Shown: positions 1 to 64,000 of the stretch, in pieces
Layout: the number at the start of each line of letters is the position of its first letter
Position numbering within the stretch: the stretch's first letter is position 1
Assembly (NCBI GenBank): GCA_964017185.1
Contig: OZ024879.1
Span: 39,830,383 to 39,894,382, forward strand
DNA: 64,000 nt
Direction: 5' to 3'
Source of the DNA: Rugalucina vietnamica
Lineage: Eukaryota > Mollusca > Bivalvia > Lucinida > Lucinidae
Position numbers and translations under genes: made by a program
The notes under the pieces: model-generated
The model's database searches: none
Seen by the model: only the letters and a program-made list of their open reading frames with translations
Told to the model about the DNA's origin: nothing

Positions 1-1137
1 GCCGACTTTGGTCGTGTTGTAACACCAGGTTCGAAGAAGGGAATAAATAATTCAAAGACCATCAAATTATTTTTGCGAGCTACTTCGGTGTTGACTTACA
101 ATAGTAAATAAGTGACAAAATAGCATTCATAGATAATCGATATATTTCTGTACTAAAATATAATCATCAATCGATCCTAGTAGTGTATGTTTTGTTTACA
201 TTTTCTTGGTCTTCATATGCGGAACCGGAAGGGCGTGAATCGGATTTTCTTTCTTAACCGGCGGTTACGCATTTAAAGGTTTGTTAGCCGTGTATAACGA
301 TAAAAATCAATTATTTCAGCACAGGACTTCTGTTGTGAGAAACATTCCATCTAATTTTCAGGATGGAGCCTAATTCAAGAATGTTTTTGGAAATAAAATT
401 AATTTGTGAACACAGTTTGAAAACTTTTGCATGTCAAAACATTTGGAAAGCAAATTTTATGCATGTCAATCACTAAATTTTATTCTACTCTGAAAAAATG
501 TTACGGTGGTTTCCAGAGGAGGGTTTAGGGAAAGAGTAAATCTTGGGTCATATAACTTGAGGAGCACTTACCTATGAAATTATGACATGTACAATAACAG
601 AAATTAATCATATGCCCCTCCTGGTCCAAAAGTCACAGTCCAGGACAGCACCATGAATATCTACAGTTGCTGAAAATAATAATATCAACTTATTATGATC
701 TACATATTGAATTTCTACATCAAGTTTGCTTATCCTAGTTACTGTACTTCAGTTTTGTGTTCATAAGGACAAGCAACAGGTGAAAGAATGTTTGTGTTCA
801 TTGTAGTTTGGCATTTTATAAACCTGTTTTTCAAAATTTCCTGATTTTGGCTTAAATTGAAAAATTCCCTGACTGATGTCAAAAATCCCTGACAATTCCT
901 TGGCTTTGAAAAAAGTGATTTCTCTCTGACTTTTTCCCTGACCATGGACACCCTGAATAAGTATTTGCAAGAAAGACAGAAACTTTATTTGTCTTACCCA
1001 AGGCTAATTTAGAACACCTCAATGACCATGGATTCATGACCACACTGCTGGTTTTTTACCTGAAAATAAAACAGTACATGTATACAGTTCAAAGAAACAG
1101 TAAAACTTATTCAAATGAAAGTGTTTTTTTTTTTCTA
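1..1137. other. Unassigned AT-rich sequence
   Basis: No reading frame with recognisable protein character, no tandem repeat and no clear inverted repeat was found on either strand. The first 400 bases are less AT-rich and could belong to the 5' region of a neighbouring gene, but no splice or start signal decides this. Confidence 0.4.
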
Positions 1138-1345
1138 ATTCAGTTTAACGTCCCTTTCAAGATTATTTCAGCTCATATGAGACGGGCCAATCAATAGGTG
1201 GGGCGAAAACGGGAGAACCGCGAGAAAAACCACCTGGCACACCCGCAAGCAGACACATGTGGCCAGTGCGGGATTCGAACCCACACCAGACACAGCGGTG
1301 AAATGATCGAGTGATTAAGAAACACGGAGCCACCTCAAATGAAAT
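1138..1345 (-). repeat. tRNA-derived SINE, copy 1
   Basis: On the minus strand a tRNA-like head carries a good B box (GGGTTCGAATCCC, complement of 1270-1282) and a degenerate A box near 1340. The body continues through CTCATATGAGCTGAAA to a 3' end reading GGGACGTTAAAC, an ending seen in bivalve SINEs. A second copy lies head-to-head on the plus strand about 100 bases away. Confidence 0.65.
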
Positions 1346-1445
1346 TGACCATAGTGTCAGACAATAGAATATTGGCAGAACAATTTCATATGAAAAGCGG
1401 TTCATATTCATCTTGTCAACTTTTTTTCCATTTATACTGCTCATA

Positions 1446-1622
1446 ATCATTCCTTTGTCTCACCACTGTGTCCAGTGTATGTGGGTTCAAGCCCCCTTTG
1501 CCTTGGGTAGTGTGCTTATGGGTGTACAAAGTATTTTGTCTTAGAGTACTTCAGTTTTCGCCCCGCCTACTGATATACCCATCTCATATGAGCTGAAAGA
1601 ATCTTGTAAGGGCGTAAAAAGT
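1446..1622 (+). repeat. tRNA-derived SINE, copy 2 (decayed head)
   Basis: This shares with the inverted copy at 1138-1345 the B-box region (GGGTTCAAGCCCC at about 1484), the central GTTTTCGCCCCGCC block, CTCATATGAGCTGAAA and the tail AGGGCGTAAAA. The head is degraded, so it is probably no longer transcribed by polymerase III. Confidence 0.6.
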
Positions 1623-1678
1623 AGGTTTAGAAAAAGAGAACAAGTTTCACTATCCATGATGTTCTTGAGACTTGAACA

Positions 1679-3587
1679 TTTCCCTTATGAAAAAAACAGG
1701 CCTCCTGCAAACATAACTGCAAAGCTACCATAATGTAGTGGCAGGCTAGCCGCAAACATTGCTGCAAGGCTACCGCAATGTTTTTACCATGCAAATGAAG
1801 ATTGCTGTAAGGTTGCCGCAATCTAATTAATTCACAAAAAATCTGTGGTGATGTTCTGGTGATGCACTAGATTCCAAATATGGAAAGATGTAACTCTGCA
1901 GCAACTTCACCAGAAGTTTTTCATGGTTAATGAATATTCATAGGGCCACCGGCAATGCTGCAGCGAACTTTGCCGCAGCATTGCCACATCTTATTTAGGG
2001 ACTGGCTACATCCAGCTAAATTATTTGAATAATGAATATTCATGAGGTGAGCCCTGTCACAGAAAACCTACCTTACAACCATCGGAGCAGATCGGCTGTG
2101 CAGTAACCGCACAGCTGATCAGCACATTTGTTAATACAATCTGTCTTACTAAAAAGCCTCTATATCTGTTTTTGTCACTGTAGAGAAATGGCAATGTCAA
2201 ATAAAGACCTGGTCAGAAATCACAGACATATTTTCTCATGACTCCTCATATTATTATCCAATTTCCCATTTTTATTGCTCCCATATCTACATGAAAATAC
2301 ATTTTTCTGATTTATAAAATATACATATAGCTCATAGAGTGTCAAATTTGGTACATGCAAGTGTCTAACCTCAGAACCAGAATATAAGATCCTAGGTCTA
2401 ACTGACCTTTGCATGTCAGTACCGGTAAGTCAAATCACAGAACCTGTTTCACAATTACATATTAATAATTAAAAGTGAACAGGTTACTTTAATTCAATGA
2501 CTTAGCTTAAGTTGAGGGCATGTTGAAATCCAAGACTTGTATCATGTAATGCTTTGGATTATCAGCAGATAATTCTAACTACAGTAATAAGACATTAACA
2601 TGCATCAGCACAGTTATCTTTTCATAACGTTTTCCAAATAAAGTTGAAATGTTTTGTCAAAGTTGTGCACATAAAATCTGAGCATAGCCTATAGAATCAT
2701 GTCTAGATGTTGAATACCATAATCCATTTCTCTCTTTAAATAAAATAAATGCTAACATACCATTTTAAATGCTTGAAACTCTTCTCATGGTCTGTATTCT
2801 TTATGTATATCCAAGATTTTTGAAATACAGAACAATTCCAAACAAATAAGTACAAAAATACAAAAAGAAAAACATGAGAACACCCTATAATTTGACTTTC
2901 ATTCCATCACTAACATCCTATAAGTGTCTGCAGTTTTGTTCCAAAAAGTAATTAAGTGACCACTTTTATGATATCTTAATTAATAACATATTGCAACCAT
3001 GGTTACAAGACCATCTGTCTCTTCATGCAACATTTGCACATTATTGCAATTATGATGTGGTAATGCTTCAGCAAAGTTTGCCATAACTTTGCCAAAAAGA
3101 TATATTTTCCAAGCAAGTATTAGCATGTATGTTAATACTTGCTTGGAGACTGAAATAAGTTCTTGGCACTAAATTAAAAATCCTTTGCTAGTCATAGTCT
3201 GGTCACATGATGTCAAAGGATAGAAAGCTGAATCATTTAAAATCACATCCTTAGTATATGTTGTTTTTACCTGAATGTTCTCAGGACAGGATATATTGAC
3301 AAAAGTGCAATTTAAAACTTGCAAGTTTTTGGTAATGTTATGGCGATGTCAGTTGAAAATGCTAAGTTTGTGGCAACCATGTAGCCGATCATTTGTAATA
3401 CGATACATAAAAGTGAAGCTGTGGCGAATTTACCGCTAGCGGCAAAGCACTTTGCAAGAACATTACCGCTAGTGGCGAAGGCCGGCGAAGTCATAAATCA
3501 TTTTGCGGCAAAGTTTTTCTTTGCTGCAACCTTGCAGTAAGGTTATGGTAGCTTTACTGCAGAAAATCCTTTTCATAAGGGTTATGA
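1679..3587. mobile_element. Possible non-autonomous DNA transposon with gapped inverted ends
   Basis: The two ends are inverted relatives. CCCTTATGAAAA followed by GCAAAGCTACCATAA occurs at 1682-1733, and the complement of both blocks occurs at 3545-3582. Variants of a GCAA-GCTACCGC motif recur inside each end (1740-1830, 3400-3545). The 1.2 kb core has no coding signal, and target duplications are not clear. It could instead be two related solo repeats in opposite orientation. Confidence 0.4.
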
Positions 3588-3854
3588 ATTAATTAAGTTC
3601 AGACAGGCAAGCTCTTTGACCAAGTGGTAGGGGTCTCCAATTTCCTGGGATCAATACTATTGTAAAAGTTCTGGGATGTTATGCAATATTTGGATTATTT
3701 GCAAGATACTCTTACAATATTCATGAGACATAAATTTGTAAAAGTGCCTCAATCTCACTTCATTCACAATAAGTTCACCCTGGTCCGTCATTACGTACAG
3801 GAAATTAAAGCAACGTATAAGTAACTAAAGTGCAACGTATAGTTTCTTAAAAAA

Positions 3855-3881
3855 ATGGCGGATTTTGGTGGACACGAATCG
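3855..3881 (+). other. Candidate 9-codon first exon with splice donor inside the inverted repeat
   Basis: Inside the left inverted repeat an ATG (3855, purine at -3, G at +4) opens a 9-codon frame, MADFGGHES, that runs directly into GTGAGTAAG, a near-consensus splice donor at 3882. The mirror copy in the right repeat carries the same start and donor on the opposite strand. The likely reading is that autonomous relatives start a spliced transposase transcript inside the repeat. No matching downstream exon was found here. Confidence 0.35.
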
Positions 3882-4435
3882 GTGAGTAAGATTTGTTTAT
3901 TGATTCTGATGTTCCTTTTTTGTTTATCTTAATCAAACACACCTTACGGACCAGCAAAACTATTGTGTTATTTGCCTCGATCGGTATATTCTGCAGGAAA
4001 TCACCCATTTAAGTATAATGTTCGACACCCTTAGACAGCTGATTGCCAAATCGTGTGTTTTGAACTTCTCCGAGAAGAAAACCTTATATTGTGGTCAAAG
4101 TTCGATGGTAAATGGGTTGACTTTTGATGTCGAACATAGATACTGACCTAATAAGACGATCTGGCCAAAAAAAAATTTCAAATGTCCTTTGATAGCGAAA
4201 TTATTAATGATTTTTCATTACAACGCATTCGACACCTAAAACGGTACAACGAAAAAACAACTAAAACGTTCTAATTTGGGTAAAATAAACCTTATTACGA
4301 TACTATGGACTCAGTTAGATCCTCTTAATGTCTGCCCACAATCTATTTCTTGTGCAAAATTAAAAAAAATATCAGAATTATAACTGAAAATCATTGTTTT
4401 ATAGGTGAGAAAAAAACTTTACAATTGCATAGGCA

Positions 4436-4437
<2 letters not shown>

Positions 4438-4476
<39 letters not shown>
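4438..4476. repeat. (AAT)n microsatellite
   Basis: About 13 uninterrupted AAT units, lying just inside the left arm of the 529-bp inverted-repeat element. Confidence 0.95.
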
Positions 4477-4478
<2 letters not shown>

Positions 4479-5071
4479 ATGGGTTCCGAGTCACCTCGAT
4501 CCAAATTTTCTTGTCCAAGAAAGTCTCGGCTATGTCAGCTCGACCCATTTTTTCAATCAGAAACTACCGGACCATCCCCCTTAATTTATGGATTTTGACC
4601 CTGAATGTTCTGGTTCACTACATGGCATACCTTTTATGTATGTGAATAAGATAACTACCTTTATTTTATACTTTACAGTGAAAACCAATGTATATCAAAA
4701 CTTGATAAAATTTGTATTTTCATTGATATGAAATTTCACTGATATCAAATCTCACTGATATCAAAAGTCACTAGTGACTGATATCAGCCTATATCTTCAC
4801 TGTAATGACGTCAGATTTTTTGGATTACTTCTGACGTTTCCATTTACTTGACGTCATTAAATGTGTCTCACTTCACAAATTCAAACGCCTATAACTCCGT
4901 TATTTATGAACGAAAACATAAAGTGTGGGTATTCATTTTCTTAGTTAGAACGTAAGGAACAATGTGGTACCAAAATTATTTATGTTTTCAAAAATTTTTG
5001 GTTTTTGCATTTTCACCGCCTGCCTTGTGAATTGGAAAATGCCCGTGTATTGTATAAAATAAAAAGAAAAT

Positions 5072-5217
5072 TTGCTTTTTTTCGGCGAATAACAAATATA
5101 TTTCATCTCGTGAGTTGAAAACATAGAAATTTTCACTCGTGCTGCGCACTCGTGAAAATTCTGATGTTTTCAACTCACTCGATGAAATATATTTGGTATT
5201 CACCTCAAAAAAGCAAA
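5072..5217. repeat. Hairpin MITE (about 146-bp imperfect palindrome)
   Basis: The two halves are inverted copies (AAATATATTTCATC... / ...GATGAAATATATTT and GAGTTGAAAAC / GTTTTCAACTC) around a CACTCGTGCTGCGCACTCGTG centre. Nearly the whole unit folds into one stem. It has no coding capacity. Comparable whole-length hairpins occur at 14637-14791 and 42119-42276. Confidence 0.8.
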
Positions 5218-5454
5218 TATCCTCTATGTACATTGTCTTTTGTCATTGACTTTTAGTGGTTTACCTTATATGGTCATGCATGTAGAGAACACTTTAAGAG
5301 GTGGTCAAAACTGACTTCCACATTCTGTCTTCGGGGTTCTAGACCAGATCAAATACAAACGTGTTGTACAATTAGAGAACTCGCATATTTTATTTGGAGA
5401 GAATAAGGGATTCCTCTGTCTATAAATTAAAAAAAACTGAGCTGATCAGCTTCT

Positions 5455-5790
5455 AAAACCGGTTTAAGCCCGCCAGTAACTTTGTGTTACTGATCGTTCC
5501 AAGGCGATACTTCTGTGGTGGTTATTTTTGTTTTGTCTTGGTGTTTAAAATTTTTTGTGCTGTTGGCGCCTTATGTATGTTTTCATATTTTGAATTAAGT
5601 TAAGGTAACTGAGTGGCCACCTATTGGGAAAATAGCTGCTCATTCGGCTTAGGATATGTTTCATGGTATAAGTGCCTGATTGTTAGTTTGGTTTTTTCCC
5701 ACCTCGGTTTTTGGAGTGGGAATCTCTTTCTGATTGCGCCTTTTCCTGATCTTTGCCTACTTGTACCTTTTTCTAAGATCTGTTGATCGG
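5455..5790 (+). mobile_element. Penelope-like 3' region fragment, plus orientation
   Basis: This shares a continuous block with the sequence downstream of the RT frame at 39.0 kb: CTGATCGTTCCAAGGCGATACT, GGTAACTGAGTGGCCACC, GAGTGGGAATCT and a terminal TTGTACCTTTTT. No reverse-transcriptase part is attached on this strand. An A-run follows at 5853-5871. Confidence 0.75.
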
Positions 5791-6129
5791 CGCCTTTGAA
5801 CTTCTCAGTTTATGCACAACTGATCTGCGCCTTTGAGCTTTGCATACGTGACAAAAAAAAAAAAAAAAAAACCGTTTACTCAAGATGCTGCTCATAATGA
5901 ACAATATACAATTGTTGCCCTTGGGCGAGGGTGACCTGACGATTAGTTAACCCAAGACAGGTAATATTGCCCGAAGAATTTAGATTCTGTTTCCGTGTTT
6001 TGGAGTTAAAGGTTTTACTTTGCTGTTGCAATGAGCGACCTAGTGAATGGTGTGGAGGCTATACATGGCATATATTAACTGCTGACAGCATCTCGGATTG
6101 TGTTCTGGAAAATGAGTGCAGCAAAAGAA

Positions 6130-6690
6130 ATTTTACTGGAGGGCTTAAACCGGTTTTACTGGCACCAAACCTCGCCCTTAGTCTACTGTGATTCAATAAC
6201 AAACAATGTTCGGTTCTCATAGAAGCGTCCTAGCTCGCCAATGAAGCATCACAGAAAACAAATGTAAACACTGTGATGAACAAAAACGAGGACTCAACAG
6301 TAACGCCGACACTGAAAAACCGCCGGGAGCAAAAGAAAACAACTATTTCAACCTTGGTGGACCCGACCAGAGACATACGTTTATCCCGTAACCTTAACTT
6401 GTTGTCAGGTCCCTCCCATCTGTAAGACAGCTTTAGTTCTGTACCGTCATTGAGTCTGAGGGCCCATGCACCCACAGGCGTGCACTTAAAGAGGAAAGTA
6501 AAGTTTTTTACCGTATCTGGATTAAAAACTAAGCATGCAGTATATTGCACTAAATTCAACCGATTCTTCGATATCGATTGACTATTTTTTTTTAAAATTT
6601 AACAGCAAAATGATCAGATTTTGTCTTTTCATTACTCTCATCCAAAATTTTCTTAAATTTAAACATTAAGTCGCCATAAAACTCGAGTTT
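6130..6690 (-). pseudogene. Penelope-like RT C-terminus and start of 3' region, decayed
   Basis: On the minus strand the translated tail contains YGDLMFKFKK, then an ACLVFNPDTV...CTPVG segment, matching YGDLVYKLKK and ACLVFNPIMV...CTPVG at the end of the RT at 39011-40270. Stops interrupt the frame near 6590-6600. The element family's opening 3' block (CGGTTTTAC...) follows at 6150. It lies opposite to the 3' fragment at 5455-5790, giving an inverted pair. Partial and inverted copies are common for Penelope-like elements. Confidence 0.65.
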
Positions 6691-7540
6691 GGCTTCATAT
6701 GATGGTTTTGATGCCTATTTTAATGTTTTAGGGTTTAACCTGTGAGCTATATCAGCAAAGATAAAAGTATACAAATGAAAACTTTGGATGAAATAAAACG
6801 CTATAGTAACAAAGAATGTTACATACAGTATCGTAATAAGGTTTATTTTACCCAAATTAGAACGTTTTAGTTGTTTTTTCGTTGTACCGTTTTAGGTGTC
6901 GAATGCGTTGTAATGAAAAATCATTAATAATTTCGCTATCAAAGGACATTTGAAATTTTTTTTTGGCCAGATCGTCTTATTAGGTCAGTATCTATGTTCG
7001 ACATCAAAAATCAACCCATTTACCATCGAACTTTGACCACAATGTAAGGTTTTCTTCTCGGAGAAGTTCAAAACACACGATTTGGCAATCAGCTGTCTAA
7101 GGGTGTCGAACATTATACTTAAATGGGTGATTTCCTGCAGAATATACCGATCGAGGCAAATAACACAATAGTTTTGCTGGTCCGTAAGGTGTGTTTGATT
7201 AAGATAAACAAAAAAGGAACATCAGAATCAATAAACAAATCTTACTCACTGATTCGTGTCCACCAAAATCCGCCATTTTTTTAAGAAACTATACGTTGCG
7301 CTTTAGTTACTTATACGTTGCTTTAATTTCCTGTACGTAATGACGGACCAGGGTGAAGTTTGTTAAGTTTGTTTTGTCACAAGATAGACAAAAATAATTA
7401 CTCAATTATTTTCAAAACTTGAAACAGTTTTGCATCAATTGCCTTGGTAAAGAGATGTTTGCAAAAGTGTCATAGAAGCCAGGCATACTTTTGATTTACT
7501 AATATTTGCATTTGATTGTGTAACCAGAACAGAAATATTC

Positions 7541-7625
7541 GGGGTGGCCCTAGTGGCCGAGTGGTTAAGAGCGCTGATATTTTATTACCGCACTTAAACA
7601 TTCAAGCATCTGTGTGGGTTTGAAG
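7541..7625 (+). repeat. tRNA-Ser/Leu-like SINE head, cut off by a foldback MITE
   Basis: The A box is perfect (TGGCCGAGTGG at about 7552), followed by GTTAAGAGCGCTGATA and a partial B box (GTGGGTTTGAAG near 7617). The unit stops where the poly-A and foldback MITE begin, so the 3' body is lost or displaced. Confidence 0.55.
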
Positions 7626-7889
7626 AAAAAAGAAAAAAAAAAAAAAGAAAAGAAAATTGTCAGCTTTAAAAATTGAAAATTTCATCAGAAAAGCTTTGAT
7701 ATTTTTCTTATTTTTGCTAGATTGTGGGTACACATTAGAACGCCTCACCGAAGCGGTTCTAACGAGTACCCACAATCTATGTTTGGGAGCAAAACTAAGA
7801 AAAATAGGTATGCCCCTGCATTCCCCAGTTTTTCTATATAAAAGTGGGGTATGAGGGGGTATACTTTTCATAGACATGTTTTCCTGATG
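7626..7889. mobile_element. Foldback MITE family FB, copy 1
   Basis: Central palindrome based on CGTTAGAACCGCCTCG and its complement, flanked by inverted ACATAGATTGTGGGTAC and a TATAAAAGTGGGGT block. The right end CATGTTTTCCTGATG is intact; the left end is replaced by an A-rich tract. The centre is slightly degraded. Eleven copies or part-copies occur in this window. Confidence 0.8.
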
Positions 7890-8067
7890 ATTAATTTATT
7901 ATATAATAGGCAGATTTAAAACCAAGACTTTTAACTGTCTTTGTTTAAAAATCACTCCGAATCTATCAGAAATGATACAGGGTCGGTGGTGCGGCTTGTT
8001 GGCGAACTGTCTTATCTCGATTGTTTACAGTATTGCTGCGTATTGAATTTGGACTGGTTTAGCCCTA

Positions 8068-8694
8068 TCTCACTGGAATGCGACAACTGGAGACTATTTC
8101 GCGACAAAGATTGACAATATAAACACAACTTTCACCGTTTCACGTTGCAGTCTCACTGAACAGACATTTATGCGACAAATTCGCAAATTTCGGTCTAATT
8201 TTGAAAATAAATCTTGCGACTGTCATGCAATAGTCGCACGACTTTCCCGGGAATGTAGCTTATATTCGTTTTAATTCGTACGACAGTTGCACAACATTCG
8301 TGCGAGTGCTGCACGACATTCGTACGAATGTCGCTTAGTTTTATTTTCTCGCCAGATAGTTGTGAGGTTTTTCGCATGTTTTCATAAGACTGTCGCGCAA
8401 CCATCGTGAGACACTCGCAGGACATTGTTACGAGTGTCGCGAAAATTTGGCATTGTAAATTTGCCAAAATTTCGCGGCGACAGGTTCGCGACACTTGCAC
8501 GACTGTTGCACGACATTCTTGCTAAATATTTTGGAACAACTTTAAAAAATTTGCATAAAATTTTAAAACATGTTTAAAACCTTCGGGACCAGTTGGCGAC
8601 AAGCTCACAACACATGAATATTCTCACGACACTCGTGCGACACTCGCACAAATGTAGTGCGAAAGTCCGCGACAAAATTCGCATGCCAGTGAGA
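8068..8694. mobile_element. 627-bp MITE with TA target duplication
   Basis: The ends are inverted: TCTCACTGGMATGCGA at 8068 and its complement ending at 8694, each directly flanked by TA (8066-8067, 8695-8696). The interior is unusually rich in CGACACTCGCACGA-like repeats. There is no transposase. The TA duplication fits a Tc1/mariner-driven non-autonomous element. Confidence 0.75.
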
Positions 8695-8913
8695 TACTAG
8701 CTTTTCTCGTATCGGATCTTTTTTCGATGTCGGCGATGGACAATCTACAGATGTAAAACAAAACCGGCTCAAATTTTACTGCATTCAACCTAATTAGGAC
8801 CTTTCCAATTAATGTTTGTAAGCATAAGATTTACTTCGCGTATCCTTTGAGAACCACTAGATGATCGATCACTGGTCCTTGATCGATCACTTGTCGTCTT
8901 ACGCTACCCCACC

Positions 8914-11822
8914 CACTTGTAACTTGTAACTTGTAACTTGGTTGTAGTAGAATCTGTAAGTCCTAACGACTTGTCTTCTACTTCTCTTCTTTTCATACTA
9001 TTTAAAGGTAACTTCCGGTGCTTATTTAAAGTCTCTATTAGTCGTGTTAGTTGACTGGCTTTATAATGTCATATTGAAGAACATGTTGAATTCCTCCTTT
9101 AGTAGATTTCTCCAGTTTGGTATTTTTGGTCCCCCATGTATCTGTCATACATGGTTTTAAAGCTCAGAACTGTAGATGTGTTCACCATATCATCTGGCAA
9201 CGCGTTCCACTTATCAATAACTCTGACACAAAATGAATTTTGTCTAAATGATTTCAAAGCTCTTGGTTTAACTAACTTTTTACTATGGCCACGTGTGTTT
9301 AAGTCTGAGAACTCGAAAAAATCTTCCATTTTCACATCATCTATGTTGTGGATAATTTTGAAAACCTGTATCATGTCCATTCGATATCTTCTGTATTGTA
9401 GTGTTGTCAGATTTAACATTCGTAATCTATCCTCATAGCTGAATTGAGCAAGCTCAGGGAGCAGTCTCGTAAGTCTTCTCTGAACATTTTCAAGGGCACG
9501 TATGTCTTTCTTTAACATTGGAAACCAAACAGTATTGCCATAATCGATTATTGGTCTGATGATTGTTTTGTACAATATCAATAATGTTTCTTCATCAAGG
9601 TATGAGAAGGCACGTTTGATTAATCCCACTAGTCTATTAGCTTTGTTTACTGTCAGGCTTATATGTTTATCAAATTTCAAATTCTCCTGTACATGAACTC
9701 CCAGATCTTTTTCCAATTCAACCGATTTTAATACTTTAGTGTTTCCATCTCTGTCTGTCATTTCATATTCAAATCTTGGATTGTCTTTACCTATGTGCAT
9801 CACTTTGCATTTGTCAACATTAAACAACATAAGCCATTTTATAGTCCACTGACACAGTTTGTTAAGATCATTTTGAATAGTGTCAAAGTCTTCGAGATTT
9901 TGTAAGTCCTTGTATAGTTTTGCATCATCGGCAAAAAGACGACAATAAGAGTCAACTTCCTCTGGCAAATCATTCACAAACATGATAAATAACAGGGGTC
10001 CCAGGACAGAGCCCTGGGGTACTCCACTTGAGACGTCTGTCCATTCAGAAGATTGGCCATTTATTACCACACGTTGTAGTCTATTAGACAGGAAATTTTC
10101 TATCCATTTCAAGACATTTCCGGATATTCCTAACTTTTCTAGTTTCAACAGAAGGCGTTTGTGCGGGACGCTGTCAAACGCCTTCCGAAAATCAAGGAAC
10201 ACTGTGTCGACGGGTACATCTGAGTCAATATATTTAGACCATGAGTCGAAAACTGTCAATAGTTGTAATATACATCCTCTTCTCTCTCTAAATCCAAATT
10301 GGGCATCTGTAAATATGTTATTATCTTTACAATGTTCCATGACTGCATTTTTGATGATACTTTCTAACATTCTACATAATATACTGGTTATACTTATAGG
10401 CCTATAGTTTGAAGATTTCGTTTTGTCACCACTCTTGAAAATACTGGTTACATTTGCCAGTTTCCAGTCGCTGGGCAAGATACCCTCACTGAGAGATTTA
10501 TTAAACAGTATCATGATTGGATATGAGATATTGTCAGCTGTTTCCTTTAAGAACCGTGGATGAAAATTGTCAGGTCCTGTGGATTTGGATACATTCAGTG
10601 CTTTCAATAGTGATTTCACTTTGGTTTCTGTTACAACAATGTCACTTATTGAACTGTCTGTTTTTGATGAAAAGTCAGGTAATTCATCATCCTCTTCCTT
10701 TGTAAAAACCGAACTGAAAAACTCATTTAGTTCAGTAGCTTTGTCTTTGTCATTTGTAATCCACTCTCCTTTGTCATTCTTTAAATCACTAATACCAGTT
10801 CTAGTTTTAGTTTTACTTCGAACATACTTCCAAAATGATTTGGGGTTTTCTTTTACTTCAAGTGATATTCCTCTTTCAAATTTTCTTTTCGCATATCTGA
10901 CACTCCTAGTTACTCTATTCCTTATTCTACAATAATCCAAGTAGTGCTCTCGATTTCTGGAGTAAGAATATTTCTTCCAGGCTTTGTACTTTTCCTCGAC
11001 CAATTTCAAACAATATTTGTCCATCCAAGGAGGTTTCGGCTTTTTAGGATTTATTTCTTTATGAATAGGAATTGTTTCATTCACAATATGGTTTACATGT
11101 TCTGAGAAAAATTGCCAGCTGGTTTCAAGGTCCATATCAAGCATAGAACTCCAGTTTATATCTGACAGTTTTATGTTGGCATTAACATAATCTCCTTTAT
11201 AATAGTTTCTCTTCTCCGTATATGAGTGTGGTCCAATTCTGGGAAAAGTCAATTCAATTTCAATACTCAAATGATCACTACTCCCAAGTCTTGTAGTAAT
11301 TTCAATGTTTTTAATGATATCAGGGTTATTAGTTACACAGAGATCTAAAACATTTCCAGGCTGATCATTCACCCATCTCGTTGGCGAAACAACAGTTTGT
11401 TCCCAAAAATTGTCTCTTAAACACTCAAGAAATTTATATGAGATGTGATTTTCACTCTTACTGGTAGTCCAGAGTTCCCAATTTATTTCTGGCATATTAA
11501 AATCTCCTAATACAAGAACATTGGAGAATTCAGTCTCTTTGGCTTTATGTAACAAGTCTAATAATAAGTCATTGTTTTCATAATTGGATTGGGGACTTCT
11601 ATATACTCCTCCGACTAAAAAAGTATCTGTTTTACTCAACTGTATGTTCACCCACACACTTTCAGAAAATATATGGTTTGTCAACTCTGTATTTAGTGTA
11701 GATGAAATATTGTCTTTCACATAAATTGCAACACCTCTACTATTGTCCGTGACGTTAGAGCGATATAAAGTATAGTTTTCTATCTGAAGCTCTTCTGCCA
11801 CGGGTGGCGGTGGTTCGGATTA
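8914..11822 (-). mobile_element. CR1/jockey-type LINE, 5'-truncated
   Basis: The minus-strand element consists of the long reading frame at 9099-11801, a 185-bp 3' UTR and a terminal 7-bp microsatellite, about 3.5 units of TTACAAG on the minus strand (8914-8941). A short 3' microsatellite in place of poly(A) is characteristic of the CR1/L2/jockey group. The 5' edge lies near 11801-11822, where LINE homology stops inside the endonuclease. Target duplications are not resolved. Confidence 0.85.
9099..11801 (-). CDS. LINE ORF2-like endonuclease/reverse transcriptase (900 residues, N-terminally truncated)
   Basis: A non-LTR retrotransposon polyprotein that would nick target DNA and prime reverse transcription there. 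Residues 1-200 are the C-terminal half of an apurinic-like endonuclease: LGDFNMPEINW (98-108) and the SSDH motif (174-177) are present, while the N-terminal part of that domain is missing. Reverse transcriptase spans about 390-690, with DFRKAFD (D537), SGVPQGSVLGPLLF (592-605) and FADD (D625, D626), so the catalytic aspartates are intact. The final 200 residues are the usual thumb/C-terminal region. The first codon is GTG, an artefact of truncation rather than a true start. The frame is open for 2.7 kb, suggesting a fairly recent insertion. It matches the CR1/jockey assemblage; the exact clade is uncertain. Confidence 0.9.
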   Translation of the reverse strand: MAEELQIENYTLYRSNVTDNSRGVAIYVKDNISSTLNTELTNHIFSESVWVNIQLSKTDTFLVGGVYRSPQSNYENNDLLLDLLHKAKETEFSNVLVLGDFNMPEINWELWTTSKSENHISYKFLECLRDNFWEQTVVSPTRWVNDQPGNVLDLCVTNNPDIIKNIEITTRLGSSDHLSIEIELTFPRIGPHSYTEKRNYYKGDYVNANIKLSDINWSSMLDMDLETSWQFFSEHVNHIVNETIPIHKEINPKKPKPPWMDKYCLKLVEEKYKAWKKYSYSRNREHYLDYCRIRNRVTRSVRYAKRKFERGISLEVKENPKSFWKYVRSKTKTRTGISDLKNDKGEWITNDKDKATELNEFFSSVFTKEEDDELPDFSSKTDSSISDIVVTETKVKSLLKALNVSKSTGPDNFHPRFLKETADNISYPIMILFNKSLSEGILPSDWKLANVTSIFKSGDKTKSSNYRPISITSILCRMLESIIKNAVMEHCKDNNIFTDAQFGFRERRGCILQLLTVFDSWSKYIDSDVPVDTVFLDFRKAFDSVPHKRLLLKLEKLGISGNVLKWIENFLSNRLQRVVINGQSSEWTDVSSGVPQGSVLGPLLFIMFVNDLPEEVDSYCRLFADDAKLYKDLQNLEDFDTIQNDLNKLCQWTIKWLMLFNVDKCKVMHIGKDNPRFEYEMTDRDGNTKVLKSVELEKDLGVHVQENLKFDKHISLTVNKANRLVGLIKRAFSYLDEETLLILYKTIIRPIIDYGNTVWFPMLKKDIRALENVQRRLTRLLPELAQFSYEDRLRMLNLTTLQYRRYRMDMIQVFKIIHNIDDVKMEDFFEFSDLNTRGHSKKLVKPRALKSFRQNSFCVRVIDKWNALPDDMVNTSTVLSFKTMYDRYMGDQKYQTGEIY

Positions 11823-12835
11823 TTTTTAATCTGTTAAATTTACACCTTCTGTATGTTAGAGACTATAAATATTTTGTTGACGATGTTTAACATGTGCAAT
11901 GTCCACCTACTCGCAGTAAACAAGGTGCAGATCCAAATAATCATAGAGGAAACCGAATCAGGTATTGAAATTTCGAGTCCTTCTTTGCTTGACAAAGTTA
12001 TCTTTGAGACAACTAAACACCGAAGTGCTAATCAGCGGTACCAAGTAATGTCATACCGGTTCAGGCTGTTAAACAGGGCTTAACACTGGCTAAGTCAGCA
12101 TGAATGAATTAGTTTCAATGAACCATTTCCATGCATTTCAGAAGCATATCTCATTTCAACTGCTCCCGCCATCCAACTAGCAAAGAACGATTTCTGTTGC
12201 TATGCAACAATTACGGAGAGAATGAACCACAGCTTGTAAGAGGAAAAATAATGATAAAACGAAAGTAAAGAAAAACAGGTTTTGAATTTCAAACGCAGTT
12301 TCGAGCGTTTGTATGTTCTTGTGTAATTTTATTTTCAACTATCACAAGTCTAGCATATTTTTATTTTTAAGATTAAATGGTTTCGCTTCGCGGAATTCGA
12401 CTGCGGTAAAAATTTCCGGAAGTTGAATGACTCACAAAAATCGACGTCTTCATACTGCAAAACAGAATAGAACAGAACAGAACTTCTAATCGTAAAGCAA
12501 CCAACACCTCGTTGTTGTCGCTGCGCGACAACAACTCGGTTGGTTGGTTGCTATAAACGTACGGGTTGACTCGTGTTTACTTCTTGTCTTAATGTGGAAA
12601 CAATTTTGTGAGAAAGGCGTTTGAGAGATATTATAAGCTCTTAAAGAAAACTATATTGGATTAAAAGAGACTGATATAGATACAATTAATTCCCGAAAGC
12701 CCGATTTCATTGTCTACGACTTTTCAGTACCAATATTATCTTACAAGCAGATGTGTAAAAGAACATTAAGCCTGTTAGTAAACCATGAATACAATAATGA
12801 GCCATTAGGTGTCAATTGCCTATTTGAAAATATTC
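11823..12835. other. Unassigned sequence with one short hairpin
   Basis: No coding signal was recognised. The one distinct feature is a 55-bp palindrome at 12497-12551 (GCAACCAAC...GTTGGTTGC around CGCTGCGCG), which would form a stable stem-loop. Confidence 0.4.
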
Positions 12836-13036
12836 AGGGGCGGATCCAGGATTTCTGGAACAGTCAAATCCTCCAAAGGGTGTCCGATTTTGACATTTTA
12901 CCTTTTATATATATTTTGTTTTTATTTTATTTTATTTATCTATTTATTTTTTCATAAATTTAACCATGAATTTAAGATAAGCTGGTCCCAGAGTGGGGTT
13001 TAAGCGAATATCCTAACCCCCTTTCGAATCCGCCAT
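12836..13036. mobile_element. Short MITE with GGCGGATYC ends
   Basis: GGGGCGGATCCAGGATTT at 12838 is mirrored by CCCTTTCGAATCCGCC at 13019. The 200-bp unit between them is T-rich and non-coding. Small MITEs with GGGGCGGATCCAG termini are common in animals. The family assignment is from memory only. Confidence 0.55.
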
Positions 13037-13114
13037 TGTTGGAACTGCTATAAACTGGATAGACTATATTTTACCTGTTAGCATTGCTATTGCGGTTGAA
13101 CTTGTTCATGCTTA

Positions 13115-13368
13115 CATCACGATAACATGTCCGTGTTATGTTTACCCCTTGAACCCCACTTTTATATACCAAAACTGGGGTATGCCGGGTATACCTATTT
13201 TTGTTATTTTTGCTCAAAAACATAGATTGTTGGTACTCGTTAAAACCACCTTGGCGCATTTATGTTTTGAGCAAAAATAATTAAAAATATCGAAATTTTT
13301 CAGCTGAAAATTTTAAAATTTTGAAGCTCAAAAAGCTCTGTGTATAGAACGGCCAAGTTTTCGCAATG
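13115..13368. mobile_element. Foldback MITE family FB, copy 2 (degraded centre)
   Basis: The left end CATCACGATAACATG, the GTTTACCCCTTGAACCCC block, inverted ACATAGATTGTTGGTAC and the right end TTTTCGCAATG are recognisable. The central palindrome is partly deleted. Confidence 0.75.
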
Positions 13369-14636
13369 AATGACCCCGGCACAAGCCCAGAAAAAGACGT
13401 TCAGATACGCACGTATACATATATATGAACGAAACTGTATCTATATGAACACACAATTGCATAAGATGATCATTCAGATGTTAAAGCAGCAAACGTAGCA
13501 ATAAAATTATGATGAATGCACTTTCTAAAGCGTTTTATGCTAGAGAAAGACTGAGCTGAACAAAATGCATAAACTTCCGGTCCTGTCACGCAAGGAGTCA
13601 TTTATCATCTTAGTACGAGATGACGTTTTTGCAAACTTGCTGTCCGGCAACTTTTATTGAAGCAATTTTCACTACTATCCCGGTCACACGATAATACGTC
13701 TGCACAGGTGGTTTTTATTGAACTGGATTTTGGTGATAACATTTTCAGAGCAACAAAGCAGACACAAAATATATGCCATACAATATTATAAATTTGAAGC
13801 TGAAACCTTTTTTCGCTTGACCAGTCTGAAACGTACATTGGTAAGAAAAATACAAACACTGTACTCCAAGGAAGTCTGTGTTGCCATGTGATTAGCACTT
13901 ACACGAAATCTTCGAAGCAATACAGTGATACGAAAAAGTCAACAATTTCAGGCTGATAAAAGAATTTGTCAATTTTGAGCTCAAACAAATGCTTTTCTCT
14001 AGATAAAGATAAACAGGTTTACTCAAAATATAGCTCAATTTTCCAACTCAATGGTGTGAGTCTAATTATCATCATGTTGATATTACATGACCTAAGTGCT
14101 CTTTGAATATACGAAAAATAAAGGTTCGTGAACACTCCCCAATATAAATAACATGTTTTGTTTTTACAAGATTTCTAGACGTTTCTGTGATGGCTTCTAC
14201 TGTAGCATATTGCAAGATTTGTCCAGTCTGTAAGATTCTACGTACTTTAAGTGGTCACAGTTCAAGGCAAAATATATTCCAGCGTAAGACGAAATCTGCT
14301 TATTAATAAGTGTCGTCGCATAGCCAATTAAAAAACAGTGATGTCTTGTATACGGCTTTATGATCATACATCCCCCGCATAATTGCTTGAAAAAGACAAC
14401 ATAATCCATTGAAATAGTCCCTTATGTATTCACTATGGACTGATGTTTAAGATGACGATATTTGTTTAAGCGTCTTGGTAATAGTTTGCTCTGTGCCGCG
14501 CTTCTCATATGTGCATAACACAAGTTACACTGCCTTCTTAACGAATGTGATGAAAAAGACAATAATTTACCAGTAACTGGCAATCCCACCTGAAACAAAT
14601 TTACAAAATTTAATCATGAACGATATGTAGATAAAT
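13369..14636. other. Unassigned sequence
   Basis: AT-rich, with no recognisable coding, tandem or inverted-repeat structure. Short open frames of under 100 codons on the minus strand lack protein character. Confidence 0.4.
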
Positions 14637-14791
14637 AGAATCCATCATGGGTGGTCAGTGGAGATAGGAAAATCTCAACCCGAGGGTCCATCCGTTCCAG
14701 TGGGAAACGAGGCTCGCTGAGTTTCCCACTGGAACGATGGACCCGAGGGTTGAGATTTTCCTTTCTCCACTGAACACCACTGATGGATTCT
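14637..14791. repeat. 155-bp hairpin MITE
   Basis: Near-complete palindrome: AGAATCCATCA...TGATGGATTCT at the ends and CCGTTCCAGTGGGAAAC / GTTTCCCACTGGAACG at the centre, with a loop of about 12 bases. It is expected to fold over its full length. Confidence 0.85.
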
Positions 14792-15377
14792 TTTTCTTAC
14801 ATACCCCAATTAGGCCTACATTCATTTTACCGGTAAAGTAACCTGGTACCGTGCTTTAACTCTGATGACGTAGTGTTTATTACGGATATGACGTCAAATG
14901 TAAATAAATCGTTGTCAAAGTCAAAAGAGGTGCAGTTTTGATTTGTTTTTCGTTGAAAACGAGCGTGAATCAAGATTATACCCAATGAATTCACACCAAT
15001 TTAGTCTAGTTTTGTCGAACATTATTGCTGCAAGCAGCTGCTTTGGGCTAGAAACGATCGAATTTAGTCGCGTGCTTTTCTTATCTTGTAATGAGCAACC
15101 AAGCCAGCAGTGTAAGATCGATTTATCTACCATCACTAAAATACCGGAATTTTTCTATCTTTATGATAGAGGTATGTAAGAAAATGTCAACTACGTCGAA
15201 AAGGTCTACAATTAGGCATGAATATGAACTTTGATCTCGAAATCAAGATGCAAGAAAAATCACACCAGATAAACTTCACTGGAAGATCAGTTGTATAAGA
15301 ATAAGCTTATCAACAGCATTTCAATGCGCAAAAAGCCTTAGGAGAGACACGCCTACTATAGTGTAACGAGAATAATT
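14792..15377. other. Unassigned sequence
   Basis: There is a short plus-strand open frame at 14943-15179, but no homology, splice or polyadenylation context supports a gene. Confidence 0.35.
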
Positions 15378-15615
15378 GAGCCGCACCGGATTTTGCCTCT
15401 GCGAACACAAACACGCAGATCAGCTTCGCAGTAAGCTGATCTGCGCTTACTGCGAAGCCGATCTGCGCCTTTGATTTCGCTACACGGATATTAAAATCCC
15501 TCCTCTACTTATATTCAAACTTCCAAGCATCTAGCATTTTTCTGTGATTGTACAGACCGGTTTGTGTCGGAGCTGGTCGGAAACCCCGAAGACCGGTTTT
15601 CTCGCGTTCCGGCTC
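15378..15615. mobile_element. W4 MITE family, copy a (238 bp, complete)
   Basis: The ends read GAGCCGC...GGCTC and are flanked by AATT at 15374-15377 and 15616-15619. An internal palindrome (GCAGATCAGCTTCGCAG and complement) is followed by TTCGCTACACGGATA and GACCGGTTTGTGTCGG. It is non-coding. Confidence 0.85.
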
Positions 15616-15940
15616 AATTATCTAGATCTTGAATTACCTTTCAAGCAAATAAATTGCGCAAAGTCTATTACCAAAATTTAGGGTAGTTACCCTAATGCAG
15701 TTCCATTTTCTTAATTTTGAGGCAAAGTAATATGTGTACGATTAATTCTATTTCTATACATTTGCGGACGTGCAAAGTATCATTTGAAGTTAAACTTGCA
15801 GAATCAGAAGTGTTTTACAATCATCAAATCGGATTTATTAAATCGCATTATGGTCCAAACTGAACTGACTTTGCAAGCATTTCAACACTTAAATGTAGCT
15901 AATTTGCAATTAAAATCGTATATAATGCATTTCTAGACAT

Positions 15941-16216
15941 CATCAGGAAAACATGTCCGTGTGATGTTTACCCCCTTGAACCCCACTTTTACGTAGAAAA
16001 AATGGGGTTTGCAAGGGTTTACTCGTTTTTTTTTCTTATTTTTGCTCCAAAACAAAGATTGTGGGTACTTGTTTGAACCGCACCACGGCGAGGCGGTTCT
16101 AACGTGTACCCACAATCTATGTTTTGAGCAATTAGAAAAATATCAAAAATTTTCTACTATTTTTTTTTTTATGTTTTTACTGCTGAAAACTGTGTATATT
16201 GCATTGGCATGTTAAA
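15941..16216. mobile_element. Foldback MITE family FB, copy 3
   Basis: Left end CATCAGGAAAACATG, the CCCCCTTGAACCCC block, inverted AGATTGTGGGTAC arms and a slightly damaged centre (GAACCGCACCACGGCGAGGCGG). The right end is decayed to GGCATGTTAAAAGG. Confidence 0.8.
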
Positions 16217-16268
16217 AGGTAAGTTGTCAAACCTAATTTTCTGTCTACAATAGCTGTTTCAGAGATAT

Positions 16269-16502
16269 GAGCCGCCTCATGGAAAAACCAACAATCTGCA
16301 TAGGCGAAAACAAAGACGCAGATCAGCTTCGCGGTAACCGCGAAGCTGATCAGCGCCTTTGTTTTCGCTACATGGATAGTACACTTCCTCTTCTTCTTAT
16401 ATCCGAAATTTCAAGCTTCTAGCCTGCTTCTGTGACTGTACAGCCTGATTTGTGTCGGGCCTGTTCGGAAGCCACATTGTTGGTTTTCTCACGAGACGGT
16501 TC
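16269..16502. mobile_element. W4 MITE family, copy b (234 bp, complete)
   Basis: GAGCCGCCTCATGG to a mirrored CGAGACGGTTC end, flanked by ATAT at 16265-16268 and 16503-16506. The internal palindrome GATCAGCTTCGCGG / CCGCGAAGCTGATC is nearly perfect. Confidence 0.85.
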
Positions 16503-16750
16503 ATATGTTTCCTCATAATTACAGTATCATTTCATCACACGAACCTGTAGAGCTAATTCCGGCTAATGCGGATGTAATCAAAAACACACAGACAAGTTAA
16601 TGATATCGAACTCTCATCTATCTTTTTCGTATGCAATAATTCACCGTAATATTGTGCAAAACAGTGCCTATGTGCAACATAGGGAAACAATATAATGTCC
16701 TTGTACCACCAGAAAACTTTAAGGCGGTTTTGTTTGCTGATTTATGATTT

Positions 16751-16986
16751 GAGCCTCGACGCGAGAAAAAACGGATTTTTGTCAAGGGGAAAACAAATGC
16801 GCAGATCAGGTGTGCAGTAACTGCACAGCTGATCAGCGCCTATGTTTTCGCTACACGGATAGTACAATTCCTCTTCTACTTAAGTCCATAAGATCAAGCT
16901 TCTAGCTTTCTTCTGCGACTCTACATGACGGTTTGTTTCAGACCTGGCCGGAAATCCCGAAGACCGGTTTTCTCGCGTCGCGACTC
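16751..16986. mobile_element. W4 MITE family, copy c (236 bp, complete)
   Basis: Begins GAGCCTCGACGCGAG, ends CTCGCGTCGCGACTC, and is flanked by ATTT at 16747-16750 and 16987-16990. Ends with CTCGCGTC resemble copy h, marking a subfamily distinct from copies b and g. Confidence 0.85.
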
Positions 16987-17262
16987 ATTTGTCATTTTCA
17001 GTGACTAAACAAACTTCTACAACTGCTTGCAAAATTTCATTAATCGAGACGTGGTCGAACATTTTGCGTTCTTCTTTATTTGCCACACTCAATGAGCGTC
17101 CCGACTGAACGCCTTCATACAGATGGAAAAAAAAATCTGACTTAGAACTTAAAAGACGGGCTAAATTATGTCTCTGGTCGGGTTCACCTGGAATTAATTA
17201 GTTTTTAGGTCGACGTAACTGCTTCATCACACTGTTTAAATATTGGCTTCTTGAAATTCTTG

Positions 17263-17411
17263 TAAATTCTTGAAATTGCAGCAAAATGTCTGGCTTTCGC
17301 TGCCAGTTTTATAAAGGGTCACCGATGAAGGTTCATTACCCGAAATTGTACAATATGGCCCATCTTCTAGCTTTGTATTTTTACTGCTTCCAAAGGATCT
17401 AACAATTATTT
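17263..17411 (+). repeat. Dispersed ~150-bp repeat with hammerhead-like core, copy 1
   Basis: Nearly identical to 32240-32410 over about 150 bases (CTTGAAATTGCAG, CTGGCTTTCGCTGCCAG hairpin, GGTTCATTACCCGAAA, CTTCCAAAGGATCTAAC). It resembles a retrozyme or Penelope-associated ribozyme region. No tandem partner lies next to it. Confidence 0.65.
17316..17361 (+). ncRNA. Hammerhead-ribozyme-like motif (core substituted)
   Basis: The layout fits a type I hammerhead: stem I GGGTCA pairs with TGGCCC (17356-17361) with no mismatch apart from one wobble; the catalytic box is CCGATGA (17322-17328) instead of CTGATGA; stem II GGT/ACC has a 5-base loop; GAAA is at 17342-17345; mini stem III is TTGTACAA; and the cleavage dinucleotide is TA. 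The changed base in the catalytic box predicts little or no activity. Confidence 0.45.
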
Positions 17412-17759
17412 TTATTCATTAAATCAGAAATAGATAGTTTTTAGGACTAAACTGTTTTTATTATGTATGCCAATAACAAAGTCTCAATATTTCAAGTAGT
17501 TTCTAGATTTCAATTTGGACCGATATGTGATTCACACATTTTAGATTCAATCACTTTTCAGTACCATTGCATCAGAGCGAGACGGTAATTTGGCGGCAAA
17601 TGATAGTTATACTTTGCCAGTGCTTTTATCATGTTAATTTGACATTTATCTAAAGAGCTTCCAAGGAAAAAATCCATTCCATTCGAGAAACGTCTTCTTC
17701 GCTATAGGTTCAGCTTTTTTTTTATATTTTGTCTGTTTAATTTACTTCAACTGGCTTTC

Positions 17760-18080
17760 AATTGGGCATGTCTCTATGATGATATCGGGACGTTGCTTCC
17801 ATATGATAGGACTTCCATCCAAAATTAGGATATCAGGACACTCAAAATGTGCTTGAAATGACAACCACCAAAGGAAACAACTATGGCTTACATGTATGGA
17901 TGTTTTGGCTTACATGTATGGGTGGTTTGACTTGAACTTCTTTTCCGGGAAAGGCTTAGACCTACTTAGCGGCTAAGCAGTAACCAGATGGTCAGCCAGT
18001 TATTTAAAAAACAAAACAAAACGCTTTGTCTGGACGCAAGAGCAGCCCATCTATTTAACACGACCCAAATGGGCGGTACC
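17760..18080 (-). repeat. SINE-like (CAAA)-tailed repeat, full copy
   Basis: Member of the most frequent dispersed family here. Its sense strand starts near CCCATTTGGG, passes through GGGCTGCT, GGTTACTGCTTAG and GCCTTTCCCGG-like blocks, and ends CAACGTCCCGA...GACGTAAAGC followed by a CAAA tail in the best copies. It is antisense here and has no coding capacity. Confidence 0.65.
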
Positions 18081-18771
18081 AATTTTCCCAACCCACCTCC
18101 CATTAAAAAGGTTGTTAGCTAAACCAAGGTGCAGACATATATGCTTATTGAATTCTCTATATTGCGTGGATACGAATGCCATCTAGCAGGCAGAAATTCA
18201 ATTTATAATGGATCAAGTTTCACAATCATGTGACAACTATGATCGTACAATCAGCACAAGAAACAGCCTCTGGAAAGCCGTACAATGAAGCAATCATCCG
18301 AGACGGTTTAGAATTGACAACAACTGAAAGTTGTCGATAAATTCGTCTACCTGGGATGCACACTCGAGGGCAGTGTACATTGTGATGCGGTCACTGCAAG
18401 GATTACAAAGACCAGTGTGATATCGATTTCTCCCACTTGCAATCGGAGAATTTAAATTGGCATAGTCAGCCTTCAAACAACTCACCAAAACAGATGGGCG
18501 GACAAACACTATCAATGTGATCTGCCAGAAACCCCAGAGAAGAACCCATTAACCTCAACTTTATTGCTTGCTCTAGCTGCTACAGCAGTGAGCTGATTTA
18601 TGTATTGGTCAGCTGTGAAGCTTATCAGTTTAGTTACACATTAGTTTGTGTGTAGATTCATTAGGATGAATTTGCTGCATCATTATTACCTGTCTGAAAG
18701 AAACATGTTTCAGGGTTTTCCATACAAAATATATCTTAGCGTTTTTTGTTGTTGTTTTTTTTTTACATATA
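18081..18771. other. Unassigned sequence
   Basis: No gene, tandem repeat or clear inverted repeat was recognised. Confidence 0.35.
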
Positions 18772-18830
18772 TTTTTCATGTCTTGGTGTTTAATTTTTTT
18801 GTACTGTTGGCGCTTTACGTATGTTTTCAT
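18772..18830 (+). mobile_element. Penelope-like 3' region fragment, split by a Helentron-like insertion (left part)
   Basis: TCTTGGTGTTTAATTTTTTT and CTGTTGGCGCTTTACGTATG match the family's 3' region. The match resumes at 20607 with ACTGAGTGGCCACC and continues to about 20785 (TTGTACCTTTTT), so one fragment was interrupted. Confidence 0.75.
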
Positions 18831-20596
18831 TATAGCCCCGCTTTGAAAAAGTGGGGGCTATACTGGATTCACCCTGTCCTTCCGTAGTTCCGTTATTCCG
18901 TTATTCTGTTATTCCGTTATTCCGTCCTTCTGTCCTTCCGTCCTTCCGACATTTTTGTTTCCATTCATTATCTTGAGAATGGCTCGACAGAATCTGACCA
19001 AATTTTGTATGCACATCAACATTGACAAGATCTAGCTTGGGATTGTTACCCGTCATTTTTCGCAAAATTTTGACGGAGTTATGGCCCTTGATTGATGTCA
19101 GAATTTCGTTTCCGCTCAATATCTTGAGAACGAATTGACAGAATCTGACCAAATTTTGTATGCACATCAACATTGACAAGATCTAGCTTGGGATTGTTAC
19201 CCATCGTTTATCGCAAAATTTTGACGGAGTTATGGCCCTTGATTGACGTCAGAATTTCGTTTCCGCTCAATATCTTGAGAATAAATTGACAGAATCGGAC
19301 CAAATTTTGTATGCATATCATCATTGACAAGATCTTGCTTGGGATTGTTACCCGTCATTTTTCGCAAAATTTTGACGGAGTTATGGCCCTTGATTGACGT
19401 CAGAATTTCGTTTCCGCTCAATATCTTGAGAACGAATTGACAGAATCGGACCAAATTTTGTATGCACATCATCATTGACAGGATCTAGCTTGGGATTGTT
19501 ACCCGTCATTTTTCGCAAAATTTTGACGCAGTTATGGCCCTTGATTAACGTCAGAATTTCGTTTCCGCTCAGTATCTTAAGAACGCATTGACAGAATCTG
19601 ACCAAATTTTGTATGCACATCAACATTGACATGATCTAGCTTGGGATTGTTACCTGTTATTATTTGCAAAATTTTGACGGAGTTACGGCCCTTGATTGAC
19701 ATCAGAATTTCGTTTCCGCTCAATATCTTGAGAACAAATTGACAGAATCCGACCAAATTTTGTATGCACATCAACATTGACAAGATCTAGCTTGGGATTG
19801 TTGACCGTCATTTTTCGCAAAATTTTGACGGAGTTATGGCCCTTGATTGACGTCAGAATTTCGTTTCCGCTCAATATCTTGAGAACAAATTGACAGAATC
19901 GGACCAAATTTTGTATGCACATCATCATTGACAAGATCTAGCTTGGGATTGTTACCCGTCATTTTTCGCAAAATTTTGACGGAGTTACGGCCCTTAATTG
20001 ACGTCAGAATTTCGTTTCCGCTCAATATCTTGAGAACGCATTGACAGAATCCGACCAAATTTTGTATGCACATCAACATTGACAAGATCTAGCTTGGGAT
20101 TGTAATTCCCTTCAGTTTTTGTTAAATTTTGACAGAGTTATGGCCCTTAATTAACGTCAGAATTTTGTTTCCGCTCAATATCTTGAGAACGAATTGACAG
20201 AATCCAACCAAATTTTGTATGCACATCAACATTGACAAGATCTGGCTTGGGATTGTTACCCGTCATTTTTCACAAAATTTTGATGGAGTTAACAGCCCTT
20301 GATTGACTTCAGAATTTTGTTTCAGCTCAATATCTTCAGAACGAATTGACAGAATCCGTCTAAATTTTGTATGCACATCATCATTGACAAGATCTAGCTT
20401 TGGATTATTACCGTCATTTTTCGCAAAATTTTGACAGAGAACGAATTGACATAATCAGACCAAATTTTGTATGAGCATCAATATTGATGAGATCTAGCTT
20501 GTGATAGCCTGTGATAGTTACCTGTCATTGTTTTTTTTACACCCTGCAAAAAAAGCTGAGAAGCGGGGCTATAGTCAGATTCTCTGACAATTCTAG
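18831..20596 (+). mobile_element. Helentron-type non-autonomous element with internal 151-bp satellite
   Basis: The left end starts with a small palindrome (ATAGCCCCGC...GGGGGCTAT, 18832-18861). The right end carries the inverted AAGCGGGGCTATAG, then the hairpin GTCAGATTCTCTGAC (20574-20588), then AATTCTAG and a T-run. Subterminal inverted repeats, a central satellite and a 3' hairpin close to the end are the hallmarks of Helentron-associated interspersed elements. The element sits inside a Penelope-like 3' region, which fixes its borders. Confidence 0.75.
18950..20520 (+). repeat. Satellite array, about 10 units of 151 bp
   Basis: GACAAGATCTAGCTTGGG recurs at 19024, 19175, 19326 and onward every 151 bases, with CAAATTTTGTATGCACATCA and TTCGCAAAATTTTGACGGAG in each unit. 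Units are highly alike, decaying towards 20.3-20.5 kb, where a partial unit occurs. The period is not a multiple of three, so the staggered open frames are artefacts. Confidence 0.95.
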
Positions 20597-20606
20597 TTTT
20601 TTTTTT

Positions 20607-20785
20607 AACTGAGTGGCCACCTTTTGGGAAAATAGCTGCTCATTCGGCTTATGATATTTCATGGTATAAGTACCTGATTGTCAGTAGTTTGGTTTTTTCC
20701 ACCTCAGTTTTTGGAGTGGGAATCTTTTTCTGATTGCGCCTTTTCCCGATCTTTGCCTACTTGTACCTTTTTATTTTTATTTTCC
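20607..20785 (+). mobile_element. Penelope-like 3' region fragment (right part)
   Basis: Continuation of the fragment at 18772: ACTGAGTGGCCACC, AATAGCTGCTCATTCGGC, GGAGTGGGAATCT and TTGTACCTTTTT appear in the same order as at 5455 and 47455. Confidence 0.75.
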
Positions 20786-21534
20786 AAAATTTTTATATAT
20801 AATTTTTTAATATTTACAAAATATGGCTTTTGTGGGGTGGGGTGGTGTGAGAAAGATAGGTTCAGAGAAATGTAGATGTAAAGAAATGCGCTAAAACAAA
20901 GATCAGCCTGTCTATCTTGGCAACTGAAACATCGCTTTTCATATTTCTAAATACTTGTATTAGTACATGTACAGTGTATGATGAATGCATGCAAAACATG
21001 GCTATACTATAAACTCACCCTGTGAGCCTATGGCTCAGGTAAGCGAAAATATATCGACAGCGCTAATATGGTTTATTCATGATCTTCGTTATTATTTGGC
21101 TGCCAAAGGATAAATTAGCTTGGATGCTGTATCAACAGCAATATTCTCACCAAGGTGGTACATGTATGTAGTATCGGTATACAGTAAATAATACTAGTGT
21201 CTGGCTTTTTGAATGTTTTGTTTGGCTTGGTCAACAGGGCAAGCCGTCATTATTTGTTTTTATTTCTTGGGGTGTTGGGTGCTTCTCTATCATTGTATGA
21301 GTAAAGGATTATGTTTGCGACTGTTTGCACAAACTACACTTTATACACTGTAGGCATTTTACACTTTATTATCGGCAGTCCGAAATGTGTAATTTTAACC
21401 AAACTGCATTCAAAACTGCCAAAAAACAGGCATTTTAGATTGTTGAAAAGCATGTGTTGGTGTTTTTGTTCGACGATCATCGTTTTGGCAATTCAAAATG
21501 CATTCTTCTTTGATCTACACCAAATAAAATCCAC
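20786..21534. other. Unassigned sequence
   Basis: Contains GTGAGCCTATGGCTCAGGTAAG near 21020, which resembles the terminal palindrome of a mollusc Helentron family and may be a solo end. Nothing else was recognised. Confidence 0.3.
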
Positions 21535-21800
21535 AGGTTCCGCCCTTTGGGACTTTGAAAAATAAATGGGCTGCTTGTGCTTCCCAGGCAAAAGTTATAA
21601 TTTCACACTTGATCACTGTTTACCACTCAGGTCTGAGCCTGCCCAGGAAAAATGAAAACCGTTCATAGATTTTACTTCGCTGGTTGCATTCAAAACATAT
21701 TTGTCATGATATGCCAAATGTTGGGTAGAAGTCCCATAAGGTTACATGACATAACCATAGCTGTTGACTTGGATGTCAAGCAACAATTTCATTGAACAAA
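21535..21800 (+). repeat. SINE-like (CAAA)-tailed repeat, decayed
   Basis: AATGGGCTGCTTGTG, CAGGTCTGAGCCTGCCCAGG and CCATAGCTGTTGACTTGG match the family in order, ending in a weak tail (CATTGAACAAAT). Confidence 0.6.
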
Positions 21801-22237
21801 TAGAAAATAAAGCCCACAAAGTATACTATATACATGGTTTTATTTACATGCAAAAAATTATTATTATTTCACTGATAAGAAAAAAGTCATTTAGACTACA
21901 TTGTATAAATTTGAAGATTAAACCTATATTAAACATGTGCACAAAAGAAGTTAACATTTAAAGATAATGAGCCAAACTTTCAAAAATACAGTTAACTTTT
22001 ATATACAAAATAAAATTAAATGCTTATTTGATAATCCATGTAACTATACAAAACAAGTGTAATATATTGCTTATCCATATTTACATGTATACACATAATT
22101 ATATTATTTATACATTATTTATATATTATTTATATATTATTATTATCATTTTATATACACATATATAATAATAATACAATGCTACATAAACATCACTTTT
22201 TCTATTCAGCTTTTAATTGTTTATCACACTATCCCTG

Positions 22238-23965
22238 TCATTCACTGTCTGAATCATCTGAAGAACTGTCCCCTGAATTATTTACATTTTCAACATCGCT
22301 GTCCAGTTCAATAGGTTCATTGTTTTCTGCAACAGCAATAAGGTGGTCCATGATATCAGAAATAAATGTATAGGTCTTTTTCTTATAACGTTTCTTGCCA
22401 CTGCGACGGCCCATATGGTCTGGTCGAATTCTTTTGTATGTTGATGTATACGGCCTGTCAACATGTTCGTTCCAATCGAGAACGGACAGGTCTCGCCTAA
22501 GTTCATACATTTTGTTTTTATAATGTAATCTCTTGTCCAAGTAGATGAGGCAAACATTGCTGTAACTCTCTATATAGTACGTAGCACGTGCCAAAACAAA
22601 ATCCTGGGCATATCGATATACAGTTTGCTTATGTAAAAAGTCCTGAAGAATTCTTATTGCAGCAGGTGACCTCACAATGTCAAAATTGGGAACATATCCT
22701 TGTTCTTTACATGGTGATTCATCACTACACTGCTGATGATTATTCTGAAAATGCAGAATGCAACTATCCAGCATCTGCCGCAATGTGGCTGCATTACCAT
22801 TGCAGTGTTCCATACTATAATACACATGATTTCGAAACTTAGCCCCTTTATCACTTAGTTCAGGATGCCATGTTCTTCCAATGTTTACACGTGACCCAGA
22901 AGCACTTTTCTTGAAAGCGCTTTTGATCGGCTTAGTTCCGTGCCAAGGATCATTTGAGTTTGTTGTGCCTTGTCTATCTTTGATCTGCTTATTGACGGAT
23001 GAATTTCTGTCGTGTGCATGATCGACAACTATAATGCCATCCCTGTCGAATCCTTCGTACATTTTTGTACAGCCTAAACTTTCATGTTTCTGTGAAGATG
23101 TTTCGTCGCGCTTGGTAATATGTTGCACATCTACTATTTTATGTGTCTTCTGACCAATTGCTATGTGGTCCGAGTGGAAGGAATTTTTCCTGCACGCATG
23201 ACGGGCATCAGTCATAATGGATATACCATTCTCCTGTAGCTTCTTGCTCAATTCCAGCTCTTCTCTTCGCGCTGATGCAATGGAAGATTTCCTTAGCAGT
23301 TCAACAATAGTAGACAAATAAGTGATCACTAGTGCACGGAAACGTGGAGTTGGAATGTTGATTGTTGAAAATTCACAAAACTTTTCATATTGAACAGATG
23401 ACATTCCACTGCATATGTACGCTGCCAACACTTTATAATTCACTTTATAGTTATTTCCACAAACCACAGAAGACTCCCATGTTACTTCATGACTGTTTTC
23501 ACATCGAAGTTTTAGAACAAGAACATGTCCGATCTTTGTGGCAGAAATTAATTGAAGGTCTGAATGACACTGTCTAGCATGATCTGTTACTACCGATGCA
23601 TACTTTTCAGCAGATGTCACGTCTCCGATATAAAGAGTTTCATCCTCAAACTTTTTGCTGGTTTCCACCTTTTCAATATTTGCTTTAGTAGAGTTCACAT
23701 GGTCTTCCTTGTTTTTTCTAAAGTGACACAAATACTGATCCATAAGATTGTACAACATGTCTTTCATTGACAGTTTAACACCCATTGTTTGCTTCACTGA
23801 TTCCAGTTTTGTTTCAAATGCAACTTTCTCAGACTCAAGTTTGAAAATAATATCCAACTGTTTTCTGTAAGTTTTATATTCATACTCCTTTATTGTCCCG
23901 TCACTAAGCCTTTTTCTGTTTTTCTTTCCACGCGGAATACTGTTTGTTATATCCAAGAGAGCCAT
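22238..23965 (-). CDS. DDE transposase-like protein, possibly Kolobok-related (575 residues)
   Basis: Intact frame with a well-placed ATG (AAAATGG on the minus strand). Basic stretches lie at 13-20 and 518-531, and an acidic serine-rich tail at 552-575. The middle has the order expected of a DDE-type nuclease: a TDARHACRK motif (D253) followed by GQKTHKIVDVQ, VVDHAHDRNSSVNK (D315 and D319), a DPWHGTKPIK motif (339-348), an HVYYSMEHCNGN segment (380-391), and IESYSN...DKRLHYKNKMYELR...LDWNEHVDR (E466 onward). D253-D315-E466 is my proposed catalytic triad. From memory the pattern resembles transposases in Kolobok-type elements of invertebrates and fish. No terminal inverted repeats or TTAA duplications were found around the locus, so a domesticated gene is equally possible. 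It is divergent from the zinc-motif gene at 24179. Confidence 0.6.
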   Translation of the reverse strand: MALLDITNSIPRGKKNRKRLSDGTIKEYEYKTYRKQLDIIFKLESEKVAFETKLESVKQTMGVKLSMKDMLYNLMDQYLCHFRKNKEDHVNSTKANIEKVETSKKFEDETLYIGDVTSAEKYASVVTDHARQCHSDLQLISATKIGHVLVLKLRCENSHEVTWESSVVCGNNYKVNYKVLAAYICSGMSSVQYEKFCEFSTINIPTPRFRALVITYLSTIVELLRKSSIASARREELELSKKLQENGISIMTDARHACRKNSFHSDHIAIGQKTHKIVDVQHITKRDETSSQKHESLGCTKMYEGFDRDGIIVVDHAHDRNSSVNKQIKDRQGTTNSNDPWHGTKPIKSAFKKSASGSRVNIGRTWHPELSDKGAKFRNHVYYSMEHCNGNAATLRQMLDSCILHFQNNHQQCSDESPCKEQGYVPNFDIVRSPAAIRILQDFLHKQTVYRYAQDFVLARATYYIESYSNVCLIYLDKRLHYKNKMYELRRDLSVLDWNEHVDRPYTSTYKRIRPDHMGRRSGKKRYKKKTYTFISDIMDHLIAVAENNEPIELDSDVENVNNSGDSSSDDSDSE

Positions 23966-24178
23966 TTTTTCAAAATAACATTCAGATGCCTAGAAATCTA
24001 TTAATCTGACAGCCAGACGTAGAAATCAAAATTTGAATTTCCCACTGCTAGGGTCACATGACTAGATTGGGTCAGTAGAGGGCATATCATATATGCAGCA
24101 TATCTGCTACAGAGTGCAAAAGGTTACAAAGTCCAATGTTCTGTTATGAGAGCATGTTGCAGAATATTACCTGGTACT
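23966..24178. promoter_or_regulatory. Presumed bidirectional promoter between two divergent genes
   Basis: The two start codons face away from each other across 213 bases, so both transcripts must start here or overlap. No TATA box or other defined element was recognised. Confidence 0.4.
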
Positions 24179-24893
24179 ATGGCTATGAAACATGAAATTC
24201 TACTCTCAGTCACCAATGAACAGGAACGTTCAATTATGGAATTATACAGTGAAAAGAGATGGAAATATGCGAACCTAAGTAAGTACTATTTTCGGATATT
24301 TACAACAGATCAGTTACACAAAAATCACAGACATTTTAGATATCTTTTCATAATATACATAACAGATCACTGAAATGTAAGAGGAACAAAATATAAAATA
24401 ATGTTACATTTTACTAGTATACATTAGTGGCTTTTTTTATTTTGCGAGAACAACAAAGTGTAATAACTTTTTACATGCATTTTCCTTTGCAGTGGTAAAT
24501 AGGAAAGCCAAGACACAGAAAAAGAAAAGGAAAAGAGACAGTGATGATTTACGGGGACCATATCAGCCTCCACGAAATGATCCATCAGGCCCCCAACCGA
24601 GTCCACCACCACCACCACCACCACCACCTAACAATGACGACGAAGAGCAAGAAGAATGTCCACTGTGCTTTCTAACTCCATGTGTGACATTTCATAATCA
24701 CTACTGGCTTGGTGACGGACAGCCAGAGAGCAGGGAGAACCATGGTGTTAGAAAAATAAAATACAAGTCCTACTGGAAAGTTATTAACAATTCTGGCGGA
24801 TGGAATGATGAAAGATACTTGCAAAAAAAGGTAGCCGCCGGTGGACCAATAAATGATAAACGTGAACTTATGCCGTCATGCGTAGTTTCTTAG
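24179..24893 (+). CDS. Two-exon zinc-motif protein next to the transposase-like gene (166 residues)
   Basis: Exon 1 is 24179-24278 (ATG with A at -3 and G at +4); the donor GTAAGT starts at 24279. The acceptor TTTCCTTTGCAG ends at 24492; exon 2 is 24493-24893. Splicing removes 214 bases and keeps the frame. The protein has a basic segment (KKKRKR), a polyproline run, an acidic NNDDEEQEE stretch and a Cys motif, CPLCFLTPC (C-x2-C-x4-C), followed by HNHYW and an RKIKYKSYWK...GGWNDERY...RELMPSCVV tail. The conserved-looking tail suggests a functional domain, but I do not recognise a named family. I recall similar small proteins beside invertebrate transposases, so it may be an accessory protein of the same element. 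An AATAAA lies about 90 bases after the stop. Confidence 0.6.
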
Positions 24894-25857
24894 CTTAGAG
24901 CATTGTACCCTAATCCTGTGGACATGCCCTATATGGGTCATATGTGGGTTTGAATATTGCATATAATTCCTATTTGTGAAAATAAAAAATAGAATGGAAT
25001 GATATTTGTTATAATTTAACCAAGTTATATACTGAAACTGTTCCCTCTCTACTTTTCCTCTATTTACTGTATATCAGTGCACTTCATATGCGTCATTGTA
25101 ACAAATGCACTATAAAATTCTATGCATATTTAGCCTAGTAAAGGCATAACCAGTGGTTGTTTAGATCAGATGCATGGATGAGATTCTCTTTCTATCATTG
25201 TAAACAACCAATGCTATGTCTGTACATCTGTTTGTAAAATCCATAAAGGACACCGACTCGTCTGATGTGGTCAATTGTATGCAAGAATTATACATGTATA
25301 GTGAAGAAATAGATATAAAAGGCAGACTATGTCGGCCATTGGACATTCTTTATACATTTATACATCAGAAAACCTGTTTCTTTTATGCAAAGCCATAAAT
25401 GCAGATTAGCTGCACAAAACCACACCGTTGTAAGGCACTCATGTTTTAGTTATATAAAATACTGCTTCCTAAATCCGAAATTTCATGCAATCTCAGTTTT
25501 GCGTTTTGATTGAAACCTCCTAAGACAGTTTTTTTTATCAATATAATGATGGTAATGGCATATATTGGCTAAAATCAAGTTCAGTTGGTTTTCCGATTCT
25601 CTACACACAGTCAGTACAAAATTCCAGGTAAACCTGATAATCTAGTCTGGTCAGTTTGGCAATTAATTCTCCCAGTGGAGCTGAGCAGACAGGTCAGAGG
25701 GCAATTTATCAAATATCTGGGATCTGGTTGATTTTCTTCCTGGGTGAAGAATGTCCCTCTTTAAGTTGATTATTTTACAACCCAAACATATTAGTGAAAA
25801 TGTCAACATGACCAGCTACTCGAATGTTGATGTCAAATAGAGCGATGATTTTCTTTT
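24894..25857. other. 3' flank of the zinc-motif gene and unassigned sequence
   Basis: AATAAA near 24980 is a plausible polyadenylation signal. Beyond it, no repeats or coding signals were recognised. I searched for a mirror of the sequence left of 22238 and found none by eye. Confidence 0.35.
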
Positions 25858-25858
25858 T

Positions 25859-26973
25859 AGCTCGCCTGTACGAAAGTACAGGAAGAGCTATTGCAGTCAC
25901 CCCGGCGTCGGCGTCGGCGTTAGCGTCGGCGTTAGCGTTAGCGTCGGCGTTCCTCAAAATGTTAAAGTTTTTGGTTAAAGTTTTTATGAGTCTATATCTC
26001 TTGAAGTTGTGGATGGATCAAGTTGATACTTTGCATGTTGGTAGATATTGGTCTGAAGTTTTATGCTGTATCATCATGACCTACCTGGATGACCTTGAGG
26101 TCAAGGTCACGGACTTAGAAATTTTGTGTTAAAGTTTTTGGTTAAAGTGTTTATGAGTCTATATCTCTTTAAGTTATGGATGGATCAAGTTGATACTTTG
26201 CATGTTGGTTGATATTGGTCTGAAGTTTTATGCTGTATCATCATGACCTACCTGGATGACCTTAAGGTCAAGGTCACGGACTTAGAAATTTTGTGTTAAA
26301 ATTTTTGGTTATTTTTATAAGTCTATATCTCTTGAAGTTGTTGATGGATCAAGTTGATAATTTGCAGGTTGGTAGATATTGGTCTGACGTTTTATGCTGT
26401 ACCATCATGACCCACCTGGTGACCTTGATGTCAAGGTTACGGACTTAGAAATTTTGCGTTAAAGTTTTTGGTTAAAGTTTTTATAAGTCTATATCTCTTG
26501 GATATGTAGATGGATCAGGTTGATACTTTGCATGTTGTTCGATATTGGTCTGAAGTTTTATGCTGTACCATCATGATCCACATGGGTGACCTTGAGTTCA
26601 AGGTCACATACTTTGAAATTTTATGTTAAAGCTTTTGCTTAAAGTGTTTTGAACTGTATATTGCTGGAACAGATGGATGGATCTAGTTGATACTTTGCTG
26701 TTAGATATTATTCTTAAGTTTTATGCTGTAGCATCTTGACCCACCTGTGGTCAAGGTCACAGACTTAGAAATTTTATGTTATAAGCCTATGTCAAATATG
26801 TAGATGGTTCAAGTGAACTTAGCATGTTGGTAGATATTGGTCTGAAGTTTTATGCTGTACCATCACAACCCACCTGAGTGACACTGAGTTCAATGTCCTT
26901 GGTCATAGATTTTAATAGATTTAGTGACAAAGCACAAGTCAGGCGAGCTACGCTGTCCTGCGACAGCTCTTAT
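25859..26973 (+). mobile_element. Helentron-type element with internal ~166-bp satellite
   Basis: The left end AGCTCGCCTG is mirrored by CAGGCGAGCT at 26940. Just after it comes a 3' hairpin, GCTGTCCTGCGACAGC (26952-26967), followed by TCTTAT. This is the same architecture as 18831-20596 with an unrelated sequence. A GGCGTC/GTTAGC minisatellite lies at 25904-25950. The match to abundant bivalve elements ending GACAGCTCTTGTT is from memory. Confidence 0.75.
25960..26900 (+). repeat. Satellite array, about 6 units of 164-167 bp
   Basis: TCTATATCTC recurs at 25991, 26158, 26322 and 26488, with GATATTGGTCTGAAGTTTTATG and CAAGGTCACGGACTTAG in each unit. Units decay after 26600. Confidence 0.9.
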
Positions 26974-27430
26974 TATAATTACATTGAGTCACACAAATCT
27001 GCTGTGTTTATTCCTGAACTTCAGATTTCATCTTAGATATTTAGAAAATTTAATGATATCAAATCAGTATCTATCTACTAAATGTGATAATATATCCTGG
27101 TTTTCTCGTGTTAGATTAATCTTGGAAATAGAGGAAACAGTTACTCGTAGTTCAATTAGAATTTTTACTTTGACACAAGGTAATGCCGAAGTCGTCTTAT
27201 ATGAAAGTTTCTTCTATGCACAAGTTGGTTTTCGATGCTCTAACAGCTTATGGTTCAAAAAACGTCATCATTTTTTTTATCATAAGGTGAGCCATGACTA
27301 AGGGATCTGCTTAGCTCGAAATATGACTAACATAGCGTGAAATTCCGTTTCATTTTGTAGATCACTTAACAAATGCATCAGAAGTTTAAAAATATGCAAC
27401 GTGTTTTGCATAGTTACGTATTTTTATGTT
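26974..27430. other. Unassigned sequence
   Basis: Plus-strand open frame 26924-27301 lacks protein-like composition and begins inside the preceding element. Nothing else was recognised. Confidence 0.3.
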
Positions 27431-27434
27431 TGAT

Positions 27435-27765
27435 TTATTTGAATTGAAGCTTAACGTCGCATCAGATATGGTCATGTCGGGACGTTGCTTACATTTTATG
27501 GGTCTTTTGCCTAAAATTAGGATGTCATGACATTCAAAACTACTTCAATTATATACCCAAGTAAGTCACTAAGGATTATATGTATGAATGATTTGATTTA
27601 AACCAATTTTTCTGGGCAGGCTCAGTCCCGAGCGGTTCACCAGTAATCAAATGGTCAGTTTCAGTAAAATATTAGCTTTGCCTGGAGGCAGAAGCAGTCC
27701 ATCTATTTCGTTAGGCTCAAATGAGCGGGGCACAATATTCCCACCCGATCACATATTCCTATAGT
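27435..27765 (-). repeat. SINE-like (CAAA)-tailed repeat, full copy
   Basis: Complement of the family from tail (TTTGATTTATTTGAATTG...) through GTCGGGACGTTGC, CTGGGCAGGCTCAG, GCCTGGAGGCA and CCATCTATTTCG. Confidence 0.7.
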
Positions 27766-27834
27766 GTTACAGTAACAACAGAAAAAGGTCAAAGTAACCT
27801 ATTATTTGCTTTGCTGGGCTTATTTTTTTATATA

Positions 27835-28003
27835 TATTACTGATCGTTCCAAGGCGATACTTCTGTGGTGATTCTTATTGTTTTATGTCTTGGTGTTTAA
27901 AATTTTTTGTGCTGTTGGCGCCTTATGTATTTTATCATATTTATGTTAAGTTTAGGTAACTGAGTGTCCATGTTTTTATGCTATAAGTACCTGATTGTTA
28001 AAG
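27835..28003 (+). mobile_element. Penelope-like 3' region fragment
   Basis: ACTGATCGTTCCAAGGCGAT, CTGTTGGCGCCTTATGTAT and GGTAACTGAGTG match the family, with a deletion after 27965. Confidence 0.7.
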
Positions 28004-28384
28004 AAAACATGCAACATGAGTATATTTTTGCGGTGGGACCACCAAGGCATTCGCAGTAAACTATATTTGCTTTGTTCGGCGAATGCGACGCACTTTTATA
28101 TGACATAACATGTAACCTTTATTCATGGCTATAAAACAATCCAGATGTGTCGTTAATGCAGCGTTTATTATTAGTATTAGCATTAAAGTTACAACTATAT
28201 CAAATCCAGATTTTCAATATGAAGGCCCATGCGTGATAAACCAATGGAATCACCAGTGCGGTCAGCACGTTTGATCCAGGCCAGCTATGGGTAATCATTT
28301 GAGTACGGATACTGGCTTTTCTACTCATGAAATGTAGAGCAAAGACATCTGGATATCCCAAATGACCCTTTGCATTATGTAAAT
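28004..28384. other. Unassigned sequence
   Basis: No repeat or coding signal was recognised. Confidence 0.3.
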
Positions 28385-28695
28385 ACTCCCATTGGGGCCT
28401 AAAGAAATAGATGGGCTGCTTGTGCCTCCAGGAGAAGCTTGTTCGCTGCTGACTGACCATCTGATTACTGGTAAACCGCTCATGTCTGAACTTGCCCAGG
28501 AAAAGTGGTTTCAAGTCAAACCGTTCACACATATAAGCCTTTGTGGCTTTGTTGGATGGTTGTATTTTAAGCACTTGGTGGATGTCATGACATCCTCATT
28601 GTAGGTAAAAGTCCAATAAAGTGGAGGCAACGTCCCGACATGACCTGAGCTGTTGACTGGGACGTAAAGCATCAATTTAAACAAACCAGTGTAAT
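28385..28695 (+). repeat. SINE-like (CAAA)-tailed repeat, full sense copy
   Basis: Runs from CCCATTGGGGCCTAAAG through GGGCTGCTTGTGCCTCC, GAACTTGCCCAGGAAAAG and GGAGGCAACGTCCCGACATG to GACGTAAAGCATCAATTT with an AAACAAACC tail. One of the best copies for defining the family. Confidence 0.7.
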
Positions 28696-28993
28696 TTACA
28701 GATTATTCCACCTCGTCAACAGTTTATGTTTCGAATAAGTATGGTTAAAAAAAAGTATGGTTATCCTGATGCTTATCTGTAAGCACAAATGGTTCGGTGC
28801 TTTTGCCAAGCACCTTTACCATCGTTTGCACCTCAACAACTAATCTAAAGAGAATAAAATAATACGACGTGAGAACCAACATAAGGAAGATAAGTATGGA
28901 AGGTCCAGAAATTGAAGTAATTAAGTCTAAAATCCTAACCAAAACACCGGACTGGAAGGAAAGGACAGCACAATAACAGAACACAACATATTT

Positions 28994-29214
28994 GAGCCGC
29001 CGCATCAGAAAACCAACGAACTGCATATGCGAAAACAAAGATCAGTAACTGCGAAGCTGGGTCAGCGCCTTTGTTTTCGCCTACACGGATAGTAAAATTC
29101 CTTTTCTTTCTAAATCTAAATTTCAAGCTTCTAACCTTCTTCTGTGTTGGTACAGTCCGGTTTGTGTCGGACCTGTTCGTAACCGAGATTGTCGGTATTC
29201 TCATACACAGGCTC
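28994..29214. mobile_element. W4 MITE family, copy d (221 bp)
   Basis: Flanked by ATTT at 28990-28993 and 29215-29218. GAGCCGCCGCATCAG to ACACAGGCTC; the internal palindrome is partly deleted. It has a counterpart, copy f, at the matching point of the segmental duplication. Confidence 0.8.
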
Positions 29215-29883
29215 ATTTAAATGAAAGCGATATAACTAGTTCTTTTCTGTTTAGGTAGTTATTTTGCTTGCATCAACCCTAATAACAGAAAAAAATGACA
29301 GTAGAACCGCATTGGAACGTGTCGAACATTGTTTCAAACTCGGCCACCAGACACATAGAAAGGCTTAGATTATGGAATTGTTTGTTATTATCCTCGGTTA
29401 ATCGAAAGTCTACTGAGGTCTCGAGAATATATGCTAATGGTCGTTTTTGTCAAACTAAGCAGATAATGTCGCAAGGCTCATTTTGTATTCAAATTCACTT
29501 ATTCTGTCATTAAGTTGTCGTTTATATAGACGCAAATATATTCCACATAAAGAACTTGCGTAACTTGATGGAATTAACGATATTATTACAATGGCGTAAC
29601 AGTTATCTGACCAGTTTTATTCGCAGTATCAGAAAATTAATCTTTCGTTTTACAATTAATTGGTTCCAGCTCTTTTTAAAATATACATGCACTCCTGATT
29701 TCATTCTGACGGTCGATTGCTATTCATTTTTTTTTTTTTGCAGATAGTGACAATTCGCAGAATGATATTTAGGGGAAAAATGTAAAATTGTCAATTAACT
29801 GTTTTCCAAGAAATCTGGAAATACTGCAGTTATACAATTACCCCCATAGCGACCAAAAATGGTCCTCTTTTGTGTGCTTATTC

Positions 29884-30205
29884 GTCTGAGTGTATCGTGA
29901 GATGTACGTAGCACATCGCATCGTGATGAACGTGTAGAAACGTATCTACGCGCAGTGGATCGTGTAAAATCGTGAACCCTTATCGTGATGATCGTTTCCG
30001 CACGTACTCAATCCTAGCTGATCGCCCAGCTATCTGGTAATCAATCGTGACTTTATCGCATCAAATCGAAACAAATCGCATCAGCAAGTATGAAATAGCA
30101 TCATCTCGAAACTCGTAAACATCCAGAGAAGTTCCACGATTCGATGCGATTGGCCAATCGTGATGACCGCAACGGATCGCGTGCTAGTCTGAAAGCTGCA
30201 TAATA
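29884..30205. repeat. Region enriched in ATCGTGA-like motifs
   Basis: More than ten variants of ATCGTGA or TCGCATC occur on both strands within 320 bases, absent from the matching part of the other duplication arm. It is probably an inserted MITE with an expanded internal motif; the ends are not resolved. Confidence 0.4.
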
Positions 30206-30548
30206 GAAATTGAAAATGAAATCACCACAATGTGTTTGTAGTGATATGGTGGTATGTGGCGGTATATATATATCATTTATTTAATGTCGCAGTTAAATGT
30301 CGATATTTGGATAGTTGCGCAATACCTGGCCAATATTGTCTGGTCTTAATTGCATTGTCTTTTCAACACACGCAACACGCAACATGCTGTGCTAATTCCT
30401 CACTACAGAGAAAATCGGGGAACTGAGATTAATAATATTGAATTCCAATCTGCTAACTGTATCAATTTATCATTATATAATTTTACGAGTGGTATACGAA
30501 AATGAGCCTATCAGGTTTGATATAAACACATTGTGTAGTCACAACGTA

Positions 30549-31564
30549 CGTGGCTTGTCCCAAAAGTCCCGTTACACATGCAATTTATTCTGAACGCATA
30601 GCAGGAACCAACAACAGTTACTCATGCAGAATAATTGGCCATATTGGAACTTATTTTAGTGTGCAAAATGATACTCTCTTCAATGACCTCACTGCTACAG
30701 TTACCTTGGTTACCATAAGTAGGCATGACCGGAGCAAGTCAAATTATGCAAAATGTTTTCTTAATTTGTATTTTTCGCAATCTGCTAAATCAACATAGGT
30801 GTAATGTGATCATTATGAAAAATATACAAGCCTAACAACTATTGTATGCTCATCATTTAGTGATAATGTCATGAAATTTGAGAACGATTTGATAGTTTGA
30901 GAGACATATAAAGAAGCTTACCTATAAATATTCAACGACAAAATTAGGACGTCGGCAAAAACATGCGGAGCAAAAATACAGGGTCGTTACATTTAAACAT
31001 CTAAAATATGTTCTTTAATGGAAACCAAGCAAATGTTCAGCTTCATATTACTTGGTGACTTCATTACTATAACACAACACCTACTTTTAAAATGATATAT
31101 CATCTAACAGTAATATTACTTGACCTAATGAAACATGGACAGTAGTTAACAGTGGATAGCATTTGGTTAATTATTCTTATTTTGCATGGTTGATCTTTAT
31201 AGCATTATTTTGACGATTTGCTTATAAATGTTTTACTCAGATTTCTAAATATATGCTACAGTATTGTTTAGCTAAATATAAATCTAATTTTGAAACTGAT
31301 TGTTTTGTTTGTAGTGTATATTTCCAAACGGCAAAATATTAAGGAAAAATCAAAATTATGGCAACGTCATTAGACCTGCTCCGTTGAAGTAGGGGAACAA
31401 GGGTTCAGACCTCCACTGCGTTTTAACAAATGCACGTAGAAGTACGAAAATTTGCCCCCAAAGCCCTTAGATATAGTACTTAGTGATCATAAGTGTTGTA
31501 AGCCCTGACGTGCTGTTATTGTGGCAAAACATTGAGTGTAATGGAACTTTTGGGACAACCCTCG
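30549..31564. mobile_element. Mariner-like 1016-bp element with TA duplication
   Basis: The 29-bp ends are inverted with four differences (CTTGTCCCAAAAGT / GGTTGTCCCAAAAGT cores). TA flanks both sides (30547-30548, 31565-31566). The other duplication arm retains the uninterrupted site at 44309-44310. A CGAGGG...CCCAAAAG terminus is typical of mariner. There is no intact transposase. Confidence 0.8.
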
Positions 31565-31869
31565 TATGTGCAGCATGCTTGGCATTTCAGATTAAGGAGT
31601 TGTGATTTGAGGCGAAACTTAAGGCGTCTATCCTACTCACACAGTTTAAAAACCTGCGCTTATTTATTAACATTCGTTTATATTTTGAATGAGTCTCAAT
31701 AATTTAAAGTGATATTTCAAATGCAATTGAACGTATTCTTGCGTAGAAATGCGAAATATAAAACATGTGTGTAAACTGGAGAATAGAAAGTAATGAAAAT
31801 TTCAAAAGATGCACACAACTTTATTCATTGTAAGATGAAAAACGTGAAATAACAAATTTGTTTGAATTT

Positions 31870-31990
31870 ATTAGGATTTTAGATCCCAGTCAAGAGATAT
31901 ATGGTTCTGTCGGGACGTTGCGCCCATTTCACGGGACCTTTGCCCAATATTGGGATGTCCTTATAGTGAAAGGTGCATTTAAACTACCAA
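31870..31990 (-). repeat. SINE-like repeat, 3' end fragment
   Basis: TCGGGACGTTGC, CATTTCACGGGACC and GTGAAAGGTGCATTTAAACT match the family's 3' half on the complement. Confidence 0.55.
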
Positions 31991-32239
31991 CAGTAAACAA
32001 CTAAACTGTTTCTGTATTTTATTTGCTATTACTGCAGCTGGTGTTGTGCCGTGTGGCGGCCCTAAAAAGTCTCCCCGTACATCATCCATAGTGCAGATTA
32101 TATTTTTCTTTTGATCCTTTGAGATCGGTGAAGATATTTGGAGTATTTCAAATATATTGTACGTTAAGAATCATCATATTATCAGAATTTTGAATATTTT
32201 GCCCCTTTGGGAATATAAGTCTTTGATTTAGACTATACT
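31991..32239. other. Unassigned sequence
   Basis: Nothing was recognised; absent from the other duplication arm. Confidence 0.3.
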
Positions 32240-32410
32240 GGTGAAAATTCTTGAAATTGCAGCCATCATGAATGTCTGGCTTTCGCTGCCAGTTTTGTAA
32301 AGGGTCACTGATGAAGGTTCATTACCCGAAATTGTACAATATTGCCCACCTCTCTTTGAATGTTTTCACTGCTTCCAAAGGATCTAACAATTATATTTTA
32401 TCTGTATAGT
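32240..32410 (+). repeat. Dispersed ~150-bp repeat with hammerhead-like core, copy 2
   Basis: Second copy of the repeat at 17263-17411. It sits just upstream of the SINE-like repeat that received the L1 insertion. Confidence 0.65.
32302..32347 (+). ncRNA. Hammerhead-ribozyme-like motif (intact catalytic boxes)
   Basis: Stem I GGGTCA pairs with TTGCCC (32342-32347) with one C-U mismatch; CTGATGA is at 32308-32314; stem II is GGT/ACC with an A-C apposition at its base; GAAA is at 32328-32331; mini stem III is TTGTACAA; and the cleavage site is TA (32340-32341). Both invariant boxes are intact. Type I hammerheads with very short stem III are known in Penelope-like elements and animal retrozymes. 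The weak stem II base is the main doubt. Confidence 0.5.
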
Positions 32411-32454
32411 TGATTTTTAGATGTGTGTCTGTTTGTTTGTTTGTTTTTTTTGTA

Positions 32455-32585
32455 TGAATTGATGTTTCACATCCCTGTCAACAGCAATTGTCATGTCAGG
32501 ACGTTGGCGTCATTTTATGGAGCTTTTACCAAACAATAGGATGCCATGACATCCAAAAAGTGCTTTAAGTATAACCACCCAACTA
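32455..32585 (-). repeat. SINE-like repeat, half interrupted by L1 (left half)
   Basis: Complement of the family 3' half up to ATAACCACCCAACTA. The other half continues at 35713-35905 after the L1 insertion. Confidence 0.75.
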
Positions 32586-35360
32586 TTAAACTTTGACTTA
32601 ATAGAAATAAAAAAGGAAGAATTAGAAAACGTTAGAAAAGAAAAACTTAAGGGTATTATAATTAGGTCTAGGGTAAAATGGGCAGAAGAGGGTGAAAAAC
32701 CAACTAAATACTTCTGTAATTTAGAATCACGTAACTTCACAAATAAAACAATATATAAAATAGAAAATGGTAATGGCGAAACAATAACAAAACAGAAAGA
32801 AATACTACATGAGGTAAAACATTTTTATGAAAACTTATATAAATGCCATGATTTAAATGAAACTCAAGACGATGAAATTACTTCAATTTTAGAAAATATT
32901 CAACATCATCCGAAACTCTCTTTGGAAAGCAAGAATAGTCTAGAAGGTGAATTAACGGACAAGGAAATATTAGCTGCGTTAAGGAAAATGAAGAATAATA
33001 AAAGTCCGGGGACTGACGGATTTACTTCAGAATTTTTTAAATTCTTTTATAATGATATAAAAGTTTTCTTAAAAAGAGCCCTAAACGAATCATATAAGGA
33101 GGGAAAGTTATCAATAACCCAAAGACAAGGCTTAATAACATGCATACCTAAAGGTGATAAACCAAAACAGTTTTTAAAAAATTGGCGTCCCATTACCTTA
33201 TTAAATGTTGTATATAAAATTGCATCTGCATGTATAGCTGAACGAATTAAATCGGTTCTAACCGGTATCATCTCGGAAGACCAAACAGGATTTCTTAGCG
33301 GAAGGTATATCGGAGAAAATACGAGATTAATTTATGACATTCTTCATATAACTGACGAACAAGATATACCGGGTCTTCTTCTTATCGTCGATTTTGAGAA
33401 AGCTTTTGATTCTATTTCTTGGAAATTTATTAATCGAACTCTTAACTTTCTAAATTTTGGAGACTCCATAAAAAGATGGATCAGCGTATTTTATAATGAT
33501 ATTCAATCATGTGTTATCCAGAATGGTTTTCTCTCTGAACCTTTCACTGTGCAAAGGGGTTGTAGACAAGGCGACCCTCTGTCCCCTTACATTTTTCTTT
33601 TATGTGCTGAAATACTTTCTCGTCAATTTAAGGCCAACCCAGATATAAAAGGAATAGAAATAGCAGGAATAGAATACCTTCTCTCTCAGTTTGCAGACGA
33701 CACAACAATATTATTAGATGGTTCTGAAAACTCCCTAAACGAAGCACTTAAGATTTTAAATAAATTTGCTTTAGCTTCAGGTTTAAAATTGAATGCCAAT
33801 AAAACAAGAGCAGTGTGGATAGGATCGAGAAAATTTAGTGGTGAAACTTTTAACCATAGACTTAAACTTGACTGGAATCAAAACGATTTCACTATTTTAG
33901 GTATAAAATTTTCGTGTAATTTAGACACAATTGTGGATATAAACTATAATACAAAGTTTGAAGAAATAGAAAAAGAAATGAAATCATGGGCAAAAAGAAT
34001 TCTTACTCCTTTAGGAAGATTAACAGTTCTTAAAACTCTATTAGTATCAAAATTAAATCACTCGATTATTGCATTACCAAATCCTAGTAGAGAAACAATT
34101 TCCAAATTAAACAAATTATTCTTTGAATTCATATGGAAATCGTCTACAGATAGAATTAAACGGGACGTAATTATCCAAGACTTTGACCAAGGAGGCTTAC
34201 GTATGATAAACATAGAGAAATATATATTAGCTTTAAAACTGGGATGGATAAGAAGACTTGTTAAATGTGACTCAAAGTATAAGATATTATTTGAAAGTTT
34301 ACACGGAAATGTAGAAATTTTATTAAAAAAAGGCGATACTTACATCGAAGAGATAAAGAACATCTGCAGTAACAAATTCTGGTCCGATGTGTTAGACGCC
34401 TGGTATAATTTTATCAAGTTATTGAGTCCTAAAACAAAAGAAGACATAATGGGAATCAATTTATGGAACAATAGCAAAATCAAAATTAACAATGTACCTG
34501 TATTTTATAGGCGATGGTATGATAAAAACATTATTTTTATTAAAGACCTTGTCAATCAAGATGGAAGATTTTTATCTCACGACGTGTTTCAAAATAAATA
34601 TGATATTCAATGCAACTTTTTAGAGTTTTTAGGAATCAAAACAGTAGTTGAAAATTACGTAAGGCAGCTAGGAATTGATTTAATCACTGATCCATTTCCT
34701 TTAACAAATAGTGTTTTACCTTTTAACGTAAAACTTATATTGAAGAGTAGTAAAGGAAGCCAGGATATGTATAAACTTTTAATATACAAAAATGTGGAGG
34801 TAAAAAGCCAAATAAAGTGGGACCAAATTTTTCATAATATAGATTTGAATTGGAAAATGATATATAACATTCCAAATATTTGCTGTAAAAATACTAAACT
34901 ACACTGGTTCCAATACCGAATTCTTCATAGGATCCTAGCAACAAATGATCTTTTAACAAAAATGAACATACGACAAAACAACCTATGTACATTTTGTAAT
35001 GAAGACGTAGAAAAAATCGAACATTTGTTTTGGAATTGTAATGCGGTTAATACATTCTGGGAAAATATTGAACAATGGATTTACGATAAAAGTGGCTACC
35101 TTATTAATATTGACAAAGTCAGGGCAATTTTCGGAATCTCAAACATGTCGAAACATACCAGACCTATAAATTATCTACTTACAGTAACTAGATACTACAT
35201 ATACAATTGTAAATTGAACGATAAAGCCTTAACAGTACCAGGATGGCAAAACTTTGTAAAGCAATATCTCCAAGTAGAAAAGCTCATAGCGATTAAAAAC
35301 GACACATTCAGACAATTTCATACCTATTGGCAAAGATGGCTACTTACCTTTGACTTGTAA
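32586..35360 (+). CDS. L1/Tx1-type ORF2 protein, C-terminal 924 residues
   Basis: Target-primed reverse transcriptase of an L1-like retrotransposon; the endonuclease domain is missing through 5' truncation. The open frame starts at the insertion junction without its own ATG. HFYENLYK (79-86) precedes LRKMKNNKSPGTDGF (132-146), the usual entry to the RT domain. VDFEKAFD carries D269, QRGCRQGDPLSPYIF follows at 323-337, and FADD carries D371 and D372, so the catalytic residues are intact. Near the C-terminus, NNLCTFCNEDVEKIEHLFWNC matches the Cys/His motif found in this LINE group. TAA at 35358-35360 is followed by a 280-bp 3' UTR. Unable to start translation in its native context; a dead-on-arrival copy with an intact sequence. 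Confidence 0.93.
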   Translation, partial: LNFDLIEIKKEELENVRKEKLKGIIIRSRVKWAEEGEKPTKYFCNLESRNFTNKTIYKIENGNGETITKQKEILHEVKHFYENLYKCHDLNETQDDEITSILENIQHHPKLSLESKNSLEGELTDKEILAALRKMKNNKSPGTDGFTSEFFKFFYNDIKVFLKRALNESYKEGKLSITQRQGLITCIPKGDKPKQFLKNWRPITLLNVVYKIASACIAERIKSVLTGIISEDQTGFLSGRYIGENTRLIYDILHITDEQDIPGLLLIVDFEKAFDSISWKFINRTLNFLNFGDSIKRWISVFYNDIQSCVIQNGFLSEPFTVQRGCRQGDPLSPYIFLLCAEILSRQFKANPDIKGIEIAGIEYLLSQFADDTTILLDGSENSLNEALKILNKFALASGLKLNANKTRAVWIGSRKFSGETFNHRLKLDWNQNDFTILGIKFSCNLDTIVDINYNTKFEEIEKEMKSWAKRILTPLGRLTVLKTLLVSKLNHSIIALPNPSRETISKLNKLFFEFIWKSSTDRIKRDVIIQDFDQGGLRMINIEKYILALKLGWIRRLVKCDSKYKILFESLHGNVEILLKKGDTYIEEIKNICSNKFWSDVLDAWYNFIKLLSPKTKEDIMGINLWNNSKIKINNVPVFYRRWYDKNIIFIKDLVNQDGRFLSHDVFQNKYDIQCNFLEFLGIKTVVENYVRQLGIDLITDPFPLTNSVLPFNVKLILKSSKGSQDMYKLLIYKNVEVKSQIKWDQIFHNIDLNWKMIYNIPNICCKNTKLHWFQYRILHRILATNDLLTKMNIRQNNLCTFCNEDVEKIEHLFWNCNAVNTFWENIEQWIYDKSGYLINIDKVRAIFGISNMSKHTRPINYLLTVTRYYIYNCKLNDKALTVPGWQNFVKQYLQVEKLIAIKNDTFRQFHTYWQRWLLTFDL

Positions 35361-35635
35361 TCCTACTGCACATATATACTTCATAACAATTATATCCAAA
35401 TTCCGGTACACTTTTATTTTAGAATTTAACAAAGAACTAAGCACTAGACCTTTTTCAGCCGATTTTAATACATGACGACAAACTGGGCACGAGTTTGATG
35501 TGTACATGTAAACCAGTGAACTGTCAAATATAAATATATATGTATAGTCGTATTTTCGATAATCGCTGAGGCGTATTCGCTTCAGCCATGCAATGCACAA
35601 AGGTACCTGCATGCTATGTTACGAAATCGATAGAT

Positions 35636-35685
<50 letters not shown>

Positions 35686-35712
35686 AAATAAAAAAAAAAA
35701 AAAAAAAAAAAA
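32586..35712 (+). mobile_element. L1/Tx1-type LINE insertion with perfect target duplication
   Basis: ATAACCACCCAACTA stands at 32571-32585 and again at 35713-35727, a 15-bp target duplication. The 3' end has a long A-rich tail (35641-35712, interrupted once by TCATAAAAT). The 5' end is truncated inside ORF2, and the frame is open from the first base of the insertion. Long poly(A), perfect duplication and an undamaged frame mean a very recent event, possibly polymorphic. Confidence 0.95.
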
Positions 35713-35772
35713 ATAACCACCCAACTAAGACAATAATGCTTACATGTATTTGTAGGGGGGGGGGGGGGGGGG
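35641..35772. repeat. Poly(A) tail and nearby G18 run
   Basis: A-rich tail of the L1 at 35641-35712, then 42 bases of SINE sequence, then 18 consecutive G at 35755-35772. The G-run is a likely sequencing or polymorphism hotspot. Confidence 0.9.
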
Positions 35773-35905
35773 TGACTTGAAACCACACTTTCTGGTGACC
35801 CTAAGGCCTGAGCGGTTAACCAGTCTTCATATGGTCAGTCGGAAGTTTTGCCTGGAGGCGCATGCAGCCAATCCAAATGCCGGGCGCCAATAGGAGCTGC
35901 TTACT
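35713..35905 (-). repeat. SINE-like repeat, half interrupted by L1 (right half)
   Basis: ATAACCACCCAACTA, GCTTACATGTATTTG, CCTGAGCGGTTAACCAG, GGTCAGTC and GCCTGGAGGC continue the family in the right order after the L1. Confidence 0.75.
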
Positions 35906-35953
35906 CTGATTACCGATTTTTACAACCTACATTTTTGTATGCTCTGATTTGTC

Positions 35954-36209
35954 CATCAGAAAAAAAAAATGTCTGTGAAATGTATACCCCCTTATACCCC
36001 ACTTTCATATAGAAAAAGAACGGAGATTGCAAGGGTATATCTAATTTTCTTATTTTTCATCCAAACCATACATTGTGAGTACTCATTACTAACGTGTACA
36101 CACAATGTATGTGTTGAGCAAATATTGAAAATATCATTTTTTTCAATAGGAATTTTTATTTTCAACAGCATAAACTCTCTGTGTATTACATGAGCGCGAT
36201 TTCGTAATG
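35954..36209. mobile_element. Foldback MITE family FB, copy 4 (decayed centre)
   Basis: Left CATCAGAAAA, ATACCCCACTTTCATATAGAAA, a reduced inverted CATTGTGAGTAC pair, and right TTCGTAATG. Its right half also appears at 44541-44662 in the other duplication arm. Confidence 0.7.
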
Positions 36210-36408
36210 CTCATTGTTATTATGTTTCGACTCTTATTTCCATCTTCTAGGAGTCTCCAAAGATAATTCATTTTAATACCAGCCTCCTTCACCAAAATAA
36301 TGATCTCATTTCGTTCACTTGGTTAGTCAACCGGAAAAGGTTGTCTCGGCCTTGAAACCTCCATCAATTATCGTCACCTCTTCAGTACTTACATAAACGC
36401 TAGCGTTA

Positions 36409-37809
36409 CACTCCCGCCCGCGTAATTGTACTCCATTTACGCGTATTACGCGAGTATTACGTGAGTATTACGTGCGTAAGACAAATTAAGCGCATTTACG
36501 CGTAGCTTGCGCGCATTTACGCGTAACATATCTCATTAATATTCATAAGCAGAGATAAATGCGTCGATGTGCGTAAGGTTCAGGCATTACGCGTATGAAG
36601 TATCGGCCAATCAGACTGGCAATACGTTTACGCGTATTGACGCGTATCATACGCGTAATGACAAGGAGTATAAAAGCTAATGTACCTAACGGTTGATTTT
36701 ATCACGTCCTTGTGGTGGGAATATGGATTAAGTCCGTTTGGCCCAGGATGACGTTAAAAGCCTAATCTTTACTACTACTACTACTACTACTGGTTGATTT
36801 TATTATTCCATCGAAACTAAAGGATGTGCAAGTTTCATGGATTTTATTGATATATCGTGATCGTGAAAATGGCGTGACCTTATTCAAGTTATTGTCAAAA
36901 TATTTTATGTGTCTGTGACCCTACGATAACGTGTTAACGAGTGAGTTAGATTTCGTTCAAAATAAATAAATCTTGTACCGGAGACGGCGAAAAAAAATTC
37001 AGCATGAACATCGAAGTGAGGAACATTATTTTAGACTTTTTAAAGGCGTCTCGGGAAGACAAGCGTACAGATAAGTAAGACACTAAGTAACGTGTAGGTA
37101 GCCATGTTCAGTTCTGTTCTATTTATTCATTGTTGTAGGGTTTCCCCTCTATTTTTAGAGGCACCACCGTACCTATAATGCATGTTTGATTTTCGCTCGT
37201 TTCATCCCATGTTTCTTTCTTATTGATATTTAATTATTCAACAAAACTCGAGTGTTTTCTTCTTCGAAATAAAACCGCAAGCAAATATAACAGAAACTCG
37301 GTGTCCGATCAGGTACCGATCTAGGGATGAAACTTTTGAAATATTTTCACGGGAGCGATCTGGTACATGTTATTTTGTATTTATGAAGTGTTCGAGGCCG
37401 TTAATACTGCAGGTCTTAGTTAGAAAATGGTTAGATGTTGTTTTGGTCTAAAGCGAAATCCGGGATTTGGGTTTAACCATACAATCTCAAGATTATTGGC
37501 TCATTCATTACGCGTATATTACGCGTCATTTTTTACGTAAGACTCAGTTTACTTTCGATTGGTTATAACGATACGTATATATACGCGTATATACTCCAAA
37601 TACGCGTAATGACTTGCTTTTCTATTTCACCGCTCATTGGTTAAAGTCATTACGCGTAATGTACGCGCATTACGCGTATCATTAGCGTGAGAATAATTGA
37701 ATTTTGACTGGTTATTGACACATACGCGTATGAAAGAGGTGCGTATTACGCGAGTATTACTCACGTATGTTACGCGCATTCAATGAGTACAATTACGCGG
37801 GCGGGAGTG
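36409..37809. mobile_element. 1401-bp element with TA duplication, rich in ACGCGTA motifs
   Basis: The ends are perfect inverted copies of CACTCCCGCCCGCGTAAT and beyond (through GTAC), flanked by TA at 36407-36408 and 37810-37811. The matching site in the other arm (44861-44862) is uninterrupted with a single TA. Dozens of ACGCGTAA/TTACGCGT motifs fill both ends. The inner 700 bp is ordinary AT-rich DNA with no transposase. Probably Tc1/mariner-mobilised. Confidence 0.88.
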
Positions 37810-38079
37810 TAATGGAAAGACAATCACAGATTCAAAACGCGTCTAATTTTCTATAATTTTAGTCGCATTCCAGACGAATAATGCAATATTCATGCAAAAT
37901 AAAGTAACTGATTGCATGAACAAAGCTAGTGTCTCCTTGGTCAATTCTCGAGAACCTTGCATTTACACGGCATTTGATTTGAATATATTCGTCACATTCC
38001 TGGTAATTGTGTAGATATTCAAGACACAGAATTTGCATACGGGACAGTGATGAAAGACTGTCCATTTTCAGCTTCATCT

Positions 38080-38255
38080 TATGAGCCGCCTCGTGGGAAA
38101 ACCAACAATGTGGTTTCCGAACAGGTCCGACACAAACCGGCCTGTAATGTCACAGAAGCCGGCTAGAAGCTTGAAATTTCGGATTTAAGAAGAAGAGGAA
38201 CTGTACTATCCGTGTAGCGAAAACAAAGACGCTGATAAGCTTCACGGTTACATAT
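38080..38255. mobile_element. W4 MITE family, copy e (right end missing)
   Basis: Starts GAGCCGCCTCGTGGG after TTAT, follows the family through GTCCGACACAAACC and GTAGCGAAAACAAAGACGC, and stops inside the internal palindrome. Confidence 0.75.
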
Positions 38256-38380
38256 TACCTCCAGGAAGTACTGAAAAATTGCTTACTCGAACGTTAACCA
38301 CCAAGAGAAACAAAAATAAAAGTCCACGTTTGCCAAAATGTAAGCAAAGTACTCATTCACCAATCGAAATACTTTCTTGC

Positions 38381-40270
38381 ATTCTGCATAAAAAGGTACA
38401 AGTAGGCAAAGATCAGGAAAAGGCGCAATCAGAAAAAGATTCCCACTCCAAAAACCGAGGTGGGAAAAAACCAAACTAACAATCAGGTACTTATACCATG
38501 AAACATATCGTAAGCCGAATGAGCAGCTATTTTCCCAATAGGTGGCCACTCAGTTACCTTAACTTAACTAAAAATATGAAAACATACATAAGGCGCCAAC
38601 AGCACAAAAAATTTTAAACACCAAGACATAAAACAAAAAGAACCACTACAGAAGTATCGACTTGGAACGATCAGCAACACAAAGTTACCGGCGGGCCCAA
38701 ACCGGTTTTACAGGTACCTAACCTCACCCTCAGCTTCTGCAGTGGTTCACAACATTTAGTTAGTTCTTCGGTCCTCGTGGTGAATCTCTAACTAGTCAAT
38801 GAATCATCAAGAACAAACAAATAAATCATGATAAACATCCTGATGAATCAAAAACCAGGACTCACAGATTAAGTAAGCTGCCCGACGATGGAGATCCCTG
38901 GGCGCCGAATAACCTACTAACTCCGGAGCAAAAGAAAAACACCAGTTGGACCCCGGTGGGCCAAGCAACAGACAAGAAGCTCCGGCCCCAACCAACTAAA
39001 ATGAATAGCTTTAAGTCGGGGCCATCATAGAGTCTGACGCCCGACCCACCGGCGTGCAATTAAAGAAGGCAGCATAGTTATCAACCATGATTGGGTTAAA
39101 AACTAAGCATGCAGACTGTCGCATAACATTCAAGTTATAACCTATACGTCTGTAACGTGATATGATTTTTCCGAACTGAAGAGAAAAATCAGTTATTCCT
39201 TTAAGTTTCTTTAATTTGTAAACCAAGTCACCATAAAATTCAGGTTCCGAAAGGCCCTCACTTAAAAGTGTCTTTAACCCAACATTATATTTGGAAATCA
39301 ATTCATAGTGTCTACGATAAAATTTAGAAAAGGTTTTTCGAAGTTTATGATACCGATAGCCCTGTTGGAGAAGTTTTGCCGTTAAACATTTATTTCGAGC
39401 GTTGAAGTCTGTAACATGATTGCAGACTCTAGCAAACCTAATAAGTTGCGAAATGTATACACCATAAGAAGCACGACGAGGAACGTCACCATCCAAAAAA
39501 GGAAAATTTACTATATCAAAATCAAAGTCATCGCGCTTATCATAAATTTTAGAAGAAACAAATCCATTTGCAACAGAAAGATGTAGATCTAAAAAGGGGG
39601 CTTCGGTATCTGAGATATTAGCTTTGTTCAACTGAAGTTCAGGTGGATAAATTTGATTGACCATACCTTCAAAATAAGGGTTGTCAATGTTCAAAAGGTC
39701 ATCGAGGTACCTAGATGTGGAATTAAAAGCCTCGATAACATCAGCTTGATTATCATGGTTAAGAGAATCCATGAAATCTCTTTCGTAGCAGTATAAAAAT
39801 AAATCAGCTACGAGAGGTGCGCAATTTGTACCCATCGGAATTCCAACAATTTGTCTGTATAACTTGGTCCCAAATCTAATATAAATATTATCAAGGAGAT
39901 AGGATAAGGCGTCGCACACATTCTGACATGACCAAAGGGTATACCGACTTTGGTCAGAGGAAGTGAAAAAAGCCTTTCTATCATTACATGCCAAATAAAG
40001 TGAACCATAGTTTTTTAATGCCCTTTTGAAGGTCCACTCTATCAAATCCAGAAGTTTTTCTTTAATTAGATTATGTGGTAATGTTGTATACAGAGTAGAA
40101 AAATCATATGTGGACAAGCTTGTCGCACGGAACCCTCTACACTTCAATTTACTGAGCACCTCACCAGAATTTTTTATTGACCAAAACCAATTTTTATTTG
40201 AAGTTTCATACACTGTCTCACAGTATCTTATAACATGAGATTTGATAGCAGTAAGACAAGAAGTTAATAA
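38381..40270 (-). mobile_element. Penelope-like element, 5'-truncated
   Basis: Minus-strand RT frame (39011-40270) plus a 630-bp 3' region ending with TTGTACCTTTTT. This 3' region is the source of at least six solo fragments in the window (5455, 18772/20607, 27835, 47455, 63347, and the inverted piece at 6130). Confidence 0.75.
39011..40270 (-). CDS. Penelope-like reverse transcriptase, partial (419 residues)
   Basis: Frame open from a stop at 40271 to TAA at 39011, without a native start. RT motifs are STYDFSTLYTTLPH (D56), GIPMGTNCAPLVADLFLYCYE (142-162) and RYLDDLLNID (catalytic D190, D191). KRDDFDFDIVNFPF and YGVYISQLIRFAR follow, and the end is ACLVFNPIMVDNYAAFF. The fingers region and anything N-terminal are missing. 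No GIY-YIG endonuclease follows the RT; in the permuted Naiad/Chlamys-type Penelope relatives the nuclease lies N-terminal, which would fit the truncation seen here. Assignment to Penelope-like elements is inference from motif style. The frame is undamaged, so the copy is young. Confidence 0.7.
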   Translation of the reverse strand, partial: LLTSCLTAIKSHVIRYCETVYETSNKNWFWSIKNSGEVLSKLKCRGFRATSLSTYDFSTLYTTLPHNLIKEKLLDLIEWTFKRALKNYGSLYLACNDRKAFFTSSDQSRYTLWSCQNVCDALSYLLDNIYIRFGTKLYRQIVGIPMGTNCAPLVADLFLYCYERDFMDSLNHDNQADVIEAFNSTSRYLDDLLNIDNPYFEGMVNQIYPPELQLNKANISDTEAPFLDLHLSVANGFVSSKIYDKRDDFDFDIVNFPFLDGDVPRRASYGVYISQLIRFARVCNHVTDFNARNKCLTAKLLQQGYRYHKLRKTFSKFYRRHYELISKYNVGLKTLLSEGLSEPEFYGDLVYKLKKLKGITDFSLQFGKIISRYRRIGYNLNVMRQSACLVFNPIMVDNYAAFFNCTPVGRASDSMMAPT

Positions 40271-40547
40271 TTAAAGGCGTTATGTACAATTGCACATTTC
40301 TTCATTCTAGGCACCTGTTGACTTACTATATCTATTAATTAACGATTGAAATTCAGATTTTAGCTTTCACTGGGTGATGAAACACATTAGGCTGTTTTAA
40401 TGTCTGAAAAGGGGACAGAGTCGAAATTACAGTAGGCCGTCTATTTGTCGGAAGTTTTCCCTATTATGTAAGATACCACAACCATATCAATTAAATATTG
40501 ATGAAATAGGGTATTTATGAATTGAATTACATTTAAACCATACTGCA

Positions 40548-40712
40548 ACTGCAAAGCTGATCAGCGCGTTTGTATTCGCTGCACGGATAGTACAATTCCT
40601 CTTCTTGTCAAATCCGAAATTTCAAGCTTCTAACCTTCTTCTGTGACGGTACAGTCCGGGTTGTGTCGGAACTGGTCGGAACGGAGATTGTTGATATTCT
40701 CATGCACAGGCT
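40548..40712. mobile_element. W4 MITE family, copy f (left end missing)
   Basis: Begins at the internal palindrome (CTGCAAAGCTGATCAGCG) and ends ATGCACAGGCTC followed by ATTT. Orthologous to copy d across the segmental duplication. Confidence 0.75.
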
Positions 40713-40792
40713 CATTTCTACTTCAAGAATAAAGAGCAATATAACTAGTTATTTTCTGTTTACTGAGGTGGTCATTTTGCTAGCAACAACCC

Positions 40793-41072
40793 CATTACGA
40801 AAACATGCCCATGTGATATGCAGATTTTTTCAAAGTTATGAAAATTGAAAATTTTCAGTAGAAAAAAAAATGATATTTTTCTTATTTTTGCTCAAAACAT
40901 AGATTGTGGGTACACGTTAGAACCACCTCGGCGAGGCGGTTCTAACGAGTACCCACAATCTATGTTTTGGAGCAAAAATAAGAAAAATAGGTATACCCCT
41001 GCATACCCCAGTTTTACTATATAAAAGTGGGGTAAAAGGGGGTATTTATTTCACGGACATGTTTTCGTGATG
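40793..41072. mobile_element. Foldback MITE family FB, copy 5 (complete)
   Basis: CATTACGAAAAC...GTTTTCGTGATG ends with a near-perfect centre (ACGTTAGAACCACCTCGGCG...). It is absent at the matching place near 29276 in the left duplication arm. Confidence 0.9.
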
Positions 41073-41593
41073 CAAACCAAGTTGGCGATTACAACAGAGA
41101 CATTCAAACAGACAAAACAGAAAAAATAAAGAGTAATGACAGTGGAACCGTCTTGGAACGTGTCAAACAGTGTTTCAAACTCCGACACCAGACACCTAGA
41201 AAAGCTTAGATCATAGAATTTGTTTGTTATTTTCCTCGGTTAAAATCACCCACGGTCGAGTCTACTGACGTCTCCAGAATTTATGCTAATGATCGTGTTG
41301 GGCAAACTATAAGCAGATAAGGTTACAATGCTCATTTTGTATTCAAATTCACTTATTCTGTCATTAAGTCGTCGTTTGTATAAACGCAAATATAATTTCA
41401 CATACAGAACTTGCGTAATTTGATGGAATTAACGATATTATGACAATGACGTTACAGTTATCTGACCGGTTTTATTGCAGTATCAGAAAATTAATCTTTA
41501 TTTTGACAATTCCTTGTTTCCAGCTCTTTTAGAAATATACATGCATGCCTGATTTCATTCTGACAGTCGATTGTGACTCAATCTTTTTTGCAG

Positions 41594-41809
41594 ATAGTAA
41601 CAATTCCCAGAATAATATATAGAGAAAAAAGAGTAAAATTGTCATTTAAGTGTTTTGCCAGAAATCTGGAAATACTGGAACCTTACAATTACCCTCATAG
41701 CGACCAAAGAGCTTATAATACGTTCTTGAGATGGATTATAGCCCTTGGAAACAGATACATCGACTGTCCGAATAAGTATTTGGGGCCTGCCCGTTTTAAT
41801 AAAGCTTGA
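41594..41809 (+). CDS. Possible 3'-terminal exon of an unknown gene
   Basis: TTTTTTGCAG (41584-41593) is a plausible acceptor followed by 71 open codons (IVTIPRIIYREKRVKLSF..., ending GPARFNKA) and TGA, with AATAAA inside the last codons and again near 41926. The same acceptor exists in the left arm near 29750, but the frame there is broken by stops. No family is recognised and no upstream exon was found. It may be chance. Confidence 0.2.
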   Translation: MVTIPRIIYREKRVKLSFKCFARNLEILEPYNYPHSDQRAYNTFLRWIIALGNRYIDCPNKYLGPARFNKA

Positions 41810-42118
41810 ACAATTTAAACCGTAAACCGATACTTAATGCGGGACCGAGCCTAAGAAGAAGGTGTATTGGTTAGAGCTGTGTGTTTCTTTGATGCGGCTA
41901 TCACAATGCCGGTTGAAATAATGCTAAATAAAATACATATACAGCTCCAGTCAATTTTGTTTGCGACATGACATGTTATTTTTGAAATGGAGCTGTATAA
42001 CATTTTAACGTCGACTGTTGAATGAAAGAGTACTAGGAGCATCCCTATGAAAGTAATTTTGACAAATACACAATCTGAAGTGAGGATTATCAGTTCCGTA
42101 ACTAGAATTAAGAAATAG

Positions 42119-42276
42119 ATCAGCTCTAGCAGTGAATTGATGAGTAATAATTCACTGTTTGGAGGTCAGTTGTTAAGAAGATCAAATCACGAGCGCGTAG
42201 CGCGAGTGATTTACCTTCTTTCACCTGACCGACAAACAGTGAATTATTACTCAACAATTCACGCACTTGAGCTGAT
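42119..42276. repeat. 158-bp hairpin MITE
   Basis: ATCAGCTC...GAGCTGAT at the ends, GAGTAATAATTCACTG / CAGTGAATTATTACTC in the arms, and a GAGCGCGTAGCGCGAG centre. It has the same overall form as 5072-5217. Confidence 0.85.
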
Positions 42277-43122
42277 CTATTTCGATTCTAACACACAACA
42301 AACGGAATACATGTTGCTGAAACCGTCGATATCGTTCAGCTTTCTGCCATTGCATTGCAGATATCCCGCCAAATATTTGACTGTAATGCTGGTATTTATA
42401 CACACTTATTACGTTTGTTGTGCGCTAAAACGACGTTTCGCCGTCTAACGCTGTTTTGTGGGATAGCTGACGTCACAAATGCCGCAAAGTAACGTCACGC
42501 TTATTCGCCCAGTGAAATTGTTGCACAATATAACACGTTTTTTACCATTGGGTATATAGGCGAGCTGTGTTAGAATATTTCTTTCAAAGAAACTTGAATC
42601 AATCTAGAACATAAAACACGTTTATGACGGGTGGACAACATTGTTATAAAATTAAACTGAATTACGTACGCTATATTGCATGCGAATACAATCTGATTAA
42701 CCATACCTTGCAAACCATATATTTAGAATTAAGAATCAAATACCATACGACAGAACCTTGGCTTCTGTATCTAAGAGGAACTTTGCCAGGACGATGATAT
42801 AATAAGACTGTTTAAGATGAAAATAGGTTATCTCGCGACATTGTGCGATACTAGTACTGTAGTTTTGCCAAGCTTTTTCATCTACTGAGCAAATGTTTGT
42901 TCCAAGATAGCTGTCCAAATTAGCTCTACTGATCAAAACCTATGATTATGTATAATGATATTTGATTGCACACGCGTAATATACCACCTTTGAACTTATA
43001 TAATGTCTACATTATCTATATTTTTCGCTAAACTAAATAACCTTCCAAAGGCTATATAGTTTAGTGAAGTGTAGCTAAGTTTATGGAATACGCGTGGGTT
43101 ACGCAGGCCTTTAATATGTCTC
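42277..43122. other. Unassigned sequence
   Basis: Nothing beyond AT-rich DNA was recognised. It is not present in the left duplication arm. Confidence 0.3.
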
Positions 43123-43400
43123 ATCAGGAAAACATGTCCGTGCAATGAATACCCCCGTAAACCCCACTTTTATATAGTAAAACTGGGGTTTGCAGGGGTA
43201 TACCTATTTTTCTTATTTTTGCTTCAAAACATAGATTGTGGGTACTCGTTAGAACCGCCTAGCCGAGGCGGTTCTAACTTGTACCCACAATCTATGTTTT
43301 GAGCAAAAATAAGAAAAATATCAAACTTTTTCGGTTGAAAATTTTCAATTTTTAAAGCTCGAAAATTCTCTGTTTATTGCATGGGCAAGTTTTCGTAATG
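43123..43400. mobile_element. Foldback MITE family FB, copy 6 (complete)
   Basis: CATCAGGAAAACATG to CAAGTTTTCGTAATG, with inverted ACATAGATTGTGGGTAC arms and GTTAGAACCGCCTAGCCGAG at the centre. One of the best copies for defining the family. Confidence 0.9.
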
Positions 43401-43485
43401 TTAGAGATTGAAGCTGAAATTATCACAATGTGTTTGTAGCGATATGGCAGCTATTATACGACTGCACAGCATCTTCGTTTTTGCA

Positions 43486-43797
43486 TACATGTATGATGAC
43501 GTGTTTATTATGATAATCATTTGAGCCACCTCGTGGGAAAACCAACAATGTGGTTTCCGAACAGGTCCGACACAAACCGACCTGTACAAGCACAGAAAAG
43601 AGCTAGAAGCTTGAAATTTCGGATTTAAGTAGAAGAGATATTGTACTATCCGAGTAGCGAAAACAAAGGCGCTGATCAGCTTCGCGGTTACCGCGAAGCT
43701 GATCTGCGTCTTTGTTTTCGCCTATGCAGATTGTTGGTTTTCCCATGAGGCGGCTCATTTACATGTATGATGACGTGTTTATTATGATAATCATTTA
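43486..43797. repeat. 36-bp direct repeat split by a MITE
   Basis: ACATGTATGATGACGTG...AATCATTT at 43487-43522 recurs at 43761-43796, with copy g of the W4 MITE and one extra ATTT between them. This implies a tandem pair existed before the MITE landed at its junction. Confidence 0.8.
43523..43756. mobile_element. W4 MITE family, copy g (234 bp, complete)
   Basis: Ends GAGCCACCTCGTGGG / CCCATGAGGCGGCTC, flanked by ATTT at 43519-43522 and 43757-43760. The internal palindrome GATCAGCTTCGCGG / CCGCGAAGCTGATC is perfect. Confidence 0.9.
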
Positions 43798-43999
43798 CTA
43801 CAATATGTATCATTTATTTTATGTTGCAGCTTAATGTCTATATTTGGATAGTTGCGCGAGACCTGGCCAATATTGTCCGGTATTAATTGCATTGTCTTTT
43901 CAACGCACGCAACATGCTGAGCTAATTCCGAAAACTGCAGAGAAACTAGGAGAACTACGGTCAATAATTTTGAATTCCAATCTGCTAACTACATCAATT

Positions 44000-44234
44000 G
44001 AGCTGCATCGTGAGAAAACCGGATTTTTGCCTATGCGAAAACAAAGGCTCAGATCAGCTTCGCAGTAACTGCGAAGCTGATCAGCGCCTTTGATTTCGCT
44101 ACTCGGATAGTACAATTCCTCTTCTACTCATAGCCAAAATTTCAAGTATCTAGCCTGCTCCTGTGACTGTACAGACCGATTTGTGTCGCACCTGGTCGGA
44201 AACCCCGAAGACCGGTTTTCTCGCGTCGGGGCTC
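44000..44234. mobile_element. W4 MITE family, copy h (235 bp, complete)
   Basis: Flanked by AATT at 43996-43999 and 44235-44238. The left duplication arm keeps the empty site ATCAATTTATCAT (30461 onward), which confirms the duplication directly. Confidence 0.92.
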
Positions 44235-44540
44235 AATTTATCATTATATAATTTACGAATGGTATAAGAAAATACGCCTATCAGGAAACAAACTGTGTAG
44301 TCACAAGGTATATGCTTGCTATTTCAGATGAAGGAGTTGTGCTTTAAGGCGAAACGCAACGTCTTTCCAACACACGCAGTTAAACCGTATACGACATGTG
44401 CTTATTTATTAACTTTCGTTTATATTTTAAATGAATCCCTGGCAGGCTCAATAATTTAAAATGATACTTCAAATGCAATGTTTGATTTGATTTGTATTTT
44501 AGGTCCCCGTCAATAGATATGGTATTGTCGGGACGTTGCG

Positions 44541-44662
44541 CTGAGGCGGTTCTAACGTCTACACACAATGTATGTTTTGAGCAAAATATTGAAAATATCC
44601 TTTTTTTCTATAGAAATTTTTATTTTCAACAGCATAAAAAATCTCTGAGCGATTTCGTAATG
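44541..44662. mobile_element. Foldback MITE family FB, copy 7 (right half)
   Basis: Begins inside the central palindrome (GAGGCGGTTCTAACG) and ends TTTCGTAATG. It follows a truncated SINE-like repeat (44485-44540). Confidence 0.75.
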
Positions 44663-45204
44663 GGTCATTGTTATTATGTTCCGACTGTTATTTCCATCTT
44701 CTAGGAGTCTCCAAAGATAATTCATTTTAATGCCAGACTCCTTCACAAAAATAATGATCTTATTTCGTTCATTTGGTGAGTCGACTGGAAAGGGTTGTCT
44801 GGGCCTTAAAACCTCAATCAATTATCATCACCTCTTCAATACTTAAATAAACACTAGCGCTAATGGAAAGACAATCACGGATTCAAAACGCGCATAATTT
44901 TCTATAATTTAAGTCGCATTCCAGACGAACAATGCATCATTCATACAGAATAAAGTAACTGATTGCATGAACAAAGCTAGTGTCTCCTTGGTCAATTCTC
45001 GAGAGCCTTGCATTTACACGGCATTTGATTTGAATATATTCGTCACATTCAAGTTAGAGAATTTGCATATGAGACAGTGACGAAAGACTGTCAATTTCCA
45101 GCTTCATCTGATATTAATACATATGATGAGTAACGGGGTTCGTGGAATGTACTTTTCTGTTGTTTGTTTTTTACAAAATGTCGTAAGGGTGGACGGATGG
45201 GAAT

Positions 45205-45525
45205 ATGGGCCCCGCCTATTGAGACCTAAGGAAATAGTTGGGCTGCTTGTGTCTCCAGGCAAAGCTTCTACGCAACTGATTGACCATATGAATATTTATG
45301 AACTGCTCAGGTCTGAGCCTGCCCAAGAAAAGTGGTTCAAGTCAAACCATCCATACATCTAACTAAGGGCCTTTTTGGCTAGTTGGGTAGTTATATTTGA
45401 AGCACTCTTTGATTTCATAACGGCCTTATTTTGAGTACATTTCCCAAAAAGGGAGGCAACGTCCCGACATGACCACAGCTGTTGACTGGGGCGATAAACC
45501 TTGACTCAAACAAACAAACAAAATG
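45205..45525 (+). repeat. SINE-like (CAAA)-tailed repeat, full sense copy
   Basis: Runs from GGGCCCCGCC and TTGGGCTGCTTGTGTCTCC to CCACAGCTGTTGACTGGGG and a clear tail CAAACAAACAAACAAA. Confidence 0.75.
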
Positions 45526-45599
45526 TCGTAATGATGAATACAAGTAATATCTTAAACTTAATGATAAGACATCCAGTGCAGGGAAATAATTCTGCGGCA

Positions 45600-46223
45600 T
45601 CTATAGTCTAGATGCAAACAGAAAACATTTGGACCATACCGGTCTGTAATTAGCTGCATCATATTTCTCACCTTTCTTATACCCCGGGGCCACATTTGCC
45701 TGTCGCCAATCATCTGGTACAGTTCCCTGAGCAAGCGACTTATTGTAGATAAAGGCCAAGATGGGGGCAATTTCAGAACTACATTCTTTTAATACCCTAG
45801 CACTCAGGCCGTCTGGCCCTGGTGCCTTGTGAACATTTAGCCCATTCAGCAGTTTGAGGACCCCTTTAGGGTCAACCGTGATTTCACCCATGGGGGTAAA
45901 AGGGCTTGTGCCTTTGGAGGGAATTTCAGAATCAGTCTCACGCGTAAATGCCGCCTGTAATTGTTTATTGCAGATGTTTGCCTTATCAACCGTGTCAGTT
46001 TTTAAAATTCCGTTTTCTCTTAGTGAAGTGATCCCTGACGCGTCTTTTTTGAGGGACTTAACAAATGACCAAAACCTTTTACATTTTTCATTTTTTCTCG
46101 GGCTATGGGATCATTGTCATCAGTTTCAAAGGAGAAGATATTGGAAATATGCTTCCAATATGCATCTCTGATGGCTTTCTGTACATGTGCTCTGAACCGT
46201 TTGTAATGGTTCTTAATGTCGTA
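45600..46223 (-). pseudogene. CR1/jockey-like LINE fragment (start of the RT domain)
   Basis: Minus-strand translation gives YKRFRAHVQKAIRDAYWKH and, after a one-base shift near 46085, FWSFVKSLKKDASGITSLR, then HKAPGPDGLSARVLKE, DDWRQANVAPGYKKG and NYRPV, where homology stops. This is the linker and first RT blocks of a LINE distinct from the one at 9099. Both ends are cut; the upper end abuts a Penelope-like fragment. Confidence 0.75.
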
Positions 46224-46742
46224 GCTGATCTATTTGTATACTGCTACGAAAGAGATTTCATGGATTCTCTTAACGATGACAATCAAACTGATGTTATCGA
46301 GGCTTTAAATTCGACTTCTGGGTACCTCGATTACCTTTTGAACATTGACAATCCTTATTTCGAAGGCATGGTCACGCAAATTCATTCCCCTGAATAACAG
46401 TTGAATAAAGCAAACAACACAGATACCGAAGACCCATTTTTAGACTTACATCTTTCTATTGCAAATGGATTTGTTTCTTCTAAAATTTATGATAAACGCG
46501 ATGACTTTGATTTTGATATAGTAAACTTTCCGTTTAAGGATAGTGACGTTCCTCGCCGTGCTTCTTATGGCGTATATATTTCGCAACTTATTAGGTTTGC
46601 TAGACTCTGCAATCATGTTGCGGACTTCAATGCGCGTAATATATGTTTAACAGCCAAACTTCTTCAACAGGGCTATCGGTATCATAAACTTCGAAAATCC
46701 TTTTATAAGTGTCAGCAAAACTTAGGGCGTAGGGTAGATTAA
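46221..46742 (+). pseudogene. Penelope-like RT fragment, decayed
   Basis: VADLFVYCYERDFMDSL, NIDNPYFEGM, KRDDFDFDIVNFPF and YGVYISQLIRFAR match the RT at 39 kb. A stop lies near 46395 and the second catalytic aspartate is replaced (YLDY). Its 3' region follows at 47455-47762. Confidence 0.8.
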
Positions 46743-47454
46743 ACTTGACTATTACACAACTTCAAAATACTTGCACTGATTTGATTTTTATTCTGGCAGA
46801 GGTAGATGTATACAAGATCTTCTATATCAGTATTTCTTTCTTTGGTGTGCTAGTTTTAAAATTTTGAGTGGTTTTATGAAATGGTGTGTAAGAAATAAAA
46901 CAGCTGAAAAAAGGCTTAAATTGGCGATTATCAAGTTGTTGGTTCTCTCGTATATGCGCTCTTACCTATGCTTTTCTTTCTTTTATTCGAAAATATTAGA
47001 AAATTATATGTTGTTTGAAAATACAAGAAAAAGTTTGAATCTACAAATATGGTTTTGATACATTTATAAATATTGTTTTTTTTTCCGACTTTTCAAGTTA
47101 GAGGGTAGGGTTGTTACACGAGTCCAAAAAATTGACTTCCACTTCAAGATGAAAATTTATGTATGTTTTAGGCCCAACATAGTCAGTGTTACTAAAACAA
47201 AATGACTTTTGAAGTCATTTGTTGTGAATTGTTTGTCCAGGAATGTATATTTGAAAGAATTGAAAATTAAAATAATATATTTAATTTTCAAACATTTTGT
47301 TTAGAGGTGTCATTTAGAGGCCTGTAGCTTGAAAAAATGCACACTACCCTATATTTATTTTGTTTTCATATGTCTTATCTTATATTTTGGAATCAAAACA
47401 GAGCGGCTAGGAAAAAAGTTTGAATACTTTTTCATTGGCAGCGAACATCCTTAA
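46743..47454. other. Unassigned sequence between RT fragment and 3' region
   Basis: No family match was seen; it probably includes an insertion or highly diverged 3' RT sequence. Confidence 0.3.
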
Positions 47455-47762
47455 GCCCGCCAGTAATTTTGAATAACTGATCGTTCCAAGGCGATACTTC
47501 TGTGGTGGTTCTTATTGTTTTATGTTTGGGTGTTTAACTTTTTTGTGCTGTTGGTGTCTAATGTATGTTATCATATTTTAGATAAGTTTAGGTAACTGAG
47601 TGGCCACCTATTGGGAATAGAGCTGCTCATTCGGCTTACGATATGTTTTCATGGTATAAGTACCTGATTGTTAATTAAGTTTTTTTCCACCTGGGTTTTT
47701 GGAGTGGAAATCTTTTTCTGATTGCGCCTTTTCCTGATCGTTGCATACTTGTACCATATTAT
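47455..47762 (+). mobile_element. Penelope-like 3' region fragment
   Basis: AAGCCCGCCAGTAA, GATCGTTCCAAGGCGATACT, GAGTGGCCACCTATTGGG and GATTGCGCCTTTTCCTGATC, ending TTGTACC. Confidence 0.75.
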
Positions 47763-47993
47763 GTATTAGCTATGAAACAGAAGTTTGTTAGTGCAATCTA
47801 CGCTGACTAAATTGTACTGAACGAATATCTAGCATTGTGCGACCCTGTAGCTCGTTTCACGAAGCTCTTTTAGGACATATCTTATGATCAAGATTAATCT
47901 TAGGAGTGAGTTGTGATCTATCTTAACGGAAAGACTTGTCTTATGTGTGAGGTTGCGACTTGCTCATAATAGGCTAATGGCCAGTAGGACAAA

Positions 47994-50900
47994 CCCTCCC
48001 CCCAGGGGGAATTTTCTGCACCATGATTTTCTGAAAGTATAGTAAAAAAGCTATCAAATCCTGTTTTCTGCCCTCTGGAAGTGGAAGCGTTTGTATTTTA
48101 CGCTATGTTTTATTATATGACCTGATACCATCTTTTGTATAGAAATAATTGGGGTCTGCGTAGAAAATCGATCATACCTCTGCTGTTACTATTCCTAGAC
48201 CATTCAACATCGTCTTTTTTAAAGCTTTGACATATCCCTTTCATTCTATGATAAGTAATGCAAAACATCTACTTTGCATATTCATGAATATTAATGAAAA
48301 CATGAAAATGGTAGAAAATCATTAAAAAAAACATAAATTAACTCATTTCAGGCCTAAACTATAGTTGTGACACATTTATATTGCACCATTTAGACATATT
48401 TCATAAATGTATTGTTGTCATGAGCCTATGTGAAAATTATCTCATTTGTATATTCATGAATATTAATTGAAAAGCAAAAAATCCTGGAAAAATAGGGTGT
48501 ATACATATAGTATCATTTGTACCTGGGCTGTTGATAAACATGGAACACTAATATGGAATCAAATGAATGCTATGGCCATGTTCTATCACCCTTAAACATA
48601 TAATACATGTATTTAAAGATATAAGGCTCATCTATTTTTTTTTTTCATGAATATTTATGAAAACTAGAAATCGCAGAGAAATAATGAAAAAATGAACTAG
48701 TATACCAACAGAATAACTTGTATCTGATTATTTCTGTTATTTTCATATTTTTTGTGTGTATAGAATATGATCCTATCAATCAATTGATACCAATTTCAGT
48801 TCTCTAGAGCTTTTGGTTGCTGAGATACTGTCAATTCTGTTGGTATATTCCCTTCATTTGTCTGTTTTTCTCTTATATCTAAAGTTTTCTTAAATTTTGG
48901 CAAGATAGTCAAGTTGAACTTTTTCCTATATCTTATTATATAATTATAAATTATTGTCATATCTATCATTTGATACCAATTTCAGCTCTCTAGGTTTTAT
49001 TGCTGTTGAGATTTAAACGTATCCGTTGGTATACCCCCTCTATTTTTCTGTGTTTTTATCTAATTTTTAAAGTTCTTGTCAATATTCGAACAATAAGAAA
49101 GTCTAATTATTCATTAATCATATTATATGATTATAAAACATTATCATAACAATCATTTGATACCAATTTCAGCTCTCTAGAGCTTTTGGTTGCTGAGTTA
49201 ATAACCTTTTTATTGGTATACCCCCTCCATTTTTCTGTGATTTTTCCCTTAAATTTAATGTTTTATCAATATTCGAAAAACAAGAAAGTCAGAATGTTTG
49301 TATGTCTTACCACATGGTTACAGAACATAATCCTAGCAATGATTTGATACCAATTTCAGCTCTCTAGAGCTCTTGGTCACCGAGATCTTAGCAATTTTAC
49401 TGGTATACCTCCTTCCTTTGGTCGTGATTTTTCTGCTATAACTTCTGTTTTCTTAAATATTTGAGCAACAAGAAAGTAAGCTTGTTTATATATTTTATTA
49501 TATGATTGTAGAATATTGTCATAGCAATTATTTGATACCAATTTCAGCTCTGTAGGGCTTACATTGGTATACCCCCTCCGTTTTTCTTTGAGTTTTATCT
49601 AATATTAAAAGTTCTCATCAATATTTGAACAACAAAAAAGTTTGATTGTTTATATGTCTTATCATATGATTATAAAACATTATTATACCAATCATTTGAT
49701 ACCAATTTCAGTTCTCTAAAGCTATTGGTCACTGAGATATTAGCAATTTTATTGGCATACCTCCTTCCTTTGGCAGTGATTCTTCTGCTATATCTTATGT
49801 TTTCTTAAATATTTGAGCAACAACAAAGTAAGCTTGTTTATATATCTTATTACATGGTTATAGAATATTGTCAAAGAAATCATTTGATACCCATTTCAGC
49901 ACTCTAGGACATTTGGTTGCTGAGATATAAATGTTTATATTGGTATACCCCCTCCATTTTTCTTTGATTTTTATCTTATATTTAAAGTTCTCATCAATAT
50001 TCGAACAACAAGAAAGTTAGATTATTTATATGTCTAATCACTCAATTATAGAACATTATCATACCAATCATTTGATACCAATTTCAACTCTCTAGATCAA
50101 TTTGTCACTGAGATATTAGCATTTTTATTGGTATACCCCTTCCTTTGACAGTGATTTTTCTCTTATATCTTAAGTTTTCTTAAATATTTGAGCAAGTAAA
50201 AAGTCAGCTTGTTTATAAATCTTATTATAGGGTTATAGAATATTGTCAATGCAATCATTTGACACCAATTTCTGCTCTCTATGGTTTTTGGTTGCTGAGA
50301 TATAAACATTTTTATAGGTATACCCCTCCAGTTTCTGTGAGTTTTCTACCATATTTATTGATTTCATCAAAAGTCAAACAGCAGAAAAGTCTGATTGTAA
50401 ATGTATCTTATTTCAGGGTTTTAGAATTCTACCATAGCAATCATTTGTTATACGTTTCAGCTCTCTATGGCTTTTGGTTGCCGAGATATAAACATATCTG
50501 TAGGTATACCCCCTCCAATGATCTGTGATTTTTCTCTTCAATTAAAAGTTCTTATCAATATTTGAACATCAAGAAAGTCAGATTCTTTCTGTATCTTATC
50601 ACATGATTATAGAATATTATCACAACAATCATTTGATACACATTTCAGCTCTCTTAGAGTTTTTGGTCACTGAGATATTAGCAATTTTGTTTGGTATACC
50701 ACCTTCCTTTATATGTTTCTTTTTTAATATCTGAACTTCTTTTTAATATTTGATCATTAAGATAGCCAGTTGTTTATATATCTTATTACATGATTATAAA
50801 ACATTGCCAAAACAATCATTTGATACCTATTTCAGCTCTCTATGTCTATCAGTAGCCAAGATAAATGTGGTAATAGAGGTGTACCACATTAATTTCTCTG

Positions 50901-51537
50901 CTTATTAGGGGTGGGGGTGATCACTCAAATGGAGATTAAAGTGATCCTGTGACCAAATTGGCACCCATGAGCATTTGGTCTAAGGTTGCAAGGTACATCC
51001 TACAACCCACTCAAACCCTTAAATGGCAATAGGTTAAATTTTGATTTTCGTCATTTTCATTAATATTCATGAAAATGCAAATGAGAAAATTTTCATTAAG
51101 GTCCCTGGCGTCAACGTCAAATAGTATTATTGGTACAATAACAATGAGCCACAATGATAGTTTAGGCCTGAAATTAGTTTTTACGGGGATAATTAATTTT
51201 TAAATGTTTCGTTTTTCATTTTTATCTTTTAATGAAAATTCATGAATAAGCAAATTAGAAATTTTCTATTACTTATTATTGGATAAAAGGGCTATGTAAA
51301 AGCATTAAAATGAGATCAAGTTCAATGGTATAGGATAAGAAACAACTGAGATATCTTCAGTTTTCTATGTGTACCCCCATTATTAAAACGCAAAAATTGA
51401 ATATTTAGGGTAATATAATGAAACATAGCATAAAACGCAAACGCTTCCACTTCCAGATGGCAGAAAACAGGGTTTGATAGCTTTTTCAATGTACTTTTAG
51501 AAAATCATAGTGTAGAAAATTCCCCCTGGGGGGAGGG
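47994..51537. mobile_element. 3.5 kb element with ~130-bp inverted ends and satellite core
   Basis: CCCTCCCCCCAGGGGG at 47994 is matched by its complement at 51522-51537. Similarity then continues inward for about 130 bases (AAAAAGCTATCAAA, CTGTTTTCTGCC, GGAAGTGGAAGCGTTTG). Further in, inverted CATGAATATT and ATGCAAAT-like pieces suggest a still longer decayed palindrome. There is no Helentron hairpin, so it is a different class from the other two satellite elements. Confidence 0.85.
48700..50890. repeat. Satellite array, about 12 units of ~187 bp
   Basis: TTTGATACCAATTTCAGCTC recurs at about 48783, 48969, 49156, 49343, 49531, 49695, 49883, 50071, 50258, 50444, 50632 and 50819. Spacing is 186-188 except one shortened unit (164) around 49550. 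Every unit also has a TATTGGTATACC block. Confidence 0.93.
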
Positions 51538-51644
51538 GGGTATGGGTAGCTAGAAGACTATAAGATTTATCTCAGTTCAAGGTCAAACACAACAAACAGT
51601 TAGTTTCAAGTATGTTAAATAATAGAATTGATTTAGTTTTGGTG

Positions 51645-51725
51645 ATAGCTCAGTGGATTTATGCAAGTAATTCAATTAGTATTTTGCCAAAATATGAACC
51701 AGGCGATCCGAGATCGAATCCATTT
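51645..51725 (+). repeat. tRNA-derived SINE head (A and B boxes intact)
   Basis: TAGCTCAGTGG near 51652 matches the A-box consensus; GATCGAATCC near 51713 matches the B box. A pyrimidine-rich tract follows instead of a clear body. It is too irregular for a functional tRNA. Confidence 0.55.
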
Positions 51726-52010
51726 ATTTTTCTCTCTTTTTATCTTTTTTTTTTTCTTTCTATTTCAATATAAATACATGCACTTAGATCTGCCAACTGT
51801 TTCATTGTAATGATGTATGCTAATTCGTCTACAAATCGAAACAAAATCTCTTTAACACCAGTGTTTGCGTTATACACTGTATGATAAACCTGATGCATCG
51901 GGCGGCCGAACTGTTTATCATTTGAGGAAGTATAGTCAATTTGCCATATTGAACTTAGGTCTAGTTATACTCGCAATTATGTATACAGTTCATGATGTTT
52001 GCAGTTAAAA

Positions 52011-52700
52011 TAAAAATTGGACCCATTGGGGCCCTGAGAAATAATAGATGGGCCGCTTGTACCGCTCCATACAAAGCTTACACGCTACTGACTGGCCATC
52101 TGATTAGGCTACTGGTTAACCGTTCAGGTCTGAGCCTGCCTAGAAACCGTGGTTAGGTTAAACCATCCATACACATAAATCTTACTTTGGTACTTTATAC
52201 TGAGCGAAACACAACGCATCACGATTATGGCATGTTTTCGCATTTCAATGAAATGTAATACAGTCTGCCATATATATATGCTGGTCAGCAATCGCCTATG
52301 AATTAATAGGGTATAATTTGGCTTTCAGAGTATGGACCATTGAGCTCGAATGAGATTGGCCAAAGCGGTTATTTTGGTGGCATGCGACTCCTGAGAAATT
52401 CTGGAAGTCAGTCTTCCTTTTGGATCGTGAGAAATAATTAATTTCTTGAGACGCATAATACAGAATGTTACTTACAACCAGATGTTGTTAGATGTGTCAA
52501 TCGCACGGCAATCTAATCCAGTGGAAATAAAGTTTATTTGTATAACATAACAAATAAATCGTTGTTGCATTGTAAGTTTGGCTGAGTATATTTGAAGCAC
52601 GTTTTGGATGTCATGGCATCCTAATTTTGTTTGAACGGCTCTTGAATAGGAGGCAACATCTCGGCTTGAACATAGCTGTTGAATGGGGCGTTAACAAACT
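52011..52700 (+). repeat. SINE-like (CAAA)-tailed repeat, interrupted
   Basis: The 5' half is 52011-52192 (GGGCCGCTTGTACC, AGGTCTGAGCCTGCC) and the 3' half 52575-52700 (TTTGAAGCACGTTTTGGATG, GGAGGCAACATCTCGG). About 380 bases of unrelated DNA sit between them. Confidence 0.65.
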
Positions 52701-52747
52701 AAAATAAAATGTTGGCCTTTATCAATACTGAACCAATGAGTAAAAAA

Positions 52748-52825
52748 TATGACTCGGTGGCTCAGTGGTAAGCTATGTTGTCTTCTGTCCAGGCGATCCG
52801 AATTCGAATCCGGTCTTGGTAATAT
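52748..52825 (+). repeat. tRNA-like SINE head, second copy
   Basis: TGGCTCAGTGG (A box) and ATTCGAATCCGG (B box) with the shared spacer CCAGGCGATCCGA, the same as in 51645-51725. A tRNA gene is unlikely because the acceptor and T stems do not pair cleanly. Confidence 0.55.
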
Positions 52826-53024
52826 TTCGTTGTGTTTTTCCTTCACATAAACACGTCCGCCATTTTTAGTATACTATTAGATAAGTTCAATCATAAGTTG
52901 TGTCCTATTGTTAGGACTAAAGTTAGGACATCTTAAGGATGAGACATATCTTATACCGAAATTAGCACTAAGTTCAAACTTAGGATAAAATTTGTCTTAA
53001 AACGCTTTGTGAAACGAGCCCCAG

Positions 53025-53240
53025 GTTGTTTTGCGTGTCAAATTGGGAATGTTAAAAGAGGGTTGATATTAATAAAGTGATTCAATTTATTTTTACAGTC
53101 AATCGTGTTTTTTATAATTCTACGAATAAGATGGGCGTTTCAGATTGTGAGAGCATTGAGATCCTTTACGGCTAAAAGGATAAACTAACAAGTGTAGGAT
53201 AAAATTGTTTAAGATACCCCTCCCTTATATGAATTTAGAA
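53025..53240. repeat. Local duplicate of 55803-56050
   Basis: TTGTTTTGCGTGTCA, GGGAATGTTA, GAGGGTTGATA, TCAATCGTG and GAGATCCTTTACG appear in the same order at 55820-55990. A weaker third relative may lie near 62090-62230. Confidence 0.65.
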
Positions 53241-53254
53241 AGGTGCGTCTTGAT

Positions 53255-53425
53255 CGTTAATTTGTTTGTTTGAATTGATGCTTTACGTCCCAGTAAACAG
53301 CTATGGTTATGGGCGTTGCCTTCATTTTATGGACATTTATCAAACATTACGATGGCATGACACTCAAAATGTGCTTCACATTTATAACAATCCTAGTAAA
53401 CAATTTAGGCGTATATATACGGGTG
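53255..53425 (-). repeat. SINE-like repeat, tail half
   Basis: TTTGTTTGTTTGAATTGATG, ACGTCCCAGTAAACAGC and CACTCAAAATGTGCTTC match the complement of the family's 3' half, with the tail intact. Confidence 0.7.
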
Positions 53426-54923
53426 GTGGTTTGATTAAACCACTTTTCCTTGACAGATTTAAACCAGAAATTAGATCTCAATTATGTAAAGTTTGACAAC
53501 ATTAGAGATGTGGATTAGGCAAGAAAGTAGGTAAAAGAAGTGGATTAATTACTGTAATTTGAATCATAATTGATTTCAGTCCCAGTGTTATGCCGCTTGT
53601 AGACGGTTTGATCAACATTTGCCAAAAACAAGCCTGAGACGTTGACGTAATTTTAGACATCTGAAGTCAGTGCTCCTTGTGCTGATAACATTCTGAGTAT
53701 CATTTGCATAGTGTTACATAAGGCGTAATGATCGGTTGCAAGAACTTGTGATTTTCGTGACCCAAAATCAAATGTTGACATTAAGGCAAAATCATTTCAA
53801 ATGTCAGCTCAATTTCGTAGAAAGCTAAGTTTCAAGTAGGGCCTCGACCTAAGAGATAGTTATGGATTGGCCAGATACATATCGATCTAACCAATTTAAA
53901 TTAAGATATAAATTATAGATGCATGCGTACTATTCGCGTATAAAACATACAGACCATTGACCACATGGCGGCTGATCAGCTAAATGGGTGAATGCATAAG
54001 TCAGATTTTCCCTTTGAAATGGGTGTCTTCTTCATTAAAACGAACTCATTTCAGGCAACGTGATAACAAAATATTTGAAATGAGTAATGTCTCTATTTTG
54101 TAAAACACAATTTACATGTAACTGATTAACGCAAGAACGATTTAAAATGAAACGGTTCATTGTTCTGACTTCTGAGGTTTGTTACTGTCATGCTTTTTGC
54201 AATCCAGAGCCAGTTTACGTTCCACGTGATTGACCAGTCCTATATGATTAAAATATTTACAGGCTCGAAAAACTGAACCAAAAAAATAAGGTAACAGTGA
54301 ACGTTTTCCAAGGCACAATAAAACCCCTTTTCAGAATGAATGCGCAGATGGACCGTGTTCACAAATAGCGCGTCAAGGGAGTCCACATTGAAACCACTGT
54401 GGTGTTGTACGACTCACCGAAAGTAGATCGAAGCGAAAATAAGAATTAGATGGCAGGATTGTGAGATGACTTTATATTATCGGTTGCTAACTTTATTTAA
54501 TAAAGACCTGGAAAATATCTGATGACGGAGCTATAAAGGCAAAGTCTTAAAGTGGTTTGTTTGCCGGTTATTGGTTTAACAATGTGCTGAGAAATACCAT
54601 GATACCATTCTTTTCATCCAATACTTGTTAAATTAGCGTGGCATTGAACTGGCAATGATAAAGGCGAAACATAAATCGGTTTCAATTAAATGTTATCATA
54701 TCAAGAATCAAATCAAGACTCTTGCTAGAATTTGAATTGGATACTGAATAAATATGTGATAGAAATATTTTGCAAATTTGAATCTCCTATTTGTTTCAGT
54801 TTCAATGGCGAACAGCTGTATTTGTGACCAAGACGTCTTCGTTGGGTTCTGTCTCAAATACAGTCGAAAAATAGTCTGTTGACTAGGACGCTAAGCCACA
54901 ACTCAAGCAAACAAATCTCTTCA
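53426..54923. other. Mostly unassigned sequence
   Basis: 53487-53590 (TTGACAACATTAGAGATGTG...) is a diverged relative of the duplicated unit at 59.4-61.0 kb. 54877-54915 is a solo tail of the SINE-like family. Nothing else was recognised. Confidence 0.4.
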
Positions 54924-55185
54924 CATCAGGAAAACATGTCCGTGCAATGAATACCCCCTTAAACCCCACTTTTATATAGCAAAACTGGGGTATGCAGGGG
55001 TATACCTATTTTTCTTATTTTTGCTCCAAAACATAGCTTGTGGATACTCGTTAGAACCGCCTCAGTGTCCCACAATCTATGTTTTGAGCAAAAATAAGAA
55101 AAATATCAACATTTTTCTGATGAAATTTTCAATTTTTACGGCTGAAAAAAATCTCTGTATATTGCATGGGCAAGTTTTCGTAATG
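54924..55185. mobile_element. Foldback MITE family FB, copy 8 (centre deleted)
   Basis: Ends CATCAGGAAAACATG / CAAGTTTTCGTAATG complete; the central palindrome is shortened to GAACCGCCTCAGTG. Confidence 0.88.
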
Positions 55186-55239
55186 ACAAAAATATTGGAA
55201 AAAATTGAATGCAAAAGTTTTGACTGTTGACTGATTGTT

Positions 55240-55400
55240 TGATTGTGGCTTAGCGTCCAAAATGTGCTTAAAATATAACCTCACGAGTGAACAACTAAGG
55301 TGCATATATAAGTATTCAAGACATGTATTCATGATTTGACTAAACCAGTTTTCAGAGCCCATCTATATCAGCGGTTACCAGTTATCATGTGGTCGGTTTG
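55240..55400 (-). repeat. SINE-like repeat, rearranged copy
   Basis: GTCCAAAATGTGCTTAAAATATAACC and CATGATTTGACTAAACCAG match the family complement; the tail half is missing. Confidence 0.6.
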
Positions 55401-56568
55401 TAGGTATAGATAATATAAAATGAGTATAGGCAATGCATGCTCTTCATAGAAGTCTAGTGATTGTCTAGTGTGTGTACACCAACTTTCCACTTGTTTACGG
55501 ATAACATCATTTGCAATAATCTGTAATTAATTCTGTGATCATGCACGTTGTCATGTGGAAATGCATGTTGCCGACACAAGAAAATTAAAGAATGTTCCTA
55601 GTGACATTAAAATGGCATAACACAGATCCTACAGAAAATGCTTACTGACACAAGAAACAAAATAAAATTATTTCACGGGTAAGTAAAGCCCGAAAAAATA
55701 TGGCTATCAGTCAATCAGTCACTGGGATTATGTAGTAGGTAGGAAACAGAAGTTTGCTTTTGCGGTCAACGCAGTGTAAATTATACTGAACGAATACTAG
55801 CCTTGTGTGCCTCCTTTGGTTGTTTTGCGTGTCATTTTGGGAATGTTATGTGAGGGTTGATACTAATAACATTCAATTTAATCTTTCAGTCAATCATGTT
55901 TCTTTTTTTTTCTTTTTTTTTTTGGTTATATATTTCAATTAATAAGGCGAAACTTTTCAGTTTATGACACTTTTGAGATCCTTTACGACCATCAGGCTAA
56001 CATTTGTAAGACAGTCGTTTCAGAGGCCCCGCTTATAGGATCTACAAAACTGTGGCTTCATAGTTATATCTAATTTGGTTGTTCGAATTAATGCTTTACG
56101 GGGCCCATATTTCCACACGATCACGATGAAACATGATAGTTAAACAATTGCGGAAATAGCAAATTAAAACTAAATTTTTATGTGTATCCATTGTTTTACT
56201 AGTCTAGCAATGTTAAGGTTTACCGAGTGTTTTGTGCAATTTTAACATGTACCGGTAATTTATATTCATTTCAGAGAAACAGAGGTGAGGGTGTATTAAA
56301 CGGGCGTTTGATGTGACATTTATCTGCAGTTTTAGTATGACTTTTTTTTCCATTTGTGTAACATCGAAGGAGACGGACCTACAATAAATACCCAGGAAAG
56401 AGGTGGAATGAACAGTACTGTATATTCCTGATAATGGAAGTTACAGAACAGATCTGTCAACTGGTGTTCTTTCATGCTACAAGTTAAGGAAAGACCTTGG
56501 AAAAAAATCGCCTTCGATTCGCATTATTTTACTATTTTTTCCGACTCGGTATACTTTAACTCTAAACA
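55401..56568. other. Mostly unassigned; includes duplicate of 47765-47844 plus 53025-53240
   Basis: 55735-56050 corresponds to the flanks of the outer MITE with no insertion. A SINE-like tail fragment lies at 56080-56112. The remainder is unassigned. Confidence 0.45.
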
Positions 56569-56792
56569 CATCAGAAACACGCGTCCCTGAAAAGTTTACC
56601 CCCTTGAACCCCACTTTTAAATAGAAACAAAAAACTTGGGTACGCAGGGGTATACCTACTTTTCTTATTTTTGCTCCAAAGCATAGATTGTGGGTACGTT
56701 TTGGAGCAAAAAATAAAAATTGTCTTCCGAAAATTTTCAATTTTCACAACTTAAGAAAAATCTGTATTTTACATGGGCATGTTTTCGTAACG
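56569..56792. mobile_element. Foldback MITE family FB, copy 9 (one arm of the centre lost)
   Basis: CATCAGAAACACG start, CCCCCTTGAACCCCAC and AGCATAGATTGTGGGTACG, then directly TTTTGGAGC; right end GGGCATGTTTTCGTAACG. Confidence 0.8.
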
Positions 56793-58057
56793 AGGAATAT
56801 ATATCTGTAAAATGCAGTTTCAGTTAAAAATGTCAGTTTTGTTGTGAATACCATTTGAAACTAGCGATCACAGCCGGAATAAACACACATTTAATGCATC
56901 CCAGCGGTTGAAACCGTTGACAGATAGGCAGGCGTCGCCTAGACATTTAAACTGAATTATAAACGATAAAGAATAAAGCTCTCAATCCACTGTTTATTCA
57001 GTATCCAATTAGACCTAATGCAAGATGCTTGATCAGATTACGTAAAATTACACCTGATTTATGCTTTGTTATTACGTTATCTCTGTCATTTCAGTTGCAA
57101 GTTTCTGCAAAATTAAATCCCTCAAGTTGAGGCCAGGATAAAACGCTATTGATTTAAAACTTGCTATTTGGTAATATTCAATGGGGTTGATTTTGTAATT
57201 CGCGCGAGTAACGACACACCATATAGCCTATTTTTGAGATCTTTGAGGTCTAATTAGCTGTTGTAACGGCGCTTAATGCCATGATGCTGATCAAATTACA
57301 GCTGTACAAAGTCTTTTTGTATTGTTTGTATATTAACATCTGTTACAACCTGCCGCGCAAAGAAAATGACAATGTGCATATGCGAAAACAAAGGCGCTGA
57401 TCAGCCGTGCAGTAATTTTTCATTTTCCGTGTCTTTGGTGAAATTTGCGTCAGTCTTTAATGGAGAAAAACCTAAAATTCGCACTAAATGACGTAAATGT
57501 GCATTTTTCGCTGGTTCAAAAAGGCGCGAGATAAGAGCGTCGAGGTTACACGCTACTAAATATTCATGAGCATTTACTTTACATTAGTGCCAAAATGACG
57601 TCACCCTTCAATTATTGTTGATTGATATTCGCTTTTAAGTGTTTTAAAGTTTGAAACCTGCGCCGTCTCAAATTGTATGGTTAAGCTGATCAATTCCGGA
57701 ACCGGGTGGGAACGGGACAGTTTTTTTCTTCGTGAACCGCTCTGAAACCCACCCCATTAATTACGAAACAGGTTGCTGATGGTGGTTCCGTTTAACGGGA
57801 CATAGCTTTGAATTACGCTGAAAAACATGCCGACATTTTTAATCGGCTATGATGACCATTTTAAATGAGTATATTTGGCAAATTTTGTATGTCTACTACT
57901 ACCTACGTGGAGCTGACAAACCGTTAACAATGTCGTCTACGGGAAACCTAATGGTGAAATGCAACCTCGACTGGAGTTCCGCCGGCGTCGTTAAACGACG
58001 TCGCACGTGACGCTACATAACAACTAATTACAACACCCTGATCTTTAAACTTTTATA
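56793..58057. other. Unassigned sequence
   Basis: 57370-57420 has a W4 MITE scrap (ATGCGAAAACAAAGGCGC, CTGATCAGC). No coding signal was seen. Confidence 0.35.
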
Positions 58058-59271
58058 GTAACGGTATATAGCTATACTGACGTCAATAAAAAACGCCTCA
58101 TCGAAAATGTTGCATAACCTGGTCAGTAGATATACAATATAAACGAAATTTGCATTTTCCTTATTTTTACATTCCCTCTCATGGTATAGCATAAATTGAA
58201 TTTGGTTAAGATACGCCTTTTTTCTCAAAACTTGCGTGGGTGCACCATTTTTAACAATGCATCCTGACGTCATCATACAGACGTTTTTGACGTGAAAATT
58301 GTTGAACGCCGTACAAAGTCGATTTACAAACTTAAGAACATCAAAATTTTGAAACGTAACATTATTGGACTATGTAAAGTTGAAATATTGAAAATAACAT
58401 AGGGACTTTTCACAAGACAAGAAACAGACAGAACGAAAAAAATGATCCTGTTCTATTTCTGGCGTTCGAAGTGACTCCAAAGTCCGGGACCATCGTTCGC
58501 TTTGGTATAAGATTCCCTCTATCGATTTTTGTGACCGTATCTCTTTCGCCGACGCTTCTATAGCAAAATCTTTTTGACGTCGACGTCTCTTATGCTTACG
58601 AATTCTAATGATGAAACATTTCAGAAACGATGTCGTTATATTCGGATGCACACCTTGAACTAATATTCATATCGTAATCGCATTATTTCAAATGAATAGC
58701 CAAGAATGGAGCCATGGTATTCTGACGCTTATTTCACTAGACGTCAAATACACGTTATCCGCAAGGACGTTCGTTTCACGCTGAAAGGCAGGAGAAATAA
58801 CAATAGAAACTATTCTTTGTCAAATAGCCATGCCAGGATAGCATTTGAAATCTTTTTGACCATTTTGACGGCGATTACCATTCATTAGCTGCAGTGACGT
58901 CAATAACGCTAGAGAACGTAATTCGGTTTTCAAAAAATGTGTTTCAACAACATATGGTCACGTATGGATACCCCACTCTATGGCATATGTGTTGGTATTG
59001 CAACGGAGACTTTCAGTAATCGAAAGAAGCGATGTCTGATAGACCGGTTCATGAACAGAACAGGGATTTTGCGACGGGTGTGCGTTTTCAACAGCTTGTC
59101 ATTTTTAAAGCAGCTGTCTGAATAATTCCATTTCAGCATTTCCGAATGCATAAAAGGTTAACAAAAGATATGACCAATATTTAAAATAACTTAAGTTGTT
59201 TATCTTGGCAGCATAACGTGTCAAAATTGACTGAGGCGTTTTTTGTTGACGTCAGTATATTTATAGGTAAC
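58058..59271. mobile_element. 1.2 kb element with ~40-bp inverted ends
   Basis: CTGACGTCAATAAAAAACG at 58077 is mirrored at 59235-59255, with outer GTAAC/GTTAC and a TATA-rich gap. Several GACGTCA sites lie inside. Three short open frames (58370-58651 minus; 58706-58888 and 58937-59125 plus) show no recognised domain. Confidence 0.6.
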
Positions 59272-59391
59272 TTCGTCAAAACTCAAGAACATGATATTTT
59301 ACTTTCTACAAATACATGTATCTCTTTGAATTTAATTGCAATAAGTCTCATTTTGTCAGATCGTGGTCCATATATGTTTATACTGATATGA

Positions 59392-60983
59392 AAGTTGCTT
59401 ATAACTTCAAATGGCGCATTTATTGTCATTTTCGGTCTGTGATTCTAAACTTTCTTTCTTCATATTTATGCGTTTTGTTCCAAGCACAATTATGTATAGT
59501 CTGACAACACTAGAGATGTGGATCAGGCAATCAATTAGGCAAATGAAATGGATTATTCCGCGTTATTTGAATCATAATTTATTAGAGTGCCAGTGCAATT
59601 TCGCGTCTTGGCGATATTATTAACATTAGTCTAGTTTTTTTTATTTGTTTCGTAGCGAGCTGCGCATTTTGAACTTATTTCAAAAGTTGCTTTACAATGA
59701 AAATAAAATAATAAAAAAAGTTGCTTATAACTTCAAATGGCGCATTTGTTGTCGTCTTCGGTCTACGATTCTAACGGCTATATTCTCTTCCGTCACTCAG
59801 TCTCAATCTCGAACTCAACTCGCGAGAGTATGGCTGGAGTATGAGTCGAGTGGGATTAAATTGAGTGTGAGTGGAGTATAGATTTGGTATGCACAACAGT
59901 CACTCAACCATCACTCACTGGAGTGTCCGATTTTCATTATAAAACAAAGAAATTTGAAATCTTATTGACATTTCTGATGTTATTCTTACATCAGATTAGC
60001 ATCAAATACTCTGACTAGACGGCGCATATTACGGTGAGTTGTTATCTAATTTAGATGTGCACGCATGGTATCGTATTTGTTTATACGTATTCATTCTTGT
60101 TTGTTTGGTTGTCTGCTTCTTTGTTTATTTGCCTTTCTTTCTGCGTTGCTCTCTCTCTCTCTGTCTGCTTGTTTGTTGTTTAATTTTTTTCTCTCTCTCT
60201 CTCTCTGGGGGGGGGGGGCTGGGATGAGTAGATGGATGTGCGTGGGGATGGAGGGTGGAGTCTGTGACAGCGATATCTAGCGTAAAGGCACAAATGTGTC
60301 TGCATCTGGATGAACAATGTTGACCACTCACCTAAAATATGGATCATTACTTTTCATGTTAACAATAGTCGCAAATGACATGCCTTGGGAAAATCGAAAT
60401 CTGTTCTAGAATTCGCGACCCCTCTCAAGAAAAGATTTGTCCCGAGCAAAAAGCTTGGTCCGGGTGGTGTATGTAATCTGCTATTACTGGGCTTTATCGA
60501 AGAAAATGTAGCGAAATAAGGGTCCAAAAATGTTCGAGTAGCGCTCGAGTGAGGTGTCGCCTTCACTCAACGTTTACTCGAAATTTGAGTTGAGTTTGAG
60601 TGTGAGTGGGACATGTGCATACCAAAACGAACAGTTATGCGCTCACACGAGTGACTGATCAGATTATCTGAATGAGTATGAGTGGAGTATGCCTCGAGTG
60701 TATGTTGAGAATACAGCCGTAAGCTTTCTTTATATTTCTTGCGTTCTGTTCCAAGGACAATTATGTATTGTCTGACAACATTAGAGATGTGGATCAGGCA
60801 ATCAATTAGGCAAATGAAATGGATTATTCCGCGTTATTTGAATCATAATTTATTAGAGTGCCAGAGCAATTTCGCGTTTTGACGATAGTATTAACCTTAG
60901 CTCATTGTTCTTTTTTTTTTCTTATTTGTTTCGTAGCGAGCTGCGCATTTCGAACTTATTTCAAAAGTTGCTTTACAATGAAC
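59392..60983. repeat. Tandem duplication of a 325-bp unit, second copy interrupted
   Basis: Copy A is 59392-59716; copy B is 59717-59774 plus 60720-60983. AAGTTGCTTATAACTTCAAA, GAGATGTGGATCAGGCAATC, GGATTATTCCGCGTTATTTG and GTAGCGAGCTGCGCATTT appear in both. Copy B is split by the TAA-flanked element. Confidence 0.92.
59775..60719. mobile_element. 945-bp element with TAA target duplication
   Basis: The ends CGGCTATATTCTC and GAGAATACAGCCG are inverted with one difference, flanked by TAA at 59772-59774 and 60720-60722. Copy A of the host duplication has the site uninterrupted (GATTCTAAACTTTC at about 59436). Both ends hold GAGTGTGAGTGGAGTAT-like motifs. A 3-bp TWA duplication suggests PIF/Harbinger. 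There is no transposase; CT and G runs lie at 60150-60219. Confidence 0.85.
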
Positions 60984-61196
60984 GGGCACCGGAAAAAAAA
61001 GAAAAACTCAATGATTTTTGGTAATTCATTGAATTGATTAAAATACATAAAACTGATGACTTCTAACGGTAAAATTGTAACCGTCACGATGGTCTTCGTT
61101 CACTGAGTTCAACTTTTTATATGATCAACCTCCTTGAATAGATGGACTACAGACCACACACAGATACGAGGAGTTACCTATTTGGCATTCTATACC

Positions 61197-61471
61197 CATT
61201 ACGAAATTTTGTCCATGCAATAAACAAGAGATTTTTTAGCTTTAAATATAGAAAATTTTCAGCTGAAAATTTTTGATTGTTTTCTTATTTTTGCCCAAAA
61301 CATAGATTGTGGGTACATGTTAGAACTGCCTCGCCGAGGCGGTTCTAACGGGTACCCACAATCTATGTTTTGCAGAAAAAAAAAATAGGTATACCCCTTT
61401 CATACCCCAGTTTTTCTATATAAAAGTGGGGTTCAAGGAGGTATACATTACACGGCCATGTTTTCGTGATG
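61197..61471. mobile_element. Foldback MITE family FB, copy 10 (complete)
   Basis: CATTACGAAATTTTG to CATGTTTTCGTGATG, with a GTTAGAACTGCCTCGCCGAG centre and GTGGGGTTCAAGGAGGTATAC block. Confidence 0.9.
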
Positions 61472-61558
61472 CCTGTAGCTATGCTATTGTAATCAATTTA
61501 CCTGTTTCTTTGCAGGTTTTATCAATTTTGTCAAAAATGTTTAGACCTAATACCACAG

Positions 61559-61679
61559 TAACGAGTACCCACAACCTATGCTTTGGATCAAAAAAAAGGA
61601 AATAGGTAAACCCCTGCATACGCCAGTTTTACTGTATGAAAGTGGGCGGGTTTCATGTCACGGACATGTTTTCCTGATG
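61559..61679. mobile_element. Foldback MITE family FB, copy 11 (right half)
   Basis: Starts at the arm following the centre (ACGAGTACCCACAACCTATG) and ends CATGTTTTCCTGATG. Confidence 0.75.
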
Positions 61680-63346
61680 ATTTGTTTCTTAATTGTGTAC
61701 TCAGTGTGCGTGTATAATTGCATTCCAGCATACATGCACTTAGCCAGATGTTTACAATTTAATAGCTTAATTTCCAATTCCAATAACTATATTGAAATGG
61801 TTTTGTAATTATTCGTGTTTTCGTGGAAATGCATACAGAATTACCAAAACGAGAAAATAACAAGAATCTTCTGAAAGGCATTACTGCGAAATTACTTCAG
61901 GAAATGCAACCTTGCGCATTAAACAAAATGTCTTGTTTATAAATGTACAAGCAAAAGCCCACATAGCACATATTAAGGAAATCAACAATCTCTTATTTAG
62001 TGCAGAGCTTCCTTCCTCTCAGAAATTTAATCATAGAAGTCATTAAGTATACATGCATATATGAGTCTTCACTGGTACCACTTGCAACGTTATTGGTGTT
62101 TCTGTTTGGCGACTCAGATACATTACATTTATCAATTTAATTTTATGATCAATCATGTTCTTATATTTCTATGGATGAAACGAGACTTTTATTTCACGAC
62201 AGCTTTTAGATGGTGAAAATACTTTATGACTCACAGAATAAGATTCTAATATACAGATTGTAAGAAACCCCGTTTACGTGACAGAGACGTCATTTATCAG
62301 CAAGACTTGAGAGCTATAAAACTGACAAATGTGAGAACACACTGATTACTGTCTGGCTTTCGTATTGTCTAAGCGTAATAAATGCAGAATGCTGCTGGTC
62401 TTTTTAATACGGGTTTGCGTTCATTTACCGTTACTTTATTGTAATACCTACCAGACGACCACAATGTGAACGAGCGAAATGGTGTGGTTCTACTGAGACA
62501 TTAAATCAGTAATTGATGCGAAATTCATAAACACGTTTATGTTTGGTTGCTTTTTTCTTGTTATTGTAACCAAAAATTGCGAAAACCTAATCTCATTTTC
62601 TTAACGAGGCCGGCTTTCCGCAAATTTTGTCTTGTATAAAGTCAGCAATCGCTTCATAATTTCATAATTTGCCGCTCTGACAAAACGTTTTTTTTTTTTT
62701 TTTTTTTTTTTTTGTTTTTTTTTGTTTTTTTTTTTGTTACATGAACGTTCAAAGCAAAAACATGAGATGGGACAACATTTTGTTACAAGTGCAGTGACTT
62801 CTTATCGATTTTCGGAAAGGCATATTAATATTCATTTATCAGTAAATGTTGTAAATATCAGTAAAACGTCAGTAAAACGTCAAAACAAATACAATATGAA
62901 CTAACCGGCCGGAAAGGGGACGAATGGACACAGTCGTGAGTCACAACGCAGGAGAATCAACAACCATGACAACGCATATGTCGTAATCGGTCAACAAGAC
63001 CAGAAATGTCGTTGGGTATGAGAGCTTAATGCATAACAGTATAAAATATTCGTTTCATATGTCGCGATTTAAAATACTCTAACGCCTACTCGGCATGCGG
63101 CAAGAAGCATGTCTTTAAGCCATTTGCTGTAATTAGGCCGAACGTTTACCCATTGAAGAGGCGGATGCACACATCATTTGAACTTGTCAACAAGGGCAGT
63201 AAAAGTGACTTAAAAGATTTTACACCAATGTTACTAAGTACAATACCATGTCCAGTGGTCAGTGTAAACATTTAACATAGTTTGACTATCAGGCAGTGAA
63301 AAATTTCTTAGACATAGTTTACAAGTCGATGCATCAGTTAATGAAA
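61680..63346. other. Unassigned sequence with a T-rich tract
   Basis: Contains a 50-base T-rich run at 62688-62738. 62090-62230 may be a diverged relative of 53025-53240. No gene was recognised. Confidence 0.35.
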
Positions 63347-63443
63347 AAATACAAGTAGGCAATGGTCGGGAAAAGGCGCAATCAGAGAGAAATTCCTATT
63401 CCAAAAACCGAGACGGGAAAAAAAACAAATTAACAATTAGGTA
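63347..63443 (-). mobile_element. Penelope-like 3' region fragment, cut by mariner-like insertion
   Basis: ACAAGTAGGCAATGGTCGGG, AAAAGGCGCAATCAGAGAG and AACAATTAGGTA match the complement of the 3' region; the next expected bases (CTTATACC) are replaced by an element end. Confidence 0.75.
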
Positions 63444-64000
63444 CGAGGGGCGAGCAAAAAGTTTGAAGACTTTCTTCATAATCTTTTATAATTGACGTCC
63501 GATTGTTTTCATATTTTCATAAGTGTAATAATGGTCTATTGTCAATATTCATGTAAAATGTTATTTGAGGAATCTTATTCAGTTTGATTGATCAAGTTAA
63601 TTCGATAATCACGTGGGGTAAGCTACCCCGAAGCACGCCGTAAAATCTCTGTTTGCGTTCTTAGAATTATATTGAAAATGCCCTATCCTAATCTCCTTAA
63701 ATTATGGGAATATTAATAATGATATAATTCGGCTTGAAATATAAAATTTCAGTCTTAGCATTCAATAGACAACGCTACAGCGGCACTTTTTTTTAAAGAC
63801 AAGTCTAAGAAAACATTTAGTAATAATGACGTTACTGATACATGGCGGAAACTCGCACATCGAAAAAATTGTGCTCGACTTCCGAATAAAACCTACAGAG
63901 ACGTTTAATCTGTAACAAACAGCTAGAGACTCAACAGAACTGAAACATTCAACATTGTCAAATGATGTGCAAAGTTTTAGTCACAAAGAAATTGCTGTTA
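63444..64000 (+). mobile_element. Mariner-like element, left portion (runs off the window)
   Basis: After TA (63442-63443) the sequence CGAGGGGCGAGCAAAAAG fits a mariner inverted-repeat start. At 63859-63912 the translation IEKIVLDFRIKPTETFNL resembles the N-terminal helix-turn-helix of mariner transposases (an F-x-x-x-x-PTET-like pattern) and is followed by an in-frame stop. The right end is outside the window. Confidence 0.5.

Follow-up and report, generated by a model that had tools for sequence, protein, structure and literature searches.

A 64,000-nt stretch of the genome of the bivalve Rugalucina vietnamica, referred to here as the window, contains two motifs that resemble the hammerhead ribozyme, which raises the question of what kind of element carries them and how that element is copied. 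Both 46-mers are found exactly where the original prediction had placed them (Table 1), and the 27-mer common to them occurs twice in the window, as against 0 occurrences expected from 100 shuffles. The base-level description was also accurate: the C-U mismatch in stem I of copy 2, the CCGATGA at the first core box of copy 1, the stem III TTGTACAA, the TA cleavage site, and the A-C apposition at the base of stem II can all be read in the sequence. The motifs had further been described as two dispersed copies, with complementary defects, within a shared repeat of ~150 bp. The repeat is real, but its size was underestimated (the copies measure 156 bp and 390 bp, and the unit 371 to 378 bp); the genome contains not two but 8,845 places (4260 + 4585) with no more than 3 mismatches to the hammerhead 27-mer; and the two copies are only two among many decay variants. 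There is no sign of joint action by both copies, whose defects look like ordinary decay. The A-C at the stem II base, held to be unusual, is the commonest state: this position is unpaired in 28 of 40 distinct sequences, with G-C (10 sequences) or A-U (2 sequences) in the sister families. Compared with natural units by BLAST, copy 1 corresponds to positions 277..61 of unit b (96.2% identity), and copy 2 to positions 53..441 of the doubled 378-nt ruler of unit a (95.1%).

Table 1. Features of the window that bear on the retrozyme and its candidate partner
Feature	Position	Strand	Remarks
Penelope-like 3' fragment with fixed 3' end	5454..5775	+	Sequence match
Retrozyme copy 1	17261..17416	+	156 bp, 5'-truncated; terminates at the fixed 3' end of the family; lacks the 41-base block
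Putative type I hammerhead, copy 1	17316..17361	+	From sequence, position by homology with aligned hammerheads; first core box mutated; cleavage predicted between 17355 and 17356
Fixed 3' end (putative reverse-transcription start), copy 1	17404..17416	+	AATTATTTTTATT
Retrozyme copy 2	32015..32404	+	390 bp; full unit lap plus ~11 nt; same fixed 3' end as copy 1
41-base block, copy 2	32043..32083	+	Identical to that of the Penelope-like element (100% over 41 nt); also predicted fold
Putative type I hammerhead, copy 2	32302..32347	+	From sequence, aligned copies, and covariation; core intact, single mismatch within stem I; cleavage predicted between 32341 and 32342
Fixed 3' end region, copy 2	32385..32404	+	AACAATTATATTTTAT..
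Penelope-like element, 3' part	38388..40272	-	5'-truncated; ORF; 99.4% to full element L093; ends in TTGTACCTTTTTAT
SECIS (Penelope-like element)	38969..39036	-	Rfam RF00031, 39 bits (gathering 35)
Penelope-like 3' fragment with fixed 3' end	47451..47762	+	Sequence match

The original prediction had asked for copies that combine an intact core with a paired stem I, for covariation of stem I among genomic copies, and for a covariance-model search. Copies of the first kind exist, with 1,520 exact 46-mers in the genome; among 74 sampled copies, the core is intact in 57, and stem I is paired as well in 49. These hammerheads display CUGAUGA and GAAA boxes, a UH cleavage site, and helices I to III in the type I order, open at helix I. 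Stem I covaries: in an alignment of 40 distinct sequences (40 rows were retained, and 6 rows with unrelated halves were dropped), its pair 5 is C-G in 30, U-A in 6, U-G in 1, and unpaired in 3, and the center of the stem III palindrome is U-A in 34 and C-G in 6. The covariation score for the whole structure was 0.143 versus 0.106 for shuffled alignments, and none of 500 shuffles attained it; the number of cells changed on both sides was equaled by 0 of 500, and covariation was far above that of every slid structure. The count of pairs with changes in both partners (3) was not above shuffles (274 of 500 reached it). No Rfam hammerhead model matched the window at the gathering score, and none was detected when the 251 bases surrounding either copy were searched at E ≤ 10; a sister-family trimer whose stem II base has the canonical G-C likewise gave no match. 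Other weak Rfam matches (sRNA and snoRNA families, and twister-P1 at 20 bits in L082, a copy of the Penelope-like element discussed below) were taken as chance. For the commonest form of the isolated 46-mer, the minimum-energy fold is not the hammerhead (z 0.15). While the Rfam, pair-count, and folding results would suit a chance look-alike inside an unrelated repeat, such a coincidence is scarcely credible in view of the thousands of copies in which the core boxes and every helix stay in register, the covariation that no shuffle reached, and a unit size and tandem habit that match published retrozymes. The assignment of the window motifs to type I hammerheads of a non-LTR retrozyme is therefore supported at the level of sequence, as is the earlier reading of them as retrozyme or Penelope-associated hammerheads, by intact paired copies, covariation, and tandem units.

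The units occur in tandem, each with a type I hammerhead, which corresponds to the definition of a non-LTR retrozyme (tandem units of ~150 to 450 bp, each carrying such a hammerhead), and the element can be classified from its sequence as a very abundant, small, non-autonomous member of this group. Its copies have a common 3' end in TTTTTAT, which lies ~62 nt past the cleavage site: of 64 segments, 52 terminate at unit positions 57 to 69 (39 of the 64 at positions 61 to 63), as do 23 of 26 in the subset picked solely via the hammerhead 27-mer. The tail sequence is GGATCTAACAATTATTTTTATT. The 5' ends are scattered; segments measure from 39 to 889 nt, and there are arrays comprising ~four laps. 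Among 54 anchored copies, 50 run across the cleavage site, and the 5' ends form small clusters only, such as the 4 copies starting at unit positions 119 to 126, with no sharp peak that could mark a transcription start. Target-site duplications are weak: of 52 tested, 7 exceed the 95% level of the controls and 2 the 99% level. With this fixed 3' end and variable 5' truncation, the retrozyme spreads by retroposition, and since its copies cross the cleavage site, the RNA that was copied, starting at a single internal site, was circular or an uncut multimer.

The run of T4 to T5 at the retrozyme 3' end could also be read as a terminator, making the unit a SINE-like product of Pol III whose RNA is copied by a LINE from its end. 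Stem II, GGTTCATTACC, is similar to a B box. This possibility appears very improbable, because the copies are without the preferred 5' end expected of a SINE, continue past the T run with ATT in 38 of 48 cases (tails reading TTTTATT), and form arrays whose units read through the run, which, in addition, marks the 3' end of a Penelope-like element of 4.2 to 4.6 kb. A LINE sharing the 28-mer tail was considered separately as a partner and rejected: places of this 28-mer on C1 largely coincide with hammerhead places (compared by eye).

This Penelope-like element is represented in the window by several pieces (Table 1). Of its ended matches in the genome, 33 of 40 stop at ruler positions 393 to 401, also in TTTTTAT. 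It has been recently active; a 419-aa piece of the window copy shows 100% printed identity at all 100 genomic places scored. The motifs YDFSTLY, GIPMGTNCAP, and YLDD, read by eye, make its protein a candidate reverse transcriptase (RT); searches of Pfam, NCBIfam, and PDB returned no RT, and a single-sequence structure model of the RT piece was unusable (mean pLDDT 36). Upstream of the candidate RT, a GIY-YIG domain was detected when a 104-aa piece was translated with Sec at TGA (PF01541, 28.3 bits; cut-off, 22.6); without this reading of TGA, the value was 0.0059 and the match fell below the cut-off, and the domain was not listed in a search with the whole 1101-aa reading. The ORF has three in-frame stops, every one TGA, and a final TAA stop. 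One of the in-frame TGA codons occupies the Cys position of VYVLTU. The SECIS_1 element of the window scores above gathering, and that of L082 scores 31.5 bits, below it. By these features, the element probably codes for a selenoprotein. No hammerhead was found in L082 by a simple pattern. The Naiad clade of Penelope-like elements, reportedly described by Craig et al. in 2021, is said to combine a GIY-YIG domain N-terminal to the RT with very high copy numbers, and clam Naiads are said to carry several in-frame TGA codons and a SECIS. Going by this description, the candidate partner is Naiad-like in its GIY-YIG domain before the candidate RT, its in-frame TGA codons with a SECIS, its very high copy number, and the negative hammerhead pattern search of L082. 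We know of no link between Naiads and retrozymes.

The only significant match between the Penelope-like element and the retrozyme is a block of 41 identical bases (E = 7e-17; next match, 0.12), found at the same offset in both: it begins 18 to 20 nt past the fixed 3' end in the retrozyme and, at ruler position 415, 14 to 22 nt beyond it in the Penelope-like element. In copy 2, the block lies downstream of the putative reverse-transcription start when read in circular order. It is nearly invariant across retrozyme units that differ elsewhere by up to 28%; among 8 natural laps, identity is 97 to 100% over the first 60 columns, with pairwise identity elsewhere down to 72%. In the predicted fold, the stem that closes the 41-mer is formed by unrelated flanks in the two elements, and shuffling of the flanks gave equal or greater stability in 4 of 2000 cases for the Penelope-like element and 47 of 2000 for the retrozyme. 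When natural units were folded as circles, the stem appeared in 2 of 3. Shuffles of the whole retrozyme sequence gave a z of -1.33, with 19 of 200 as stable, and those of the 41-mer alone a z of -1.02, with 27 of 200. Structural evidence for the predicted stem is thus moderate. Just upstream of the start site, similarity between the elements did not exceed chance for 2 of the 3 units tested; for the third it was marginal, at 22 of 300 shuffles. A search of IMG/VR contigs with the 41-mer gave no exact 35-mer match.

The main rival to reading this block as an RNA signal is a shared promoter. The 41-mer would then be a core promoter acting as DNA, with which the unit begins, so that both elements would start a short way upstream of it, and some other enzyme might copy the retrozyme. 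It does contain a TATA-like CTAAAAAG, it lies ~240 nt ahead of the Penelope-like ORF (in L093, the 41-mer is at 436 and the ORF starts from 720), and the small cluster of four 5' ends falls just past it. However, 41 contiguous identical bases are long for such an element, unrelated flanks close the predicted stem in both elements, and a promoter does not explain the fixed start upstream at the same offset in both. Further, in a sample of 40 places, the block is part of 14 Penelope-like and 25 retrozyme copies, which means that it was present in the copied RNA. On balance, we regard a promoter as rather unlikely.

Copying of the retrozyme RNA by the Penelope-like RT, via the shared 41-nt stem-loop and from a circular or multimeric template, appears to be the probable explanation. 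Tandem or full-lap retrozyme copies would be transcribed, and the hammerheads would cut the transcript to units, to be ligated into circles by analogy with the mussel elements. The RT would be supplied by the Penelope-like retrotransposon of the same genome, whose protein would recognize the stem-loop common to both RNAs, with copying beginning at the U run (UUUUUAU), ~14 to 22 nt upstream of the stem-loop. Because the signal is 3' of the start site, a hammerhead-cut linear RNA of unit length could yield at most ~62 nt of cDNA. Both start site and signal would be present on a circle or an uncut multimer, which would permit one or more whole laps. There is a parallel in a lizard Penelope-like element, in which reverse transcription starts internally at +111 to +118 and needs RNA to +172 (PMC11167929), i.e., ~54 to 61 nt past the start; here, the 41-mer ends ~59 nt past it.

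Three points of this explanation are our inference: the 41-mer acts as a signal in RNA, the Penelope-like protein recognizes it, and the template is circular instead of being an uncut multimer. The alternative on the last point, a linear uncut multimer transcribed from genomic arrays that would make the hammerhead and circles dispensable for transposition, agrees with the scattered 5' ends and the lack of a sharp peak. Against it, laps of the same insertion are closer to each other than to the best other insertion in 14 of 18 multi-lap insertions (tied within 0.01% in 3, less close in 1), but a homogeneous array would give the same likeness, so that this is not decisive. RNA of the animal non-LTR retrozymes of Mytilus galloprovincialis accumulates as circles (PMC7229834). 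An uncut multimer seems unlikely, if less so than a promoter. Returning to the circular template, we tentatively propose, at slightly less than even chances, that the stem-loop is a portable reverse-transcription signal taken by retrozymes from the selenoprotein Penelope-like element and that the circle made by the hammerhead brings the unit as a whole in cis with this downstream signal.

In a 2020 review, metazoan non-LTR retrozyme repeats are described as having no conserved motif that would reveal the autonomous element on which they depend (PMC7761336). The 41-base block, which the retrozyme and a recently active Penelope-like element carry in identical form and equally spaced from their fixed 3' ends, is a candidate for such a motif, and as a shared signal it could explain the copying of ribozyme elements. 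The literature listings searched showed no paper tying retrozymes to a particular Penelope-like element. If the proposal is true, animal retrozymes gain a partner at the sequence level, the ribozyme gains a reason to exist, and there is a reason for the need of these elements for circular or multimeric RNA. A comparable module would then be expected to be common to the retrozymes and the local Penelope-like elements of other animals, and the question of the partner can be put to a direct test that needs one protein and two RNAs.

Among known systems, the M. galloprovincialis retrozymes are similar in having a type I hammerhead without the classical loop contacts, two similar families, tandem units of ~350 to 390 bp in thousands of copies with low GC, and no LTR, PBS, or PPT; a fixed internal 3' end and a signal shared with an autonomous element are unreported in that text, whereas a fixed 3' end and a shared block are found here at the level of DNA (PMC7229834). 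The Penelope-like PAc of Anolis likewise has a fixed internal reverse-transcription start that needs RNA 3' of it, a tail signature, and tandem copies (PMC11167929). PAc differs in being autonomous, with its own hammerhead, in contrast to the non-coding element described here, and its start, as calculated from the reported positions, is 85 to 92 nt beyond the hammerhead site, compared with ~62 nt here. The newt and axolotl retrozymes share the very short stem III with a palindromic loop and a mismatch at the base of stem II (U-U in those, A-C here) but have units of 330 to 350 bp with a different sequence; their hammerheads have been shown to work better as dimers (PMC7229834).

The two 46-base motifs of the original prediction, at 17316-17361 and 32302-32347, belong to a single family of retrozymes, small non-autonomous non-LTR repeats carrying a type I hammerhead, whose natural unit measures 371-378 bp from cleavage site to cleavage site ("unit" positions refer to this ruler). 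In the 1.09-Gb genome (47 contigs, including the window), a 27-mer shared by the two window copies has 4260 + 4585 matches with up to 3 mismatches, many of them 371-378 bp from each other. The exact 46-mer that combines two intact core boxes with a fully paired stem I (one G-U) occurs 751 + 769 times. Such copies, essential to the original prediction, are also common in a sample of 50 merged regions (226 kb in all, from contig C1 and the window): among its 74 hammerheads, 57 have an intact core, and 49 of these have a fully paired stem I as well. The "complementary defects" of the window copies are two among the 38 distinct variants in this sample. A sister family with GGGCTA/TAGTCC and a G-C pair at the stem II base has 1,140 matches to its query sequence with up to 3 mismatches.

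Repeats and associated features in the window
Feature	Position	Strand	Remarks
Retrozyme copy 1	17261-17416		156 bp; by comparison with natural units
Retrozyme copy 2	32015-32404		390 bp; by comparison with natural units
Penelope-like piece	38388-40272	minus	1.9 kb; several shorter fragments also in window
SECIS_1, after Penelope-like frame	38969-39036	minus	39 bits; 31.5 bits in locus L082
Penelope-like piece	18774-18830		element coordinates 3981-4038
Satellite	18953-20439		1.5 kb; 151-bp unit
Penelope-like piece	20606-20774		element coordinates 4058-4226
LINE-type reverse-transcriptase frame, long	9099-11819	minus	
LINE-type reverse-transcriptase frame, long	32550-35360	plus	begins about 150 bp past retrozyme copy 2
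Satellite	25960-26747		unit about 167 bp
Satellite	48759-50842		unit about 187 bp

The structure test used 40 distinct sequences; 6 of 46, with one half unrelated, were left out. The hammerhead structure pairs 91.5% of the cells, and 19-48% in slid positions. Two measures, the covariation score (0.143 versus 0.106) and the number of cells changed on both sides (14 versus 3.7), are each matched in 0 of 500 shuffles. As points on the other side, only 3 pairs show changes on both sides, a count reached by 274 of the 500 shuffles, and shuffling does not preserve relatedness among the sequences. In stem I, where covariation among copies had been expected, pair 5 is C-G in 30 sequences, U-A in 6, U-G in 1, and unpaired in 3. 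The stem II base is unpaired in 28, G-C in 10, and A-U in 2, and the stem II sequence GGTTCATTACC (17330-17340 and 32316-32326) resembles the Pol III B box consensus. The central pair of the stem III palindrome is U-A in 34 and C-G in 6 and broken in none, which is consistent with pairing of two ribozymes, as in newts. Recognition by a covariance model failed: the Rfam models gave no hammerhead match in either the main or the sister family. The minimum-energy fold of the commonest 46-mer in isolation is a competing one, and hammerhead activity is only predicted.

With natural units as rulers, 64 retrozyme segments were found in the sampled regions. Their 3' ends are strikingly constant, falling at unit 61-63 in 39 segments and at unit 57-69 in 52; in the subset picked only by the hammerhead 27-mer, 23 of 26 share this end (one array scored by its last piece). 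TTTTATT stands at the 3' end of 38 of the 48 copies with a readable tail. The 5' ends are scattered; the shortest segment has 39 nt and the longest 889, and about four laps are joined in each of two arrays. None of the 54 anchored copies begins between unit 54 and 101, and small clusters of 5' ends occur at other unit positions. Retroposition with 5' truncation produced these insertions, copying having begun at a constant point about 62 nt beyond the ribozyme site. The cleavage site is crossed by 50 of the 54 anchored copies, which excludes as template a hammerhead-cut unit that stayed linear. Comparison of 18 multi-lap insertions shows laps closer to each other than to the best other of the 18 in 14 cases, tied within 0.01% in 3, and less close in 1, which is consistent with a circle or a homogeneous array as the template. 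Target-site duplications are weak, exceeding the 95% control level in 7 of 52 cases and the 99% level in 2.

Pairwise identity among 8 natural retrozyme laps goes down to 72%, and their first 60 columns from a 41-base block onward are 97-100% identical. This block, GTTGTGCCGTGTGGCGGCCCTAAAAAGTCTCCCCGTACATC, is found without mismatch in a larger retrotransposon of the same genome, a Penelope-like element (loci L082, L085, and L093), as well as in the retrozyme; no other stretch matches significantly between these elements (E 7e-17 for the block, 0.12 for the next match). Its 40-mer query matches 3734 + 3643 genomic places with up to 2 mismatches, of which 51, all on C1, were inspected. A set of 11, one picked for a known Penelope-like copy, comprises 9 retrozymes and 2 Penelope-like elements; a set of 40 from the listed exact places comprises 25 retrozymes, 14 Penelope-like elements, and 1 place unclassified by the rule, with a retrozyme-like left side. 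At C1:21411007-21411226, the block itself forms short tandem repeats.

The block lies at an equal offset from the start in both elements. In the retrozyme, the 3' end is at unit 61-63 and the block begins at 81 (near 67 and at 86, respectively, in retrozyme family c); Penelope-like insertions have a fixed 3' end at positions 393-401 of their own ruler, within TTGTACCTTTTTAT, in 33 of 40 ended matches, and the block begins at 415. Both start sites read TTTTTAT, with TATTTTAT in some retrozymes, and the flanks beyond the block are unrelated. These flanks are nevertheless predicted to pair and so close the block, in the retrozyme by CUGCA/UGCAG and in the Penelope-like element by AGAGU/GCUCU; flank-only shuffles fold equally well or better in 47/2000 and 4/2000 cases, respectively. 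Whole-sequence shuffles give weaker support (z of -1.33 and, for the Penelope-like stretch, -3.08), and the stem is present in 2 of 3 circular folds.

The main rival explanation is that the block is a promoter common to both elements: it lies about 240 nt ahead of the Penelope-like open reading frame and contains the TATA-like CTAAAAAG. As described in PMC11167929, reverse transcription of a lizard Penelope-like element starts internally at +111-118 and needs RNA up to +172, so that the required RNA extends some 54-61 nt beyond the start. The retrozyme block ends about 59 nt past its own start, and we therefore read it as a putative RNA signal. The Penelope-like protein, the candidate enzyme, would bind the block as RNA. 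The start precedes the block, which falls in the following unit; to carry start and signal together, an RNA would therefore have to be a circle, the probable form, or a multimer, and this would give the hammerhead a purpose.

Tandem copies of the full Penelope-like element, observed at two loci, recur at intervals of 4228 or 4569 bp. The element's frame ends in TAA and is interrupted by three stops, all TGA, one of them at a Cys position; a 104-aa piece with TGA read as Sec matches GIY-YIG with 28.3 bits (cut-off, 22.6). Reverse transcriptase motifs were recognised by eye, and no library searched recognised this domain. Judging from the SECIS and the three in-frame TGA codons, the transposon appears to encode a selenoprotein. 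It fits the Naiad clade, whose members reportedly encode selenoproteins in clams. For a 419-aa piece from the window, all 100 scored candidates (34,298 at first look) showed 100% printed identity and no stops; the family has therefore been active very recently. A nearly identical Penelope-like copy and a retrozyme trimer are separated by 260 bp in locus L081 (C2:9996500-10004500), and older, inverted Penelope-like pieces are close to the trimer. Two short pieces in the window are consecutive in element coordinates, so that the 151-bp-unit satellite between them seems to interrupt a single copy in its 3' region.

A 2020 review found no motif apparent linking retrozymes to a partner element (PMC7761336), and our literature search, mostly at the level of listings, found no sequence-level link to a particular element. 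Animal non-LTR retrozymes have already been described, with Penelope-like elements suspected as their helpers, in PMC7229834. For a mussel, the same source counts about 5000 hammerheads of type I, carried by repeats of 350-390 bp, and its description of these mussel-type retrozymes fits the present element.
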